A DNA stretch of 64,000 nt from Rhodococcus sp. AW25M09 (GTDB lineage Bacteria; Actinomycetota; Actinomycetes; Mycobacteriales; Mycobacteriaceae). Both the position numbers and the translations under genes were made by a program. The stretch is taken from NCBI RefSeq assembly GCF_000333955.1, contig NZ_CAPS01000104.1, forward strand, positions 1 to 64,000, in the 5' to 3' direction. The notes under the pieces were generated by a model. The model was not told the DNA's origin, made no database searches, and saw nothing but the letters and a program-made list of their open reading frames with translations. Below are positions 1 to 64,000 of the stretch, piece by piece (the stretch's first letter is position 1; each line of letters opens with the position of its first letter).

Positions 1-2
1 CC

Positions 3-68
3 GCGGTCCACAACATCGGCAAAATCCTCACCCAACTCGCCGCAGCCCCCACCGCAGCACCTGCCTGA
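3..68 (+). CDS. 3' end of an unidentified gene (partial)
   Basis: An open frame enters from the left edge and ends in TGA at 66-68. The visible 21 residues contain a VHNIGKIL stretch followed by an Ala/Pro-rich tail. A strong GC-rich hairpin starts six bases after the stop, which supports this being the true 3' end of a plus-strand gene. Too little is visible to assign a family, and the rest of the gene lies outside the window. Confidence 0.5.
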   Translation, partial: AVHNIGKILTQLAAAPTAAPA

Positions 69-73
69 ACGAG

Positions 74-103
74 TGTGGCCGGGCCCTACCGGGCCCGGCC
101 ACA
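74..103. terminator. Perfect 13-bp GC-rich hairpin terminator
   Basis: TGTGGCCGGGCCC (74-86) is followed by a TACC loop and its exact reverse complement (91-103). There is no T-tract, as is usual for actinobacterial terminators. It sits six bases after the plus-strand stop at 68 and about 80 bases beyond the end of the minus-strand DUF2461 gene, so it may work in both directions. Confidence 0.8.
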
Positions 104-183
104 TGCACCGACCTCACACGGCCGAACAGTTCATGCCCTCACGCGTACCAAAACGCAACAGCCCGCCTGCTACGAATTTCCGC

Positions 184-816
184 TCACGTGTGCAGAGCCG
201 CAGACCACTCCACCAGCGGGGTGAGAGCTCGCCAGGCATCGCGTACCTTCGTCGCGGCCTTCGGGGTCTTCAACCACTCGGGTGAGCCGAAATGCTTCTC
301 GGCGGTGAGCGATTTGTGCCGCAGGAGATCGATACGGGGGTGATCGATGTCGTATCCCCGCGGTTTGGTCTTGAGCTTCTCGCCGCCGATCTCGTAGCCG
401 GCCTTCGTCAACGTTGCGATCATTCGTTCGAGTTCGGCTCCACGGACGTCGTCGTCGACGGTGGTGCGGTACCGCGCAACGGCGTCGGTCGAGCCGTGGT
501 AGAAACCGCCGGCGACGAAGAGTCCGGCGGGGTCGATCTGCACGTAGTACCCGAGACCGTCGCCCCGAGCGACGAAGCCACCCTGATGTGTCTTGTACGG
601 CGTCTTGTCCTTGGAGAATCGGACGTCGCGATACGGGCGGAACAGCTTGGCGCTGCCGAACTCCGGTTCGAGGTCTGCGAGCAATGCCGTCATCGGTGCC
701 TTGACTGCGCTGTCGTACACATCTTTGTGTTCGGTCCACCACAGCTTGCTGTTGTCGGCTTCGAGGTCCTCGTAGAAGTCCAGGGCAGCGAAGGGGATTC
801 CGGTGAAGCCAGTCAT
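184..816 (-). CDS. DUF2461 family protein
   Basis: This 210-residue protein has the hallmarks of the DUF2461 (TIGR02453) family. The N-terminal FTGIPFAALDFYEDLEADN is the usual 'F..l..FL.eL..NN' opening. It is followed by FRPYRDVRFSKDKTPYKTHQ, the diagnostic R-Y-R-D-x-R-F-S-x-D-K-x-P-Y-K block at about residues 60-80. A YYVQIDPAG strand and a C-terminal RGYDxDHP motif follow. Family length is usually 210-230 residues, so it is complete. No biochemical function is established for the family. It ends 9 bases from the downstream face of the PucR-type gene, in the same direction, so the two may be co-transcribed. The nearest terminator is the hairpin at 74-103. Confidence 0.85.
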   Translation of the reverse strand: MTGFTGIPFAALDFYEDLEADNSKLWWTEHKDVYDSAVKAPMTALLADLEPEFGSAKLFRPYRDVRFSKDKTPYKTHQGGFVARGDGLGYYVQIDPAGLFVAGGFYHGSTDAVARYRTTVDDDVRGAELERMIATLTKAGYEIGGEKLKTKPRGYDIDHPRIDLLRHKSLTAEKHFGSPEWLKTPKAATKVRDAWRALTPLVEWSAALHT

Positions 817-825
817 CCCGCGATC

Positions 826-2394
826 TTATGCCGCTCCCGTGGCCGACGATCGTGGGATCGAGTGCAATGCGAGGTACACGTCCAGTCTGTCCTCGGTAGA
901 GGCCAGGTCGCGGCCGAGCAAGTCCTCGATTCGCTTGATTCGGTATCGCACCGTGTTGAGGTGGACGTGCAACGACTCGGCCGTACGATTCCACGATCCC
1001 CCGGTGGCCAGAAACTCGCGAAGGGTGTCCGTCAGACCGGAATCGGTGCGGCGGTCGTACTCGAGCAGAGGTGCCAGAACGTGCTCGACGAAAGACCGAC
1101 GCACGTCGTCCGGCAGCGCCGATAGCATCGACACCGCAGAGGTCAGCTGTGCTCCCGCGGTGACGGTCACCGGGCCTGTCCCCTGCCTGCTCATGTCGAG
1201 CGCGTGCCTGGCCGATCGCAGCGCGCCGTCGACGGTGACGCCGGTCGCCTCCGAGCTGACGCCCACCAGCAGGCGGCTCCGTCCGATACCGGAACCCAAG
1301 CGAGACAATCTGATTCGTAGAGTATGAGCGATGTTGGGATCGTCGGTGTTCACGATCGCGACGATGTCGCCGTGCGTACTGCATCCGACACACCCGCCGC
1401 CGAACGAGGTCAACGTATCGCTCAGAACTGTGCGCAGCATCTCGCGTAGGTCGATGCGCCCGCTGTGCACGACCCGGACGACGACCAGAGACCGGTCCGG
1501 GTCCACGCCTGCCTGACGCAACCGAGTCAGTGCTTCGGGCCTGGTGCTGTCGGCTTCGATCAACGCCACTGCCTGATCGGCGATTTCGCGCCGGACCAGC
1601 CGTCCCTCTTCGCGCCGAGCCCGGTCGAGTGCGGCGATGGCTGCAAGCTGTCCGAACGCATCGGAGATAGGCGGAGGAAACGTATCCATATCTCCTGCAA
1701 CCGCCAGGAACCATCGCGTGGTTCTCTGCGCGAGCGACGGCCCGATGCCGAAGATACTGTATGTCGCACCGCCGCTGAGAGTGGTTGTTGTCGGTAGCCT
1801 TTCGCAGGACAGGGCAGCATGTGTCAGCGTGTCGACATCCGCATCGGAAAAAGCCGAGACTTCGGCGACCAGCCGACGCCCGGTCGCGGTGAAGATCAGG
1901 CACGCCATCCCGGTTTCTCGTGAGGTGTGCAGCGCCAGCTCGTCGAGGGCACGGCCGTCTGCGACTGCTGTGAGCAATTGGCGTTGCCGGACGAGCGAGT
2001 TGTTGAGCGAGGCAATTCGATCCCCGGTAACGCGGCCTACGAGAAATTCGGTGACCTCGCCGAACGAGACGGTGTCGGGTACCGCGAGCAGGGGCAGTCC
2101 GTGTCGCTCGCACGCGTCGGTCAAGTCGGATGGAATGTAGCCGAGTAATCCTTCCCCGGCGGCCAGTGCCGACGCTCCGGATTCGGCGACTGCCCGGACG
2201 AATGCCTCACTGTCTGCGGGCGTTCGACGCCACACGAGACCGGTGATGACCAACTCACCGCCTGCGATGTAGCGCGACGGGTCGGGAAGATCGGTCGTGT
2301 ACGTCCATCTCAGCGTGCGGCGCGCAGCGTCGGCATCGGAGGTGAGCAATCGAATGCCGAGCTGCGTGGCGTCGAGCAAGTCCTGGACCTGCAC
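826..2394 (-). CDS. PucR family transcriptional regulator
   Basis: The 522-residue protein begins with a PucR-type N-terminal domain (VQDLLDATQLGIRLLTSDAD..., about residues 1-120, with GGELVITG). A central GGDEF-like/linker region follows. The C-terminal PucR HTH_30 domain reads WNRTAESLHVHLNTVRYRIK and then RIEDLLGRDL, and the last 60 residues are typical of the family. I chose the GTG at 2394 because GGGGAGGGG lies just upstream, whereas a longer reading frame to 2514 has no ribosome site and an atypical Cys-rich start. PucR proteins activate purine or other nitrogen catabolic genes. Here the regulator is divergent from a molybdenum hydroxylase, so control of that operon is the natural inference. 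The effector is unknown. Confidence 0.9.
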   Translation of the reverse strand: MQVQDLLDATQLGIRLLTSDADAARRTLRWTYTTDLPDPSRYIAGGELVITGLVWRRTPADSEAFVRAVAESGASALAAGEGLLGYIPSDLTDACERHGLPLLAVPDTVSFGEVTEFLVGRVTGDRIASLNNSLVRQRQLLTAVADGRALDELALHTSRETGMACLIFTATGRRLVAEVSAFSDADVDTLTHAALSCERLPTTTTLSGGATYSIFGIGPSLAQRTTRWFLAVAGDMDTFPPPISDAFGQLAAIAALDRARREEGRLVRREIADQAVALIEADSTRPEALTRLRQAGVDPDRSLVVVRVVHSGRIDLREMLRTVLSDTLTSFGGGCVGCSTHGDIVAIVNTDDPNIAHTLRIRLSRLGSGIGRSRLLVGVSSEATGVTVDGALRSARHALDMSRQGTGPVTVTAGAQLTSAVSMLSALPDDVRRSFVEHVLAPLLEYDRRTDSGLTDTLREFLATGGSWNRTAESLHVHLNTVRYRIKRIEDLLGRDLASTEDRLDVYLALHSIPRSSATGAA

Positions 2395-2509
2395 TTCTGC
2401 CCCTCCCCAGGCTCGGCATGACTGAGTTCGTAGAAAGCAACAATATGTGTCGGTTGTTTCGGCCGAGTTTCGGGCGCATCGCCAGACCACCGAAGATCGG
2501 TAACAGAAA

Positions 2510-2529
2510 TTCACTACAGTTCGAGTGAA
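2510..2529. promoter_or_regulatory. Inverted repeat, candidate PucR operator
   Basis: TTCACT (2510-2515) and AGTGAA (2524-2529) form a perfect 6-bp inverted repeat with an 8-base spacer. It lies in the 183-base region between the divergent regulator and hydroxylase genes, about 50 bases upstream of the FAD-subunit start. A TACAGT hexamer at 2515-2520 overlaps it and could be a -10 element. Binding by the neighbouring regulator is inference. Confidence 0.4.
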
Positions 2530-2577
2530 CGCATCGGGCGGAGGACCCTGCCGGCGAAGACGAGGTGAACGAAGGCC

Positions 2578-3390
2578 ATGGATCTAGGCACTGTCGACGA
2601 CATTCTGCTTCCCGGCGCCCGCGAGGATCTGCCCCCGGGACGAGCCGACACCGCTGTGCTCGCGGGTGGAACCTGGTTGTTCTCGGAGAAACAGGATCAC
2701 CTGACTACCCTCGTCGACATCACGGCGTTGGGCTGGGAGCCGTTGACCGTGACCGAGACCGGGCTCGAGATCGCCGCCACCTGCACGATCGAGACGCTCG
2801 CGCGCTTCGAATCGCCGTGGCCTGCCACCGCGCTGTTCCCCCGTTGCGCTGCAGCGTTGTTGGCCTCGTTCAAGATCTGGAAGACCGCTACTGTCGGTGG
2901 CAACATCGCGCTGGCACTGCCTGCCGGTGCGATGATCTCGTTGACTGCAGCGCTCGACGGTATCGGGCAGGTGTGGTCGGGGCAGGGCCCCGATCACGAC
3001 TACCGAATCGCGATCGACGATCTGATCACCGGTCCGCATGCCAACGCCCTTCGGCCGGGAGATGTACTGCGCAGCATCGAGATTCCGCAGCGCGCACTCG
3101 AGGCGAGAACCGCGATTCGCACGCTGGCACTGTCGCCACTCGGACGCTCTGCGGCCGTGGTGATCGGCCGGGCAGACGCCGGTGGCGAGTTCGTCCTGAC
3201 GGTCAGTGCGTCGACGGTACGTCCCTTCGTCCTGCGGTTTCCGGCTGTGCCGACTGCCGCCGAACTCGACCACGCGCTCGAGGATGCCATCGGCCCCCAG
3301 CATTGGTACGACGACCCCCACGGCGCGCCGGACTGGCGTCGGCACATCAGTTGTACTGCAGCACAGCAAATTCGCGAGGAGTTGTCATGA
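2578..3390 (+). CDS. Molybdenum hydroxylase FAD subunit (xanthine dehydrogenase-type)
   Basis: This 270-residue protein matches the FAD-binding domain of molybdopterin dehydrogenases (XdhB/CoxM type). It has AVLAGGTWLF near residues 23-32, the first FAD loop, and TATVGGNIALALPAGAM near 100-117, the second FAD loop (usual form T.GGN...A.P..D). It would pass electrons from the [2Fe-2S] centres to NAD+ or another acceptor. The family is usually 260-300 residues, so this is a complete single-domain subunit. Its TGA overlaps the next start codon by 4 bases (ATGA), so the two subunits are translationally coupled. Substrate cannot be read from the sequence; the divergent PucR regulator favours a purine or related N-heterocycle. 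Confidence 0.85.
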   Translation: MDLGTVDDILLPGAREDLPPGRADTAVLAGGTWLFSEKQDHLTTLVDITALGWEPLTVTETGLEIAATCTIETLARFESPWPATALFPRCAAALLASFKIWKTATVGGNIALALPAGAMISLTAALDGIGQVWSGQGPDHDYRIAIDDLITGPHANALRPGDVLRSIEIPQRALEARTAIRTLALSPLGRSAAVVIGRADAGGEFVLTVSASTVRPFVLRFPAVPTAAELDHALEDAIGPQHWYDDPHGAPDWRRHISCTAAQQIREELS

Positions 3391-6101
3391 TCGTCGACAT
3401 CAACGGTGTACCGACCGACGTCTCTCCTCGGCCTGGCCAGTGCCTGCGCACGATGCTCCGCGAGCACGAGCATTTCGAGGTGAAGAAGGGCTGCGACGCA
3501 GGCGATTGCGGGGCGTGTTCGGTGCTCGTCGACGGCGAGCCGGTGCATTCGTGCATCTTCCCCGCATTCCGCGCGGCCGACCGCTCCGTCACCACGGTCG
3601 CGGGGCTCGGCACCACGGAGGATCTTCATCCGATGCAGAGCCGGTTCGTCGAGGCGGCCGGGTTTCAGTGCGGGTTCTGCACAGCAGGCATGGTCGTGAC
3701 CGCCTCGACCTTGACCGAGGACGATCTCGATGAACTTCCCGAGCGGCTGAAGGGAAATCTGTGCCGCTGCACCGGGTACCGAGCGATATCCGACGCGGTC
3801 TGCGGGGTGGTCAACACCGAAAAAGCGGTCGACGGTCCGGCTTGCGGACGTTCCCTCGCAGCACCGGCCAGTGCCCGCATCGTCACCGGAACCGAGCCCT
3901 ACACCCTCGACCATTCTCCTCCGGGCCTTCTGCACGCCAGTGTGCTCGGCAGTCCTCATGCACACGCGCGAATAGTCTCGATCGACACCGCTGCGGCCGA
4001 GCAGGTGCCCGGAGTGCATCTGGTCCTGACCGCGAAAGACAGCCCGCTGACAGCATTTTCGACGGCCCGGCACGATCGCCGGGTCGAGGACCCCGACGAC
4101 ACCCACGTCCTGGACACCGTCGTGCGCTTCATCGGACAGCGAGTGGCGATCGTCGTCGCCGAGTCGATCGCTGCCGCGCAGGAGGGGTGCCGCGCGCTGG
4201 CCGTCGAGTACGACGTGCTGCCCGCGGTGTTCGATCCCGAATCCGCGCTGGCACCCGGCGCACCGAAGATCCACGGCGACAAGGACTCGTCAGCTCGGAT
4301 CGCGGATCCGTCGCAGAATCTCGTCGCCGAGTTGCATGGCAGTACCGGGGATGTCGACGCCGCGGTACTGGCCGCAGCGGCGGTGGTGACCGGGCGGTGG
4401 ACGACGCAGCGAGTGCAACACGTGCACCTGGAGACGCACGGCACCATCGGGTGGCTGGACGAGACCGGGAGGCTGAACCTGCGCACCAGCACCCAGGTTC
4501 CGTTTCTGGTGCGCAACGAGATCTGCGAAATCTTCGGCTTGCCGCACGATCGCGTACGGGTGTTCACCGCGCGGGTCGGCGGCGGCTTCGGCGGCAAGCA
4601 GGAGTTGCTGACCGAGGACGTCGTGGCGATGGCAGTGCTCCGCACCGGTCGACCCGTGCAGTTCGAGTTCACGCGGACCGACGAGTTCACCGTCTCACCG
4701 TGCCGTCACCCGTTCCGAGTCGATGTCACCGCGGCTGCGAGCGCCGACGGCACGTTGACCGCTCTGTCGATCGATGTGCTCACCGATGCCGGTGCCTACG
4801 GCAATCACAGCGCCGGGGTGATGTTCCACGGATGCGGGGAATCCGTGGCCGTGTACCGCTGCGCGAACAAACGGGTCGATGCGAAGACGGTCTACACCAA
4901 CAACATTCCGTCGGGGGCGTTCCGGGGCTACGGATTGGGCCAGGTGATGTTCGCGATCGAATCGGCGATGGACGACCTCGCCCGAGAGCTCGACGTCGAT
5001 CCGTTCGAGTTTCGCCGACGCAACGTCATCGTCCCGGGCGACGACATCGTCGCCGCACACCTGGAGGGAGACGACCTGCAGTTCGGCAGCTACGGCCTCG
5101 ATCAGTGCATCGACCTTGCCGAGTCCGCCCTGCGACGGGGCAACGGCGAGCATGCACCTGCGGGCTGGAAGGTGGGCGAAGGCATGGCGGTGGCCATGAT
5201 CGCCACCATTCCGCCGCGCGGACACCGCGCCGAGACGTCTGTGGCATTGCTACCCGAGGGGCACTACGAGATACGCGTCGGGACAGCGGAATTCGGTAAC
5301 GGAACCACCACCGTGCACACACAGATCGCGGCGAGCGAGCTGTGTACCTCCGTCGATCGCATTCGGGTCGATCAATCCGACACCGACTCGACCACCTACG
5401 ACACCGGTGCCTTCGGTTCGGCAGGCACCGTGGTGGCAGGGAAGGCACTCTATGCTGCGGTCCGCAGCATGTCGGCACGGATCCTCGACCTCGCTGCAAC
5501 CGCGACCGGGCACCGGTACTCGGAGTGCACACTGGGTCCGGAGGGCGTGCGATGCGGGGACCGATTCGTCACCCTCGACGAGATTCTGGCACGGGCCGGA
5601 GGCTCACTCGTCACCGAAGGCGACAGTGGCGGATTACCGCGTTCTCTGGCGTTCAACGTCCAGGCATTCCGGGTAGCGGTGCACGAGGACACCGGCACGG
5701 TGAGGATCCTGCACTCGGTCCAGAGCGCAGACGCCGGCACGGTGCTGAACCCGCAGCAGTGCCGAGGGCAGGTCGAAGGTGGTGTAGCGCAGGCGATCGG
5801 CAGCGCGCTGTACGAGGAGATTGGTACCGACGGTGCCGGCCTGGTCACCACAGATTCCATCCGCAGCTATCACGTACCGCAGTTCGCGGACATTCCTCGT
5901 ACGGAAGTTCTGTTCGCCGACACCTACGACAGGTTGGGGCCGTTCGGCGCGAAGTCGATGAGCGAGTCTCCGTACAACCCCGTCGCACCGGCGTTGGCGA
6001 ACGCGATCCGTGACGCCGTCGGCGTCCGTCTTCACGACCTACCGATGTCCTCGGACCGCGTGTGGCGGGCCGTCAACGGTCGTAGAACGTCTGAAGAATG
6101 A
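3387..6101 (+). CDS. Fused [2Fe-2S]/molybdopterin subunit of a xanthine dehydrogenase-family oxidoreductase
   Basis: The 904-residue protein joins two subunits that are often separate. Residues 1-140 form a CoxS/XdhC-like iron-sulfur part: a plant-type [2Fe-2S] site with Cys36, Cys41, Cys44 and Cys56, then a second site with Cys95, Cys98, Cys126 and Cys128. Residues from about 160 form the aldehyde-oxidase/xanthine-dehydrogenase a/b hammerhead and molybdopterin domains, with GGGFGGK near 398-404. The C-terminal block that carries the catalytic glutamate reads KSMSESPYNP, placing that residue at about Glu860. The sequence around it departs from the common GxGE form. With the FAD subunit it would be an alpha-beta hydroxylase using a molybdenum cofactor. 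No XdhC-type sulfurase chaperone gene is nearby. The 3' end overlaps the convergent Lrp gene by 29 bases. Confidence 0.88.
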   Translation: MIVDINGVPTDVSPRPGQCLRTMLREHEHFEVKKGCDAGDCGACSVLVDGEPVHSCIFPAFRAADRSVTTVAGLGTTEDLHPMQSRFVEAAGFQCGFCTAGMVVTASTLTEDDLDELPERLKGNLCRCTGYRAISDAVCGVVNTEKAVDGPACGRSLAAPASARIVTGTEPYTLDHSPPGLLHASVLGSPHAHARIVSIDTAAAEQVPGVHLVLTAKDSPLTAFSTARHDRRVEDPDDTHVLDTVVRFIGQRVAIVVAESIAAAQEGCRALAVEYDVLPAVFDPESALAPGAPKIHGDKDSSARIADPSQNLVAELHGSTGDVDAAVLAAAAVVTGRWTTQRVQHVHLETHGTIGWLDETGRLNLRTSTQVPFLVRNEICEIFGLPHDRVRVFTARVGGGFGGKQELLTEDVVAMAVLRTGRPVQFEFTRTDEFTVSPCRHPFRVDVTAAASADGTLTALSIDVLTDAGAYGNHSAGVMFHGCGESVAVYRCANKRVDAKTVYTNNIPSGAFRGYGLGQVMFAIESAMDDLARELDVDPFEFRRRNVIVPGDDIVAAHLEGDDLQFGSYGLDQCIDLAESALRRGNGEHAPAGWKVGEGMAVAMIATIPPRGHRAETSVALLPEGHYEIRVGTAEFGNGTTTVHTQIAASELCTSVDRIRVDQSDTDSTTYDTGAFGSAGTVVAGKALYAAVRSMSARILDLAATATGHRYSECTLGPEGVRCGDRFVTLDEILARAGGSLVTEGDSGGLPRSLAFNVQAFRVAVHEDTGTVRILHSVQSADAGTVLNPQQCRGQVEGGVAQAIGSALYEEIGTDGAGLVTTDSIRSYHVPQFADIPRTEVLFADTYDRLGPFGAKSMSESPYNPVAPALANAIRDAVGVRLHDLPMSSDRVWRAVNGRRTSEE

Positions 6102-6510
6102 TCGTGCTGCGTGTCTGAACGTTGGCGGTGGCCCGGATCTCCTGCAACAAACGCTCGAGTGCCCGCGGCGACTCCACCCGAACCAGCAGCACGTAACTTT
6201 CCTCACCGGCAACCGAATGACACGACTCGATGGCCGAGATGTGCTTCAACCTGGCGGGAGCATCGTCCGGCTGGGCGGGATCGATCGGAGTGATGGCGAC
6301 GAACGCTGACAACGCGCGACCCAGAGCTTCCGGGTCCACCTGCGCGGTGTACCCACGGATCACCCGCCGCGACTCCAGCCGTCGAACTCTGGATTGAACG
6401 GCCGAGACCGACAAGGACGCTTTTTCAGCCAGCGTCGCCAAAGTGGCGCGGCCGTCGGACACCAGCTCGTCGATGATCAAGCGATCGACGCGATCGAGAT
6501 TTTCACTCAC
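6073..6510 (-). CDS. Lrp/AsnC family transcriptional regulator
   Basis: The 145-residue protein has the two-domain Lrp/AsnC layout. An N-terminal helix-turn-helix covers about residues 5-55 (LDRVDRLIIDELVSDGRATL, then LSVSAVQSRVRRLE), and an alpha-beta RAM ligand-binding domain covers about 65-140 (AFVAITPID...CHSVAGEESYVLLVRV). Length and layout are normal. These proteins form octamers and sense amino acids or related small molecules. It is convergent with the molybdenum hydroxylase gene and overlaps its last 29 bases. Its target could be its own promoter or the downstream membrane protease operon; the sequence does not decide this. Confidence 0.9.
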   Translation of the reverse strand: MSENLDRVDRLIIDELVSDGRATLATLAEKASLSVSAVQSRVRRLESRRVIRGYTAQVDPEALGRALSAFVAITPIDPAQPDDAPARLKHISAIESCHSVAGEESYVLLVRVESPRALERLLQEIRATANVQTRSTIILQTFYDR

Positions 6511-6607
6511 CTGCGCAATGTAGCCCAGTTCCGAGACGAATCAGCGCGCACGACCGCTTCTGCTGGTCGAATCGGTGTCTGCGACTCTTTCTGTTCGAAC
6601 AGCGAAG

Positions 6608-7318
6608 TCATACGAACAGCGGAGGTAGGGCGAGCACCATGACGGCAGACCAACTGACGTGCGTGAGAATCGGAGCCAGAATTCCGCCGGAGGCACGCCG
6701 CTGCAGGCCCATCACGTACCCCAGAAGCACTGCGGCGAAGCCCAGCATCGGGTTGCCCGACGCGAGCGTGGCTATTGCATAGACGACCGTGGAGATGATC
6801 ACCGGATGCTTGACCCCGATCGCTGCGTACAACGCGCCTCGGAAGAATATCTCCTCCGCGACACCGTTGAACAGCGCGATGAACACTATGAGCACCAACG
6901 AACCCACTCTGGCGTGCGCGAGCACATTCTCGGTGAATTCGGCCAGCGGAGGTATCTGCCGGACGACGAGACCGCCGAGCATGAACACTCCGCCTACGGC
7001 GAGACCGATCAGGATAGGGCTGACGATCGGTCGCCGGATCGACCCTCCGACCACTATGCGACCCAGATGCAGCGGACCCGACAGGATTCCGCCCACCGTC
7101 CACACCGCGGCCAACACCAGGGTCAGTGCGTAGAACACCGGGTCGCCCGGCTCGACCTTGAGCGAGAAGTAGAGCACCGTGGCACCGAGCACCAATGTGA
7201 TCAACACGACGATTCGCCGCTTGCGAAACGCAGCGTCGGACTGTCGGTGATCGCGCTCGACCGGATCGACCAGAGCGGATTTCATCACGTTCAGCGCGGT
7301 CGTCGACCACGTTCCCAT
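6608..7318 (-). CDS. CPBP family intramembrane glutamic protease
   Basis: The 236-residue protein carries the ABI/CPBP (CAAX protease-like, PF02517) motifs: EEIFFRG at about residues 153-159 (EExxxR) and a C-terminal ILTHVSW with the conserved His, set among six to eight hydrophobic segments. The family cleaves or processes membrane-embedded substrates; in Gram-positive bacteria many members modify or protect against peptides, but the substrate here is unknown. I chose the ATG at 7318, which overlaps the upstream TGA as TGATG; an in-frame GTG one codon earlier sits too close to the GAGGAGG ribosome site. It is coupled to the NAD(P)-binding gene upstream. Confidence 0.85.
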   Translation of the reverse strand: MGTWSTTALNVMKSALVDPVERDHRQSDAAFRKRRIVVLITLVLGATVLYFSLKVEPGDPVFYALTLVLAAVWTVGGILSGPLHLGRIVVGGSIRRPIVSPILIGLAVGGVFMLGGLVVRQIPPLAEFTENVLAHARVGSLVLIVFIALFNGVAEEIFFRGALYAAIGVKHPVIISTVVYAIATLASGNPMLGFAAVLLGYVMGLQRRASGGILAPILTHVSWSAVMVLALPPLFV

Positions 7319-8502
7319 CACGCCTCCTCGGTATCGGTCAGCCGACGCACGGCCGACGTCACACGTCGATTCACACCGGCCAGCACGTCGAGATTGGTCC
7401 TCACCGCGGCCGCTACAGGCGTCGAGTACAGCAGTCGACGCCCACCGAGAGCTTCGATCAAACTCCAGGTGCGGTCCGAGGACGCCGCAACACCGCGACG
7501 CCTGATCCCCAGAACATCACCGCCGCTCCACGCAGCGTCGGTGTTCGCCAACCGAAGCGGATCCTTCAGTGCGCACACACCGGGAGGCTCGCCCACCGTG
7601 CCCCGCACACTACGGGCCATGGCGTCTGCGATGGTGGTCAGACCATGTGGCGGGTCCGGGACGAGTTCGCGTATGCGACTCTCCGATGTCGTCATCGTGT
7701 TGTGCAGCGACCCCACCAGATCCTCGGCGAGGCCGGCGGGAACCGGAATGATCCTACCGATCACTTTGCCTGCGAGCGAGGTAGGCACGAACGGCACCGG
7801 CACACCGATGCGCTGAAGACCGGCGGCCTCGACGTACGCGAACACCAGATCGCGATAGGGCACCGCGTCCGGACCACCGATGTCGTAGGAACCCGCGGGA
7901 ACCTTCTCGGGATCGGCAGACGCGGCCAAGTAATGGAGCACGTCGTCGACAGCAATGGGCTGCACGGGCTCGGCGAGCCAACTCGGCAGCGGCAGCACCG
8001 GCAAGCGGTCGGCCAGATAGCGCAACATCTCGTACGACGTCGAACCGGCACCCAGGACGATCGCTGCTCGGAGCCAGACCAACTCGACGCCCTCGATCGT
8101 CAGAGCTTCGCCGACGTCCGCGCGACTCGCGAGATGCTCGGAAAGTTGATCGTCGTCGGGTACGAAACCGCCGAGATACACGATCCGACGGACACCTGCG
8201 CGGGCGGCAGCCGCAGCGAATTGCTCGGCCGACCTGCGGTCCTGAGCACGGTAATCGGACTCGCCGATGGCGTGCACGAGGTAGTAGGCCACGTCGATCT
8301 CGCCCGATTCGGCGAACGCGGCCGCACAGGACCCTTCGTCGGTGACGTCGAGCGAGACCGCGGTGACGGAGTCGTAGAAATCGAAGGCCCGCAGATTGTC
8401 GGGTGTACGAGAGCCGACGACAACGTCGACGTCGTCCGTCAGAAGAGCCGCCACGAGTCGCGACCCGATATACCCGCTGGCACCGGTGACGAGAGCTCTC
8501 AT
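7318..8502 (-). CDS. NAD(P)-binding SDR/epimerase-like protein
   Basis: This 394-residue protein begins with the Rossmann motif TGASGYIGSRL (residues 6-16). It continues with DVAYYLVHAIGES and RIVYLGGFVPDD, typical of extended or atypical short-chain dehydrogenases of the NAD(P)H-binding (YwnB/UbiE-associated) type. The usual YxxxK catalytic pair is not evident, so it may be a binding or regulatory protein or act on an unusual substrate. About 110 C-terminal residues extend beyond the core fold. It overlaps the protease gene by one base, so both are probably made from one message. No specific substrate can be named. Confidence 0.75.
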   Translation of the reverse strand: MRALVTGASGYIGSRLVAALLTDDVDVVVGSRTPDNLRAFDFYDSVTAVSLDVTDEGSCAAAFAESGEIDVAYYLVHAIGESDYRAQDRRSAEQFAAAAARAGVRRIVYLGGFVPDDDQLSEHLASRADVGEALTIEGVELVWLRAAIVLGAGSTSYEMLRYLADRLPVLPLPSWLAEPVQPIAVDDVLHYLAASADPEKVPAGSYDIGGPDAVPYRDLVFAYVEAAGLQRIGVPVPFVPTSLAGKVIGRIIPVPAGLAEDLVGSLHNTMTTSESRIRELVPDPPHGLTTIADAMARSVRGTVGEPPGVCALKDPLRLANTDAAWSGGDVLGIRRRGVAASSDRTWSLIEALGGRRLLYSTPVAAAVRTNLDVLAGVNRRVTSAVRRLTDTEEA

Positions 8503-8556
8503 GCGTCGAGGCTAACGGCACTCGGGACGTAGCGTCGGTGTGGCATTGTCGCTCCT

Positions 8557-9162
8557 ATGGCTCTGGTGTTGGCAGGTGTGGTGCTCCCCGATCCTCTCGG
8601 TACCGAAACGGTGCTCCGGCGCGGAGTCGCGGTGGCGCGGGTCGGTGCAAGCTGGATGCTCACCACGACCGAGATGGCGCTTACCCTGCCCAGCCGAATC
8701 GAAGCACTGCTGAGCCACATAGAGACATTGATGACACGAATCGACCGTGTGATCGACTCGGCCGACGCGGTGGTCGCCAACGTGCAGCGGACGACCGGTG
8801 CCGCCGACGACGTGGTCGCGTCGGCATCGGTCGCCTCACACACTGCGCTGGAGCTGATCGAGCTGTTCGATCCCATCGCCAAGAAATCCGAACCCATGGC
8901 ACGCAGATTTGTCGACAATCTGTCCGACGAAGAGGTCGACGCCGCGATCGCCATGGTCGATCAGCTACCCGGACTCCTCGAACACATGGAGTCTCTGTTG
9001 CCCATTCTCGCCACCCTCGACACGGTCTCGCCCGAGATTCACGAGTTGCTCGGGGTCACCAAGGATGTCCGACGCGCGGTCATCGGCATCCCGGGGTTCA
9101 AGTTCTTCCGCAACCGCGGCGAGGACAAGCTGGCCGACGAGGAGCGAGAGGCCGAGCAGTAA
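8557..9162 (+). CDS. Conserved actinobacterial coiled-coil protein of unknown function
   Basis: The 201-residue protein is rich in Ala, Val, Leu and Asp and predicted to be mostly helical. Residues about 50-110 (RIEALLSHIETLMTRIDRVI and on) show heptad-like spacing, suggesting a coiled coil or amphipathic bundle. The tail is charged (EDKLADEEREAEQ). There is no signal peptide, membrane segment or catalytic motif. Similar proteins occur in mycobacteria and rhodococci under the name 'hypothetical', which is recollection only. The start is uncertain because no clear ribosome site precedes the ATG at 8557; a shorter form starting near Met34 is possible. It is convergent with the acyl-CoA dehydrogenase gene, with only 3 bases between the stops. 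Confidence 0.65.
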   Translation: MALVLAGVVLPDPLGTETVLRRGVAVARVGASWMLTTTEMALTLPSRIEALLSHIETLMTRIDRVIDSADAVVANVQRTTGAADDVVASASVASHTALELIELFDPIAKKSEPMARRFVDNLSDEEVDAAIAMVDQLPGLLEHMESLLPILATLDTVSPEIHELLGVTKDVRRAVIGIPGFKFFRNRGEDKLADEEREAEQ

Positions 9163-9165
9163 ACG

Positions 9166-10284
9166 CTACTTCACGAACGCGAACTCGTCGCCGGCGTGGA
9201 AGCGGGCGAGGGTTTCGGAGATCGACCGTCGTGATGGCGGATGAAATGCGAAGGCGTGCAACGCCGCTGCGATGTAGCCGATTTCAGGGGACTTGATGAA
9301 GCCGATTCCACCGAGGGATTCGATCGCCGCCGAACTGCTCCGTACCAGCGCATCGCGAATCGCGATCCGGTTGAAGAGCAGTCGTGCCGAGATGTCTTGT
9401 CCGCGTTCGCCTTCGTCGACCGCTCGCGCAACGTTCTCGATGGCCGCCATGGACGTCTCGAGTTCCGCAGCCGCACGGACGTAGCCCTCGTGGTCACCCT
9501 TGTCCTGCTCGATCATTCGCTCGAGCAACGCCGTTGCAGCACCGATGTAGTTCGCGGTGATCAGCATTCCGAACCAGAGGTACCCGGTCATCTCGTGCAC
9601 ACCGTCGGGATCGTCGTCCTTGTTCGGCAGAACCAGGCTGGCGGGCACCTCGACGTCTTCGAGTAGCACCTCCTCGCTCTGCGCTCCGGCCAGGATGTCG
9701 GTGGTCCAGAAGGGCTTCACACTCATCCCGGGCAGGTTCGCCGGAATCAACGCCACCGCACGGTCACCGTTGTCGATCTCGACGCTGCAGGTCAACAGGT
9801 CCATGGACCGCGCCAGGCTGCACGGCTTCTTGCTGCCGTTGACGATGTAGTTGTCGCCCTTCTTGACGGCGGTCATGGTCGGGATGAACACGCTTCCGCC
9901 GGTGACGCCCTCGGAGAAGCCGGAGGCCACGATTGCTTTCTGCTCCACCAGCCCCTTGATGAGGGCCCGATCGTCTTCGGTGGCAGCCTGAGCGAACTCG
10001 TTGAGCGAAGCCAGCGACAGGTGGTGCATCGTCGTCCCTGCACCGAGAGAGGGTGAGCGGCTACCGATCGCTCGTTGCGCGCGCACCGCATCGATAGCCG
10101 GGGCACCCAGACCGCCCAGGTTCTTCGGGACGCACAGCGCAGTTCCGCCGAATTCGCGAAACTTGTCGATCGCGTCGGAGTCACGAGCTTCCAATTGAGC
10201 GAGTGGCGTCTCGTCCAGGTACGCCAACAATCCCGGAAGGTACCGCTCCAGAGTTTCTCTTTCGCGCACCATAAGGCCAGTCAT
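9166..10284 (-). CDS. Acyl-CoA dehydrogenase family protein, natural-product type
   Basis: The 372-residue protein has the three-domain acyl-CoA dehydrogenase fold. It shows an N-terminal helical part with GGTALCVPKNLGGLG, a central beta domain (SGFSEGVTGGSVFIPTMTA, then NGSKKPCSLA), and a C-terminal helical domain ending ESLGGIGFIKSPEIGYIAAA. The usual YEGT catalytic-glutamate motif is replaced by HAFAFHPPSRRS, a tail I associate with dehydrogenases in secondary metabolism, so its base and carrier (CoA or acyl carrier protein) are uncertain. I chose the ATG at 10284 because AAGGAG lies 8 bases upstream. It is divergent from the oxoamine synthase operon, across a shared AT-rich control region, and may desaturate the acyl chain used there. 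That link is inference. Confidence 0.8.
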   Translation of the reverse strand: MTGLMVRERETLERYLPGLLAYLDETPLAQLEARDSDAIDKFREFGGTALCVPKNLGGLGAPAIDAVRAQRAIGSRSPSLGAGTTMHHLSLASLNEFAQAATEDDRALIKGLVEQKAIVASGFSEGVTGGSVFIPTMTAVKKGDNYIVNGSKKPCSLARSMDLLTCSVEIDNGDRAVALIPANLPGMSVKPFWTTDILAGAQSEEVLLEDVEVPASLVLPNKDDDPDGVHEMTGYLWFGMLITANYIGAATALLERMIEQDKGDHEGYVRAAAELETSMAAIENVARAVDEGERGQDISARLLFNRIAIRDALVRSSSAAIESLGGIGFIKSPEIGYIAAALHAFAFHPPSRRSISETLARFHAGDEFAFVK

Positions 10285-10295
10285 AGCTAATCTCC

Positions 10296-10338
10296 TTGTG
10301 TCACCGATTGTGTGCAAATTGTGTCACAGATTGAGTGC
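10296..10338. repeat. Two 20-bp direct repeats next to the dehydrogenase start
   Basis: Copies at 10296-10315 and 10319-10338 match at 18 of 20 bases. Both begin TTGTGTCAC, contain GATTG and end GTGC, with a 23-base period. They lie directly upstream of the dehydrogenase ribosome site on the minus strand, so a bound protein could block its transcription or translation. Confidence 0.65.
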
Positions 10339-10369
10339 GACATAGTGGTCGTGGAACGTTGCCGTTCGG

Positions 10370-10381
10370 TTCAAATTTGAA
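10370..10381. promoter_or_regulatory. 12-bp palindrome, candidate operator
   Basis: TTCAAATTTGAA reads the same on both strands. It lies between the divergent promoters expected for the dehydrogenase and the oxoamine synthase operon, about 85 bases from the dehydrogenase start. A perfect AT-rich palindrome of this size stands out in a high-GC genome. No regulator gene is adjacent, so the binding protein is unknown. Confidence 0.4.
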
Positions 10382-10640
10382 ACAGTTGAATTCGCGCTGG
10401 TCGTCGACGATACCCCGCGACCTGCGGTTATAAACGTAAAGTTTTCTTAAAATTAGAAGAGCGAAAAGAAACCTCGGATATTTTTTTGCAACATTTTCCA
10501 CAAGCATCTCCGGATCTTTACGTCACAAACCTCCGATCGATTTTCTTCGATCCAATACCCATCGAACATCGTCACCGCTCCGAATTACTTGGGAATTCGC
10601 GAAAATTGCAATCTGACTCTGTAAGGAGTTCTGGTCGATA

Positions 10641-11870
10641 ATGGCTGTCAACAGACTGATCAAGAGGCTCGGCGGGGACGCAAGAGTCGATCTGCTGCGC
10701 GCAACACGGGAAGCAGACGTAGTCCCGTACTTCCGCAAGATGGAGTCCGCCGTAGCGCCCGTGGTACGGGTCGAGGGCAAGGACAAGATCATGCTCGGGT
10801 CCAACAACTATCTCGGCATCGCCGACCACCCCAAGGTCGTCGAAGGTGCCCAGCATGCGTTGGACACCTTCGGCAGCGCGGTGACCGGTAGCCGACTGCT
10901 CAACGGCACGCTGGACCTGCACGTCGAACTCGAGCACGAGATAGCGCAGTGGCACGGGACCGAGGACGCCTTGGTCTTCACCACCGGCTATCAGACGAAC
11001 CTGGGCACGATCAGCGCGATCGTAGGACCCGGCGACACGATCATCGTCGATTCGGCGGCACACGCGTCGATTCGAGACGGCAGTGCACTGTCCGGTGCCA
11101 CCGTGGTCAAGTTCAAGCACAACGACATGGCCGACCTGGAAGCGAAACTGCAGCTGCCCGTCGTCGACGACGGTGCCGTGCTGGTCATTGTCGATGGCCT
11201 CTACTCCATGGAGGGTGATCTCGCCCCTCTCGATGCAATATCGGACCTGTGCCTGCGCTATCACGCAGCACTGATGGTCGACGAAGCTCACAGCCTCGGC
11301 ATCTACGGTCCCGAGCTCACCGGCGCTGCGGAACTGTTCGGGATCAACAACGATGTCGACGTCGCGATGGCGTCGCTGTCCAAGAGCCCCAGCTCCACCG
11401 GCGGTTTCGTCACCGGTTCGAGCGATCTCATCGACACGCTCCGCATCAAGGCGCGCGCCTTCCTGTTCACGACGTCCGGTGTGCCTGCCGCCCTCGGTGC
11501 CGCCTTGGCTTCGGTTCGCCTGATCCGTAGCGATGAGGGCAAAGACCGTGCCCGACGCGTCCTCGACAATGCCGAAATCCTGCGCGGCGGCTTGCAATCG
11601 GCGGGCCTCGACGTAGCAGGACGGTCGGCGACACCGACGGGTGACACTGCCTCACCGATCGTGTCACTGCACGTGGGTGAGGATCTTGCGGCGATGAGTC
11701 TGTGGAAGACGTTGTACGACCGCGGTATCTTCACCAGCGCCGCACTGCACCCGGCGGTGCCGAAATCCGGCGCTCTGCTTCGCCTGTGTGTGATGGCCAC
11801 ACACACCGAGCAGCAACTGGCCACCGCCACCGAGCAGATAGTGGAAGCGGTCGCAGGAATGCCGACATGA
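10641..11870 (+). CDS. Alpha-oxoamine synthase, serine-palmitoyltransferase-like (PLP-dependent)
   Basis: The 409-residue protein belongs to the alpha-oxoamine synthase family (PLP fold type I), which condenses an acyl thioester with an amino acid and releases CO2. Expected active-site residues are present: His141 (SAAHASIRDG), Asp214 and His217 (VDEAHSLG) and the PLP lysine Lys248 (ASLSKSPSSTGGF). The SKSxxSxGGF form, TGSRLLNGT at 82-90, KFKHNDMADL and YSMEGDLAPL resemble bacterial serine palmitoyltransferase more than biotin (BioF) or threonine (Kbl) enzymes. No biotin genes are near. AAGGAG precedes the ATG at a rather long distance (13 bases). It overlaps the following SDR gene by 4 bases. 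The amino acid and acyl donor are not known. Confidence 0.82.
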   Translation: MAVNRLIKRLGGDARVDLLRATREADVVPYFRKMESAVAPVVRVEGKDKIMLGSNNYLGIADHPKVVEGAQHALDTFGSAVTGSRLLNGTLDLHVELEHEIAQWHGTEDALVFTTGYQTNLGTISAIVGPGDTIIVDSAAHASIRDGSALSGATVVKFKHNDMADLEAKLQLPVVDDGAVLVIVDGLYSMEGDLAPLDAISDLCLRYHAALMVDEAHSLGIYGPELTGAAELFGINNDVDVAMASLSKSPSSTGGFVTGSSDLIDTLRIKARAFLFTTSGVPAALGAALASVRLIRSDEGKDRARRVLDNAEILRGGLQSAGLDVAGRSATPTGDTASPIVSLHVGEDLAAMSLWKTLYDRGIFTSAALHPAVPKSGALLRLCVMATHTEQQLATATEQIVEAVAGMPT

Positions 11871-13435
11871 GCGAGAAGCCGCGCGGTCTACGCATCGCGG
11901 TCACCGGAGCCACCAGTGACTTCGCGGCCGCGATACTTCCGACACTGTTCGACGATCCCGATGTGGACTCCGTCATCGGGATAGCCCGACGCCCAGCCCG
12001 TCTCGAACACCCCAAGCTCACCTCGGTGCGCTCCGACATCCGCTCACCGGACCTCGAGGAGACATTTGCCGGCTGCGACACGGTGATGCATCTGGCGTTC
12101 GTGGTCGAGGAGATGAAAGACAAGGCCGAGACTCACGACATCAATCTGCGCGGATCGCGAAACGTGATCGACTCCGCGTACCGCGCGGGGGTCTCGCGGG
12201 TGGTGATCGCGTCGAGCATCAATGCCTACGGTGCGGACATCACCCCGGAGCCACTCACCGAGAACACCTATCCCGCAGGTGATCCGGATCGCTACTACTT
12301 CTACGACAAGGCAGAAGTGGAGCACTACGCGGAGTGGTGGTTACGCAGACATCCCGGAGAGATGGCCATCTCGATGCTGAGGTGCACTTACATCGTAGGA
12401 CCGGACTTCGCCAACGACGGAATCGACCAGTTCACCGGCCCGGTCGGAGCATTTCCCGAGGCAGATCGCGCGTCGTATCAATTCCTGTATCAAGATGACA
12501 TGGCCGACGCATTTCATCGTGCGGCGAAGACCGACCTCGTCGGTCCGTACAACCTCGGCCCGGTGGACTGGGTGGGTGTACGCGAACTCGCCGCGATGCA
12601 GGGTCAGCTCATGTTCGACGTTCCGCAGAAGGCCGCCACTCACGTCGCGAACGTTGCGTTCCGGCTGAGGTTGACGCCGTTTTCGGGGCAATGGGTCACG
12701 CCCGGCGAACCCATCGTCGATTCGTCGGCTCTCGGCCGCGCCACCGGCTGGGCACCGACACTCACTGCGCACGAGAGTGCCGCGATGATGATTCTGTTGC
12801 AGGGCAAGTCGCTGCTGCGACGCGTCGACGCCCTCGAGCGCGGCATCGCCTGCGAGGCGGCGCTGCGTCCGGCATCCGAGGCCGTCGCGCTCGACCGCGC
12901 GGCCGTCGCAGCTCTCCAGGTGGAACATCGACAGCTCGACACCGGGACCGGCAGCGTGCACGTCGAGATTCATCGAGCATCTGCGGAATCCGGACAGTCG
13001 GTCGTGCTCGTCGCCGACCGCGGTCTGCACGCGCGCGCTCTGACGCCCTTGGCAACGGACATCGCAGCCGGTGGCGTCGATGTCGTGGTGCTCGACCTAC
13101 CCGGGCACGGCTTGAGTACCGGTCCGCGAGGTCGATCTTCGGCAACACAGACAATCGAGGCCGTGGATGCAGCGCTCCGATTCGCTCGGATCGAACTCGA
13201 TACCGCTCCCATCACCGTGCGCAGCGGTACCCGCCATGCAGCGGACACGCTGATCGGCGGAATTCTCAGGCGAGCCACTGGCTGGACGACGATGGAAGAA
13301 CCCGCACATCCCGATGGGTTGATGCCGACGAGGACGCGGGTCGACGGGACAGCCGATATCCCGTTCGTATCGACGGCCGCCGACGCTCTGGCCCTTTGCA
13401 CAACGCCGATGACGGGCCTCAGCGCCGCTCGGTGA
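11867..13435 (+). CDS. SDR/NAD-dependent epimerase fused to a degenerate alpha/beta-hydrolase domain
   Basis: The 522-residue protein has two parts. Residues about 10-320 are an extended SDR: a Rossmann start (RIAVTGATSDFAAAI, with the glycine pattern reduced to GxxxxxA), DTVMHLAFVVEEM, RVVIASSINAYGAD, and a YYFYDKAEVEHY segment that can supply the Tyr-Lys pair. Residues about 370-522 resemble an alpha/beta hydrolase (VDVVVLDLPGHGLSTG). The nucleophile elbow is TVRSGTRHAAD in place of G-x-S-x-G, and the oxyanion HG motif is absent, so this part looks inactive. It is translationally coupled (ATGA) to the oxoamine synthase, so reduction of the 3-keto product is the obvious role, which is inference. 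The 3' end overlaps the DUF1992 gene by 17 bases. Confidence 0.75.
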   Translation: MSEKPRGLRIAVTGATSDFAAAILPTLFDDPDVDSVIGIARRPARLEHPKLTSVRSDIRSPDLEETFAGCDTVMHLAFVVEEMKDKAETHDINLRGSRNVIDSAYRAGVSRVVIASSINAYGADITPEPLTENTYPAGDPDRYYFYDKAEVEHYAEWWLRRHPGEMAISMLRCTYIVGPDFANDGIDQFTGPVGAFPEADRASYQFLYQDDMADAFHRAAKTDLVGPYNLGPVDWVGVRELAAMQGQLMFDVPQKAATHVANVAFRLRLTPFSGQWVTPGEPIVDSSALGRATGWAPTLTAHESAAMMILLQGKSLLRRVDALERGIACEAALRPASEAVALDRAAVAALQVEHRQLDTGTGSVHVEIHRASAESGQSVVLVADRGLHARALTPLATDIAAGGVDVVVLDLPGHGLSTGPRGRSSATQTIEAVDAALRFARIELDTAPITVRSGTRHAADTLIGGILRRATGWTTMEEPAHPDGLMPTRTRVDGTADIPFVSTAADALALCTTPMTGLSAAR

Positions 13436-13940
13436 AAGTATGGCGGATTCGCGTCCACCATGACGTTCTTCGAGAATCAGGGGTCGCTGCGTGAGGTGCG
13501 GCCGACTGCGAGCGATGCTCGCGCTCCAGTCGGTCTACCTCCGCACGGTTGGTTCTCCACTCTTCGAGCCATGCCTCGACGTCCACCGGACCGAGCGGCA
13601 CCATCGGCGGAGTGGGGAAGCGAATCCAGTCGACGATGCGAGCGTTCAGCTCCTCCAACGCATCTCGTGCCGAATCCTCGCGCCGAATGCGGATCAGCGT
13701 GGACGGGAGACGTTCGATCTCCTTACGCAGCTGCAGCGCGGTGGGCAACAGCGCATCCGCAGGAAGATTCTCGCGCTTCAGATAGCCACGAACCCACCAC
13801 AGCTCATCCGCAGGGTCGCCGATCGGGATCGGCTTGCCGGTACCTTCGAGCCCATCGAAGGCACCGTCGTCCTGCGCCTGACGAATCTGCTTGTCGACCC
13901 AGGACTCGAACGTGACTCCCGGTTTTTTGCGTTCGGTCAC
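13419..13940 (-). CDS. DUF1992 (DnaJ-homologue subfamily C28) domain protein
   Basis: The 173-residue protein matches DUF1992. FESWVDKQIRQAQDDGAFD is the typical entry helix. It is followed by LEGTGKPIPI, WWVRGYLKREN and LRKEIERLPS, with the rest helical and basic. The same domain is found in the DNAJC28 protein of eukaryotes, but no J-domain is present here and the bacterial function is unknown. I chose the GTG at 13940; the frame stays open to 14450, but that extension has no family similarity and would overlap the next gene. The C-terminal 40 residues are Ser/Arg-rich. Its stop lies inside the 3' end of the convergent SDR-hydrolase gene. Confidence 0.8.
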   Translation of the reverse strand: MTERKKPGVTFESWVDKQIRQAQDDGAFDGLEGTGKPIPIGDPADELWWVRGYLKRENLPADALLPTALQLRKEIERLPSTLIRIRREDSARDALEELNARIVDWIRFPTPPMVPLGPVDVEAWLEEWRTNRAEVDRLEREHRSQSAAPHAATPDSRRTSWWTRIRHTFTERR

Positions 13941-14071
13941 GCCATCGACTGTAGATCCGGTGGCCCGCGCTCTGCCACGTCTGCCGCACCGGCAGTGTTC
14001 ACGAGCGGCCCACCCGCGCGGGATTCCGCCGGCATCCGACGATCCTGAACCGTCCGGTGCGGACTCGACGG

Positions 14072-14323
14072 TCAGCCGTACTCGGTAACCAGCCGATCGA
14101 ACTCGTCCCGGTCGATCACCTGGGGTTCGTTGATGGCCAACGCCTGCGCATATTTGCTCGCCAGGTGGTAATCGCGCCCGATCGGCCCCTGCTCGGCGTC
14201 GTCCTCGTCGGACTCGATGCTCGCGCCGGGAGACACCTCGTTCTGCAGGCCGTTGGACTTGCTGCCGAGCAGAGCGTCGAGTTTCGCGGAAATCTTCTGC
14301 ATGGTCTCTAGGTCGTCGGTCAT
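14072..14323 (-). CDS. Small acidic hypothetical protein
   Basis: This 83-residue protein is acidic in the middle (ASIESDEDDAEQG) and helical at both ends (METMQKIS-like opening; YAQALAINEPQVIDRDEFDRLV). No signal peptide, membrane span or known motif is visible. It is read from an ATG with only a weak upstream ribosome site, between the DUF1992 gene and the divergent helicase gene. Codon use agrees with a real gene (strong GC preference at third positions). I do not recognise the family. Confidence 0.55.
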   Translation of the reverse strand: MTDDLETMQKISAKLDALLGSKSNGLQNEVSPGASIESDEDDAEQGPIGRDYHLASKYAQALAINEPQVIDRDEFDRLVTEYG

Positions 14324-14419
14324 GAGCTCGGTGTACCCGGAACCCCCGAATCGACACCGGCCAGTGATCGGGAATTGCTCGCAGGGTTACCTGTCGGTGC
14401 CCGAGGGCATGATGGTGGG

Positions 14420-17400
14420 ATGGCCAGGCAGAATATCGGCACCGAAGCATCGGGCACGCTGTCGGTGATGGAAAAGCTGTCGCGGCCCACCCGCGAATGG
14501 TTCACCGGCGCATTCCCGGCTCCTACGTCCGCGCAGCTGGGAGCGTGGTCGTCGATCTCGAGCGGCTCTCACACCCTCGTGGTCGCTCCGACCGGCTCGG
14601 GTAAGACACTCTCGGCGTTTCTGTGGGCGCTGGACGAACTGGCGCAACTGGGTGCGGACAGCACCCGCAAGACGAAGGTCCTCTACATTTCCCCGCTCAA
14701 GGCTCTCGCCGTCGACGTCGAGCGCAACCTGCGCGCACCTCTGGTCGGCATCACGCAGACGGCCAAGCGGCTCGGCCTCGACCCGCCCGAGATCTCGGTC
14801 GGGGTCAGATCCGGCGATACCAGTGCCGCCGATCGCCGGAACATGATCAAGACTCCCCCGGACATCCTGATCACCACCCCCGAGTCGCTGTTCCTCATGC
14901 TCACGTCGGCGGCGCGAGACATCCTCGCCGAGGTCGACACCGTGATCGTCGACGAAGTACACGCCGTCGCCGGCACCAAACGCGGCGCGCATCTGGCGGT
15001 GTCGCTCGAACGGCTCGACGCAATGCTGGAGAAGCCCGCACAGCGCATCGGACTGTCCGCCACGGTGCGCCCGCACGAAGAGGTGGGCCGCTTCCTGGCC
15101 GGAGCAGCACCCATCGAGATCGTTGCCCCACCCGCTCCGAAGACCTTCGACCTGACGGTTCAGGTGCCCGTGGAGGACATGACCGAACTGGGCGTCGCCG
15201 ACCCGAATGCCGATACCTCCGCCGCTCCCCCGACCCAGGGATCGATCTGGCCGCACGTCGAGGAGAAGATGGTCGATCTCATCCTCGAGCACAAATCGTG
15301 CATCGTCTTCGCCAACTCGCGACGGTTCGCGGAACGACTCACCGCGCGACTGAACGAGGTGTACGCCGAACGGATCGGCGACGGAGTCGACACACAGCAC
15401 AAGCCGCCGTCGCAGGTCGGTACTCCGAACGACGTGAACCACGGTGCCGATCCGCTGTTGGCGAGGGCCCACCACGGCAGCGTCAGCAAGGATCAGCGCG
15501 CGCTGATCGAAGACGATCTCAAGACCGGCAGGTTGCGCTGCGTAGTCGCCACCAGCAGCCTCGAACTCGGAATCGACATGGGCGCAGTCGATCTGGTCGT
15601 CCAGGTCGAAGCGCCACCATCGGTGGCGAGCGGGTTGCAACGCGTCGGGCGCGCGGGGCACCAGGTCGGCGAGATCTCCAAGGGCGTGTTGTTCCCCAAA
15701 CACCGCACCGACCTGATCCACTGCGCCGTCACCGTAGAACGGATGACGTCGGGCAAGATCGAGGCACTGTTCGTACCCGCCAACCCCCTCGACGTGTTGG
15801 CCCAGCAGACGGTCGCGGCCTGCGCTCTCGAACCGATCGACGCCGAGGACTGGTTCGACTCCGTGCGTCGCACCGGCAGTTTCGCCACCTTGCCCCGTTC
15901 GGCCTACGAATCGACCCTCGATCTGCTTTCGGGTCGCTACCCATCCGACGAGTTCGCCGAACTGCGGCCGCGGCTCGTGTGGGACCGCGACGCCAACACT
16001 CTGACCGGCCGTCCCGGGTCGCAGCGATTGGCCGTCACCTCCGGCGGCACCATTCCCGACCGCGGACTGTTCACGGTGTACATGGTGGGCGAAAAGCAGT
16101 CCAGGGTAGGCGAGCTGGACGAGGAGATGGTCTACGAATCGCGAGTGGGTGACGTGTTCGCACTCGGTGCCACCAGCTGGCGCATCGAGGAGATCACCCA
16201 CGATCGGGTGCTGGTCAGCCCGGCCTACGGTCAACCGGGCCGACTCCCGTTCTGGCACGGCGACGGCCTGGGCCGTCCCGCAGAACTGGGCCAGGCCCTA
16301 GGCGCGTTCCTCCGCAGCACCACCGACCGCAGCAACCTCGCCGAGCGACTGAGCACCGACGGCCTCGACGCCAACGCCGTCAACAACCTCATCGCGCTGC
16401 TCGACGAGCAATTGGAGGCGACCGGCCAACTCCCCACCGACAAGACGATGATCGTCGAGCGGTTCCGCGACGAACTCGGCGACTGGCGACTGGTGCTGCA
16501 TTCCACCTACGGCCAGCAGGTGCACGCCCCGTGGGCCCTCGCGGTGGGCGCAAGACTGATCGAGCGCTACGGGATCGACGCCGCACCCACGGCCTCCGAC
16601 GACGGCATCATCGTCCGACTCCCAGACACCGACGATCAGCCACCCGGGGCGGAGCTGTTCGTGTTCGAGCGCGACGAGATCGCCGACATCGTCACCGAGC
16701 AGGTCGGCGGATCGGCGCTGTTCGCCTCCAGGTTCCGTGAATGTGCTGCGCGTGCGCTGCTCCTCCCCCGCCGCAACCCGGGCAAACGTGCGCCGCTCTG
16801 GCAGCAGCGCCAGCGCTCGGCTCAGTTGCTCGACGTGGCACGCAAATACCCGACGTTCCCGATCCTGCTCGAAACCGTCCGGGAGTGCCTGCAGGACGTC
16901 TACGACCTCCCCGCGCTCGAGGACATCCTGGCCCGAATCGGTCGACGCCAGATCAGGATCGTCGACGTCGAGACGCCGTCACCGTCTCCGTTCGCCAATT
17001 CGCTGCTGTTCAACTACGTCGGCGCATTCATGTACGAGGGCGACAGCCCGCTCGCCGAACGCCGAGCGGCCGCACTGTCTCTCGACTCGGCGCTCCTGGC
17101 CGAACTACTCGGCCGCGTCGAACTGCGAGAGTTGCTGGACGACAGCGTCATCACCACCACCGAACTCGAGCTACAGCGGCTGCCCGAGGATCGACGCGCC
17201 AAGGACATCGAGGGCGTGGCGGATCTGCTGCGGCTGCTCGGCCCGTTGACCGTAGAGGAAGTCGGCCTACGAACCCACGGCGACGAATACCCGATCTGGC
17301 TCACCGAGCTGGCCGACGCCAAGCGGGCCATGGAGGTCTCGTTCGCAGGCAAGAGCTGGTGGACGGCCATCGAGGACGCCGCTCGATTGCGCGATGCACT

Positions 17401-18997
17401 CGGTGTTCCGCTCCCCATCGGCACTCCTGCGGCGTTCATCGAACCCGTCGACGATCCGCTGGTGGATCTGATCAGCCGGTACGCCCGAACCCACGGCCCG
17501 TTCACTCTCGACGACGCGGCGGCGAGATTCGGGGTCGGCACCGCCGTGGTGCGCGACGTCCTGCGCCGACTGGCCGTCGACAAACGCGTCGTCGAGGGCG
17601 AATTCCGGCCCGGTGCCACGGGCAGCGAATGGTGCGACGCCGAGGTTCTCCGGCGCTTGCGGCGTCGCTCGCTCGCCGCCGCCAGGCAGGAGGTCGAACC
17701 CGTCTCGACCGCCACACTCGGCCGCTTTCTCCCCGCATGGCAGCACGTCGACAGTCGACGCCTGAGCGGAATCGACGGCGTCGCGACCGTCATCGAACAG
17801 CTTGCGGGCGTTCCGGTTCCGGCATCGGCATGGGAATCACTCGTGCTCTCGTCCCGGGTGACCGATTACAGCCCGGCGATGCTCGACGAACTCACCTCCA
17901 CCGGTGAGGTGTTGTGGTCGGGACACGGCGCGATCTCGTCCAAGGACGGCTGGGTGAGCCTGCACATGGCCGATACCGCGCCGCTCACCCTCGTGCCGGC
18001 AGCCGAATCGGACCTGTCCGAACTGCAGATTCGCATTCAGGATGCAGTCGCCGGCGGCGGTGCGTACTTCTTCCGGCAACTCTCCGACACCGTCGGCAGT
18101 ACCGACGACACTGCGCTGCAGGCAGCACTGTGGGAGTTGGTGTGGGCCGGCCGCCTGAGCAACGACACGTTCGCTCCACTGCGCGCCCTGTTGAACTCCA
18201 CCGCCACCCGCTCGGCCCCGAGTCATCGATCACCCCGCCGCACACCGCGATTGCGCTCCTACCGGCAGTTCGAGCGCCCATCGCTGCCCACCAGGACTGG
18301 GCCACCGACGGCCGGGGGGCGGTGGTCGAGGTTGCCCGAACTCGAACCCGACCTCACCGTGCGCGCGCACGCTACAGCGGATGTGATGCTCGAACGCTAC
18401 GGCGTGGTCACTCGCGGTTCGGTGATGAACGAAGGGGTTCCCGGTGGATTCGCCACGATGTACAAGGTTCTCACCGGTTTCGAGGACTCCGGTCGCTGCC
18501 GTCGCGGCTACTTCGTCGACTCACTCGGTGGCGCTCAGTTCTCCACCTCCGACGTGGTCGATCGACTGCGCAGCTATGACGAACCGAAGAAGAACGCGTC
18601 CGCCGTGGTGTTGGCCTCGTGCGATCCGGCCAACCCGTACGGCGGCGCTCTGCCATGGCCGAAAGCCGGCGGTGGAGAGGCTGGTGGCGGAGAGAAGTCA
18701 GACGAGACGACGAAGCATCGCCCTGGTCGCAAAGCCGGCGCACTGGTGGTGCTGGTCCGAGGCGAATTGACGATGTTCGTCGAGCGGGGCGGGAAGTCGG
18801 TACTGACGTTCGGCGAGAACGCCGACGACATCGGCGCTGCGGCAACCGCATTGGCAGCTACCGTCCGACGCGGCGGAGTCGACAAGTTGCTCGTGGAGCG
18901 CATCAACGGTCACGACATACATGGGACCGACTTCTCCAAGACCTTGACCGAGGCGGGTTTCTCGGCAACTCCCCGCGGACTTCGACTACGCCGCTGA
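14420..18997 (+). CDS. lhr: Lhr superfamily 2 ATP-dependent helicase
   Basis: The 1525-residue protein has the size and layout of Lhr. Motif I is APTGSGKT (56-63), motif II is DEVH (178-181), followed by LSATVRP. The helicase-C domain contains RCVVATSSLELGIDMG and QRVGRAGHQ. A winged-helix and a long C-terminal module fill residues about 500-1525. Lhr tracks 3' to 5' on DNA, unwinds RNA:DNA hybrids, and in mycobacteria is induced by DNA damage. I chose the ATG at 14420; an upstream codon at 14375 gives a non-conserved extension, and Met17 at 14468 is another option. The C-terminal region holds a Gly/Lys-rich insert near residues 1415-1440. The DNA glycosylase gene follows after 46 bases, as in M. 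tuberculosis (lhr-nei), so they probably act together in repair. Confidence 0.95.
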   Translation: MARQNIGTEASGTLSVMEKLSRPTREWFTGAFPAPTSAQLGAWSSISSGSHTLVVAPTGSGKTLSAFLWALDELAQLGADSTRKTKVLYISPLKALAVDVERNLRAPLVGITQTAKRLGLDPPEISVGVRSGDTSAADRRNMIKTPPDILITTPESLFLMLTSAARDILAEVDTVIVDEVHAVAGTKRGAHLAVSLERLDAMLEKPAQRIGLSATVRPHEEVGRFLAGAAPIEIVAPPAPKTFDLTVQVPVEDMTELGVADPNADTSAAPPTQGSIWPHVEEKMVDLILEHKSCIVFANSRRFAERLTARLNEVYAERIGDGVDTQHKPPSQVGTPNDVNHGADPLLARAHHGSVSKDQRALIEDDLKTGRLRCVVATSSLELGIDMGAVDLVVQVEAPPSVASGLQRVGRAGHQVGEISKGVLFPKHRTDLIHCAVTVERMTSGKIEALFVPANPLDVLAQQTVAACALEPIDAEDWFDSVRRTGSFATLPRSAYESTLDLLSGRYPSDEFAELRPRLVWDRDANTLTGRPGSQRLAVTSGGTIPDRGLFTVYMVGEKQSRVGELDEEMVYESRVGDVFALGATSWRIEEITHDRVLVSPAYGQPGRLPFWHGDGLGRPAELGQALGAFLRSTTDRSNLAERLSTDGLDANAVNNLIALLDEQLEATGQLPTDKTMIVERFRDELGDWRLVLHSTYGQQVHAPWALAVGARLIERYGIDAAPTASDDGIIVRLPDTDDQPPGAELFVFERDEIADIVTEQVGGSALFASRFRECAARALLLPRRNPGKRAPLWQQRQRSAQLLDVARKYPTFPILLETVRECLQDVYDLPALEDILARIGRRQIRIVDVETPSPSPFANSLLFNYVGAFMYEGDSPLAERRAAALSLDSALLAELLGRVELRELLDDSVITTTELELQRLPEDRRAKDIEGVADLLRLLGPLTVEEVGLRTHGDEYPIWLTELADAKRAMEVSFAGKSWWTAIEDAARLRDALGVPLPIGTPAAFIEPVDDPLVDLISRYARTHGPFTLDDAAARFGVGTAVVRDVLRRLAVDKRVVEGEFRPGATGSEWCDAEVLRRLRRRSLAAARQEVEPVSTATLGRFLPAWQHVDSRRLSGIDGVATVIEQLAGVPVPASAWESLVLSSRVTDYSPAMLDELTSTGEVLWSGHGAISSKDGWVSLHMADTAPLTLVPAAESDLSELQIRIQDAVAGGGAYFFRQLSDTVGSTDDTALQAALWELVWAGRLSNDTFAPLRALLNSTATRSAPSHRSPRRTPRLRSYRQFERPSLPTRTGPPTAGGRWSRLPELEPDLTVRAHATADVMLERYGVVTRGSVMNEGVPGGFATMYKVLTGFEDSGRCRRGYFVDSLGGAQFSTSDVVDRLRSYDEPKKNASAVVLASCDPANPYGGALPWPKAGGGEAGGGEKSDETTKHRPGRKAGALVVLVRGELTMFVERGGKSVLTFGENADDIGAAATALAATVRRGGVDKLLVERINGHDIHGTDFSKTLTEAGFSATPRGLRLRR

Positions 18998-19043
18998 ATC
19001 GCTCGCGACACAGAATCAACGAAACCTGACCGAGAGGACATCG

Positions 19044-19826
19044 ATGCCCGAGGGCGATACCGTCTGGCGCGCAGCCAACACACTGCGTGGTGCACTGGAG
19101 GGCCAACGGCTGACCACCTGCGATGTACGCGTACCGCGATACGCCACAGTCGATTTCAGCGGAGAAACCGTCGAATCCGTCGCCTCGAGGGGAAAGCACC
19201 TGCTGATCAGAGTGGGCGGATACTCCATTCATTCGCATCTGAAGATGGAGGGCACCTGGCACGTCTACGCACCCGGTGCTCGGTGGCGTCGCCCGGCGTT
19301 TCAGGCGCGCATCATCTTGAACACCGCGAACGCCCAAGCCATCGGGTTCGAGCTCGGGGTACTGGACATCCTCGAGAACGAGGACGAGGCCGTCGGATAT
19401 CTCGGACCGGATCTGTTGGGGGCGGACTGGGACGCGAGCGTCGCTCTGACCCGCTTGGCATCCGACCCGGCCCGACCCGTCGGACTCGCTCTGCTCGATC
19501 AGCGCAACATCGCCGGGCTCGGCAATGTCTACCGCAACGAGATCTGTTTCCTTCGTGGAGTCGACCCTCGCACTCCGGTAGGCGACGCGGGCGACCTGCA
19601 GAAAATGATCGACCTGTCATTTCGAACGATCATGGCGAACAAGAACCGAAACCAGCGCGTCACCACCGGAGATCGACGACCAGGCCGGCATTTCTGGGTG
19701 TACGGCCGCGAGAACAAGCCGTGCCGACGCTGCGGAACCACCATCGAGTTCGGTCTTCTCGGCGACAGCCCGCTCGAGGAACGGCAGATCTACTACTGCC
19801 CGCACTGCCAACGGCTGCCGACCTGA
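19044..19826 (+). CDS. nei: Fpg/Nei family DNA glycosylase/AP lyase
   Basis: The 260-residue protein opens with MPEGDTV, the Nei (endonuclease VIII) form of the N-terminal catalytic Pro2-Glu3. It then has the SRGKHLLIR beta strand, the helix-two-turn-helix with LLDQRNIAGLGNVYRNEICF, and a C-terminal zinc finger (CRRC near residue 230 and CPHC near 252) that contacts DNA. It removes oxidised bases and cuts the abasic site. Length is normal. GAGAGGACATCG upstream contains a usable ribosome site. It follows lhr closely, and the pairing of a glycosylase with this helicase is conserved across actinobacteria. Confidence 0.93.
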   Translation: MPEGDTVWRAANTLRGALEGQRLTTCDVRVPRYATVDFSGETVESVASRGKHLLIRVGGYSIHSHLKMEGTWHVYAPGARWRRPAFQARIILNTANAQAIGFELGVLDILENEDEAVGYLGPDLLGADWDASVALTRLASDPARPVGLALLDQRNIAGLGNVYRNEICFLRGVDPRTPVGDAGDLQKMIDLSFRTIMANKNRNQRVTTGDRRPGRHFWVYGRENKPCRRCGTTIEFGLLGDSPLEERQIYYCPHCQRLPT

Positions 19827-19876
19827 CGGCTCCCTATCAGGCGGAACCCAGCCTGCTCACAGCTTCGCCGACCACG

Positions 19877-19993
19877 ATGGAAGCCATGCTGACACTTGCA
19901 ATGCTCACCCTGCTGATGATGGCCGTGTCCGGTGCTGTTGCTGGACGCGCACCCCGCACTCTGGTCCGCCCGCGCTCACTGCACCGGGTGTGA
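19877..19993 (+). CDS. Possible 38-residue membrane peptide
   Basis: A short frame runs from ATG (19877) to TGA (19991-19993). Its first 20 residues are strongly hydrophobic with six methionines (MLTLAMLTLLMMAV), followed by a short basic tail (RAPRTLVRPRSLHRV), which could span the membrane once. It occupies part of the otherwise empty 261 bases between nei and the nitrate transporter. There is no clear ribosome site, and a chance frame is quite possible. Confidence 0.25.
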   Translation: MEAMLTLAMLTLLMMAVSGAVAGRAPRTLVRPRSLHRV

Positions 19994-20087
19994 TCGACCA
20001 ACCCTTCCGCACCTTCGAACCAGCAGCAGTCGGACCTCGTCGCGCGACGGTAACGCGATCCGACTGCCAGATGTTCGAGTAGAGGGG

Positions 20088-21470
20088 TCAGACGCCTGCC
20101 TGGCCCATCCGGGTGCTCTTGCGGATATAGAAGAACCACGTCACCACGAGCAGAACGATGAAGAAGAACACGTAGAACCACAGGGCCGGTTCGATGTTTC
20201 CTACCGAACTCTTCGACCACGCGTAAGCCAACGGAACGATGAAGCCACCGAAAGCGCCGACCGAGGAAATGATGCCGAGCGCGCCCGCTGCCTGACGACG
20301 CATGTGCTGCATGATCTCCGGCGTACCGCCCGCATCCTCGCCCTTGGTGCGGAAGATCTTCGAGATCATCCGGTAGGTCGATCCGTTGCCGATCCCCGTG
20401 GCAACGAAAAGAAACATGAAGGCCGCGAAGAAGAACGGCAGGTTGACCATTTTCACGGCCGCCAGGACGCCGGCCGCACCGATTGCCAGCATGATGAAGC
20501 TGACCGCGGTGATGCGCGCACCGCCGATGTTGTCCGCGAGCTTGCCGCCGAGCGGACGGGCGATCGACCCGATACCCGCACCGAGGAACGCCCACGTCAA
20601 TGCGATGTCGCCGCGGTCGAAGACCGCTTTGAGCAGCGACGGGAACGCGGCGGAATAGCCGATGAACGATCCGAAGGTGCCGATGTACAGCAGTGACATC
20701 ACCCAGGTCTCCTGGTGCTTCAACGAATCCAGAACCGGCTTGACGTCCGCTTTCGCCTCGGCAAGGTTGTTCATGAACAGGAACGCCAACACTGCGGCAA
20801 CGATGGCGAGCGGGGCATAGAGCAGACCCGCGCGGGTCAACGCGACTCCGCCACCGGCGACAACGAGCAGCGGCACGATCTTCTGGGCCACGGCGACGCC
20901 GATGTTTCCACCGGCCGCGTTCAGCCCGAGGGCCCAACCTTTTTCGCTCTCCGGGTAGAAGAAGGAGATATTGGCCATCGACGAGGCGAAGTTACCGCCT
21001 CCGAAGCCGGCGGTCGCGGCGATCAGAAGGAGCAGCCCGTAGTTGATGTCCGGGTTGGATACCGCCCAGCTCAACCCGAGGCACGGGATCAGCAGCAGCA
21101 GGGCGGAGATGACAGTCCAGTTGCGCCCCCCGAAAAGGGGAATCGCGAACGTGTACGGAAGCCGCAGGACAGCACCGACCCCGCTGGGTACGGCGACGAG
21201 CCACAGCGCTTGGCTGGTGGAGAGTGCGAAACCCGATGCCGCAGCAGCACCGTCGGCCCCGACGGTCATCTGAACCACCACGATGCTCCACAGCAGCCAC
21301 ACCGAGAACCCGATGTGCTCCGCGAAAATCGAGAAGATCAGGTTCTTCCGCGCGACCGGCCGACCGATCGAGTTCCAAAAGGTCTCGTTCTCCGGTTCCC
21401 ACTTGTGGATCCAGTGTCCCCTCAGGTCGAGTGCCTCGGCCTTGTCGTCACGTTCCAGAGTGCTGGTCAT
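20088..21470 (-). CDS. NarK-type nitrate/nitrite transporter (MFS)
   Basis: The 460-residue protein has 12 hydrophobic segments and the nitrate signature of the NNP family, AGFGGGNFASSMANISFFYP, near residues 150-170. A second GGN-like stretch (GLNAAGGNIGVAVAQ) follows. The N-terminal DLRGHWIHKWEPENETFWNS is typical of NarK/NarU proteins. It would import nitrate or exchange it for nitrite. I chose the ATG at 21470 because GGGGAGGG lies 10 bases upstream; the frame opens 8 codons earlier without a site. No nitrate reductase gene is in the window, so it is a stand-alone gene here. It is the downstream neighbour of glpD on the same strand. Confidence 0.9.
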   Translation of the reverse strand: MTSTLERDDKAEALDLRGHWIHKWEPENETFWNSIGRPVARKNLIFSIFAEHIGFSVWLLWSIVVVQMTVGADGAAAASGFALSTSQALWLVAVPSGVGAVLRLPYTFAIPLFGGRNWTVISALLLLIPCLGLSWAVSNPDINYGLLLLIAATAGFGGGNFASSMANISFFYPESEKGWALGLNAAGGNIGVAVAQKIVPLLVVAGGGVALTRAGLLYAPLAIVAAVLAFLFMNNLAEAKADVKPVLDSLKHQETWVMSLLYIGTFGSFIGYSAAFPSLLKAVFDRGDIALTWAFLGAGIGSIARPLGGKLADNIGGARITAVSFIMLAIGAAGVLAAVKMVNLPFFFAAFMFLFVATGIGNGSTYRMISKIFRTKGEDAGGTPEIMQHMRRQAAGALGIISSVGAFGGFIVPLAYAWSKSSVGNIEPALWFYVFFFIVLLVVTWFFYIRKSTRMGQAGV

Positions 21471-21699
21471 CGTAGTAGCCCTCCCCATCTTCACGGCTGC
21501 CGTCCGAACCGAAATGTCCGAAGTCGATGCTGCAAAAGGTAGAGAGGAAGGGTTACATCGGAGGGCTCGGCCGTTACGCGACGGTCAAGCTGTCCACACA
21601 GTCGCGGTGGTTCTCCGGTGAGGTCGGCGGATGCACGGCCGCGGAGTGCCTGCTGTCGCAGTCGTGCACTCCAGGTTCATCTGCTTCACCAGGTCGGTG
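21471..21699. other. Gap between narK-type and glpD genes
   Basis: These 229 bases carry the upstream region of the transporter gene, including its ribosome site. No gene or strong hairpin was seen. Confidence 0.4.
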
Positions 21700-23448
21700 T
21701 CAGAGCCCCGGGGGCGGTGGAGTCGCCAGGACGGGCTCCAGAATTTCCTGACGAGCCTCGGGGGCGACGACGCGCAGGGCGTCGGCGGACTCGTCGTCGG
21801 GCTGACGCTGCGATTCGATTTCGGCCTTCACACGGGCACGGTATGTCTCGACCTCCCGATCGACCGTTGCTTCGTCCCAACCCAGGATCGGTGCGATCAA
21901 CGCCGCCACCTGACCCGCGCAGTTCATCCCGCGATGCGAATACTCGATGGAAATCCGGGTACGACGCGACAGTACGTCCTCGAGATGCAGAGCACCTTCC
22001 GCTGCCGCGGCGTAGACCACCTCGACCTGCAAGTAAGCCGGTGCGTCGGTGAGCGGTTGGAGAAGTTCGGGCTTGCCGTCCGCCATGGCGAGCACCTCGT
22101 CGATCAGCGAGCCGTAGCGGTCCAGCAGGTGTGTCACCCGATGCGGATGCAAGTTGTACATCTCGCCCAGATGCGGTGCCTGATTGACCAGGGCGAAATA
22201 GCCGTCGGCACCGACGAGCGGCACCTTCTCGGTGATCGACGACGCCACCCGTACCGGGATGTCCTCGGCGGCCAGATCGACTGCGTCCTCGGCCATCACC
22301 CGATAGGTCGTGTACTTGCCGCCGGCGATTGCAACGAGTCCGGGTGCCACCCGAGCGACCGCGTGCTCGCGGGAGAGTTTGGAGGTCTCGTCGCTCTCTC
22401 CCGCCAGCAGCGGGCGCAAACCTGCGTAGACGCCGTCGATGTCCTCGTGGGTGAGCGGAGTGACGAGTACGCCGTTGACCTCGCCCAGGATGTAGTCGAT
22501 GTCGGCCTTGGTGGCGGCCGGGTGCGCAAGATCGAGATTCCAGTCGGTGTCGGTGGTACCGATGATCCAGTGCGCACCCCACGGAATGATGAACAGCACT
22601 GACTTCTCGGTGCGCAGAATGATCGCGGCCTCGCTGACGATCCGATCCCGCGGCACCACGATGTGCACACCCTTGGAGGCACGCACTCGAAAACGTCCAC
22701 GCATGTTGGACAGCGATTGGATCTCGTCGGTCCACACTCCGGTGGCGTTGATCACCACATGCGCTCGTACCTGCGTGGTGGCACCGGTTTCCGAATCTCG
22801 CACACGTACGCCCGATACCCGATCTGCCTCACGCAAGAACCCGACGACCTGGGTGGAGGTCCGTACCACCGCGCCGTAGTGCGCGGCCGTTCTGGCCACG
22901 GTCATGGTGTGCCGGGCGTCGTCGACGACGGTGTCGTAGTACCGAATTCCGCCGATCAACGATTTTCGCTTGATTCCGGGTGACATGCGGAGCGCACCGG
23001 ACCGCGTCAGATGCTTCTGCTGCGGCACCGACTTGGCCCCGCCCATCCGGTCGTAGAGAAAGATGCCCGCCGCGATGTACGGGCGTTCCCACAGACGATG
23101 AGTGAGCGGAAACAGAAACTTCAGCGGCTTGACCAAGTGCGGCGCGAGCGTGGAGAGCGAGAGTTCTCGCTCGTGCAACGCCTCACGGACGAGCCCGAAC
23201 TCGAGCTGTTCGAGGTAGCGAAGCCCACCGTGGAACATCTTCGAAGAGCGAGACGAGGTTCCCGACGCATAGTCGCGCGCCTCGACCAGAGCAACCTTCA
23301 GTCCCCGCGTCGCCGCGTCGAGGGCCGCACCGGAGCCGACGACACCGCCGCCGACGACCACGACGTCGAACTGCTCCGAGCCGAGTTCGTCCCACGCCTC
23401 CACCCGCTGGCTGGGTCCGAGGAACTTCGTGTTCGATCGGTTGCTCAC
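21700..23448 (-). CDS. glpD: Aerobic glycerol-3-phosphate dehydrogenase
   Basis: The 582-residue protein is a full-length FAD-dependent GlpD, close to mycobacterial GlpD2. The FAD motif VVVVGGGVVGSGAALDAATR is near residues 28-47, followed by SGTSSRSSKMFHGGLRYLEQ, ATGVWTDEI, and IIGTTDTDWNLDLAHP in the substrate domain. The C-terminal DAO_C helical domain is present. It oxidises glycerol-3-phosphate to dihydroxyacetone phosphate at the membrane and feeds quinone. I chose the GTG at 23448: GGGAG lies 7 bases upstream, while the GTG two codons earlier touches that site. In M. tuberculosis glpD2 is next to lpdA; here one aminotransferase gene lies between them. Confidence 0.95.
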   Translation of the reverse strand: MSNRSNTKFLGPSQRVEAWDELGSEQFDVVVVGGGVVGSGAALDAATRGLKVALVEARDYASGTSSRSSKMFHGGLRYLEQLEFGLVREALHERELSLSTLAPHLVKPLKFLFPLTHRLWERPYIAAGIFLYDRMGGAKSVPQQKHLTRSGALRMSPGIKRKSLIGGIRYYDTVVDDARHTMTVARTAAHYGAVVRTSTQVVGFLREADRVSGVRVRDSETGATTQVRAHVVINATGVWTDEIQSLSNMRGRFRVRASKGVHIVVPRDRIVSEAAIILRTEKSVLFIIPWGAHWIIGTTDTDWNLDLAHPAATKADIDYILGEVNGVLVTPLTHEDIDGVYAGLRPLLAGESDETSKLSREHAVARVAPGLVAIAGGKYTTYRVMAEDAVDLAAEDIPVRVASSITEKVPLVGADGYFALVNQAPHLGEMYNLHPHRVTHLLDRYGSLIDEVLAMADGKPELLQPLTDAPAYLQVEVVYAAAAEGALHLEDVLSRRTRISIEYSHRGMNCAGQVAALIAPILGWDEATVDREVETYRARVKAEIESQRQPDDESADALRVVAPEARQEILEPVLATPPPPGL

Positions 23449-23549
23449 TTTCACGCTCCCACTCCGTCGACAAACCCTCGCACTGTGTGTGTCAGGCTAC
23501 CGCCCTCGATCCGCCCCGCGCAGAACCTGGAGACCGAGGCCGCGTGCGT

Positions 23550-24779
23550 TCAGTGGGCGCGGGTGAACGCCGAGCGTGCCGAGGCCAATGGTCGCACTGC
23601 ATCCGTCAGCACCGCCGGGGTCGCGCCGGCGAAGCTCAACCGAAGCGAGCGACGATACTGCTCACCGGAGCCGAACGCAGTCCCGGGCACGAAGGCAACT
23701 CCGTGGTCGAGGGCGGCGGCGAGCAACTCGCCCGTGTCGGTCGCATCCTCGAACGTGGCCCAGGTGAACATCCCTCCCGCAGGCCGGGAGACGGTAAGCC
23801 GAGCTCCGAACTCGGCGTCGAGTGCAGTCGTCAATGCTGTTGCACGACAGGAGTACTCGCGTCGAAGGTCGACCAGGTGCGCATCCAGCCACGCAGTGTC
23901 GCCGAGCATGTCGGCCGCCATCAGCTGCGTCATCGAGGAACCGCACAGATCGGCACCTTGTTTCAGCAGTTCCACCGCCGCACACACCGCACGCGGAGCA
24001 ACGAACCAGCCCACACGCAGCGTCGGGGCCAGGATCTTCGACGCACTCGACAACCGGATGACACGGTCGCTGTGGCACGCGATCGGCAGCGGCGGAGCCC
24101 CGACACCGGGCGTCGCCGAGTCCGGTGCGGCGAACCAGATCTCACCGTACGGGTCGTCCTCGATCACCCAGAATCCGAATCGATCGGCCAGGGCAGCGAG
24201 GTGACGCCGACGCTGTTCGCTCATCGTGACCCCGCGAGGATTGTGGAAGTTGGCCACCGTGTGCACCACCGCTGGACGCAGTCCCGCCGCCAGCCGTCGT
24301 TCGAGCTCCTCGGTGTCCATTCCGTCACTGTCGATGGGAATTGCTTCGATACGTGCATCTGCAATCGAGAACACCTGCAGCGCACCGGTATACGCAGGTT
24401 CGTCGACCACGACAACAGCCCCGGGGTCGATCAGGGCCTGCGCGAGCAACGTCAACGCCTGTTGCGAGCCGTGCGTAACCACGACGGTGTCCACCGGAAC
24501 CGTCACCCCGCCGCGCGCGTCGCTTTCCCTGGCCGCGAGCACGCTGCGGAGCGTTCCGTGGCCGCGGGTCTCGCAGTACTGGAGGGCGTCCGGTGTCCGC
24601 AAGGCGGCCTCGGCGGCTGCCGCGATGCGGTCGACCGGTATGAGATCCGTGGCCGGCAGACCCCCGGCCAGGCTGATGACATCGTCGCGCGCAGTGAGGG
24701 CGAGAAGATCGCGGATGGCCGAACTGGAGAGCGATTCGGTGCGCCTGGCCAGGCCGGCGGGAAGGTATGCGGAAGACAT
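23550..24779 (-). CDS. PLP-dependent aminotransferase class I/II (2-aminoadipate transaminase type)
   Basis: The 409-residue protein has the fold-type I aminotransferase layout: ISLAGGLPATDLIP at about 34-47, THGSQQALTLLAQAL, FHNPRGVTMS, EDDPYGEIW and the PLP lysine in LSSASKILAPTLRVGW. The GLP start and SSxSKILAP block are typical of the LysN/KAT (2-aminoadipate/kynurenine) group, which has broad amino-acid specificity, so I give no exact substrate. There is no fused GntR domain, so it is an enzyme rather than a MocR regulator. It lies between glpD and lpdA on the same strand, with a hairpin upstream (24854-24883) that probably separates it from lpdA. Confidence 0.85.
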   Translation of the reverse strand: MSSAYLPAGLARRTESLSSSAIRDLLALTARDDVISLAGGLPATDLIPVDRIAAAAEAALRTPDALQYCETRGHGTLRSVLAARESDARGGVTVPVDTVVVTHGSQQALTLLAQALIDPGAVVVVDEPAYTGALQVFSIADARIEAIPIDSDGMDTEELERRLAAGLRPAVVHTVANFHNPRGVTMSEQRRRHLAALADRFGFWVIEDDPYGEIWFAAPDSATPGVGAPPLPIACHSDRVIRLSSASKILAPTLRVGWFVAPRAVCAAVELLKQGADLCGSSMTQLMAADMLGDTAWLDAHLVDLRREYSCRATALTTALDAEFGARLTVSRPAGGMFTWATFEDATDTGELLAAALDHGVAFVPGTAFGSGEQYRRSLRLSFAGATPAVLTDAVRPLASARSAFTRAH

Positions 24780-24853
24780 GGGAGAAACTCCGGAGCAGCA
24801 GGAAGGGGGCAGTGGAGATTGGGAAGAACGGCCCGCGGATCCGCTGAGTCGAG

Positions 24854-24883
24854 GAGAGAGCGGACGGGTGTGTCCGCTCTCTC
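24854..24883 (-). terminator. 12-bp hairpin after the lpdA-type gene
   Basis: GAGAGAGCGGAC (24854-24865), loop GGGTGT, and the exact complement GTCCGCTCTCTC (24872-24883). It sits about 50 bases after the lpdA-type stop and 75 bases before the aminotransferase start, so it can end lpdA transcription or attenuate read-through. No T-run follows. Confidence 0.6.
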
Positions 24884-24934
24884 GACTGTCTCACGTCTAT
24901 CCGAAATATGAAACGCTGTTCTCACATCATGAGA

Positions 24935-26338
24935 TCAGTCCAAATCGTCGTGCGCCATCAGCTGACGCGCAGCCTCGATGACCGATCCCGACAACGACGG
25001 ATACACCGACAACGTGTTGGCCAGATCGTTCACCGACAAGTTGTTCTGGACGGCCATGGCGATGGGCAGAATCAACTCCGACGCACTCGGAGCGACCACG
25101 ACACCACCGATGACGACGCCGGTGGCCGGGCGGCAGAAGATCTTGACGAAACCGCGCTTGAGCCCACTCATCTTCGCCCGCGGATTGGTGGTGAGCGGCA
25201 GCATCACAGAGCGCGCAGGCACGTCACCGGCGTCGATCGCAGACTGTGCCACCCCGACCGATGCGATCTCGGGTCGAGTGAACACCGCAGACGCCACGGT
25301 CTTGAGCTTGATGGGGCTGACGGCCTGTCCGAGCGCGTGATACATCGCGATGCGGCCCTGCATCGCCGCAACCGAGGCCAGCGGCAGCAGCCCGGTGCAG
25401 TCACCGGCAGCGTAGATACCAGCGACCGCAGTACGCGATACGCGATCCACCCGCAGGTATCCACCCCGATCGAGTTCGATGCCCACTTTTTCCAGTCCGA
25501 GACCGGAGGTGTTGGGAACCGATCCGACGGTCATCAACGCATGACTGCCTTCGACGGTGCGTCCGTCCGACAGCGTGACCAGCACACCGTTCTCGGTGGA
25601 AACCACCGAATCCGCACGGGCATGCTTGACCAGGGTGACGCCTCGCTCGTTGAACGCGTCCTCGAGGACGAGTGCAGCGTCCTCGTCCTCGTGCGGAAGA
25701 ACGCGGTCGCGGCTCGACACCGCGGTCACCTTGACACCCATTTCGGTATAGGCGGAGACGAACTCGGCACCGGTCACACCGGATCCGACGACCACCAAGT
25801 GCTCGGGTAGAGCATCGAGGTCGTAGAGCTGGCGCCAATTGAGAATTCGCTCACCGTCGGGTTCAGCGCCTGCCAGCACGCGGGGCCGGGCACCGGTCGC
25901 GACGAGGACCACATCGGCGTCGAGGATGCGCTCCTCGCCGTCGGCCAGCACGGCCTTGATCTGGTGCGAGGCCATCCCGACGTGGGAGTCGATCATCTCG
26001 GCGCGTCCGGACAGCACCTTGACCCCGACCGAGGTCACGCGGTGGGCGATGTCGGCGGACTGCGCCTGCGCAAGGCTCCTCACACGGTCGTGAATCTGCG
26101 GAAGTGCGACAGCGGCCTGAGATGGATCGAGCGAGATTCCGAGGTCGCTGGCTCGGCGCATCTCGGTACGAATGCCGGTCGACGCGATGAACGTCTTCGA
26201 CGGCACACAGTCCCACAGCACACAGGCACCACCGATTCCATCGGAATCGACCAGCGTCACCTCGCCGCCGTGCTGCGCGGCCACCAATGCTGCTTCGTAC
26301 CCTGCCGGACCACCACCGATGATCACAATCCGGGTCAT
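24935..26338 (-). CDS. lpdA: NAD(P)H:quinone reductase-type flavoprotein disulfide reductase (LpdA)
   Basis: The 467-residue protein closely resembles M. tuberculosis LpdA (Rv3303c), which reduces quinones with NAD(P)H and protects against oxidative stress; it is not the E3 subunit. The FAD motif is RIVIIGGGPAGYEAALVAA and the NAD motif VVVGSGVTGAEFVSAY. The cysteine region reads GGACVLWDCVPSK, with two cysteines in C-x4-C spacing; my recollection is that the mycobacterial protein has only one. The C-terminal His-Glu pair needed for lipoamide turnover is missing (VYPSLSGS). I chose the ATG at 26338, preceded by AGAGGA. Downstream are the aminotransferase and glpD, as in the mycobacterial glpD2-lpdA pair. 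Confidence 0.9.
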   Translation of the reverse strand: MTRIVIIGGGPAGYEAALVAAQHGGEVTLVDSDGIGGACVLWDCVPSKTFIASTGIRTEMRRASDLGISLDPSQAAVALPQIHDRVRSLAQAQSADIAHRVTSVGVKVLSGRAEMIDSHVGMASHQIKAVLADGEERILDADVVLVATGARPRVLAGAEPDGERILNWRQLYDLDALPEHLVVVGSGVTGAEFVSAYTEMGVKVTAVSSRDRVLPHEDEDAALVLEDAFNERGVTLVKHARADSVVSTENGVLVTLSDGRTVEGSHALMTVGSVPNTSGLGLEKVGIELDRGGYLRVDRVSRTAVAGIYAAGDCTGLLPLASVAAMQGRIAMYHALGQAVSPIKLKTVASAVFTRPEIASVGVAQSAIDAGDVPARSVMLPLTTNPRAKMSGLKRGFVKIFCRPATGVVIGGVVVAPSASELILPIAMAVQNNLSVNDLANTLSVYPSLSGSVIEAARQLMAHDDLD

Positions 26339-26519
26339 TGATCCTCTTCTCACCTGCTCGAAATCTCACGCGCTGTCGCGTCAACGGTATTGCAGAGGCC
26401 GCCTCGGTGGGTGGTAAGGCTCGCTTCACTCCCGACTATCAGAGGGCGGACCTGCGGCGACTCACCGAAACACGACCACGACGCGTCAACCGGTACCGAT
26501 ACGGTTTAGGCTGGCCGAC

Positions 26520-26984
26520 GTGCCAATTTATGCCGCCTACGGATCGAACATGCATCCGGAGCAGATGTTGCAGCGATGCCCTCACTCGCCCTCGTCGGGA
26601 ACCGGGTGGCTGCACGGATGGCGGTTGACCTTCGCCGGTGGCGACATCGGCTGGGAGGGCGCGCTGGCCACGGTCGTCGAAGATCCCGACTCGCAGGTCT
26701 TCGTGGTGCTCTACGACGTCTCCGACGAAGACGAGGAGAGCCTGGATCGCTGGGAAGGCTCGGAACTCGGCATTCACCGCAAGATTCGGCTGCGCATCGA
26801 GACCGGCCGTGAGCCGGTCCTGGCGTGGATGTACGTGCTCGACGCCTACGAGGGGGGCCTGCCGTCGGCCCGCTACCTCGGAGTCATGGCGGAGGCAGCC
26901 GAAATTGCCGGTGCTCCAGCGGAATACGTGCGAGACCTGCGAACTCGCGACAGCCGCAACGTCGGTCCTGGTACCGCCTCGTAG
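26520..26984 (+). CDS. Gamma-glutamylcyclotransferase-fold protein
   Basis: The 154-residue protein opens with PIYAAYGSNMHPEQM. YGSN is the substrate-binding loop of the GGCT/AIG2-like fold, and the expected acidic residue follows in LDRWEGSELG (about residue 80). Family members release 5-oxoproline from gamma-glutamyl compounds, but many bacterial ones have unknown substrates. The start is a GTG, only about 7 bases after a plausible TSS for a TACGGT -10 element, so the leader may be very short. It takes the place of Rv3304 between lpdA and the amidohydrolases in mycobacteria. The ring of neighbours does not indicate a pathway. Confidence 0.8.
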   Translation: MPIYAAYGSNMHPEQMLQRCPHSPSSGTGWLHGWRLTFAGGDIGWEGALATVVEDPDSQVFVVLYDVSDEDEESLDRWEGSELGIHRKIRLRIETGREPVLAWMYVLDAYEGGLPSARYLGVMAEAAEIAGAPAEYVRDLRTRDSRNVGPGTAS

Positions 26985-27011
26985 CTCGACGGACGACGGG
27001 GCCGACCTGGG

Positions 27012-27476
27012 TCAGAAGTAGTTCTTCATGACCGACGCGACCCAACTCGGCTCGGTCACATCCTCACGCGCTGGAACCATCGACTGCAGAAACGGCTTCA
27101 CATCGAACACCGGTGAGCCATCGATGGCGTCGAGACCTCTGACGCGGACGCGCAGTCCATCGACATCGACGATCTCGCACCGCGACACTCCCAGATGATT
27201 GGGCCGGTCCTTGACACGCTGGGCCAGCACACCCACCCGAGGAAGCGTCGTATCGCCGCGGGGGTGGCGCGAGCCGATGGTCGTCGAGTCCGGGTCGCAG
27301 AGATGGAAGCCGTAGACCACCTCGAGGTGGGAGAAATTCTCGAGACCGAGGGTCGCGTCGACCTCGAGCACGGTCTCGTCGAGGTCGATGACGGACTCCA
27401 CCTGCCCCCAGTTGTCGTCCACCACTTCCGCGCGATCGGACCGAATCATTCCGATCGGCGACACCTCGAAAACCAT
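27012..27476 (-). CDS. TsaA/TrmO family protein (tRNA m6t6A methyltransferase-like)
   Basis: The 154-residue protein matches the TsaA-like (UPF0066/YaeB) beta-barrel. The opening FEVSPIGMIRSDR and the RHPRGDTTLPRVGVLAQR block are typical, followed by RPNHLGVSRCEIVDVDG and LDAIDGSPVFDVKPF, the most conserved parts of the family. In E. coli the family member TrmO methylates t6A37 of tRNA-Thr using S-adenosylmethionine. This protein has only the core domain and lacks the C-terminal extension of E. coli TrmO, so activity on tRNA is not certain. The ATG at 27476 is preceded by AAGGAG at good distance. It follows the amidohydrolase pair by 17 bases on the same strand. Confidence 0.8.
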   Translation of the reverse strand: MVFEVSPIGMIRSDRAEVVDDNWGQVESVIDLDETVLEVDATLGLENFSHLEVVYGFHLCDPDSTTIGSRHPRGDTTLPRVGVLAQRVKDRPNHLGVSRCEIVDVDGLRVRVRGLDAIDGSPVFDVKPFLQSMVPAREDVTEPSWVASVMKNYF

Positions 27477-27492
27477 CGACAACTCCTTGCTG

Positions 27493-28656
27493 CTAGTTCG
27501 GATCCAGTGCGATGGCGGTCATCACCTTCACGCCCACGGCCAGTGCTCGCTCATCGAGATCGAACGTGGGCTGGTGGATGTCGAGTTGAGGGCCGGTACC
27601 CGGCCACACGCCCAGTCGAGCCATGGCACCCGGCACTCGTTCGAGGTACCACGAAAAGTCCTCGCCGCCGCCGGACTGCGCGGTATCGGCCAATGCGGTC
27701 GGTCCGACTCGCCCGATCGCCTTCTCGAAGGTGTGCGTGGACGCCGGATCGTTGACCACCGGGGGTACGCCGCGGCGGTAGTGCAGCTCGAACTGCACGC
27801 CGGTGGGTGCGAGCAACCCGGTGACGATGTCACGGACCAACGGCTCGAGCAATGCCCACGTCTCGTGGTCGCCGGTACGGACCGTTCCCGTCAGCATTCC
27901 GGTCTGTGGAATGGCGTTGGGAGCCTGACCCGCCACCACCGCTCCCCACACCATGACCGTGCTGGTTCGCGGATCGATTCGCCTGCTGAGCATCCCGGGA
28001 AGGCCGGTGATGACAGTGCCCAGCGCATAGACGAGATCGGTCGTCAGGTGCGGCCGCGAGGTGTGTCCGCCGGGTGAGTCCAGCCGCACCTCGACTGTGT
28101 CGGCAGCGGACGTGATGGCACCGACACGCAGGCCCACCTGCCCTACCTCGAGCCGCGGATCACAGTGCAGCGCAAAGATTTTGGTAACACCGTCGAGCGC
28201 ACCCGCCGCCACCGCATCCAAGGCACCTCCCGGCATGACCTCCTCGGCAGGCTGGAAGATCAGGCGCACCCCGTACTGCAGGTCCGGCAGTGAGGCCAGC
28301 GCGAGCCCGGTCGCCAGCAACACCGTGGTGTGCGCGTCGTGCCCACACGCGTGCGACACCCCGGGCACCGTCGACGAGTACACCGCACCGGTGTTCTCCT
28401 GCAGCGGCAAGGCGTCCATGTCTGCGCGCAACGCGACGCGGGGCCCGTCGGGACCGATGTCGCAGATCAAGCCGGTTCCGCCGGGAAGCGGCTTGGGCGA
28501 GAGCCCTGCCGCTTCGAGGCGTTCCATCACGAACGACGTGGTGGCGAATTCGCGTCGAGCAAGCTCGGGGTTGGCGTGGATGTGCCGACGCCACAGCGAC
28601 AGATCTTCCGTGTGCTCGAGGATCCACCGATGGATGGCCTCTTCGCGGGTGCTCAT
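27493..28656 (-). CDS. amiA1: M20-family amidohydrolase (AmiA1-like)
   Basis: The 387-residue protein is a metal-dependent M20D amidohydrolase. Metal-site motifs are SHACGHDAHTTVLLATG (about residues 100-116), PAEEVMPGG and GGGEDFSWYLE near the C-terminus, with the lid-domain block DSPGGHTSRP. Such enzymes hydrolyse N-acyl amino acids, indole-acetyl conjugates or related amides; the substrate here is unknown. The ATG at 28656 overlaps the upstream gene's TGA by 4 bases. The symbol rests on gene order with mycobacterial Rv3305c-Rv3306c. Ordinary peptidase M20 length; no signal peptide. Confidence 0.85.
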   Translation of the reverse strand: MSTREEAIHRWILEHTEDLSLWRRHIHANPELARREFATTSFVMERLEAAGLSPKPLPGGTGLICDIGPDGPRVALRADMDALPLQENTGAVYSSTVPGVSHACGHDAHTTVLLATGLALASLPDLQYGVRLIFQPAEEVMPGGALDAVAAGALDGVTKIFALHCDPRLEVGQVGLRVGAITSAADTVEVRLDSPGGHTSRPHLTTDLVYALGTVITGLPGMLSRRIDPRTSTVMVWGAVVAGQAPNAIPQTGMLTGTVRTGDHETWALLEPLVRDIVTGLLAPTGVQFELHYRRGVPPVVNDPASTHTFEKAIGRVGPTALADTAQSGGGEDFSWYLERVPGAMARLGVWPGTGPQLDIHQPTFDLDERALAVGVKVMTAIALDPN

Positions 28657-29855
28657 TGCTGGGCCGCCGATCGTGCAATCACGGCGTCGAGCAAGCGGGC
28701 CCGAGTGTCGGGGTCGGCAGCAGCACGCGCCGCGGTCCTCGCCAGACCCAGAGCTCCGTCCCGCAACGCTCGGTCGGCCGACTCGGTGACACACGCGGCA
28801 GCGAACTCCGGCTGATGAGTCACCGCCCCTCCTGCGTCGAGTCCGACGACGGGATGGATACCGGGTAGAACATTCGTCACGTTTCCCATATCTGTGCTGC
28901 CCAACGGGCGAAATCCTTCCAAATCCGGAGCCAAGGGCGATCGGCCCAACGCTTCGATCTCCTGACGAAAAGCCGCTACCAGCCACGCATCCGGCGTCAA
29001 GGCCGCGTATGTCGGTGAGACCGTACGAATTTCGTGAGTACACCCGGTGGCGACGGCCCCTGCCTCGAAACATGCGAATGCCTTCGCCGTCAGCGTTTCG
29101 AGGGACTCCGTGGTGTTCGCACGCAAGTAGTAGAGCAACTCGGCATGACCGGGAACGATGTTCGGTGCCACACCGCCGTCACTGACGATGCCGTGAAACT
29201 GCTGGCCCGGCGACAGATGTTGACGCAGCAGACCGAGTGCGACCTGGCTGACGGTGACCGCATCGCCCGCGTTGATTCCCCATTCCGGTGCCGCCGACGC
29301 ATGCGCGGCACGGCCGGTGAATTTCACGGCGACGTCGGCCAGGGCCAGCGACGTCGCACCCACGATGTCGAAGGGCCCGGGGTGGACCATCAGTGCCGCG
29401 CCGATGCCGTCGAACACTCCACGCTCGAGCATCAACACCTTGCCGCCGCCGGTCTCCTCCGCCGGGGTGCCGAGCACGCGCACGGTGATACCCAGGGCGT
29501 CGGCGACCGGAGCGAGCGAGAGCGCGGCAGCCACGGCCGAGGCCGCGATGATGTTGTGTCCGCACGCATGTCCGATCTCGGGCAAGGCGTCGTACTCCGC
29601 GCAGATACCGACCACAAGATCACCACTGCCGAACGACGCGGTGAACGCGGTGTCCATGCCTGCGACGGAGGTCTCGACCTCGAAGTGGTGGGCCCGGAGA
29701 GTGTCGAGAATCTTGGCGACGCTGCGATGTTCCTCGAACGCAACCTCTGGTTCCGCATGAATCGAGTGCGAGAGTGCGACCACTTCGTCGGTGACGGCGG
29801 CGAGGGCGCGGTCCATCGCAACGCCCACGGCAGCACTGTTCGATTCGTCGATCAC
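28653..29855 (-). CDS. amiB1: M20-family amidohydrolase (AmiB1-like)
   Basis: The 400-residue protein belongs to the AbgB-like branch of the M20 family: VGICAEYDALPEIGHACGHN (about residues 80-99) and GTPAEETGGGK carry the first metal ligands, and the lid domain has FTGRAAHASAAPE. It ends with a 30-residue Ala/Arg-rich helix. It probably removes acyl or aminobenzoyl-type groups, but no substrate is indicated. It starts at a GTG without a strong ribosome site and overlaps the next amidohydrolase by ATGA, so the two paralogues are translated together. They differ enough (about half the length unrelated) to have different substrates or form a heterodimer. Confidence 0.85.
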   Translation of the reverse strand: MIDESNSAAVGVAMDRALAAVTDEVVALSHSIHAEPEVAFEEHRSVAKILDTLRAHHFEVETSVAGMDTAFTASFGSGDLVVGICAEYDALPEIGHACGHNIIAASAVAAALSLAPVADALGITVRVLGTPAEETGGGKVLMLERGVFDGIGAALMVHPGPFDIVGATSLALADVAVKFTGRAAHASAAPEWGINAGDAVTVSQVALGLLRQHLSPGQQFHGIVSDGGVAPNIVPGHAELLYYLRANTTESLETLTAKAFACFEAGAVATGCTHEIRTVSPTYAALTPDAWLVAAFRQEIEALGRSPLAPDLEGFRPLGSTDMGNVTNVLPGIHPVVGLDAGGAVTHQPEFAAACVTESADRALRDGALGLARTAARAAADPDTRARLLDAVIARSAAQQ

Positions 29856-29910
29856 GAGAGACAGTGTGTCACTAGCGCGGCCGACTGTCGGCCGCAGCTG
29901 TGCCGTCCGG

Positions 29911-30615
29911 CTACTTCCCGAAGCTGAAGTTGCTGTCGTCGGTCGCGGTGTTCAACGCGGCGAGCAGGTCCACGTGCATGCGGGCCTTGATCCCGGCCAG
30001 GTTCGCACCTCGGGTGCTGGTCAGTGCCGCAGCCTTGGCCACCGCATCGGACACCAGCGATTCCTCCGATGCAGTCTCCTCGACGATTCCAGCGGCCACG
30101 GCCTCGGCACCGCCGTAGCGGCGTCCGGTCGTCATCGCATCGACGGCGGTCTGCTTGGGGAGCCGGGAGTTGATGAGCGCGGACATTCCGACGGTGAACG
30201 GCATGTTCAGATTCACCTCGGGCAGGCAGTAGAAACCCCGATCGGCTCGCTGGATGTGAAAGTCGTGTGAGGTGGCGAACATCGCGCCTGCCCCGAAAGC
30301 ATGGCCCTGCACGGCGGCGACGGTGGACATCGGGAATGCGAGCAAGCGGGAGTAGAGCGTGTGGACGCGGTCGAGGTACCAGGTGATCTTGTCCAGGTTG
30401 GCGAAGAGCCAATCGGTATCGAGACCGTTGCTGTAGAACTTGCCCGCCGAGGTGGTGACCAGCGCGGCCGGACCGGTCGAGGCCTCGACCTCGTCGAGCA
30501 ATGCGTGCACGGCGTCGATCCACTCCGGGTGGAAGCGGTTCTCGGGATTGTTCGCGCCGTCCTGGGCACCGAGGAACAAAATGTGGACGTCGCCGTCGCG
30601 TTCGAGATAAGGCAT
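29911..30615 (-). CDS. Enoyl-CoA hydratase/isomerase family protein
   Basis: The 234-residue protein has the crotonase fold. [13 protein letters not shown] (about residues 58-70) supplies the first oxyanion-hole strand, and [20 protein letters not shown] the second. [17 protein letters not shown] is in the usual place of the active-site loop. The absence of the paired glutamates seen in hydratases, and the short length, fit a delta3-delta2-enoyl-CoA isomerase rather than a hydratase, but this is not certain. The ATG at 30615 was chosen; a longer frame to 30657 would run through the phosphorylase promoter. It is divergent from the purine nucleoside phosphorylase, with 73 bases between the two starts. 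Confidence 0.85.
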
Positions 30616-30688
30616 GCCGCGGATACTACCCAACAGTAACTTCCATCGGTCGTACATCCCTCACGCCGATCTCCTACTGTTGTTCCTC

Positions 30689-31516
30689 GTGGCTATCACC
30701 GACGCACATGAGACCGACCCCGTGACCGATCCCGAGGGGGCTGCGCGCACCGCCGCCGATGCTCTCGCCTCGGCAACCGGAATCGATACCCATTCCGTGG
30801 CCATCGTCCTCGGTTCCGGCTGGCAGGCGGCGGCCGACGTCTTCGGCTCCCCCACGGCAACAGTGCGGATGGCCGACCTTCCCGGGTTCGCGCCGCCGTC
30901 GGCGTCCGGCCACTCGGGCACCATCACCTCGGTGGACGTCGGCGGCACCCACACGCTGCTACTACAGGGCCGCACGCATGCCTACGAAGGGCACGACCTA
31001 CGACGCGTCGTGCACCCCGTACGTACCGCGATCGCCGCAGGCGCAACGACCGTCGTGCTGACCAATGCCGCGGGCGGAATCCGCGAGGGCATGAGTGTGG
31101 GGCAACCCGTCCTGATCTCCGACCATCTCAACCTCACCGCACGGTCCCCTCTCGTCGGTGCCGAGTTCGTCGACCTCGTCGACGCGTACTCCCCCGAACT
31201 GCGGGCGCTCGCGGCCGATATCGATCCGTCGCTCGAAGACGGCGTCTACGCCGGTTTGCCCGGCCCGCACTACGAGACTCCTGCCGAGATTCGGATGCTG
31301 CGCACACTCGGAGCGGACCTCGTGGGGATGTCGACGGTGCACGAGACGATTGCAGCGCGCGCGAAGGGTGCGCGCGTTCTCGGCATCTCGCTGGTGACCA
31401 ACCTTGCCGCCGGAATGACCGGTGAGCACCTGAACCACACCGAAGTGCTCGCTGCCGGTAAGGATTCCGCTGCCCGGATGGGATCACTGCTGCACGAATT
31501 GGTGTCCCGACTGTGA
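30689..31516 (+). CDS. punA: Purine nucleoside phosphorylase
   Basis: The 275-residue protein is a trimeric class [16 protein letters not shown] (phosphate loop), the SGHSGTI histidine, [49 protein letters not shown] and [11 protein letters not shown] are all present, including Glu and Asn residues for the purine base. It cleaves inosine and guanosine with phosphate. The GTG at 30689 is preferred because a TACTGT -10 element (30675-30680) would place transcription start right at it, a leaderless mRNA. A GTG at 30722 is the main alternative. It overlaps the phosphohexomutase gene by 4 bases (GTGA). Mycobacteria carry the same deoD-pmmB pair. Confidence 0.9.
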
Positions 31517-33114
31517 CCGAGGAACTCACCGAGCACGTACAGCGGTGGATCGCGGGGGACCCCGACGCCGCCACTCGCGACGAACTCGACGGCCTGTCCG
31601 ACGCCGAACTCGCCGATCGATTCAGCGGGCCACTGACTTTCGGAACCGCGGGGCTACGCGGCCCGGTGCGCGCGGGACCGAACGGGATGAATGTGGCGGT
31701 GGTCGTGAAGACCTCCGCGGGTATCGCCGCGTGGCTGATCGAGAGAGGCCTGGGCGGATCGACTGTCGTCGTCGGTCGCGACGCGAGAAACGGGTCCGAG
31801 CAGTTCGCCTTCGCGGCCGCCGAAACTTTCTCGGCTCAGGGCTTTTCCGTCATTCTTCTGCCCCGGCCGCTTCCGACACCCGTCGTTGCGTTCGCGGTAC
31901 GGGCACTCGGTGCCGAACTCGGTGTGCAGATCACCGCCTCGCACAACCCCGCTGCAGACAACGGGTACAAGGTGTATCTGCGCGGCGGCTCGCAACTGAT
32001 CCCGCCGGCCGATACCGAGATCGAAGCACTCATCGCCGTCACCGGAGATGCCGTCGACGTCCCCCGCACCATCGTCGAACCCAGCGGTTCCGATATTGCC
32101 GCGCGCTATCTCGATTCCGTTGTTGCACTGCCTCGTTCGGAGCGTCGAGACATCCGCATCGCACTCACCGCGCTGCACGGAGTCGGCGGTGAGCTCGCGA
32201 CGGCAGCTCTACGCGGAGCGGGATTCCGCGACGTCCGGGTGGTCGACGAACAGTTCGAGCCCGACCCGGCCTTCCCGACCGTGGCCTTCCCCAACCCGGA
32301 GGAGCCGGGCGCTGCCGACGCGGTGCTCGCACTGGCGGCCGAGATCGACGCCGATATCGCCATCGCGCTCGACCCCGACGCCGATCGGTGTGCGGTCGGC
32401 GTTCCCGGACCCGACGGGTGGCGCATGCTGACCGGCGACGAGACCGGAGCCCTGCTCGCGAATTACCTGCTCAGAGATTCGCCCGCCGACTCCTTGGTGG
32501 CCAACACCATCGTCTCGTCGCAGCTGCTCTCCGCGCTCGCTCCGGCGCGCGGTGCTCGCTATGCCCGCACCCTCACCGGTTTCAAGTGGTTGGTTCGCGC
32601 CGGAGACGGTCTGGTGTATGCGTACGAGGAGGCCATCGGACACTGCGTCGATCCGAATGTGGTGCGCGACAAGGACGGTATCTCGGCGGCGGTGGTGCTC
32701 GCAGATCTGGCCGCCGGCCTGAAACAGGACCGCCGCACCCTGCTCGACGTACTCGACGACCTTGCGGTCGAGTTCGGTGTGCACCTGGGTGCGCAGGTCT
32801 CGCGCCGAGTGCAGGACCTTGCCGAGATCTCGAACATGATGCACCGGTTACGCAGTGAGCCGCCGACGCAACTGGCCGGCCGGGAGGTCACCGTGTTGGA
32901 TTACGCCGAGCGCGAGGACGAATTGCGCACCGACGCAGTCGAGATCAGCGGGCCGGGGCTCCGGGTGATCGTCCGCCCGTCCGGAACCGAACCGAAACTC
33001 AAGGCCTACCTCGAAGTGATCGAGCAGGTCGACGATCGAGACGGCCTCACACGAGCGCGAACGGCGGCGGGTGATGTGCTCGCCGAGCTGACCACCTTCG
33101 CCCAGCTCCTGTAG
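31513..33114 (+). CDS. pmmB: Phospho-sugar mutase (PmmB type)
   Basis: The 533-residue protein has all four domains of the phosphoglucomutase/phosphomannomutase family. The substrate entry is [18 protein letters not shown] (about residues 43-60). The phosphoserine loop is [15 protein letters not shown] (about residues 139-153), metal binding is [10 protein letters not shown], and the phosphate-binding loop near the end is [14 protein letters not shown]. It moves phosphate between C1 and C6 (or C5 and C1 of pentoses). Coupling to purine nucleoside phosphorylase suggests a role in converting ribose-1-phosphate to ribose-5-phosphate, as phosphopentomutase. That is inference; the homologue is named pmmB in mycobacteria. 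The GTG start overlaps the upstream stop. Confidence 0.9.
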
Positions 33115-33138
33115 GGGCCAGGACAGCACCTGTAGGGA

Positions 33139-34047
33139 TCAGAACAGGGCCGACTGCACGGCGGGTAGGTCCGACTCGAAAGCACCGAGCTCGATTCGCC
33201 GACCCTTCAACGCGGCCAGATCCACGACGTAGCTCCCGTCGTCGACAGTGACGATCACCGCCTGCCCGACGCACGCTCTCACATCGCGTCCGTGGGATCC
33301 GGTTGCGATATCTGCGGGGTAGGCGACGCGACCGACGTTCTCACTCAACGCTTCGCGACCTGCCGGAGGTGTCCATCGTTCGTCGATCGGAGTGCATCCG
33401 GCGATGCTCGCGTCGGTCAGCATCTCACGGACCTGCTGTGCCCGACGAGCGAGAGCGGCATCGAGATGGTCCACATCGATCGGCAGGCACAGCGAGGCCG
33501 CTTTCGCTGCGGACCGCACTGCTTGCCGAAGCCCCATCGATTCGGTCACGAGATCCTCGGCCACCCGGACGGCCTTTCCGTCGTCTGCGTGAGCGACGTA
33601 CTGGGCGCAGATGGCCCCTTGCTCGGCCAGCCGACCCCACTTGCGGGTGTCGGCTGCAGTACCGATCTTGAAGGTGCCGTTGGCGAAAGCAGCCAGATAG
33701 AGCCAGTGTGGTTGCATGACGTGCTTTTCCAGGTCACGCGAGACGAAACCGCTGCGATGCACGGTGTGCACGAATCGGAAGCTGTCCTTGTCTGCGCACG
33801 CCGCGCACTGCCCCGACGCGACGGCCCGTTCCTTGCCGGGGCACGGGACGTAGCGCGGCGGACCATCGGCCCGGAAGGCCATCCGCCCGGTGCAGTACCG
33901 ATCGGTCGCGGCACCGGGTGCGCGGAAACCGAGTCTGCGGCCCACCAATTCGTGGAACTCGATCTGCTCGGTGTCGATGTCGAGCACCCGCAATCTCGGG
34001 CGCGGTTCGAATGACGCCTCCGAGGGCCAGGAGACGCCGAGGACCAA
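33139..34047 (-). CDS. DUF2797 family protein
   Basis: The protein of about 302 residues matches DUF2797. The opening VLGVSWPSEASFEP, FRAPGAATDRYCTGRM, VPCPGKE and CAACADK carry four or five cysteines that probably bind zinc. QPHWLYLAAFANGTFKIGTA is the GIY-YIG-like core of the family, with an Arg/Trp-rich helix after it. Function is unknown. No ATG or GTG lies near the conserved N-terminus; I use the TTG at 34047 (GGCGAGG upstream, very close), with a CTG at 34071 as the other option. Both place the start at the very end of upp, so translation is probably coupled to upp. Confidence 0.7.
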   Translation of the reverse strand: MVLGVSWPSEASFEPRPRLRVLDIDTEQIEFHELVGRRLGFRAPGAATDRYCTGRMAFRADGPPRYVPCPGKERAVASGQCAACADKDSFRFVHTVHRSGFVSRDLEKHVMQPHWLYLAAFANGTFKIGTAADTRKWGRLAEQGAICAQYVAHADDGKAVRVAEDLVTESMGLRQAVRSAAKAASLCLPIDVDHLDAALARRAQQVREMLTDASIAGCTPIDERWTPPAGREALSENVGRVAYPADIATGSHGRDVRACVGQAVIVTVDDGSYVVDLAALKGRRIELGAFESDLPAVQSALF

Positions 34048-34067
34048 CCTCGCCGCGGTACTGCTCG

Positions 34068-34691
34068 TCAGCGCGGACCGAACTGACGATCGCCCGCGTC
34101 GCCGAGGCCTGGAACGATGAAGGCGTTGTCGTTGAGGCCGTCGTCGATACTCGCTGCGACCAGCCGTACCGGCAGACCCGAGGCTTCCAGAGCGGCAACC
34201 CCTTCCGGAGCGGCAACGACACAGATGGCCGTGACGTCCGCTGCACCGCGGCCGACGAGAAGTTCGATCGTGTGGACCATCGAACCGCCGGTGGCGAGCA
34301 TCGGGTCCAGTACGTACACCGGTGTCTGCGACAGGTCGTCGGGCAGAGATTCCATGTACGGAACGGGCTGATGCGTCTGCTCGTCCCTGGCCATTCCCAC
34401 GAAACCGACACGGGACTGCGGGATCAGGCTGCTGGCCTTCTCGACCATCCCGAGACCTGCCCGCAGCACCGGTACGAGCAGCGGCGGGCGAGCCAGCCTG
34501 GTGCCCTCGGTCACCGCTACGGGCGTGCGCACCTCGAAAGTGTCGATGTCGGCATCGCGGGTGGCCTCGTAGACCAGCATGTTGGTGAGCTGACGCAGAG
34601 CCGTCCGGAACGTGGCGTTGTCGCTGCGTTCGTCGCGCATGGTCGTGAGCAGAGCTGCGGCCAGTGGGTGGTCGACCACGTGTGTTTCCAT
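34068..34691 (-). CDS. upp: Uracil phosphoribosyltransferase
   Basis: The 207-residue protein is UPRTase, converting uracil and PRPP to UMP in pyrimidine salvage. Key blocks are [39 protein letters not shown] (the PRPP loop with the family's DPMLATGGS signature, about residues 130-138) and the uracil-binding [15 protein letters not shown] at the C-terminus. Length and all motifs are standard. It fits the nucleoside-salvage theme of this part of the window (purine nucleoside phosphorylase, adenosine deaminase, cytidine deaminase, thymidine phosphorylase). It is divergent from the type VII-associated cassette. Confidence 0.95.
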
Positions 34692-34823
34692 GCGTCCAGG
34701 ATAGGACTTCGGGGGTAGGACGCGAACGGCAAGTCAGGGGAACCGAATGGCGTGCATCCGCGTCGAACCAGTTGGGCGTCGCATTCGGCGACCGCGAATC
34801 GATTGCATCTTCAGGGGGCACTG

Positions 34824-35156
34824 ATGGCCGAACTCGTCGTCGATACCGAGGGAGTCCTCGCATACAGCGCGGTGGCGTCGACCATGGCCGAACAGATCGC
34901 CGCGGCAGGTGCTGCCGCCGCCGCATGTGGTCCGGCCGTACTGGCACCGGTCTTCGGCCTGATCGGGCAGGAGTTTCTCGGCGCGGTCACCGGTACTCAT
35001 CTCGCGCACACCGACGCCGTAGTGCGATTGGCGGGAGCGGTGGCGAGCATCGGCTCGGCTGCGACCGCATCTGCGGTGTCGTATGCCCTCACCGATGCCG
35101 GCACCGATGCCACCGTTGAGGCCGCGGCCGCCGGTATCGCGTCGGATGCTCGGTAG
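34824..35156 (+). CDS. EspC-like type VII secretion-associated protein
   Basis: This 110-residue protein is all-helical and Ala-rich (AAAGAAAAACGPAVL). It has the length and pattern of the ESX-secreted EspC/DUF2580 group: an N-terminal V-D-T-x-G-V strand, a first helix (SAVASTMAEQIAAAG), a central GLIGQEF turn, and a second helix ending in a short unstructured tail. I see no YxxxD/E secretion tag at the end, so its partner may carry it. AGGGGG lies 7 bases upstream of the ATG. The WXG-NlpC/P60 gene starts five bases after its stop. No ESX ATPase or membrane genes are in the window. Confidence 0.55.
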   Translation: MAELVVDTEGVLAYSAVASTMAEQIAAAGAAAAACGPAVLAPVFGLIGQEFLGAVTGTHLAHTDAVVRLAGAVASIGSAATASAVSYALTDAGTDATVEAAAAGIASDAR

Positions 35157-35161
35157 CGGCG

Positions 35162-36292
35162 ATGATCGATCTGCTGGCGCGTCCTATCGTCGAGCTGCTC
35201 GGAGCCTTCGGCAACGGAGCGATTCCGAGCGGGGGTCCGGCGGATGTGCTGCGCATGTCCTCGGCGGCAATAGAAGCAGCCCAGGGAATCGGCAGGGTCG
35301 CGATCACCGAGCTCGCCGCCAACTGGAACGGTGGTGCCGCGGACGCCGCGCTTAGATATGCCGAGAACGCTCACAGGAGTGCCGTCGCCATCGCGGACCA
35401 CGCCGACGACATCGCTGCCGTCGTCGATCAGGCCTGCCGCGATACCCACCAGGGTTTCCTCGAGCTCCAGGCCATAGTGCAATCGTTCGTGGGCATTGCA
35501 CTGTCCGCCGGACCGATAATCGCGACCCCGATAGGGCAGACCATGCTGATCTCGGCCGCCATCGAGCACCTGGAGAGGGCACTGGCGGTGGTGGCCCGCG
35601 TCCGCGCCGAATTGGCCGTGCACACCGCGAAAGTCGGTGCCCTCGCCGCTCCGCCGACGGTGCCCGCTCCCGTGGGTGCCGGGTCGGCCCCGGCCCCCGG
35701 CTCACCCTCGAATCTCCTGACCTCGCCTGCGACGTCGCAGGTGATCGAGGCAGGCGAGAAGCTGGCGAAGACATTCGCGCAATCGGTATCGTCCCCATCG
35801 CCGGGTGTCGAATCGTCGAGCAACGGTAGCGGTGTAGCGCAGAACTATCTGGGCAACCCGGCCGCAGATTCGTCTCGCTCGACAGACAGCGCAGTCCGAG
35901 GCGTCGAGGTGCGGCTGCCCGACGGCAGTACCGTCACCGCGCCGAACGCCGAGGCCGCCGGTGCTGTCCGCAGCGCGCTGACACAACAGGGCGTGCCGTA
36001 CGCGTGGGGTGGAACCACGCCGGGAAGTGGGCTCGATTGCAGCGGATTGACGCAGTGGGCGTACGAGCAGCAGGGCGTCGAGATCCCCCGCCTGGCACAG
36101 GAACAGGACATCGGCTCGGCCGTGGCACCGGGCGACGTGATGCCCGGTGACCTCGCAGTCTGGGATGGGCATGTGGCCATGGTCATCGGCAACGGTCAGC
36201 TAGTCGAGGCAGGCGACCCCGTACAGGTGGGACCGATCAGAACGACCAACAGCGGTATGGGCTTCAAGGGCTTCTACCGCCCGACCGAATGA
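35162..36292 (+). CDS. WXG100-like/NlpC-P60 fusion peptidoglycan endopeptidase
   Basis: The 376-residue protein has an N-terminal helical hairpin (about 25-150) with a WNGGAADAALRYAENAH block like the W-x-G turn of ESX proteins. A Ser/Pro/Ala-rich linker (about 155-265) follows, then a C40 NlpC/P60 domain (about 270-376). The proposed triad is Cys293 (LDCSGLTQWAY), His337 (WDGHVAMVIG) and Glu349 (GQLVEAGD); the His-Glu spacing of 12 equals that in RipA. It would cut peptide bonds between D-Glu and diaminopimelate in peptidoglycan. There is no Sec signal peptide, so export by a type VII system is the likely route. GATG at 35161 directly follows the EspC-like stop. Confidence 0.8.
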   Translation: MIDLLARPIVELLGAFGNGAIPSGGPADVLRMSSAAIEAAQGIGRVAITELAANWNGGAADAALRYAENAHRSAVAIADHADDIAAVVDQACRDTHQGFLELQAIVQSFVGIALSAGPIIATPIGQTMLISAAIEHLERALAVVARVRAELAVHTAKVGALAAPPTVPAPVGAGSAPAPGSPSNLLTSPATSQVIEAGEKLAKTFAQSVSSPSPGVESSSNGSGVAQNYLGNPAADSSRSTDSAVRGVEVRLPDGSTVTAPNAEAAGAVRSALTQQGVPYAWGGTTPGSGLDCSGLTQWAYEQQGVEIPRLAQEQDIGSAVAPGDVMPGDLAVWDGHVAMVIGNGQLVEAGDPVQVGPIRTTNSGMGFKGFYRPTE

Positions 36293-36324
36293 GAGCCAGA
36301 CCGGATGAAGGGCAGGGCCACACA

Positions 36325-36663
36325 ATGACGGACTCGACCACTACCGTCGTCAGCGCGATATCGGGAACCCGATCGGGATCGGTGACGGTGCGGGCAACCG
36401 AACACGGACTGCCGATCGCAATCGCCATCGACGAGCGCGAACTGCGTTACAGCGGTAGCGCGTTGGCGGCCACGATCCTGCAGCAGTGCACGCGGGCAAG
36501 TGCGGGCGCTCGCGCCCAGCGCCGAACACTTCTCGCCGACGACGGTGTTCCTGCGGAGGTTCTCGATCGACTCGGATTGCCCACACTCGCTCGCGTGGCC
36601 GCAGACGCGAACGACGACCTCGCCGAGGATGTCGCACCCACGAGTTGGTTGAAGCAGGTATGA
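36325..36663 (+). CDS. YbaB/EbfC-like protein, type VII-associated
   Basis: The 112-residue protein has the core of YbaB/EbfC (DNA-binding) proteins: GSVTVRATEHGLPIAIAID, then a helix-rich part SGSALAATILQQCTRASAGA with Arg residues. YbaB-like proteins (such as EspL) are frequent partners of ESX substrates and may act as chaperones or nucleoid proteins; which applies here is unknown. The C-terminal tail is acidic. An ATG at 36325 was chosen over an upstream ATG at 36289 because the latter lies within the NlpC/P60 gene end and adds a non-conserved segment. It overlaps the next gene by ATGA. Confidence 0.55.
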   Translation: MTDSTTTVVSAISGTRSGSVTVRATEHGLPIAIAIDERELRYSGSALAATILQQCTRASAGARAQRRTLLADDGVPAEVLDRLGLPTLARVAADANDDLAEDVAPTSWLKQV

Positions 36664-36974
36664 CCCACGCCCACAGCACCGAACTCGACGTTGTGGTCGA
36701 CACCGCCCAGCGCCGTCTGGACACGCTGCGCGAAACCCACGAGCGACTCGACCGCATCACCGTTCGACTCACCTCACCGGACAACGTGGTGACGGTCGTA
36801 GCCGACGGGTCCGGTGCCATGGTTGCACTCGAGCTCGCCGAGAACCTCGGATCGATACCCGCTCACGAACTCGCGTCCACGATCACCGCCATGGCCGCTG
36901 AAGCCGCAACAGCGGCGCTGGCACAGCGTGACGCCATCCTGCAAAGTCTGCAGGCTTCGTTCACAGACTCCTGA
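36660..36974 (+). CDS. YbaB/EbfC-like protein, second copy
   Basis: The 104-residue protein has an N-terminal coiled helix (VVDTAQRRLDTLRETHERLD), a short beta section (ITVRLTSPDNVVTVVADGSG, GAMVALEL) and a C-terminal amphipathic helix. This is the YbaB/EbfC layout more completely than in the preceding gene. It overlaps that gene by ATGA, so the two are made together and may form a heterodimer. The cluster of EspC-like, peptidase and two YbaB-like genes is a compact plus-strand unit of four genes ending here. The Asp-rich gene starts 15 bases later and may be part of the same message. Confidence 0.6.
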   Translation: MTHAHSTELDVVVDTAQRRLDTLRETHERLDRITVRLTSPDNVVTVVADGSGAMVALELAENLGSIPAHELASTITAMAAEAATAALAQRDAILQSLQASFTDS

Positions 36975-36989
36975 GATAGGCTTCGCGCC

Positions 36990-38261
36990 ATGGCTGGAGA
37001 CATCATCCCGATCGAACTCGGTCTCACCGCCGGTGACTTCTCGACACTGTGGGCACCGGAGTGGCGAGAAGGCGACGACGAATGGGAAGCGTTCCTCGGA
37101 CACGAGGACGACCTGTACGGATTCTCGAACGTCGCAGAGCTTGCGGCATTCGTGCGCTCCGACGACGACAACGATCTCGTCGACCACCCGTCGTGGCCGG
37201 TGGTCGCCGCTCTCGCGGCGCACGAACTCGAACCCGACGATCTCCATCGCTTCGATCTGGTGGCGGTACCGGAGTTGGTGGCCTCGGACCCCGAAGCCGA
37301 TGTCCTCGCCGAGCTACAGGCCACCTTCGACATCGTTTCCTCCATTGGTGACGTGTGCGAGTTACGACCCGTCACAAGCTTTTTCAGCAGTAGCCCCTTC
37401 GTGGGCGCGGTCGGCGGAGGCGTCGAGAACTTCCTCGGCCGCGAGGGCGCCGAGTTGTGGGACCGCATCGGAAAAGCGGTAGCCAAGCACTGGGACGACG
37501 TGCTCGACGCCGTCGACTCCATCGTCACCTCCCCCGACGTCGACAGCGCTGCAGTTGCCGTCGCCGAAGCCGAGATCACCGCGGCGGAAGAGAACGCCGT
37601 CGACGCCGACGACGCGACGGACGACTCCGATTCCGACGAAGACGACGACAACGACGACGACGACGACGACGACAATGTCGACCGTGATCCGATCGCCGCG
37701 GCAGCCGCCGAGGAGACGTTCTGGACCACGGTCGGTATCGACCCGATTCGTATCATCACCTCGGACGACACTGTGTACACACTGCGCTGCTACCTCGGCG
37801 ACAAGCCGGTGTTCCTCGGCCGCGGCGGGGCGATCAGCGTATTCGGTTCCGAGCGTTCGCTCGCCCGGTATCTGGCCGACGATCACGACCACGATCTGGC
37901 TCAGGTCAGCACGTACTCCGACATTCAGACCGCGGCCATCGATGGCTCGCTCGACATCCAGATCACCGACGACAACGTGTACGTGCTGCCCGGCCTGGCC
38001 GACGATCTCGCCGAGGGACCCACCGAAGTCGACGTCGACCAGCTGGATCTGGCCGTCGAGTTGTTCACCGACGCAGCCGATTTCGCCGGCGACAATTCCG
38101 TCGAGGAGGCGCTTGCCACGTCGACGCCGTTGGGTTGGTACGTCTCCTACACCCTCGAACCGAGCCCGGATCGGCTGGCTCCGAGCGCGCCGTTCGCCGT
38201 CGAGGCCGAGGCATGGCGCGCCCTCGAGCGCGAGTTCGAGACCCGTCTGCGCAAGCAGTAG
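36990..38261 (+). CDS. Acidic Rv3311-like protein with Asp tract
   Basis: The 423-residue protein is very acidic. Residues about 1-190 and 240-423 form two domains with Trp/Phe-containing blocks (STLWAPEWREGDDEWEAFLG; TSFFSSSPFVGAVGGGVENF; GWYVSYTLEPSPDRL). They are joined by a linker of Ala, Glu and Asp that contains a nearly pure Asp tract (residues 216-229), coded by (GAC)7 at 37653-37673. Related mycobacterial proteins (Rv3311 position) are sometimes called 'primosomal protein' with no evidence. No enzyme motif or membrane segment is seen. It follows the YbaB-like gene by 15 bases. Confidence 0.75.
   Translation: MAGDIIPIELGLTAGDFSTLWAPEWREGDDEWEAFLGHEDDLYGFSNVAELAAFVRSDDDNDLVDHPSWPVVAALAAHELEPDDLHRFDLVAVPELVASDPEADVLAELQATFDIVSSIGDVCELRPVTSFFSSSPFVGAVGGGVENFLGREGAELWDRIGKAVAKHWDDVLDAVDSIVTSPDVDSAAVAVAEAEITAAEENAVDADDATDDSDSDEDDDNDDDDDDDNVDRDPIAAAAAEETFWTTVGIDPIRIITSDDTVYTLRCYLGDKPVFLGRGGAISVFGSERSLARYLADDHDHDLAQVSTYSDIQTAAIDGSLDIQITDDNVYVLPGLADDLAEGPTEVDVDQLDLAVELFTDAADFAGDNSVEEALATSTPLGWYVSYTLEPSPDRLAPSAPFAVEAEAWRALEREFETRLRKQ
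37653..37673 (+). repeat. (GAC)7 trinucleotide tract
   Basis: Seven perfect GAC codons encode Asp-7 inside a wider Asp/Glu/Asn run (residues 216-229) of the acidic Rv3311-like protein. Such a tract can gain or lose whole codons by slippage while keeping the reading frame. Confidence 0.85.
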
Positions 38262-38281
38262 TACCGGACCCGTCGTCGAGG

Positions 38282-39406
38282 TCAGCCGATCAGGACCGCG
38301 TAACCGGGCTTGATGATGTCGTCGATCAGCGCCAGTCGCTCGTCGAACGGCAGAAAGGCGGACTTCATCGCGTTGATGGTGAACCGCTCGAGATCACTCC
38401 ACCCGTAGCCGAAAGTCTCGACCAGCTTGACCATCTCGCGACTCATCGAGGTGTCGCTCATCAACCGGTTGTCGGTGTTGACCGTCACCCGGAATCTTAG
38501 TCGCGCAAGCAGATCGAACGGGTGCGTCGCCAAGGACTCGACCGCACCGGTCTGCACGTTGGAGCTCGGGCAGAGCTCGAGCGGCATTCTGGTGTCCCGT
38601 ACGTAGGCGGCCAGCAGGCCGAGTTCGGGGTTGCCGTGGGCGTCGCGGGTGATGTCGTCGGTGATCCGAACTCCGTGACCGAGCCTGTCGGTACCGCAGA
38701 ACGCCACTGCTTCTTGGATCGACGGCAGACCGAACGCCTCCCCCGCGTGAATGGTGAAGTGCGCGTTGCTCGCCCGCATGTACTCGAAGGCATCGAGGTG
38801 CCGACTGGGAGGAAAGCCCGCTTCGGCACCGGCAATGTCGAAGCCGACCACACCGCGATCGCGGAACCGAACCGTCAACTCGGCGATCTCCCGCGACCGA
38901 GCCGCATGTCGCATCGCGGTGAGCAGGGTGCCGATCGTGATGTTCTTACCCCGCACTTTGGCCGCGGAGATCCCCGCTTCGAACCCTGCGAGGGTGTGAG
39001 TGACGACCTCGTCGAGGGTCAGGCCGCGTTCGAGGTGTTGTTCCGGCGCGAAGCGCACTTCGGCGTACACGACGCCGTCGTCGGCGAGATCCTCGGCGCA
39101 TTCACGCGCCACCCGGAACAGGCCTTCCGGCGTCTGCATCACGGCCACCGTGTGCGCGAACGTCTCGAGATAGCGCACCAGCGAACCACTGTCCGCGGAG
39201 TCACGGAACCACTCGCCCAGTGCGACACCGTCGGTCGCGGGTAGCTCGTCGTAGCCGCACTCGTCGGCCAACTCCAGCACGGTCTGGGGGCGGAGTCCGC
39301 CGTCGAGATGGTCGTGCAGCAACGCCTTCGGAGCCGACCTGATCGATGCGAGATCGAGTGGCGCACTGCCACCGGTGGAAGTTTGTGTGTTCTCCATCGT
39401 GCTCAT
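38282..39406 (-). CDS. add: Adenosine deaminase
   Basis: The 374-residue protein has all adenosine deaminase motifs: [12 protein letters not shown] (first two zinc histidines), [10 protein letters not shown] (third histidine with catalytic Glu), [12 protein letters not shown] and [11 protein letters not shown] (Asp near the zinc). It converts adenosine and deoxyadenosine to inosine forms, which purine nucleoside phosphorylase then cleaves. Length is normal for the mycobacterial Add type. Two start codons are close (39406 and 39397); the first is annotated. The APC-permease operon starts on the opposite strand after 245 bases that appear to hold only promoters. Confidence 0.95.
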
Positions 39407-39651
39407 GTGTCGACGGTAGCGCGCAGCACCTCCGCACGCGCGCCCGCGGGAGCCTCACGGCGAGTCCACCAATTCCCACGAACTCCGCCTATTTTACGAC
39501 CCATTTCGTTGCATTGTTACTCCGATGAAAACAAATCCGTCGATACACAGCGCACAAGCGACGGAAATCGTAGTGTTCATCCAACACACGCCGCCGATTC
39601 TGTCGGGTCTCCCTCCGACGTCCTCGGTCGACACGAACCTCGGAGAGATCA

Positions 39652-41154
39652 ATGTCCATTGCGGAACCGCCGAACACCATTCCAGGTAAGGGACTCAACA
39701 CTGGCGCTCTCGGTTTGGTCGGCAACATCGTCATCGGGCTCTCGGCGGTGGCCCCCGCATACAGCCTGGCCGCCACCCTCGGCTACGTCGTCCTCGCCGT
39801 AGGCGACAAAGCACCTTCGATGTTCCTCATCGCTTTCGTTCCGATGCTGCTCACAGCCTTCGCCTACCGCGAACTCGGCCGCGATACTCCGGACTGTGGA
39901 ACGTCCTTCACCTGGGGCACCAAAGCGTTCGGGCCGTGGGTCGGCTGGATGGCGGGATGGGGGCTGGCAGTGTCGGCGATCATCGTGCTGGCCAACGTCG
40001 CCGAGATCGCCGCCATCTACTTGTTCGAGTTCCTGGGACTGTCGGGGCTGGCGGAGTCGACCGCAGCCAAGGTCGCACTCGGTTCGTTCTTCATCGTCTC
40101 GATGACCTACGTCAGCTTTCGCGGCATCCTGATCAGCGAACGCATGCAGAACGTGTTGCTGGTGGTGCAGTTCGGCGTTCTCATCGGAGTATCGGTGACA
40201 GCTCTGGTCAAGGTGGGGACGGGTACCGCCGGACCCCAGGCCATCACGCCTCAGTGGAGCTGGTTGGTTCCCACCGGGGTGACGATGTCCGACGCGGCCC
40301 AGGCCATCATCCTGTGCATCTTCATCTATTGGGGGTGGGACGCCTGTCTGGCGGTCGGCGAGGAAACCAAGGACTCGGAGAAGACGCCGGGACGTGCCGC
40401 AGTGATCACCACGCTGATTCTCGTCGCGACCTATGTACTCGTCGGATACGCCGTGCAGTCGTTCGCAGGGTTCGGCGATACCGGAATCGGACTGAACAAC
40501 CCCGACAACGTCGACGACGTGCTCACCATCCTGGGCGATCCGGTCGCCGGCTCCCTCGTCGCGTCACTGCTACTGCTGACGGTCTCCATCTCGGCCCTGT
40601 CCTCGACGCAGACGACCATCCTGCCCACGGCTCGCGGAACACTGTCGATGGCCGTGTACGAGGCCATACCCAAGCGTTTCGCCAGCGTGCACCCCAAGTA
40701 CATGACGCCCGGCTTCGGCACGCTCGTGATGGGCGCTGCAGCCCTGGTGTTCTATTTGGTGCTGACCTTCGTCAGCGCCAATGCGCTGCAGGATTCGGTG
40801 GCATCACTGGGGTTGGCAGTGGCGTTCTACTACGGGATCACCGCGTACGCGTGCACGTGGTACTTCCGCCGCACGTTGTTCTCCTCTGTCCGAAACCTGT
40901 TCATGCGCGGCATCTTTCCGCTCCTCGGCGGATTGTCGATGACGTGGGCGTTCGTGCAGAGCGCTATCGACATGCTCGATCCCGACTACGGTTACACCGT
41001 CTACGGCCCGATCGGCGGAGTCTTCGTCCTCGGAGTCGGCATGCTGGTTCTCGGAATTCCGCTCATGCTGCTGTGCTTCGTGGGCAACAAGGACTTCTTC
41101 CAGGGCAAGACCCTCACTGCGTCCACCGAAGTCAAGGTTCCCGACACTTACTAG
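39652..41154 (+). CDS. APC family amino acid/polyamine permease
   Basis: The 500-residue protein has 12 or more membrane segments. The APC start GALGLVGNIVIGLSAVAPAY is near residues 18-37, with GWMAGWGLAVSAIIVLANVA and the helix-8 region GEETKDSEKTPGRAAVIT. It moves amino acids, GABA or polyamines by proton or exchange coupling. Its downstream genes (Usp, Lrp regulator, class III aminotransferase) suggest an amine or beta/gamma-amino acid as the substrate; this is inference. The ATG is preceded by GGAGAGATCA at normal distance. Universal stress protein follows after 21 bases. Confidence 0.85.
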   Translation: MSIAEPPNTIPGKGLNTGALGLVGNIVIGLSAVAPAYSLAATLGYVVLAVGDKAPSMFLIAFVPMLLTAFAYRELGRDTPDCGTSFTWGTKAFGPWVGWMAGWGLAVSAIIVLANVAEIAAIYLFEFLGLSGLAESTAAKVALGSFFIVSMTYVSFRGILISERMQNVLLVVQFGVLIGVSVTALVKVGTGTAGPQAITPQWSWLVPTGVTMSDAAQAIILCIFIYWGWDACLAVGEETKDSEKTPGRAAVITTLILVATYVLVGYAVQSFAGFGDTGIGLNNPDNVDDVLTILGDPVAGSLVASLLLLTVSISALSSTQTTILPTARGTLSMAVYEAIPKRFASVHPKYMTPGFGTLVMGAAALVFYLVLTFVSANALQDSVASLGLAVAFYYGITAYACTWYFRRTLFSSVRNLFMRGIFPLLGGLSMTWAFVQSAIDMLDPDYGYTVYGPIGGVFVLGVGMLVLGIPLMLLCFVGNKDFFQGKTLTASTEVKVPDTY

Positions 41155-41175
41155 AAGAGAAGGACCGAAAAGCTC

Positions 41176-42030
41176 ATGAAGATCACCGTCGGCTACCTCG
41201 CCACTCCCAGCGGCGACGACGGCGTAGCCCTGGCCACCGCCGTTGCCCGCGCCCTCGACGCGTCCATCGACATCGTCCTGGTCATGGCCGTCGACGAACC
41301 GGTCATGGAAGGCAGTGGACCATACCGAAAAGTTCTCGAGACCAAGGCCGAGGCCTGGGTGAAAGACGCGGCCGCCCAGGTCCCGTCGGGCATCGAGGTG
41401 AGAACGCACGTGCTCTCTCACGAGTCCTTTGCCCGCGCACTGATCGACTTCGCGGTACAGACCGATGCCGACATGATCGTCGTGGGCGGTGCAGGCGACG
41501 GGCTGTTGAATCGGCATTCGATCGGATCGGTTGCCGGTCAGCTTCTTCATGCCTCGGAAGTTCCACTGGCGCTCGCACCTCGGGGCTATCGACTCTCGAA
41601 CGCACCGATCACCGACCTGACCGTGGCAGTCCCCACTCGGGCCTCCGCGCCGAATCCGCTGCCGTTCGCGATCACCCTTGCCAGCGCAGCACACGTTCCG
41701 GTCCGGTTGGTATCGCTGGTCTCTCTCGAACCGACCGGGGCCCCGGCCGACGAGAACTCACTGGATACACGTCGACGACAGGTCACTGCCGCGCAGGACA
41801 ATCTCGAACTCGCAGTACGCACCCTCCCCGACATCGAAGGTCTGCAGTCCGTCGTCGCCGATGGATCGACGCTGGACGAGGCCATGGGCAACCTCGACTG
41901 GAAGCCGGGCGATGTGCTGTTCCTCGGCTCCAGTCGACTGGCAACTCCCAAGCGGGTGTTCCTCGGATCGAGTGCGGCCAAGATACTGCGAGCAGCCCCG
42001 GTGCCGGTGGTCATCGTTCCGCACGACTAG
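41176..42030 (+). CDS. Universal stress protein, tandem UspA domains
   Basis: The 284-residue protein has two Usp domains (about 1-140 and 150-284). The first shows VGYLATPSGDDGVALATAVA and MIVVGGAGDGLLNRHSIGSVA. The second ends in DVLFLGSSRLATPKRVFLGSSAAKILRAAPVPVVIVP, which contains the ATP-binding G-x2-G-x9-G-(S/T) pattern, less regular than in the first. Usp proteins bind ATP or cAMP and modulate survival or transport. Placement right after the permease (21 bases) is common for Usp proteins that accompany transporters and suggests a regulatory role on it. Confidence 0.85.
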   Translation: MKITVGYLATPSGDDGVALATAVARALDASIDIVLVMAVDEPVMEGSGPYRKVLETKAEAWVKDAAAQVPSGIEVRTHVLSHESFARALIDFAVQTDADMIVVGGAGDGLLNRHSIGSVAGQLLHASEVPLALAPRGYRLSNAPITDLTVAVPTRASAPNPLPFAITLASAAHVPVRLVSLVSLEPTGAPADENSLDTRRRQVTAAQDNLELAVRTLPDIEGLQSVVADGSTLDEAMGNLDWKPGDVLFLGSSRLATPKRVFLGSSAAKILRAAPVPVVIVPHD

Positions 42031-42049
42031 AGCGGGTCCGTCGCTCTCT

Positions 42050-42119
42050 ACTGATTCTGACTATTTTTGAACCTTTGACAACTGATTCTGTCGCAAAATT
42101 CGACTTTCGATACGAATTT
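42050..42119. promoter_or_regulatory. Candidate Lrp-type operator: direct and inverted repeats
   Basis: ACTGATTCTG occurs twice (42050-42059 and 42081-42090), 31 bases apart, about three helical turns. Just downstream AAATTCG (42096-42102) and CGAATTT (42113-42119) form an inverted repeat. TTGACA at 42075-42080 could be a -35, but no good -10 follows at 17 bases. The elements lie 50-120 bases before the Lrp/AsnC gene. Confidence 0.5.
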
Positions 42120-42168
42120 CATTGGAAGCGGGTTGCGTTCACAACCACGGCAGTGACAGGATCGAGGC

Positions 42169-42633
42169 ATGCCCGAGCAGCCGCCCATTGCACTCGACGA
42201 TGTCTCCAAAGCGATCATCGAACAGCTCCAGGAGGACGGGCGACGCTCGTACTCCGCCATCGCCAAAGCCGTCGGTCTCTCGGAAGCCGCTGTGCGTCAA
42301 CGAGTTCAACGTCTGACGGACTCCGGCGTCATGCAGATCGTCGCCGTGACCGATCCGGTACAGGTCGGATTCGAGCGGCAGGCCATGATCGGCATCAAGT
42401 GCACCGGAGACAGTTACGCCCTGTCGGAGGAGTTGTCGGCGATCGACGCCATCGACTACGTCGTCCTGACGGCGGGCTCGTTCGACATCGTCGTGGAAGT
42501 GGTCTGCGAGGACGACGAACAACTGCTGCAGATCCTGAACAAGCAGATCCGCAGCCTGGACGGTGTTACCAGCACCGAAACGCTGGTCTATCTCAAACTC
42601 GTCAAGCAGCAATACAATTGGGGAACACGATGA
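42169..42633 (+). CDS. Lrp/AsnC family transcriptional regulator
   Basis: The 154-residue protein has an N-terminal winged helix-turn-helix (ALDDVSKAIIEQLQEDGRRS, then LSEAAVRQRVQRL, about residues 8-60) and a RAM domain (IGIKCTGDSYALSEELSA..., about 75-145). It is closest in style to regulators that sit beside omega-amino acid/polyamine aminotransferases. It overlaps the aminotransferase by 4 bases (ATGA), so regulator and enzyme are made together, the arrangement expected when the enzyme's substrate is the effector. The repeats upstream (42050-42119) are likely binding sites. Confidence 0.9.
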   Translation: MPEQPPIALDDVSKAIIEQLQEDGRRSYSAIAKAVGLSEAAVRQRVQRLTDSGVMQIVAVTDPVQVGFERQAMIGIKCTGDSYALSEELSAIDAIDYVVLTAGSFDIVVEVVCEDDEQLLQILNKQIRSLDGVTSTETLVYLKLVKQQYNWGTR

Positions 42634-43997
42634 CACGAACGACCGCCGAGCTCGATGCCTCCGCAGCCAAGCATCTGTGGGGTCACTTCACCCGTCACGG
42701 CGCAGGGGTCACTCCCCCGATCATCACCCGCGGCGAGGGTTCGACAATCTGGGACTCGAACGGCAAGAGCTACATCGACGGCCTCTCGGGACTGTTCGTC
42801 GTGCAGGTCGGTCACGGCCGCGAAGAGCTGGCCGAGGCCGCAGCCAAACAGGCGAAGGAATTGGCGTTCTTCCCGCTCTGGTCCTACGCCACCGAACCGG
42901 CCATCGAACTCGCCGAACGCCTCGCCGGGTACGCCCCAGGAGATCTCAACCGCGTCTTCTTCACCACAGGTGGCGGAGAAGCCGTCGAAAGCGCATGGAA
43001 GCTGGCCAAGCAGTACTTCAAGAAGGTCGGCAAACCCGGCAAACACAAAGTGATCTCTCGGGCCATCGCCTACCACGGCACCCCGCAGGGCGCCCTCGCG
43101 ATCACCGGGATCCCTGCTCTCAAAGAGCCGTTCGAGCCGCTGACACCGGGAGCCTTCCGGGTGCCGAACACCAACAGCTACCGTGCGCCTGCGCCCCTCG
43201 ACACCGATCCGAAAGCCTTCGGAATCTGGGCTGCCGATCGCATCGCCGAGGCCATCGAATTCGAAGGACCGGATTCGGTTGCCGCAGTGTTCCTCGAACC
43301 GGTCCAGAACGCAGGCGGGTGCTTCCCACCCCCGCCAGGGTACTTCGAACGGGTCCGCGAAATCTGCGACCGCTACGACGTACTGCTCGTCTCCGACGAG
43401 GTCATCTGTGCCTTCGGGCGCATCGGATCGATGTTCGCCTGCAACGATTTCGGATACGTGCCCGACATCATCACCTGCGCCAAGGGATTGACCTCGGGCT
43501 ACTCGCCCATCGGCGCAATGATCGCCTCCGACAGGCTCTTCGAGCCGTTCGACGACGGAACCTCGAGCTTTGCACACGGATACACCTTCGGTGGCCATCC
43601 CGTTTCCGCCGCCGTCGCCATGACGAACCTCGACATCTTCGAGCGCGAAGGAATCAACGCCCATGTGGCAGACAACGCACCGGCATTCCGCGCCACCCTC
43701 GAGAAGCTGCACGACCTGCCGATCGTCGGCGACGTACGCGGCGAGGGATTCTTCTACGGCATCGAACTGGTGAAGGACAAGACCACCAAGGAGACGTTCA
43801 GCGACGCCGAAGCAGAACGCATCCTCCGTGGCTTCCTGTCCACCGCACTGTTCGACGCAGGCCTGTACTGCCGCGCCGACGACCGCGGAGACCCGGTGAT
43901 CCAGTTGGCACCGCCGCTGATCTGCGGGCAGCGGGAGTTCGACGAGATGGAACAGATCCTGCGCAGTGTGCTGACCGAGGCCGGCAACCTGATCTGA
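42630..43997 (+). CDS. Class III aminotransferase (putrescine/omega-amino acid type)
   Basis: The 455-residue protein has the class III fold. The entry is TIWDSNGKSYIDGLSGLFVV, the cofactor loop FFTTGGGEAVESAWKLAKQY, then LLVSDEVICAFGRIGSMFAC and the PLP Lys285 in CAKGLTSGYSPIG. Family members move amino groups from putrescine, cadaverine, GABA or beta-alanine to pyruvate or 2-oxoglutarate. The mycobacterial homologue is Rv3329. With the APC permease and its Lrp regulator it makes an amine-degradation unit, although the matching aldehyde dehydrogenase is not in the window. The sequence between this stop and the convergent deoA stop is only 8 bases. Confidence 0.88.
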   Translation: MTRTTAELDASAAKHLWGHFTRHGAGVTPPIITRGEGSTIWDSNGKSYIDGLSGLFVVQVGHGREELAEAAAKQAKELAFFPLWSYATEPAIELAERLAGYAPGDLNRVFFTTGGGEAVESAWKLAKQYFKKVGKPGKHKVISRAIAYHGTPQGALAITGIPALKEPFEPLTPGAFRVPNTNSYRAPAPLDTDPKAFGIWAADRIAEAIEFEGPDSVAAVFLEPVQNAGGCFPPPPGYFERVREICDRYDVLLVSDEVICAFGRIGSMFACNDFGYVPDIITCAKGLTSGYSPIGAMIASDRLFEPFDDGTSSFAHGYTFGGHPVSAAVAMTNLDIFEREGINAHVADNAPAFRATLEKLHDLPIVGDVRGEGFFYGIELVKDKTTKETFSDAEAERILRGFLSTALFDAGLYCRADDRGDPVIQLAPPLICGQREFDEMEQILRSVLTEAGNLI

Positions 43998-44005
43998 GCG
44001 AGCCG

Positions 44006-45289
44006 CTACTGTCCGATGCGGTCGATGACGAGTGGCCGCAGCTGCGGCGGCGTGGCACCGATCTCCCAACTGGTGTCGAGTGCCTGCTGCGCGTACTCGA
44101 ACCGCTCGGGAGTGTCGGTGTAGAGCGTCGCCAGCCGATCCCCGGCCCGCACTCGATCACCGGGCTTGGCGTGCAGACGCACACCGGCTGCGCTCTGCAC
44201 CGGCTCGCCCTGTCGCTCGCGGCCTGCCCCGAGCCGCCACGCCGCGAGTCCGACGCCCATCGCGTCCAACCCGGTCACGACGCCATCGGTGGTGGCGGTG
44301 AACTCCTGACTCTCACGGGCGGTCGGCAACGCTGCATCGGGATCGCCGCCCTGCGCGGCGATCATCGTCCGCCACCGATCCATCGCCGAACCATCGGCGA
44401 GTTTGTCGGCCGGATCGACGCCCTCGATCCCGGCCGCGGCGAGCATCGTTCGCGCCAACGTGATCGTCAACTCGACGATGTCGGCCGGTCCTCCCCCGGC
44501 GAGCACCTCGACGGACTCCTCCACTTCGAGTGCGTTGCCCGCGGTGAGCCCGAGTGGGGTGTCCATCGCCGTCAGCACCGCCAGAGTGCGCACGCCCGCG
44601 TCGGTTCCGAGCTCGACCATGGCGGTGGCGAGTTCACGTGCGTCCTCGACGCTCTTCATGAACGCACCGGCACCGACCTTGACGTCCAATACCAGCGCGC
44701 CGGTGCCCTCGGCGATCTTCTTGCTCATGATCGAGCTCGCGATCAGTGGAATCGATTCGACGGTCCCGGTGACGTCACGCAGTGCATAGAGCTTCTTGTC
44801 GGCCGGAGCAAGACTGGCACCGGCGGCGCACACGACCGCGCCGACTGCCGGATCGGCCAGGATGCGGTGCATCTGTTCGCCGGTGAGATCCGCTCGCCAC
44901 CCGGGGATCGACTCGAGCTTGTCGAGCGTTCCGCCGGTGTGCCCCAACCCTCGACCCGACAGCTGCGGAACCGCTGCCCCGCACGCGGCGACGAGCGGAG
45001 CCAGCGGCAACGTGATCTTGTCTCCGACACCGCCGGTCGAGTGCTTGTCGACGGTGGGCAGCGGCAGCGAGGAGAAGTCCATCCGGGTGCCCGAGGCGAT
45101 CATCGCGTTCGTCCACGTACTCAATTCCCGACGCGACAGTCCGCGCAACAGAATTGCCATCGCCAACGCCGACATCTGTTCCGGCGCGACGGTTCCGCGA
45201 GTGAACTCCGCGATCACCCACTCGATCTGCTCGTCGTCGAGAACGCGACCGTCGCGCTTGGCGCTGATGATCGATACGGCGTCAGGCAT
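44006..45289 (-). CDS. deoA: Thymidine phosphorylase
   Basis: The 427-residue protein carries the pyrimidine-nucleoside phosphorylase signature SGRGLGHTGGTLDKLE. It also shows DKHSTGGVGDK (phosphate binding), RDVTGTVESIPLIASSIMSKK and a C-terminal domain ending RVRAGDRLATLYTD. It converts thymidine and deoxyuridine with phosphate to the base and deoxyribose-1-phosphate. It starts 8 bases inside the cdd gene, so the two are coupled. The pair is conserved as deoA-cdd in mycobacteria. Confidence 0.95.
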   Translation of the reverse strand: MPDAVSIISAKRDGRVLDDEQIEWVIAEFTRGTVAPEQMSALAMAILLRGLSRRELSTWTNAMIASGTRMDFSSLPLPTVDKHSTGGVGDKITLPLAPLVAACGAAVPQLSGRGLGHTGGTLDKLESIPGWRADLTGEQMHRILADPAVGAVVCAAGASLAPADKKLYALRDVTGTVESIPLIASSIMSKKIAEGTGALVLDVKVGAGAFMKSVEDARELATAMVELGTDAGVRTLAVLTAMDTPLGLTAGNALEVEESVEVLAGGGPADIVELTITLARTMLAAAGIEGVDPADKLADGSAMDRWRTMIAAQGGDPDAALPTARESQEFTATTDGVVTGLDAMGVGLAAWRLGAGRERQGEPVQSAAGVRLHAKPGDRVRAGDRLATLYTDTPERFEYAQQALDTSWEIGATPPQLRPLVIDRIGQ

Positions 45290-45695
45290 GGTCGTTCACG
45301 CGTCCTTCGTCGAGGTTGTCGGGGCCGAATGCATCGGGGAGCAACTCTGCCAGTCGACGCGGTCCCGAGGTGGTGTCGACGAGCAGTTCCGGGCCACCGA
45401 ACTCGAACAGCAACTGCCGGCACCGCCCGCACGGCATCAGGATCTCACGTCGAGAATCGCAGCAGGAGAAGGCCACGAGTGCGCCCCCGCCGGTCGAGTG
45501 CAGGTTCGAGACCAGTCCACACTCGGCGCAGAGCCCCAAACCGTATGAGACATTTTCCACATTGCACCCAGTGACTATTCGATTGTCGTCCACCAGAGCA
45601 GCCGCACCGACCGGAAAGTTCGAGTACGGGGCGTAAGCACGACGCATTGCCTCATGAGCGCTGTCGCGCAACGCATTCCAGTCGATTTCGTCCAT
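45282..45695 (-). CDS. cdd: Cytidine deaminase
   Basis: The 137-residue protein is the tetrameric, zinc-dependent CDA. The first zinc and catalytic Glu are in the CAECGLVS block (about residues 54-61), and the remaining ligands in MPCGRCRQLLFEFG. YSNFPVGAA starts the substrate loop. It turns cytidine and deoxycytidine into uridine forms, which deoA and upp can then process. I chose the ATG at 45695; a GTG two codons upstream is in frame but less likely. The gene is divergent from sdhC, and 265 bases between them hold both promoters. Confidence 0.93.
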   Translation of the reverse strand: MDEIDWNALRDSAHEAMRRAYAPYSNFPVGAAALVDDNRIVTGCNVENVSYGLGLCAECGLVSNLHSTGGGALVAFSCCDSRREILMPCGRCRQLLFEFGGPELLVDTTSGPRRLAELLPDAFGPDNLDEGRVNDHA

Positions 45696-45759
45696 AATCA
45701 CTCATCCAATCATGCTGTCTGAATTGATGCAGAGAACTGCCGGAAACTTCGAGCCCGAA

Positions 45760-45777
45760 TTGGGAAGGCAAACCTAA
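45760..45777. promoter_or_regulatory. Weak IdeR/DtxR-like box in the cdd-sdhC spacer
   Basis: The minus strand reads TTAGGTTTGCCTTCCCAA, which agrees with the iron-repressor consensus half TTAGGTT and shares about 13 of 18 positions overall. It lies about 185 bases before sdhC and 65 before cdd. Iron control of the succinate dehydrogenase operon would make sense, but the match is modest and its distance from sdhC is large. Confidence 0.25.
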
Positions 45778-45960
45778 CACCGAATTTCGTTGCGATACGA
45801 ACCTCGAGTCGAATTAGTTCCGTGTTTCGAATGGGTTTACAGTTTCTTGTAAGCGGCTAGTACAACCAGCACTAGGGCCGAATCGCGACAAATCGAGCCA
45901 GGACAAGACCGGCCACCGGGCTCGACGCGTCCACCAACGACGTTGGAGGCATTGCACTCG

Positions 45961-46371
45961 ATGAGTAGCACGACAGAAGCCGCTCCGGTCAAGGAGCACA
46001 AGCGGTCGCTGTACCGCGGGGATCCGGGCATGTGGTCCTGGGTCCTTCACAGAATCACAGGCGTTCTGGTCTTTTTCTTCTTGTTCGTCCACGTCCTCGA
46101 CACGGCGATGGTTCGGGTCAACCCCGAAACGTACGACGCCATCATCGAGACCTACAAGACCCCTCTCGTCGGCCTGATGGAGCTCGGCCTCGTCGCGGCA
46201 GTGCTGTACCACGCGCTGAACGGCATCCGGGTGATGTTGATCGATTTCTGGTCCAAGGGACCGCAGTACCAGAAGCCGATGCTGTGGGTCATCGGAGTCG
46301 TCTGGCTCGTCGTCATGATCCCCGGTGCGGGACGAATCTTCTACAACATGTTCACGGCGGGTGGTCAGTGA
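45961..46371 (+). CDS. sdhC: Succinate dehydrogenase cytochrome b556 subunit
   Basis: The 136-residue protein has three membrane helices. RSLYRGDPGMWSWVLHRITG starts the family, then VFFFLFVHVLDTAMV with a heme-ligand His, HALNGIRVMLIDFW, and PMLWVIGVVWLVVMIPG. It anchors the enzyme and binds heme and quinone with SdhD. GGAGG is 11 bases before the ATG at 45961, the best start in the frame. The stop overlaps the sdhD start (TGATG), so the subunits are coupled. First gene of sdhCDAB, the respiratory complex II of this organism. Confidence 0.93.
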   Translation: MSSTTEAAPVKEHKRSLYRGDPGMWSWVLHRITGVLVFFFLFVHVLDTAMVRVNPETYDAIIETYKTPLVGLMELGLVAAVLYHALNGIRVMLIDFWSKGPQYQKPMLWVIGVVWLVVMIPGAGRIFYNMFTAGGQ

Positions 46372-46823
46372 TGTCTACGCAGGGTCCCGAGGCCAAGGTC
46401 CTCGGTACGAACTACGACCGTCCGGCCAGCTTGGCCAACCCGCGTTCACCGCGTCGTCAGAGCAAGGGCAACTTCGAGCTCTACGCATGGCTGTTCATGC
46501 GCTTCTCCGGTCTGGCTCTGATCGTGCTCGTACTCGGACACATGTTCATCATGCTGATGCTCGACGACGGTGTGCACCGCATCAACTTCGCATTCGTCGC
46601 CGGTCGCTGGGCCAGCCCGTTCTGGCAGTTCTGGGATCTGACGATGCTGTGGCTCGCTCAGCTGCACGGCGGCAACGGCCTGCGCACGATCATCGCGGAC
46701 TACTCACGCAAGGACACGACGCGGTTCTGGTTGACCACACTGCTGGTGCTGTCGATGATCCTGATCATGGGCGTCGGCACCTACGTCATCTTCACCTTCG
46801 ATCCCAACATCTCGGCGAGCTAA
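46371..46823 (+). CDS. sdhD: Succinate dehydrogenase hydrophobic anchor subunit
   Basis: The 150-residue protein has a soluble N-terminal part and three helices. FELYAWLFMRFSGLALIVLV matches the SdhD start, with GHMFIMLML carrying the second candidate heme-ligand His and a WLAQLHGGNGLRTIIADY loop. The last helix ends YVIFTFDPNIS. It shares the membrane domain with SdhC. It begins on the last base of sdhC, and sdhA starts 16 bases after its stop, with AAGGA before it. Confidence 0.93.
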   Translation: MSTQGPEAKVLGTNYDRPASLANPRSPRRQSKGNFELYAWLFMRFSGLALIVLVLGHMFIMLMLDDGVHRINFAFVAGRWASPFWQFWDLTMLWLAQLHGGNGLRTIIADYSRKDTTRFWLTTLLVLSMILIMGVGTYVIFTFDPNISAS

Positions 46824-46839
46824 GGACACTGACGCTTAC

Positions 46840-48591
<1,752 letters not shown>

Positions 48592-48592
48592 T

Positions 48593-49375
48593 ATGAGTGC
48601 ACCCACCCTGGACAAGAAGTCGAACGAGTCCGATCTGCCACCCGTCCCCGAAGGCGCGGTGATGGTGAACCTCAAGATCGCGCGCTTCAACCCCGAGAGC
48701 GGTGACGGACAGCGCTGGGACACCTTTCAGGTCCCCACCCTGGCCACCGACCGTCTGCTCAACCTGCTGCTGTACGTCAAGGGCTACCTGGACGGCACCC
48801 TGACGTTCCGTCGTTCGTGCGCACACGGCGTCTGCGGCAGCGATGCAATGCGGATCAACGGCGTCAACCGTCTCGCCTGCAAGGTGTTGATGCGCGACAT
48901 GCTTCCCAAGGATTCGTCGAAGACGCTCAACATCACCATCGAGCCCATCAAGGGCTTGCCGGTGGAGAAGGACCTCATCGTCGACATGGAGCCCTTCTTC
49001 GACGCGTTCCGCGCCGTGAAGCCCTTCCTGATGACGACAGGTAACGAGCCGACCCGTGAGCGGATCCAGTCTGCAGCGGACCGCGCCCGATTCGACGACA
49101 CCACAAAATGCATCCTGTGCGCGTGCTGCACCACCTCGTGCCCCGTGTTCTGGAGCGACGGCAGTTACTTCGGCCCCGCCGCAATCGTCAATGCACACCG
49201 GTTCATCTTCGACAGCCGCGACGAGGGTGCAACGGAGCGACTGGACATCCTCAACGATGTCGAGGGTGTGTGGCGGTGCCGCACCACCTTCAACTGCACC
49301 GACGCCTGCCCTCGCGGCATCCAGGTGACCAAGGCAATTCAGGAAGTCAAGCGCGCGCTGCTGTTCGCACGCTGA
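48593..49375 (+). CDS. sdhB: Succinate dehydrogenase iron-sulfur subunit
   Basis: The 260-residue protein has the three iron-sulfur motifs. RRSCAHGVCGSDAMRINGV with the later RLAC carries the [2Fe-2S] site. CILCACCTTSCPVFW and CRTTFNCTDACPRGIQVTKA carry the [4Fe-4S] and [3Fe-4S] sites. The ATG at 48593 comes 1 base after the sdhA stop. A very strong terminator (49388-49429) lies 13 bases after its own stop and ends the operon. Confidence 0.96.
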   Translation: MSAPTLDKKSNESDLPPVPEGAVMVNLKIARFNPESGDGQRWDTFQVPTLATDRLLNLLLYVKGYLDGTLTFRRSCAHGVCGSDAMRINGVNRLACKVLMRDMLPKDSSKTLNITIEPIKGLPVEKDLIVDMEPFFDAFRAVKPFLMTTGNEPTRERIQSAADRARFDDTTKCILCACCTTSCPVFWSDGSYFGPAAIVNAHRFIFDSRDEGATERLDILNDVEGVWRCRTTFNCTDACPRGIQVTKAIQEVKRALLFAR

Positions 49376-49387
49376 CCATCACTGCCG

Positions 49388-49429
49388 ACGGCGAGCGCCC
49401 CTTCGCAGATGCGAAGGGGCGCTCGCCGT
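49388..49429. terminator. 19-bp hairpin between sdhB and the convergent dehydrogenase
   Basis: Left arm 49388-49406 (starting ACGGCGAGCGCCCC), loop AGAT, right arm 49411-49429, perfect over 19 bases. It follows sdhB by 13 bases and is 29 bases from the end of the convergent acyl-CoA dehydrogenase gene. Both transcripts can use it as terminator. Confidence 0.9.
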
Positions 49430-49457
49430 TTCGTGTGTGTGGGACGAACGGGCTGTG

Positions 49458-50663
49458 TCAGACGAATGCGCTGAAGCCCGTGACGCCGCGGCCGACGATC
49501 AGGTTGTTGATCTGTGCCGTTCCCTCGTAGGAGTAGAGCGCCTCGGCGTCGGCGAAGAATCTGATGACGTCGTTCTCGATCAGAATTCCGTTGCCACCCA
49601 TTATCTCTCGGGCCCAACCCACAACTTCGCGCAGTCGCGTCGTGCAGAAGGTCTTCGCGAGCGCCGCGTGCTCGTCGTGATGAATTCCGTTGCCCTGCAA
49701 CTGCGCGACACGGATCGCCATACCGAGCGATGCGGTGATGTTTGCCGTCATGCGCGCGATCAGATCGGAAATGAGCTGGAAGGATGCGATCGGAGCGCCG
49801 AACTGCTCGCGTTCGCGTGCGTAGGCAACGGCTCGCTCGTACGCGCCCATCATGACGCCCACCGCCTGAAACGCCACCCCTCCTCGGGTCAATCGAAGCA
49901 CCTTTGCGGTGTCTGCGAAGGAGTTCGCATCGGCGAGCTTGTTGGCGACCGGGACCCGACAGTTCTCGAGGTGGACGTCCGCGTTCTCCACCGCCCGCAG
50001 CGAGTACTTACCCTCGATCTTGTCGGCCCGGAATCCCTCGAACTCCTTCTCCACCACGAAACCTTTCACCTCGCCGTCGGCCTCGTCCTTGGCGAAGACG
50101 ATGGTCAGGTCTGCAAACGTGGCGTTTCCGATCCAGCGCTTGCTGCCGTTGAGTATCCAGTGGTCGCCGTCGAGGCGGGCCGTGGTCTCCAAGCCGCCCG
50201 CGACATCGGATCCGCCGTGCGGCTCGGACAGTCCGAACGCGCCGATCGTCTCCATCCGGCGCATGGCCGGCAACCACCGCGCACGCTGCTCGTCCGAGCC
50301 GAGGATCGAGATGCTGCTCATCGCCAGCGAGCTGTGCACGCTGAACATGGTTCCCGTCGACGGATCGACGCGCGCGAACTCCATCTCCAGCCAGCCGGTG
50401 AGCAGCTTGCGTGAGGCTTTTCGGTCGTCGAATGCGTAACCGAGGCCGGCGATCTCGAGTTCGGCGATCTGCGGCATCAGATGCACCGGCGAGACGGCCT
50501 TCTCCCAGAATTCGTTGGCCCGCGGCGCTACCTCGTCCTGGAGGAACCGACGAGTGCGCAGCACCACCTCGATTTCGTCGTCGTCGAGCATTCCCTGATA
50601 CCCGAAGAAATCGGATTCGAGAAAGTCCGGTGACAGTGGTCCGAGGGGCTCGTGCTCACTCAT
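49458..50663 (-). CDS. Acyl-CoA dehydrogenase, glutaryl-CoA dehydrogenase-like
   Basis: The 401-residue protein has all acyl-CoA dehydrogenase motifs. AFGLSEPHGGSDVAG and LNGSKRWIGNATFADLTIVFA surround FAD, and the C-terminal YSYEGTAQINNLIVGRGVTG has the catalytic Glu in the position and context of the glutaryl-CoA dehydrogenases, so decarboxylation of a dicarboxylic acyl-CoA is possible. Arg residues for the distal carboxylate cannot be judged here. Compare the atypical dehydrogenase at 9166, which lacks this motif. It starts with an ATG preceded by a GAGCC-type weak site. The ABC ATPase gene lies 83 bases downstream. Confidence 0.85.
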   Translation of the reverse strand: MSEHEPLGPLSPDFLESDFFGYQGMLDDDEIEVVLRTRRFLQDEVAPRANEFWEKAVSPVHLMPQIAELEIAGLGYAFDDRKASRKLLTGWLEMEFARVDPSTGTMFSVHSSLAMSSISILGSDEQRARWLPAMRRMETIGAFGLSEPHGGSDVAGGLETTARLDGDHWILNGSKRWIGNATFADLTIVFAKDEADGEVKGFVVEKEFEGFRADKIEGKYSLRAVENADVHLENCRVPVANKLADANSFADTAKVLRLTRGGVAFQAVGVMMGAYERAVAYAREREQFGAPIASFQLISDLIARMTANITASLGMAIRVAQLQGNGIHHDEHAALAKTFCTTRLREVVGWAREIMGGNGILIENDVIRFFADAEALYSYEGTAQINNLIVGRGVTGFSAFV

Positions 50664-50746
50664 GTTCGGCTCCTTCGTCTGGCGCCTCCGTCGGGCACCG
50701 CTACCGCTCGACTACCCGTCGTGCCTGATTCTCACCCCTCACCGAG

Positions 50747-51562
50747 TCATCGGCCGAGTTCGTGGGTGAGGGTGGCGAGATCCTGGCCACCGGCCATTTC
50801 GGTGGTGAGATCGTCGAGCGTGATGTCGCCGTACGCACGATCGAGCGTCTGACGGCCGCGGTTGAGCAGGACGAAGTGATCTCCGACGAGGAACGCGTGG
50901 TGTGGATTGTGGGTGATGAGCACGACACCGAAGCCCTCTTCCTTGGCTGCGGAAATGTAGCGCAGCACCATCCCCGACTGCTTGACGCCCAGCGCGGCAG
51001 TCGGCTCGTCGAGAATGAGCACGCGGGCACCGAAAAACATGGCGCGGGCAATGGCCACGCACTGCCGCTGTCCGCCGGAGAGGGTGCCGATGGGGGCATC
51101 GACATCGGGCAGATCGATGCCTATCTTGCGAAGTTCGCCGATGGTCGTCGCGCGCATCGCCTCGATGTCGAGCGATTTGAGGATCGTGCCTCTGCGGAGC
51201 TCTTGGCCGAGAAAGAAGTTGCGCCACACCGGCATCAGGGAGACGACGGCGAGGTCCTGGTAGACCGTGGCGATACCCTTGTTCAGCGCATCCTTCGGTG
51301 AGTCGAATGTCGCTGGTTCGCCGTCGACGAGCAACTGGCCTTCGGACTGACGATGCAAGCCGGCCATGATCTTGATCAGGGTGGATTTTCCTGCGCCGTT
51401 GTCGCCCAGCACGCAGGTCACCTCACCGGCACCCACGCGCAGATCGATTCCCTGGAGCGCGACGATGTTGCCGTAGCTCTTGCCCACGCCCCGCAGTTCG
51501 ATCAGTGGCACCGATGTGTCGGAGGAGGATTCGTTGTCAGGCGTTGTGGCGGGGGAAGTCAT
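50747..51562 (-). CDS. Sugar-type ABC transporter ATP-binding protein
   Basis: The 271-residue ATPase carries Walker A GDNGAGKST, Q-loop TVYQDLAVV, signature LSGGQRQCVAIARA and Walker B VLILDEPTAAL followed by the H-loop VLITHNPHHA. It has a single ATPase domain, as in the FrcA/XylG-short type, not the double-domain RbsA. It lies after the permease gene with 3 bases between and completes a three-gene importer with the binding protein. Signature and permease style suggest monosaccharides or cyclic polyols; the actual sugar cannot be named. Confidence 0.88.
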   Translation of the reverse strand: MTSPATTPDNESSSDTSVPLIELRGVGKSYGNIVALQGIDLRVGAGEVTCVLGDNGAGKSTLIKIMAGLHRQSEGQLLVDGEPATFDSPKDALNKGIATVYQDLAVVSLMPVWRNFFLGQELRRGTILKSLDIEAMRATTIGELRKIGIDLPDVDAPIGTLSGGQRQCVAIARAMFFGARVLILDEPTAALGVKQSGMVLRYISAAKEEGFGVVLITHNPHHAFLVGDHFVLLNRGRQTLDRAYGDITLDDLTTEMAGGQDLATLTHELGR

Positions 51563-51565
51563 GGA

Positions 51566-52624
51566 TCACCTTTTCGCCGCGTAAGTGCGGAAGGAGTTGT
51601 TTGCGATCACGGCGAACAGCAACATCGCGCCGAGAAAGAACTTGAACCAGTCGGGGTTCCACCCTGCGTAGACGATGCCCTGATTGGTCATGCCGAAGAT
51701 GAACGCCCCGATGAAAGCGCCGACGGCGGTCCCGTACCCGCCGGTGAGCAGGCATCCGCCGATGACGGCGGCGATGATGTAGAGGAACTCGTTGCCGACA
51801 CCCTGACCGGATTGGACGGTGTCGAAGGCGAACAGCAGATGCATGCCGACGAACCAGGCGCAGAAACCGACGAACATGAACAAGCCGATCTTGACCCTCG
51901 TGACCGGGACGCCGACGGCTCGTGCCGATTCCTGATTGCCACCGACTGCGAAGATCCAGTTGCCGATGCGCGTTCTCATCAACACCCATGTCGCCGCCAG
52001 AGTCAAGACGATCCACCACACGACGGTGATGCGAACGGACACGCCGAACAGCGAGAACGACGACGAGAAGACGGCCTTGGCCGAGTCGAATCCCTCCATG
52101 TCCGAGATGGACGGGGTGGCGACCTGACCGGTGACGAGCTTGGTGACGGCGAGATTGATGCCGGTGAGCATCAGAAACGACGCCAACGTGATCAGGAACG
52201 ACGCAATTCTGGTGCGCATCACCAGATATCCGTTGAACACCCCCACAGACAATGCCAACACCAACGCCAGAACAGAACCGGCCCAGACGTTCAGGTGCAA
52301 GTTGTAGGCCAGCATCGAGGCCATGAGTGAGGAAAAGGTCACCGCCACACCGGTGGAGAGGTCGAATTCACCGCCGATCATCAGCAACGAGACACCGATC
52401 GCCATGATGCCGATGGTCGACGACGCGTACAGCACAGTGGCGAGAGCCTCGGGCGACCGAAACGGCGGTGCGACGATGCAGAAGAAGACGAAAATGACGA
52501 CTGCACCGAAGAGTGCACCGAACTCCGGTCGAATCAGCACACGCTGCAACGGCTTCCGCTTTCCGGTTCGCCCATCCGCGATCGCGGTGCGTTTCGACAG
52601 AGCCGGATCGGCCTGTGTGGACAT
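51566..52624 (-). CDS. Sugar-type ABC transporter permease
   Basis: The 352-residue protein has about ten membrane segments in the RbsC/XylH style: IGVSLLMIGGEFDLSTGVAV near residues 75-95, FLITLASFLMLTGINLAVT, then the EAA-like RAVGVPVTRVKIGLFMFVGF that contacts the ATPase, and GGCLLTGGYGTAVGAFIGAF. Unlike most RbsC proteins it has a 30-residue charged N-terminus. GGAAGGAACATC precedes the ATG at 52624. It lies between the binding protein and ATPase in a normal SBP-permease-ATPase order. Confidence 0.88.
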   Translation of the reverse strand: MSTQADPALSKRTAIADGRTGKRKPLQRVLIRPEFGALFGAVVIFVFFCIVAPPFRSPEALATVLYASSTIGIMAIGVSLLMIGGEFDLSTGVAVTFSSLMASMLAYNLHLNVWAGSVLALVLALSVGVFNGYLVMRTRIASFLITLASFLMLTGINLAVTKLVTGQVATPSISDMEGFDSAKAVFSSSFSLFGVSVRITVVWWIVLTLAATWVLMRTRIGNWIFAVGGNQESARAVGVPVTRVKIGLFMFVGFCAWFVGMHLLFAFDTVQSGQGVGNEFLYIIAAVIGGCLLTGGYGTAVGAFIGAFIFGMTNQGIVYAGWNPDWFKFFLGAMLLFAVIANNSFRTYAAKR

Positions 52625-52653
52625 GATGTTCCTTCCGAGCCGAGGCGATGCAC

Positions 52654-53700
52654 TCAGCGTGTGCCGTTGCGGGCGTACTCGGCGACGGCGTCGATGTTGG
52701 TCGAGTCGATGAACGCGGGACCGGTCAGGACCGGGGTGCCTCCGCCGACGGTGTTGCCGTTGTTGAGATACAGCCACAGCGAGTCGATGGCCAGGTAGCC
52801 CTGCAGGTAAGGCTGCTGATCGATCGCCCATGCGACGTCGCCGGACTCGATCGCGTCGACCAACGCAGCATTGGTGTCGAAGGTGACGACAGTGGCGTCG
52901 CTTCCCGCGTTGTTCGTGGACTGCACGGCAGTCAGGGCGATCGGAGCAGCGAGAGCGATGACGTGATCGATGGTCGGATCCTGCTGCAGCTTGGCGGTGA
53001 TGGTCGCCTCCACGGACGGCATGTCCTTGCTGTTGACGTTCAGGATCTCGGTGCCACCTCCGGTGAAGCCCTGCCTGACACCCGCGCAACGAGCCTCGAG
53101 CGCGACAGCGCCCTGCTCCTGGATGATGCACAGCGTCTTACGTGCGCCGTCCTCGGTGAGCCGCGCACCGGCTGCCTGACCGGCGATGGTTTCGTCCTGG
53201 CCGAAGTATTGCCCAACCCCCATGCCTTTCCAGGAGTCGTAGCCGGAATTGAACGCGACCACAGGGATGCCGGCCGCCGTGGCCGCCTCCACCGAGGGTG
53301 CCATCGCATCGGGCTTGGCCAGGGTGACGGCAATGCCGTCGACCTTGGAATCGATCGCACTCTGGACGAGGTTGGCCTGGTTGGGTGCCTCGGGATCTGC
53401 GGAGTAGCGCAGTTCGATGTTGTCCTTGGCTGCGGCGGCCTCGGCACCCTTGCGCACGAGATCCCAAAAAGTGTCGCCGGGAACCTCGTGCGTAATCATC
53501 GCTACCGTCGCCGACGGCGTGTCGGCGACGCCCGCATTGCTCCCGTCGTCGGACGATCGAGGAGCACCACCGGTACTCGAGCAGGCAGTAAGCGTCAGTG
53601 CGACGACGGCACCGAGCGCGAACACCGCGATCGGCGTGCGGCCCGCCCGGTTCCGGGCTGTACCGAACACGCCGGCGTCGGGCCACTGTCGAAACGTCAT
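52654..53700 (-). CDS. Sugar ABC transporter substrate-binding lipoprotein
   Basis: The 348-residue protein has a signal peptide with a lipobox LTLTAC, predicting lipid attachment at Cys40, then a Ser/Gly linker. The mature part is a type I periplasmic binding fold (ATVAMITHEVPGDTFWDLVR, DGIAVTLAKPDAM, VVAFNSGYD), like ribose/rhizopine binding proteins. I chose the ATG at 53700, with GGGAG 6 bases upstream; a longer frame has no site. Two 17-bp tandem repeats and a palindrome lie in its upstream region (53714-53785), likely regulatory. It is divergent from the carboxypeptidase gene. Confidence 0.88.
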   Translation of the reverse strand: MTFRQWPDAGVFGTARNRAGRTPIAVFALGAVVALTLTACSSTGGAPRSSDDGSNAGVADTPSATVAMITHEVPGDTFWDLVRKGAEAAAAKDNIELRYSADPEAPNQANLVQSAIDSKVDGIAVTLAKPDAMAPSVEAATAAGIPVVAFNSGYDSWKGMGVGQYFGQDETIAGQAAGARLTEDGARKTLCIIQEQGAVALEARCAGVRQGFTGGGTEILNVNSKDMPSVEATITAKLQQDPTIDHVIALAAPIALTAVQSTNNAGSDATVVTFDTNAALVDAIESGDVAWAIDQQPYLQGYLAIDSLWLYLNNGNTVGGGTPVLTGPAFIDSTNIDAVAEYARNGTR

Positions 53701-53713
53701 TGCCACTCCCTCT

Positions 53714-53747
53714 CGGACAACTGTGCCTTTCGGACAACTGTGCCTTT
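53714..53747. repeat. Two perfect 17-bp tandem repeats in the importer leader
   Basis: CGGACAACTGTGCCTTT is present at 53714-53730 and again at 53731-53747, followed by a partial third copy (CGGAC, 53748-53752). The array lies 14 bases upstream of the binding-protein start codon, on the 5' side of its ribosome site. It may be an operator pair or a replication-slippage product. Confidence 0.8.
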
Positions 53748-53770
53748 CGGACCACCGAACGATCTTGGCA

Positions 53771-53785
53771 CGACCGGTCCGGTCG
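53771..53785. promoter_or_regulatory. 15-bp palindrome, candidate sugar-regulator operator
   Basis: CGACCGG, one T, and CCGGTCG form a perfect inverted repeat 71 bases before the binding-protein start. The size and form fit a LacI/GntR/ROK-type operator, yet no regulator gene is adjacent. Confidence 0.4.
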
Positions 53786-53957
53786 ATAGCTCGAAGGTTG
53801 AAATATACGGTGCATACAATTCTCATCGGTTCGCCAGGCCGAGCGCACCCAGTTGGCCGCATTCATCGTCGCAACTGTCGGACCACAGGGGCCGCCGGTC
53901 GGTCGCCAGCGCGAGTCGCCGCATCGACGAGCGCCGCAGCGCCTATGGTGATTCGCG

Positions 53958-55277
53958 ATGAAAAGGATCAGAAGCTTCGTGGTCGCGGGTGCGGTATCGA
54001 TGGCCGTGGCCGGTATCGGTGCCGGACCGGCTCTGGCGCAGCCTGCCGCCGAGCCTCCGATTGCGACGACGACACCGCCGTTCACGACGCCCGACACCGA
54101 CGACTGCCCGTTCGCGGCGTCCCCACCGCCCGCAATCGACCTATCCGAGGTTCCGGCACCGGGACGTACTGTTCCGCAACCACTTCCGATTCCTGCGGAC
54201 GCTGTCGGCGGAGATCGACTCGCCGAGTGCGGAGCGGTGGTGCCCGACGGTGCTCCCCCACTCCCCGCGGATATCTCTGCCACCGGATTCGTGGTCGCCG
54301 ATATGGACTCCGGTGCGGTGCTCGCAGCCAAGGATCCGCACGGCCGATATCGGCCGGCGAGCACGATCAAGATGCTGCTCGCGCTCGTCGCACTGGACGA
54401 ATTGAACCTGAACACACAGATCACCGCGACTGCCGAGGATGCCAACGCCGAGGGCAGCGCCGTCGGCATCGGTAAGAACGGGGTGTACACCAATCTGCAA
54501 CTGATGCAGGGCCTGGTGATGGCGTCGGGAAACGATGCCGCGCATGCGTTGTCGGCGCAAATGGGCGGGAATGCCGCCACCGTGGACAAGATGAATGCCA
54601 AGGCCGCCGAACTGGGCGCGCTCGACACGCGCACCGCGACGCCGTCCGGTCTCGATGGGCCGGGGATGGCGTGTTCCGCCTACGACCTGGCTTTGATCTA
54701 CCGCGCGGCTATGCGCAATCCGACTTTTGCGCAGCTGATTTCGACGGAGACCGTGCAGTTTCCAGGCTATCCGAAGGATCCCGCGATCCCGGACGATCAG
54801 GACCGGCCCGGGTTCGCCCTCTCCAACGACAATCGGCTGCTCTACAACTACGAGGGAGCCCTCGGCGGCAAGACCGGATACACCGACGACGCTCGCCAGA
54901 CTTTCGTTGCCGGAGCCGAGCGCAACGGTAGACGGCTGGTGGTGACGATCATGCAAGGTGACGTGCTCCCGATACGTCCGTGGGAGCAGGCTGCACGACT
55001 GTTGGACTACGGCTTCGCCCTGAATTCGGCCAGCGGCGTCGGTGATCTCGTCGAACCGCAGTCGACATCGCCGGTGACGAGTACCCGCGCGAGCGACGCG
55101 ACACCGACGCTCGCCCAGCCACCGTCATCGGTGCCGACGTCGCCGGACTCCGGTAGCCGGCAGTCCGACCTGCAAGCACAGGGCGACACAGTCGTTCGCA
55201 TTGCGATCGGGGTCATCGGCTCGATCGTCGTGATCGGATTGCTGTGGGGAGCGCGAAAACTGTCGCGCAACCGGTGA
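53958..55277 (+). CDS. dacB: D-alanyl-D-alanine carboxypeptidase
   Basis: The 439-residue protein is a class C-type low-molecular-weight penicillin-binding protein. It has a Sec signal peptide (FVVAGAVSMAVAGIGAGPALA), the active site Ser135-x-x-Lys138 (PASTIKM), the Ser190-Gly-Asn192 motif (MASGNDAAH) and Lys305-Thr-Gly307 (GGKTGYT). The C-terminal IAIGVIGSIVVIGLLWGA helix anchors it in the membrane, with basic RKLSRNR inside. It trims the last D-Ala of peptidoglycan stem peptides. It matches the DacB1 position in mycobacteria. A Pro/Thr/Ser-rich stretch precedes the catalytic domain. Confidence 0.93.
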   Translation: MKRIRSFVVAGAVSMAVAGIGAGPALAQPAAEPPIATTTPPFTTPDTDDCPFAASPPPAIDLSEVPAPGRTVPQPLPIPADAVGGDRLAECGAVVPDGAPPLPADISATGFVVADMDSGAVLAAKDPHGRYRPASTIKMLLALVALDELNLNTQITATAEDANAEGSAVGIGKNGVYTNLQLMQGLVMASGNDAAHALSAQMGGNAATVDKMNAKAAELGALDTRTATPSGLDGPGMACSAYDLALIYRAAMRNPTFAQLISTETVQFPGYPKDPAIPDDQDRPGFALSNDNRLLYNYEGALGGKTGYTDDARQTFVAGAERNGRRLVVTIMQGDVLPIRPWEQAARLLDYGFALNSASGVGDLVEPQSTSPVTSTRASDATPTLAQPPSSVPTSPDSGSRQSDLQAQGDTVVRIAIGVIGSIVVIGLLWGARKLSRNR

Positions 55278-55308
55278 ATCGGACTCCGTTCGGCGCACCC
55301 ACTCGACG

Positions 55309-56328
55309 TCAGCGGCGTCTGTTGCGTAATCCTGCAACACCGAGAACCGCTAGGGCCCCCGCGCCGACCAGCGCCAGACCGCCGCTCACTCCCGGTCCTT
55401 CGCTGACCTCGACCCTCGTACTGATCACCGCCGGTTCCGGTGCCGGAACGTGAGCTGCGGCGAGGCTTTCGCGAGTGGTCGCGGCAAACGACGTGGAGAA
55501 CAGCACCAGCCGTGAGGTCGTGTAGACGAACACCAACAGACCGATGATGGGCCCGAAGACGACGCCCGCAGGACCACTCGTCACCGACCCCAGATAGATG
55601 GCACCGAGCTGCTTGAAGATCTCGAACCCGATTGCGGCAAGTAGCGCACCCTTTGCTGCGCTACGCCACGACACCGGCTCGCGCGGCAGCCGTGAGATCA
55701 CCCAGGTGAACAACGCCCAGGTGCCCGCCAGTGCGAGAAGTATCGAAAATACGCGCAGTGCGATACCGACTCCTGGGACGGTGTCGAGATTCGCCCACTC
55801 GAGAATGCTGCGCATGACGCCGCCACCGGCCAGTGCCGACAACGCGAGCGACAACACCAGCGCGGCCCCGAGCCCGAGCAGCGCAGCAAAATCCTTGGCC
55901 TTTGTTGCCAGAAAACCAGCCGAGTCGCGCTGGCTCTCCCACATCGCGGTCAGCGCCTCACGCAGGTTGGCGATCCAACCGAGACCGGCATACAGCGCGC
56001 CGAACAGACCGATGATGCCGACACTTGCGCGTTCTTCGATTGCCGTCTTGATCAGATCGTTGATCGTCTCACCGAAACTGCCCGGCACGTTGTCGGCGAT
56101 CTGCGACTGGATCTCGGAAAGCCACTCCGGCTGGTTCACCAGGACGAACCCGGCGACCGCAAAGGCAACCATGAGCAACGGAAACAGCGCCAGCACGCTG
56201 AAGTACGTCATACCGGCGGCATAGTAGTTTCCCTTTTGACCTTGAAACCGCTGCGCAGCAACGACGGTGTGATCGAGCCAGGGCCACTGGGCACGCTTGT
56301 CGTCGAGCATGGCCTTGAAGTCGGGCAT
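55309..56328 (-). CDS. YihY/BrkB family inner-membrane protein
   Basis: The 339-residue protein has six hydrophobic segments. YYAAGMTYFSVLALFPLLMV (about residues 34-53) is the family's entry block, and GFEIFKQLGAIYLGSVTSGP, followed by GPIIGLLVFVYTTSRLVLF, the exit block. The family was once wrongly named tRNA-processing RNase BN. Its function is unknown. The start is the ATG at 56328, with AAGGTGAG upstream. The mycobacterial homologue (Rv3335c) also lies directly next to trpS. Confidence 0.85.
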   Translation of the reverse strand: MPDFKAMLDDKRAQWPWLDHTVVAAQRFQGQKGNYYAAGMTYFSVLALFPLLMVAFAVAGFVLVNQPEWLSEIQSQIADNVPGSFGETINDLIKTAIEERASVGIIGLFGALYAGLGWIANLREALTAMWESQRDSAGFLATKAKDFAALLGLGAALVLSLALSALAGGGVMRSILEWANLDTVPGVGIALRVFSILLALAGTWALFTWVISRLPREPVSWRSAAKGALLAAIGFEIFKQLGAIYLGSVTSGPAGVVFGPIIGLLVFVYTTSRLVLFSTSFAATTRESLAAAHVPAPEPAVISTRVEVSEGPGVSGGLALVGAGALAVLGVAGLRNRRR

Positions 56329-56398
56329 GACACTCACCTTCTCACTGTCGTGGGCCGCTGTCTGATCATGTTGCCGCATCGTTGCGAAGCGACACCCA

Positions 56399-57465
<1,067 letters not shown>

Positions 57466-57510
57466 TCACGACCCGATCGACGCCGACTGCGTGCCTTGCC
57501 TTGTCCATCG

Positions 57511-57607
57511 CACGCGTCACTCCGCAGGCTCCGATCCAGCGCACCCGGGTCACTCCGCAGGCTCCGCTCCAGCGCACCCGGGTCACTCCGCAGGCTCCGC
57601 TCTAGCG
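57511..57607. repeat. Three tandem 33-bp repeats between trpS and xthA
   Basis: Units at 57542-57574 and 57575-57607 are 33 bases and differ at one position; a third at 57511-57541 is 31 bases with a few changes. Each contains CACTCCGCAGGCTCCG. The last unit reaches into the TAG stop of exonuclease III (57602-57604). Such elements appear repeatedly in rhodococcal intergenic DNA in my recollection. Confidence 0.8.
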
Positions 57608-58408
57608 GTAGCGGACGGTCACCGGCGCATGATCTGACCAGCGCTCGTCGTACGCCTCGGCCCTCTCCGTGATCGCATCCTTGGCCCGCTCGGCCAGATC
57701 ACTCGTAGCCAGTTGATAGTCGATGCGCCAACCGGCGTCGTTGTCGAACGCCTTTCCGCGGTAGGACCACCAGCTGTATGGGCCCTCGACGTCCGGGTGT
57801 AGCGCCCGAACGACGTCGGTCCACGGGGCCTTCTCGGCGAGCAGTCGCGACACCCACTCACGTTCCTCCGGCAGAAACCCCGAATTCTTACGGTTGGTCT
57901 TCCATGCCTTCAGATCGGCCTCGGTGTGGGCGATGTTCCAGTCGCCGCAGACCACGACATCCCGGTCGCCGGCCTTCGCTGTCTTGGCCGTCTTGGTCAG
58001 ATACTTCGCGAACGCAGCCATGAAGCGTTCTTTCTCGTCCTGGCGATCGGTCCCCACCTCGCCCGAAGGCAGGTACAGGCTCGCGACGGTGACGTCCCCG
58101 AAGTCGCCTTCGATGTAGCGACCGGCATCGGCGAATTCTGCCGCGCCGATGCCGGTGCGTATCGCATCGGGGGCCGCCTTCGACAGCAGCGCCACGCCGT
58201 TGCGTCCCTTCGCCGATGGTTCGGCGGAGGCCAGGTGCCAGCCCGCATCGAGGGCCGGTGCCAGCGCCTTGGTCAGTTCCCCGTCAGTGGCGCGGGTTTC
58301 CTGCAAACAGACGACGTCGGCATCGGTGGTCTCGAGCCACGGCAGCATGCCCTTGCGAACAGCAGCGCGAATTCCGTTGACATTGACTGTGGAAATAGTG
58401 ATCGGCAC
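57602..58408 (-). CDS. xthA: Exodeoxyribonuclease III
   Basis: The 268-residue protein is an EEP-fold AP endonuclease/3'-5' exonuclease. TVNVNGIRAAVRKGMLPWLE starts the family. CLQETRATD carries the metal Glu (about residue 37), with GDWNIAHTEADLK (Asp-Asn) and a WRIDYQLATSDL block with the Asp. The end HAPVTVRY supplies the catalytic His. It removes abasic-site ends and 3' blocks in DNA repair, complementing the Nei enzyme at 19044. The stop lies within the last 33-bp repeat. YidC lies 56 bases upstream on the same strand. Confidence 0.95.
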   Translation of the reverse strand: MPITISTVNVNGIRAAVRKGMLPWLETTDADVVCLQETRATDGELTKALAPALDAGWHLASAEPSAKGRNGVALLSKAAPDAIRTGIGAAEFADAGRYIEGDFGDVTVASLYLPSGEVGTDRQDEKERFMAAFAKYLTKTAKTAKAGDRDVVVCGDWNIAHTEADLKAWKTNRKNSGFLPEEREWVSRLLAEKAPWTDVVRALHPDVEGPYSWWSYRGKAFDNDAGWRIDYQLATSDLAERAKDAITERAEAYDERWSDHAPVTVRYR

Positions 58409-58464
58409 GCCGACGACGGTAGCGGAGGCCGCCGACAGCCCGCAGGCTCGCTACCTCCGCCGGC

Positions 58465-59367
58465 TCACCGTCTCCGAGGCTTCGCGCCTGGTTTCGGCGC
58501 GGTGACCACCGATGTCACCTCCGACACCAGAGTCGGCTCGCGATCGATCCGCCGGTGGACGACGTGCTGCTGTAGGTAGGTCCAGACGTTGTTGCTCGTG
58601 AAATAGAGCAGCACCGCCACAGGCAGAACCGCGCCACCGACGAGCACTCCGGCCGGGAGGACCCAGAGCGTCAGCTTGTTCATGATCGCCGTCTGCGGGT
58701 TGGCGGCGGACGCTGCATCCTGACGGGTGATCGCCGCCCGGGAGTTCAGATGAGTGGCCACGGCAGCAACCATCATCAACGGCACAGCGACGAGAGCAAT
58801 ACTCCACACCGACGGCACTCCCCCGAACGGCCCGAATGCCTCGAGCACGTCCCGGGAGCTGCTGACGGCTGCGGAAATCGGCGCTCCGAACAGTCGCGCA
58901 TCGAGAAACGACTGCACCTCGGTTGCACCGAACACGTAGTTCGCGGTGTTCGCGTTCTCCTGCGCCGTCATACCGAGGTGCCCGAACCCTGTTCCGGTCC
59001 GATTGAACGAGCGCAACACGTGGAGCAGACCGATGAAAACCGGTGCCTGCGCCAGCAGCGGTAGACACCCCATCAGGGGGTTGAAGCCGTGTTCGCGCTG
59101 CAATGCGCGTACTTCGGTCGCCTGCCGGGGGCGGTCCCCGGAGTACTTCTTCTGCAGGGCCTTGATCTGAGGTTGGAGCCTTCTCATGACCAGCTGAGAG
59201 CGAATCTGGGCGACGAACGGTTTGATCAGCACCGCCCGCAGCGTGAAGACGAGGAATATCACTGCCAGCGCCCAGGCGAAGCCGTTGTCGGGGCCGAGGA
59301 CGAACCCGAAGACCCGGTGCCAGAACCACAGCACGGCGGAGACGGGGTAATAGACGAAATCGAGCAT
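58465..59367 (-). CDS. Membrane protein insertase YidC/Oxa1 family, extra paralogue
   Basis: The 300-residue protein has a short YidC/Oxa1 form with five membrane segments. An arginine in the second (FTLRAVLIKPFVAQIR) matches the essential groove Arg. HGFNPLMGCLPLLAQAPVF is the conserved second block, and LWVLPAGVLVGGAVLPVAVLLYFTSNN the exit. No oxaA neighbours (rpmH, rnpA, jag) are here, so this is not the housekeeping copy. It inserts membrane proteins. GAGGTG precedes the ATG at 59367. It is the last gene of the run with DUF6412, DUF6297 and ABC ATPase genes, 60 bases after the first. Confidence 0.88.
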   Translation of the reverse strand: MLDFVYYPVSAVLWFWHRVFGFVLGPDNGFAWALAVIFLVFTLRAVLIKPFVAQIRSQLVMRRLQPQIKALQKKYSGDRPRQATEVRALQREHGFNPLMGCLPLLAQAPVFIGLLHVLRSFNRTGTGFGHLGMTAQENANTANYVFGATEVQSFLDARLFGAPISAAVSSSRDVLEAFGPFGGVPSVWSIALVAVPLMMVAAVATHLNSRAAITRQDAASAANPQTAIMNKLTLWVLPAGVLVGGAVLPVAVLLYFTSNNVWTYLQQHVVHRRIDREPTLVSEVTSVVTAPKPGAKPRRR

Positions 59368-59427
59368 GGAGGAACACCTCACTGTGAGAGAAATCGATCG
59401 GGCGTCTCGACCGGATCTCGCAGTGGC

Positions 59428-59751
59428 TCAGCAGGACACGAGCCACCGGTCCGGTCGCCAGGCCGAACCGGGCGCTCTGGGCATGGGGCGGCCGGGAGTG
59501 GCGGGGTGCTCCTGCCTGCGATAGGACCCGCGAAGCCTCCGGCCGTCCGCACCGACCGCCGACACCGAGTGCGGCACGATCACGATCACGTCGACCGTTG
59601 CGTCGAGGGCGATCAGCGACGCCGCAACCAACGCACCGAACATCGCGATCTGGGCGGCGGGTTGTGCATCGACGACGGTGAACACGACGAGCAGGACGGC
59701 AAGGACGCCGAGAGCTGTGACCACGGCGCGATGCATGCGGAAGCGGTTCAT
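59428..59751 (-). CDS. DUF6412-like small membrane protein (copy A)
   Basis: The 107-residue protein has two hydrophobic segments (VTALGVLAVLLVVFTVV and IAMFGALVAASLIAL), then a basic tail with RLRGSYRRQEHPATPGRP and MPRAPG. A clear paralogue, copy B, is at 61811, with RQLRGSFRRQHRPDAPGRP. The shared tail is unusual and looks like a protein-binding motif. The DUF number is recollection. The start overlaps the stop of the preceding membrane gene by ATGA, so they are translated together. The tail ends with a Cys in copy A. Confidence 0.7.
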   Translation of the reverse strand: MNRFRMHRAVVTALGVLAVLLVVFTVVDAQPAAQIAMFGALVAASLIALDATVDVIVIVPHSVSAVGADGRRLRGSYRRQEHPATPGRPMPRAPGSAWRPDRWLVSC

Positions 59752-61136
59752 CCGACACCGATCGCAATCTGCACGGCGGCGAACGCGAGCACGACGAGAG
59801 GACCGCGTAGCAATTGGCGAAACATGTCCACCGGAACCTGCCCCATCGGCGTCTCGAGTATCAGTCCCCCGTATTCGAGCGGCGGGCGCGACGCCGATCT
59901 GTACAGCGCAACGAGCGCAACGAGCGGGATGGGCAGCACTGCCCAGACCGAGCCACCGAAGACGACCGGTTGGCAGACAACGAACACTGCGATTGCCCCG
60001 ACCGCAGGCACGACCAGATGCGCGGAGCGCAGACTGCGATCAGACCCTCCTAGAGCAGCACGAAAAGCACTTGACGAGTTGATATCTCGTAGTCCACGAC
60101 CGAACACGGTGCCGACGACACAACATGCCAGCAGCAACACGAGGGGTCGCAGGGGCAGAGCGAACACCGCCGTACAGAGGTAGACCACGATGGTCACCGC
60201 AACCAGAGTGGATACCGTGCTCCGATCCCGCAAGACGCGCCGAGCATCGGCGTCCACGAACATTCGCCAGCGTGAACCTGAAAACGACCGAGACCGCACC
60301 AGACCCACCCGACGCCAGGTACGCAAATCCATCTCGGAGGAAAAGAACGAAGAATCCATCGTCGTCGTCGCGGCCGACAGTGAGGTAACGAGCCCCGAAC
60401 CGCGTTCCAGCGCAGCCCGATTCAACCGGCGAACATGACGGCGCCCGACCGACACGATTGCGACACCGGACACGGCAGCGAACGCCGCAGCCCACATGAC
60501 CGGTGATGCAGGAAGTGCCGGTGCGTAAATGACGGACACCGAAGATCCGAGGACGCCGATGCAGAGCAGGCCGACAGAGAAATTCCGGTACCACCGGTCT
60601 CCGAGCCGCGAAATCTGCGCGCACACTCCCCAACCGACGACGCTCGCACCTATCGCTGCCCCTGTGCCGCCGAACCACCACCAGTTGTCAACAGCCGTAC
60701 CGACCAGTGTCGATCCGCGCGCAATCAGCAAGCCCACTGCACCCCCGCCGGCTGTCGTCGCCCAATAACGCGGCGCAAGCACAGCTGACCGATCGAGCGG
60801 GGTGGAGTGAATCCAGAAGCGTTCCGCGGAATCCACCACTACCGGCCCCAGCGCCCGCACAGCAGCCATGAGCAGACCGAAGGCTGCGAGCGCGAGGCCG
60901 ACCGCGAACAGGGAGTCGACCTCCCGCACCAGTCCGGCGACCGAGTCGCCGGATCGAAGCGCGTTGGGGTCGATGCGCCCGAGGACGTGCCACAGCAGTC
61001 CCCCGGCCACAAACACCGGTAGTCCCCACACCGCCAGGACGGCACCGATGTCGGTTGGCTTCCTCGCGCGTCTCCACGTACGAATCCGTCGACGGACGAC
61101 GCGTGCCGAGGGAACGGCCGTCGTCACTGCCGCCAC
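59748..61136 (-). CDS. DUF6297-like polytopic membrane protein, probable ABC partner
   Basis: The 462-residue protein has about ten hydrophobic segments, with a large soluble loop near residues 245-300 that is rich in Ser, Arg and Asp. It begins with a basic helix (VVRRRIRTWRRARKPTD). No catalytic motif is seen. Because it starts inside the last 13 bases of the ABC ATPase gene, it is very probably that ATPase's membrane partner. The DUF assignment is from memory. A GTG start is used, since no other start keeps the family-like beginning. Confidence 0.65.
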   Translation of the reverse strand: MAAVTTAVPSARVVRRRIRTWRRARKPTDIGAVLAVWGLPVFVAGGLLWHVLGRIDPNALRSGDSVAGLVREVDSLFAVGLALAAFGLLMAAVRALGPVVVDSAERFWIHSTPLDRSAVLAPRYWATTAGGGAVGLLIARGSTLVGTAVDNWWWFGGTGAAIGASVVGWGVCAQISRLGDRWYRNFSVGLLCIGVLGSSVSVIYAPALPASPVMWAAAFAAVSGVAIVSVGRRHVRRLNRAALERGSGLVTSLSAATTTMDSSFFSSEMDLRTWRRVGLVRSRSFSGSRWRMFVDADARRVLRDRSTVSTLVAVTIVVYLCTAVFALPLRPLVLLLACCVVGTVFGRGLRDINSSSAFRAALGGSDRSLRSAHLVVPAVGAIAVFVVCQPVVFGGSVWAVLPIPLVALVALYRSASRPPLEYGGLILETPMGQVPVDMFRQLLRGPLVVLAFAAVQIAIGVG

Positions 61137-61750
61137 TGGTCACCGTCCACGCTCGTGTCAGCCACTTGCTCGACGAGATCCGGGTCGTGAGATGCCATCA
61201 GGACGATGCAGCCGGCCTGCTTTTCGCGCTCGATGGCCTGAGCCAACCAACGCTTGCCTTCGGCGTCCAACCGCTGCTCGGGTTCGTCGAGCACCAGTAC
61301 GTCTCGCGGTCGCACGAACGCCGAACCCAGTGCCAACCTTCGCTTCTGACCGCTGGACAGGGTGACGGGTAGCTGATCGACGACGTATCCGAGCCCCAGT
61401 CCCTCGATCACCCGCTCGGCTGCACTCGAAGGGTCGGCCACTCCGTGGGCCGCAGCAACGAGTTGCAGGTGTTCACTCACCGACAGATGCGGGAACGTCC
61501 CCGGATCGTCCAGGACCGACGCCACGCGCGCGCGAAAATCGGGCGCTGTCTCGTCGACAGGCTCTCCGAACAGCGTGATGGTGCCGGAATCGAGATTGTC
61601 TGCCCCGACGACGCATCGGAGCAGAGTCGTCTTTCCGGCACCGTTTGCACCGACGAGCGCACACACCGATCCCTCCGGTACGACGAACGAGATGTCGCTG
61701 AAGACGGTCAGCGAACCGAAACGCCTGGTGGCGTCATTGACGACGAGCAT
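61124..61750 (-). CDS. ABC transporter ATP-binding protein
   Basis: The 208-residue ATPase has Walker A ALVGANGAGKTTLLRCVVGA, signature LSSGQKRRLALGSAF and Walker B RDVLVLDEPEQRLD, and the H-loop VLMASHDPDL. It is short, with no extra domain, as in the CcmA/NatA export type rather than importers. A signature with SSG and a modified D-loop (EQRLDAEGKRW) make it a bit unusual. GGGAGAAC precedes the ATG at 61750. With the downstream polytopic protein it should form an exporter or a lipid/protein-handling device; the substrate is unknown. Confidence 0.88.
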   Translation of the reverse strand: MLVVNDATRRFGSLTVFSDISFVVPEGSVCALVGANGAGKTTLLRCVVGADNLDSGTITLFGEPVDETAPDFRARVASVLDDPGTFPHLSVSEHLQLVAAAHGVADPSSAAERVIEGLGLGYVVDQLPVTLSSGQKRRLALGSAFVRPRDVLVLDEPEQRLDAEGKRWLAQAIEREKQAGCIVLMASHDPDLVEQVADTSVDGDQWRQ

Positions 61751-61810
61751 AATTGTTCTCCCGGGCAAGCCTTGCGGACTATGGACGCGAAGGCGTGGGG
61801 GAACTCGAAA

Positions 61811-62095
61811 CTACAGTGCCCCCACCAGGGCACCGGGTGCTCGTGGCTGCGGACGGCCCGGCGCATCCGGGCGGTGTTGACGCCGGAACGAACCTCGCAG
61901 CTGACGTTCCTCGGCCGTGGGCCCGGTATTCGGCAGTCGGCGCAGCAGCGTCAGAACCTCGACACGGTGCGCCAGCAGCACCATCGCGGCGAGCGCCGCC
62001 ACGAGAACAAGTGCAACGTCTGCTGTTCCAGTGGGCGTCGTCAGGAGCAACGACATAACGAGCAGCGAGGTGACGAGAACGTTCTGGTATCCCAT
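61811..62095 (-). CDS. DUF6412-like small membrane protein (copy B)
   Basis: The 94-residue protein is a paralogue of copy A at 59428. It has two hydrophobic segments (NVLVTSLLVMSLLLTTPTG and VALVLVAALAAMVLLAH) followed by RQLRGSFRRQHRPDAPGRP and RAPG. The paralogues differ in the membrane part but keep the tail. It precedes the ABC ATPase by 60 bases and follows the DUF4153-type gene by 40 bases on the same strand. A GAGGTGCAGG ribosome-like stretch lies before the ATG. Confidence 0.7.
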   Translation of the reverse strand: MGYQNVLVTSLLVMSLLLTTPTGTADVALVLVAALAAMVLLAHRVEVLTLLRRLPNTGPTAEERQLRGSFRRQHRPDAPGRPQPRAPGALVGAL

Positions 62096-62135
62096 CCTGC
62101 ACCTCCCTGAGTCTGTCAGTGATCCGAGTCGTTGC

Positions 62136-63563
62136 TCAGGGTACAGATACCGACGGATATGTGCACTGCTGCCAGGTGCCTACCGCCACCGGACCACGGG
62201 CCCGCACACAGGCGCGCTCGAACTCGGGAAGACGGCCCAGCTCCGCGTCCGCGTCGGACGACAACCCACCCAGGTAGTACGTATCGATCCGGCCCGTCTG
62301 CTCGAACCGCTCCACGTTGTGACGCGCGATGTAGGCATCGGGATTCATAGCCGCCAGCGCGAGCACGGTCAGTACGGCTCCGACGCCCACTGCTCGCGGA
62401 AGCCAACGCCCCGACATCCGAATGCCGGCGACGAGCAGGAGCGCGAATACCGAGCCCAGCCACCATTCGACGGCCGTGACGAACAGCCGGAGAGTGGTGT
62501 ATCCGTACTGCTCCTCGTACAACGACATTCGATGCAGTGCCGACGCCACGATCACCATCGACAGGGCACACAGAGCGCCGAGCAACGCACGCAACGCGAT
62601 TCGGTCCCCTCGCGCGTCGCGGCTTGCCTTGGTGACGGTAACCGCGATGACGAGCAGCGTCAGCACCGTCACCGCAAGCAGTTGCCAGAAACCCTGTCGC
62701 GCATATTCGGCGTTGGTCAGGCCCTCGGTGGTCTGGACGTGACCTTGCCCGCCGAAGAGCACCGGCACCTGGAAGCCGACGAACACGGTGAACAACCCGA
62801 CCACCGCGCCGAGGGGAATCATCCACTCCCACAACCGCAATGTTCGGCGCAGTGACGGTGCGAGACGATCGAACCGAGGCGGGTGCAGGGCCACGTAGGC
62901 CACGGCGAGCGCGCCCGCTGCGGTGAGCGCAAAGACGACGGTGCGTCCGAGAATCGATGGGACATCGAACTCCGGCGTCACTGTCCTCAGTGCGTCCGCG
63001 AATCGTTTGTCTGCCGCGCCGAACAGCGCCGCGAACACGACGCAGAGCGCCACGGTCACGGCGGCAACCATGCCTATCCGCACCGGGCGATGCCCCTCCA
63101 GGTCGATGGACGCAGCTCCCCGCCGGGTCCAGCGAAACACACGCATCGGTAGCAACACGGGAAGTGCAGCGCCGAGCGCAATGCCCGTCCAGGTCCATGC
63201 GCGGGAGAGCACCACCGCGCCGACGACGACAGCCAGAGTCGTCGACATCGCCGATATCCACTCGGCGTCTCGCACAGCCGAGACGCTCGCCAATGCCAGA
63301 ACTGCTGCCACACCGGCCCATTTCCACGCCGACAGCCTGCCGCGGCGCACTACGAGGACCACGGCCACGAATGCCCCGGCAGTGATCATGGCGCCGAAGC
63401 CGTTGTTTCCCAACACTGTTGCACCCACCAGGCCGCTGAGCGCCGCCGCGACGAGCGCCGCGCGCGGCGCGCGGTAGTACCTGAGCACCGGCCAGGTGCG
63501 CGGCCCCCAGGGCGAGTGCCCGTGTGTTTTCGTGGGCGGAGTCGGAATATCGATCGTGCTCAT
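62136..63563 (-). CDS. DUF4153/DUF4173-like polytopic membrane protein
   Basis: The 475-residue protein has a charged N-terminus (STIDIPTPPTKTHGHSP) and about 12 hydrophobic segments. ASALHRMSLYEEQYGYTTLR near residue 340 is the block I associate with DUF4153/DUF4173. Near the end it has DTYYLGGLSSDADAELG, a soluble tail with two Cys (ACVRARG and QQCTYPS), perhaps outside the membrane and disulfide-linked. AAGGAAGAG precedes the ATG at 63563. It lies 98 bases downstream of the sensor kinase gene on the same strand, so the kinase may sense or control it. Confidence 0.7.
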   Translation of the reverse strand: MSTIDIPTPPTKTHGHSPWGPRTWPVLRYYRAPRAALVAAALSGLVGATVLGNNGFGAMITAGAFVAVVLVVRRGRLSAWKWAGVAAVLALASVSAVRDAEWISAMSTTLAVVVGAVVLSRAWTWTGIALGAALPVLLPMRVFRWTRRGAASIDLEGHRPVRIGMVAAVTVALCVVFAALFGAADKRFADALRTVTPEFDVPSILGRTVVFALTAAGALAVAYVALHPPRFDRLAPSLRRTLRLWEWMIPLGAVVGLFTVFVGFQVPVLFGGQGHVQTTEGLTNAEYARQGFWQLLAVTVLTLLVIAVTVTKASRDARGDRIALRALLGALCALSMVIVASALHRMSLYEEQYGYTTLRLFVTAVEWWLGSVFALLLVAGIRMSGRWLPRAVGVGAVLTVLALAAMNPDAYIARHNVERFEQTGRIDTYYLGGLSSDADAELGRLPEFERACVRARGPVAVGTWQQCTYPSVSVP

Positions 63564-63661
63564 GGCTCTTCCTTTTCTGAAGTTTCGGGCATGAAGGATG
63601 GCGGCTGCAGTCCGAGGACGCGCAGTCGTGGATGAAAAGTCGTGAACGAAAAAGTGTCGAG

Positions 63662-64000
63662 TCAGTGCCCGGGGACGGCCACCCTGATGTGGCAACCGGA
63701 TTCACTGCCGAGAACCTCGATGGTCCCGCCGTGCAGTTCGGTGGCCCAGCGTGCGATCGAGAGCCCCAGACCTGTTCCGCCGTCGGTGGATCCGCCTCGG
63801 GTGAATCGATCGAACACCGCGTGGCGATCGGCCGGATCGATACCGGGGCCCTCGTCGACGACGTCGAACGCGAACGCGTCCTCGATTCGGTGAGCGCGGA
63901 CGATCACCGAACTCGTTGTCGGGGAATGGCGCACGGCATTGTCGACGAGGTTGGTGATCACCTGTGTCATGCGAGAACGGTCGGCCACAACCGTCGTTGC
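63662..64000 (-). CDS. Sensor histidine kinase, C-terminal part (runs off the window)
   Basis: The visible 112 residues are a HATPase_c domain: N box TNLVDNAVRHSP, G1 DEGPGID, the F box FDRFTRGG, and G2 GGTGLGLSIARWAT. The frame continues to the right edge without a start, so the sensor, HAMP and phospho-acceptor parts lie beyond. It ends 98 bases before the DUF4153-like gene, so kinase and membrane genes may be one unit. The response regulator is expected just outside the window. Confidence 0.88.
   Translation of the reverse strand, partial: ATTVVADRSRMTQVITNLVDNAVRHSPTTSSVIVRAHRIEDAFAFDVVDEGPGIDPADRHAVFDRFTRGGSTDGGTGLGLSIARWATELHGGTIEVLGSESGCHIRVAVPGH

Follow-up and report, generated by a model that had tools for sequence, protein, structure and literature searches.

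A candidate pathway for an N-oxygenated sphingoid-like amino lipid in Rhodococcus sp. AW25M09

Three neighboring genes in a 64,000-nucleotide stretch of Rhodococcus sp. AW25M09 DNA (the window) encode a serine palmitoyltransferase (SPT)-like α-oxoamine synthase (AOS), an SDR, and a flavoenzyme with an acyl-CoA dehydrogenase (ACAD) fold, and they probably act together to make a sphingoid-like amino lipid that is oxygenated on its nitrogen. The flavoenzyme is the most informative of the three, pointing to an N-oxygenated product and not to the ceramide route of Caulobacter. The sphingoid-like pathway proposed in the first-pass annotation is therefore retained with respect to the AOS, which lies on the SPT side of its family, and the reductase-like SDR, but the VlmH-type gene leads away from the Caulobacter model on which the proposal drew. 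Such a set would link sphingoid-base synthesis with the nitrogen oxygenation found in azoxy antibiotics, two processes that are normally separate.

The AOS and the adjoining SDR

All of the sequence features listed in the first-pass annotation are present in the locus (Table I). The AOS and SDR genes are coupled by an ATGA overlap at positions 11867-11870, and the AOS contains the SPT-type blocks TGSRLLNGT, YSMEGDLAPL, and SLSKSPSSTGGF together with His141, Asp214, His217, and Lys248. No biotin genes were found among the window proteins scanned with Pfam (8 + 10 proteins), again as annotated; a class-III aminotransferase encoded at 42630-43997 of the window scores 299 bits with the bioA model, below the cut-off of 405 bits. 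No transporter gene adjoins the trio in the window. The flavoenzyme gene likely starts with the ATG at 10284, which has AGGAG upstream, and the TTG at 10317 is disfavored.

Table I. Features of the three-gene locus (positions in the window)
Feature	Position	Strand	Description
Flavoenzyme	9166..10284	-	Predicted VlmH-type (ACAD-fold) flavin-dependent amine N-hydroxylase, 372 aa; SPSL, ASGFSEG, KKPCSLARSMDLL, FHPPS
Intergenic region between divergent arms	10285..10640		Expected promoters of both arms, from position and sequence only
AOS	10641..11870	+	SPT-like α-oxoamine synthase, 409 aa; N55, S84, H141, D214, H217, K248, R381
SDR	11867..13435	+	Extended SDR, Epimerase family; YFYDK, Arg41; extra C-terminal domain; predicted 3-keto reductase
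SDR C-terminal domain	12923..13306	+	About residues 353-480; resembles first half of an α/β-hydrolase

In an alignment of 17 members of the AOS family, His141, Asp214, and Lys248 are invariant and His217 is nearly so. The pyridoxal phosphate (PLP)- and substrate-site residues of the SPT of Sphingobacterium, as given in an excerpt of the report on that enzyme (N52, S81, H138, D210, H213, and K244; PMC10196870), align with N55, S84, H141, D214, H217, and K248 of the AOS. The best NCBIfam match is to SPT, although the scores with the SPT equivalog models are all under their cut-offs (380, 349, and 288 bits as compared with 640, 500, and 670 bits), and two reference SPTs from Bacteroidota reach 699 and 716 bits. 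The best matches in the PDB are also SPTs. In the phylogenetic tree the AOS falls on the SPT side, separated from BioF and Kbl by a split with support of 100/96, so that the phylogeny suggested as a check in the first-pass annotation does not group it with either enzyme. Within the SPT side it belongs to a separate actinobacterial clade (100/99); it should be noted that the placement of several long branches in the AOS and flavoenzyme trees (L061, L199, L200, 2jgt, and BioF_L143) is unsure. BioF2 of Mycobacterium tuberculosis is described in an excerpt of a review as SPT-like, with no assigned role (PMC12910592), and the titles and opening lines of abstracts among the listed matches on actinobacterial sphingolipids include no gene-level report for Rhodococcus.

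The SDR is built like a reductase, in that it contains a YxxxK motif and, following the second strand, an Arg; Foldseek groups it with GalE-type SDRs. To this extent its annotation as an SDR/epimerase holds, but that description omitted the additional C-terminal domain. The domain scores 24.6 bits with Hydrolase_4 in Pfam, for which the cut-off is 27; its only GxSxG string is located in a GHGLSTG loop, and no later nucleophile elbow is recognizable by alignment or string search in this region, where the model is partly of low confidence. Five of the 12 aligned SDRs, those of 304-347 residues, do not have the domain. Given the placement of the AOS with SPT and apart from BioF, and the reductase-like build of its neighbor, the two enzymes could plausibly yield a sphingoid-like amino alcohol.

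The flavoenzyme

Over 97% of its length (368 aligned columns, E 5e-102), the flavoenzyme shares 44% identity with a VlmH from Streptomyces sp. NBC_00212 that is encoded in a valanimycin-type cluster. The label of this reference rests on its gene neighborhood: a DUF2156 protein corresponding to VlmA, a VlmO-like protein, a flavin reductase, a "VlmB-like protein," SerRS, and a PLP decarboxylase. Identities to this VlmH are 33-44% among 14 aligned flavoenzymes from trio loci. Two motifs, defined in this analysis and without a published source, recur in the VlmH-type rows of the alignment, KxPCS in 34/34 and HPP in 33/34, and both are present in the window flavoenzyme. The trio flavoenzymes form one clade (99/100), and together with the VlmH-like rows they form one group apart from three ordinary ACADs (100/100); the point at which the trio clade joins the VlmH-like rows has no clear placement in this tree, which has a very long outgroup branch and includes 16 of the 17 lower-tier VlmH-type proteins (L185 is omitted; L184 is a close relative by neighborhood).

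The FHPPS sequence of the flavoenzyme replaces the YEG stretch usual in ACADs. An ordinary ACAD encoded elsewhere in the window (49458-50663) retains YEG, does not contain KxPCS or HPP, and is 24.7% identical to the flavoenzyme over 40% of the sequence. A Pfam search found no C-terminal ACAD domain in the flavoenzyme, and the catalytic Glu, judged at the YEG stretch, is not present. The first-pass annotation, a divergently oriented ACAD with an altered catalytic motif, is thus correct for the strand and for the motif but not for the identity as an ordinary dehydrogenase; a fatty-acyl dehydrogenase was rejected on the basis of family membership. The predicted structure has a pLDDT of 88, and Foldseek gives nearly equal ranks to TdsC/DszC, isovaleryl-CoA dehydrogenase, and nitrososynthases, so that the fold alone is not decisive. 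The best PDB sequence matches are ordinary ACADs (47 bits). The best NCBIfam match is PigA, but prolyl oxidation of the PigA/RedW type was rejected because the matches are weak (59 and 51 bits, with cut-offs of 500 and 650 bits).

The sequence comparisons place the flavoenzyme with VlmH, an amine N-hydroxylase from azoxy antibiotic biosynthesis that, according to excerpts of two papers, acts on isobutylamine (PMC9379638, PMC7347517). No flavin reductase (VlmR) is encoded alongside the flavoenzyme in 40 neighborhoods; two PF01613 flavin reductases, encoded on other contigs of the window's genome, could serve it.

Distribution of the gene set and of azoxy genes

Conservation of the AOS and flavoenzyme genes together is far beyond chance. 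In a sample of 251 genomes of the family, the AOS is found in 42, of which 38 carry a strong flavoenzyme homologue; conversely, each of the 38 strong homologues shares its contig with an AOS, the matched stretches being 91-1064 bp apart. The pair is present in 11 of the 31 genera sampled, including Rhodococcus- and Dietzia-like bacteria. The AOS loci have five gene orders, and the trio is broken in four of 39 neighborhoods (L044, L053, L056, and L057). The neighborhoods exclude several genomes of the genus and six of the 42 AOS genomes; for five of these (G091, G120, G167, G204, and G238) the adjacency of AOS and flavoenzyme is taken from coordinates only, and the sixth, G207, has the AOS and no strong flavoenzyme homologue. 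Within the genus the set is accessory, no AOS being found at E ≤ 1e-80 in 10 of the 37 sampled genomes. In some related genera a gene for an MMPL or MFS transporter adjoins the set, which suggests that the product is probably an exported lipid.

The lower-tier VlmH-type loci contain genes for a class-III aminotransferase (14/17), a flavin reductase (9/17), and a VlmA-like protein (11/17), these being counts of gene clusters, each identified through a Pfam scan of a single member, and no AOS is among the genes shown for these 17 loci. The aminotransferase appears to make the amine there, and the AOS would therefore be the source of the amine in the trio loci.

In Rhodococcus phenolicus DSM 44812 (G062) and one further rhodococcal genome (G172), genes for the AOS, a VlmH-like, a VlmO-like, and a VlmA-like protein, and the SDR form one same-strand cluster, in which the SDRs score 388 and 400 bits, respectively, as homologues of that of the trio. 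The VlmO-like rows retain the four residues named for VlmO, D51, H82, H110, and D114. VlmO-like proteins occur in six of the 251 family genomes, two of which are among the 42 with the AOS. VlmA was matched in two of 131 genomes; G172, where VlmA is seen at the locus, is not among the matches and was probably outside that sample. Searches of the window's genome found neither VlmO (E ≤ 1e-8) nor VlmA (E ≤ 1e-40), so that azoxy formation is unlikely there, and the 40 neighborhoods as first fetched contain no genes for an azoxy-kind flavin reductase, VlmA, VlmB, or SRPBCC protein at E ≤ 1e-4.

Proposed pathway, alternatives, and known systems

In the proposed pathway the AOS, as its family suggests, would join serine, alanine, or glycine to an acyl thioester, yielding an α-amino ketone and CO2; the acyl donor is probably an acyl-CoA because no gene for a carrier protein is adjacent. 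The SDR, probably with NADPH, would reduce the ketone to an amino alcohol, and the flavoenzyme, supplied by a flavin reductase encoded elsewhere, would oxygenate the primary amine at least as far as a hydroxylamine. The family of the flavoenzyme is established by the comparisons above, its substrate being predicted, and these last two steps could occur in either order. In R. phenolicus and G172, VlmO and VlmA would take the hydroxylamine on to a hydrazine or azoxy lipid. It should be recognized that serine as the amino acid, the chain length, and reduction of the ketone are inferences only.

One alternative is an ordinary ceramide-type start to sphingolipid synthesis, with the AOS acting as an SPT followed by a CerR-like 3-keto reductase (the SDR), and with a flavoenzyme that is either unrelated or an ACAD that prepares the acyl chain. 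The SPT matches of the AOS, its position in the tree, and the adjoining SDR favor this reading, but it is unlikely, given that the flavoenzyme is VlmH-type and co-inherited with the AOS, that the AOS scores are under the SPT cut-offs, and that no ACP or acyl-ACP synthetase was found among eight scanned proteins around the trio. It is more doubtful still that the trio is an incomplete or remodeled azoxy pathway, in which unrelated enzymes encoded elsewhere in the genome convert the hydroxylamine to an N-N product. The same trio does accompany VlmO and VlmA in R. phenolicus and G172, and a DUF2505 gene, which adjoins the AOS in eight C-type loci (one member scanned), may be a counterpart to the SRPBCC gene found at lower-tier loci, the DUF2505 and SRPBCC folds being akin; however, VlmO-like proteins and VlmA occur in few of the genomes sampled above (six of 251 and two of 131, respectively) and were not found in the window's genome.

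Far less probable than either is the identification of the AOS as the BioF or Kbl of the organism, functioning in biotin or threonine metabolism. The genome contains bioB, and at E ≤ 1e-40 none of its proteins other than the AOS matches the bioF model, but the score is 336 bits as compared with a cut-off of 426 bits. In 32 of 37 genomes of the genus, whether or not they have the AOS, a separate BioF with higher scores (391-405 bits) is encoded close to bioA, at a distance of 76-178 bp. The BioF proteins of the genus themselves miss the cut-off (in none of the 37 genomes is it exceeded), and the identity is therefore decided by rank and neighborhood. Also, the window's genome has no bioA above cut-off, and BioF alone would probably be of little use. 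Together with the separation of BioF and Kbl from the AOS in the tree, these results led us to reject this identity, in agreement with the first-pass annotation.

If the N-oxygenated amino lipid is the product, at least eleven genera of mycolate-making actinobacteria could well make N-hydroxylated or further oxidized sphingoid-type amino alcohols, often exported by MMPL or MFS transporters, with azoxy or hydrazine lipids in some rhodococci; no description of such compounds was found. Annotation of the key gene as an ACAD may have caused a lipid of the envelope or a secreted metabolite to be overlooked in these genera. Among the listed literature matches there is no description of an AOS combined with VlmH or azoxy genes in the text available; PMC10791800 and PMC11211685, by title reviews of sphingolipids and of mycotoxins, respectively, contain both "oxoamine synthase" and "azoxy." The three-gene set yields a clear mass prediction, and genome mining for azoxy compounds could search for the AOS as a new source of the amine.

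The trio can be compared with several known systems. Like the spt-cerR ceramide genes of Caulobacter, it couples a synthase to a reductase gene, but it adds a predicted N-hydroxylase, and none of the scanned neighbors is an acyl carrier or an acyl-ACP synthetase. The AOS resembles the Sphingobacterium SPT (3A2B/8GUH), which represents the Bacteroidota type, in its PLP- and substrate-site residues, in its closest curated model and PDB chains, and in its side of the tree; it differs in being only about 40% identical, in scoring 380 bits where the cut-off is 640 bits, and in belonging to its own actinobacterial clade. The flavoenzyme has the same length as VlmH of the valanimycin pathway and its counterpart in azodyrecin biosynthesis (the Ady3/Ady10 pair), shares KxPCS and HPP with them, and is likewise encoded beside an amine-making PLP enzyme, although this is a decarboxylase or aminotransferase in those systems and an AOS here, and the window has no adjoining VlmR, VlmA, VlmO, or VlmB. 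More generally, the aliphatic azoxy clusters (valanimycin, KA57-A, and azodyrecin) share the VlmH-type step with the trio, which lies beside VlmO and VlmA genes in R. phenolicus and G172; in the excerpted published schemes the amine is generated by a decarboxylase or by a reductase and a transaminase, whereas in the trio an AOS would take this role.

Trio genes and their conservation

The window, contig C63 from a genome of 5.6 Mb, contains a gene for a serine palmitoyltransferase (SPT)-like alpha-oxoamine synthase (AOS), an extended short-chain reductase (SDR) gene coupled to it, and a third gene, for a flavoenzyme annotated as an acyl-CoA dehydrogenase (ACAD). All motifs and residues that the first-pass annotation had listed for AOS were found in the window sequence. 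An Arg after the second strand of an SDR generally indicates a preference for NADPH, and Arg41 suggests this cofactor for the predicted reductase. The SDR has an extra C-terminal domain, resembling the first half of an alpha/beta-hydrolase and seen in 7 of the 12 SDRs in the alignment, in which the sole GxSxG string sits in a GHGLSTG loop.

Positions of the trio genes and other features
Feature	Location	Positions	Strand	Remark
AOS	window	10641-11870	+	reading frame
SDR	window	11867-13435	+	start overlaps AOS end by ATGA
Third gene	window	9166-10284	-	divergent from AOS
SDR C-terminal domain	window	12923-13306
Ordinary ACAD	window	49458-50663
AOS match with internal TAG	genome G204	G204:C37:16707-17903
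Cyanobacterial cluster L201	Nostoc sp. C052 plasmid	1463-15710

AOS occurs in 27 of 37 genus genomes (E <= 1e-80), a sample that takes in Rhodococcoides corynebacterioides and Rhodococcus sp. 14-1411-2a; the proteins form three identity sets (91-100%, 72-77%, and 57-59%), and one genome, G035, has two copies. In the family sample (251 genomes from 31 genera) it is found in 42 genomes, belonging to 13 genera (E <= 1e-75). Among 39 neighbourhoods from 37 genomes, many of them close kin and hence not independent, tblastn at E <= 1e-10 located AOS in all; 35 contain a third-gene match and 34 an SDR match, and in two others (L048/L214 and L051/L213) an SDR orthologue came to light farther away when longer stretches were taken. 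All three genes are thus present in 35 of the 39, the exceptions being L044, L053, L056, and L057. Its genes are arranged as a divergent third gene with AOS-SDR; as a divergent third gene with AOS, DUF2505, and an opposed SDR; as AOS-SDR-third gene; as third gene-AOS-SDR; or within a long same-strand cluster (genomes G062 and G172). The C-type loci, with a DUF2505 gene beside AOS, are L035-L040, L049, and L050; those of Rhodococcoides lie near genes that we take, by eye, to be rplJ-rplL and a transporter set of the Mce type, mkl-YrbE.

The third-gene profile matches 49 of the 251 family genomes (E <= 1e-50), with a score gap between 490 and 379 bits. All 38 genomes above the gap, from 11 genera, contain AOS, 91-1064 bp from the third gene (between matched stretches), and the AOS genomes without a strong third gene are G066, G197, G198, and G207; the Fisher p for co-occurrence is 7e-41 over the 251 genomes, kinship being ignored. 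A class sample of 394 genomes gave 10 matches at E <= 1e-60, of which the seven outside the family all belong to a lower tier of weaker homologues. L053 and L057 contain AOS relatives but no VlmH-type gene, with genes for a carrier protein, an AMP ligase, and MMPL close by; L057 also encodes an FMO-like protein that weakly matches an N-monooxygenase and might act as a substitute N-oxygenase. The stop-bearing AOS match in G204 and a VlmO match with two internal TGA codons (L207) may be decayed copies or sequencing errors.

Synthase identity

Against NCBIfam, SPT models rank top for AOS (380 bits against a cut-off of 640, and 349 against 500), followed by bioF (336 bits; cut-off 426); the HemA model gives 227 bits (cut-off 338). 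The best PDB matches are Sphingobacterium SPT chains 8guh and 3a2b (E about 1e-86). In that enzyme Asn52, Ser81, His138, Asp210, His213, and Lys244 surround PLP and L-serine, according to PMC10196870. Their counterparts in AOS are N55, S84, H141, D214, H217, and K248. Several of these residues are common to AOS enzymes generally, and they therefore do not fix the amino acid. The SPT-type reading of the first-pass annotation, for which a phylogeny had been proposed as a check, was borne out in a 56-row tree with HemA rows left out and BioF rows labelled by score or by position beside bioA: the actinobacterial family, including Conexibacter and Thermoleophilaceae, forms one clade of 22 rows (support 100/99) on the SPT side, split 100/96 from the BioF and Kbl rows. 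On the same side are the Bacteroidota SPTs, of which the two checked both pass the curated SPT cut-off, and 16 unlabelled AOS proteins from other phyla. M. tuberculosis BioF2 is also SPT-like, and has no known role according to a review (PMC12910592).

Identity of AOS with BioF is rejected, since 32 of the 37 genus genomes have an over-cut-off bioA and, 76-178 bp from it, a second, higher-scoring BioF (391-405 bits). It should be noted that the bioF cut-off is passed in none of the 37, so that this case rests on rank and neighbourhood rather than on the cut-off. AOS is present in all five genomes without such a pair (G001, G011, G012, G035, and the window's genome, G000). Unlike those 32, G000 lacks an over-cut-off bioA and, at E <= 1e-40, any bioF-model match other than AOS, although it has bioB; this would reflect either biotin auxotrophy or an assembly gap.

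A VlmH-type flavoenzyme

Early matches of the third-gene protein were to ACADs, weakly, and to PigA (59 bits), and a fold search does not discriminate among candidate families; its assignment to the type of VlmH, the amine N-hydroxylase of valanimycin biosynthesis, was decided by the neighbourhoods of its lower-tier homologues. These 17 loci, in which gene clusters were named from one scanned member each and VlmO-like proteins by alignment, contain a class-III aminotransferase (14 loci), SRPBCC-type protein (14), LPG_synthase_C (VlmA-like) protein (11), flavin reductase (9), small VlmO-like membrane protein (9), aldehyde dehydrogenase (7), NAD_binding_4 reductase (7), and AurF-like protein (4), with none of these in L199 and L200. 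This is the content described for aliphatic azoxy clusters, namely VlmH/VlmR, VlmA (PF09924), VlmB, VlmO, a transaminase, and a dehydrogenase, in PMC9379638. In a valanimycin-type cluster on a Streptomyces sp. NBC_00212 plasmid, an "acyl-CoA dehydrogenase" occupies the VlmH position, an assignment made here from gene content, the record's only Vlm name being VlmB-like; the third-gene protein of the window shares 44% identity with it across 97% of the length.

In a 37-row tree with three ordinary ACADs as outgroup, the third-gene proteins of the trio make up a single clade (99/100) and, with the VlmH-like rows, one group split 100/100 from the ACADs, inside which branching lacks resolution. All 34 VlmH-type rows carry KxPCS, and 33 of them carry HPP. 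The outgroup chains stop short of the HPP position, making the window's own ordinary ACAD a fair control; it matches every ACAD Pfam domain, keeps YEG, lacks both KxPCS and HPP, and is only 24.7% identical to the third-gene protein, over 40%. Judged by sequence, the third gene is VlmH-type. A VlmH-type gene is also found in L201, annotated with nitric oxide synthase, two SDRs, desaturase, class-III aminotransferase, SRPBCC, formyltransferase, and a DevBCA exporter.

Azoxy-like clusters and the proposed pathway

In G062 (R. phenolicus DSM 44812; L051, L213) and G172 (L048, L214), the trio lies within a long cluster on one strand: P450, MMPL, AOS, VlmH-like, unknown, PPDK-like, class-III aminotransferase, VlmO-like, FAD oxidase (G062), a protein matching tocopherol cyclase weakly and below the cut-off, VlmA-like, and the SDR of the trio. 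The alignment of the VlmO-like protein retains D51, H82, H110, and D114, reported as essential in the hydrazine synthase VlmO (PMC11705231). This clustering places the trio, at least in these two genomes, with N-N bond enzymes, and the cluster is a candidate azoxy lipid pathway with AOS as amine source. Of the 251 family genomes, 6 have VlmO-like matches, and two of these 6 also have AOS; VlmA-like matches occur in 2 of 131. Genome searches found neither in the window's genome, and its pathway should therefore either end with an N-oxygenated amine or depend on different enzymes.

The data establish that the trio genes are present and conserved, and to which families they belong. In the pathway that we infer, in every reaction, the order of reduction and N-oxygenation, the amino acid, and the chain, AOS condensation would give an amino ketone, the SDR would reduce it, and the VlmH-type enzyme would oxygenate the amine with one of two flavin reductases encoded elsewhere in the genome. 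Serine would lead to an N-hydroxysphinganine-like lipid and alanine to a 1-deoxy form. An MMPL gene lies at most seven genes from AOS in 11 of the 39 neighbourhoods, all 11 matching an MMPL profile; the genes beside the SDR in C-type loci, named by eye from sequence, are presumably MFS, of the DHA2 type. No transporter gene adjoins the trio in the window.

Within literature that mostly excluded subscription papers, no paper was recognised that links VlmH or an azoxy cluster to an AOS, and none turned up on N-hydroxy sphingoid, hydroxylamine, or azoxy lipids. Given this scope, and the 179 VlmA/VlmH pairs counted in 3,146 actinobacteria by PMC9379638, novelty is not proven. Each trio enzyme is of a known kind, and the combination appears undescribed. 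VlmH and the window's third-gene protein agree in their Pfam matches, having the N and M domains and no C-terminal one, but differ in their best PDB matches, which are the monooxygenase DszC for VlmH and ordinary ACADs, with DszC weak, for the window protein.
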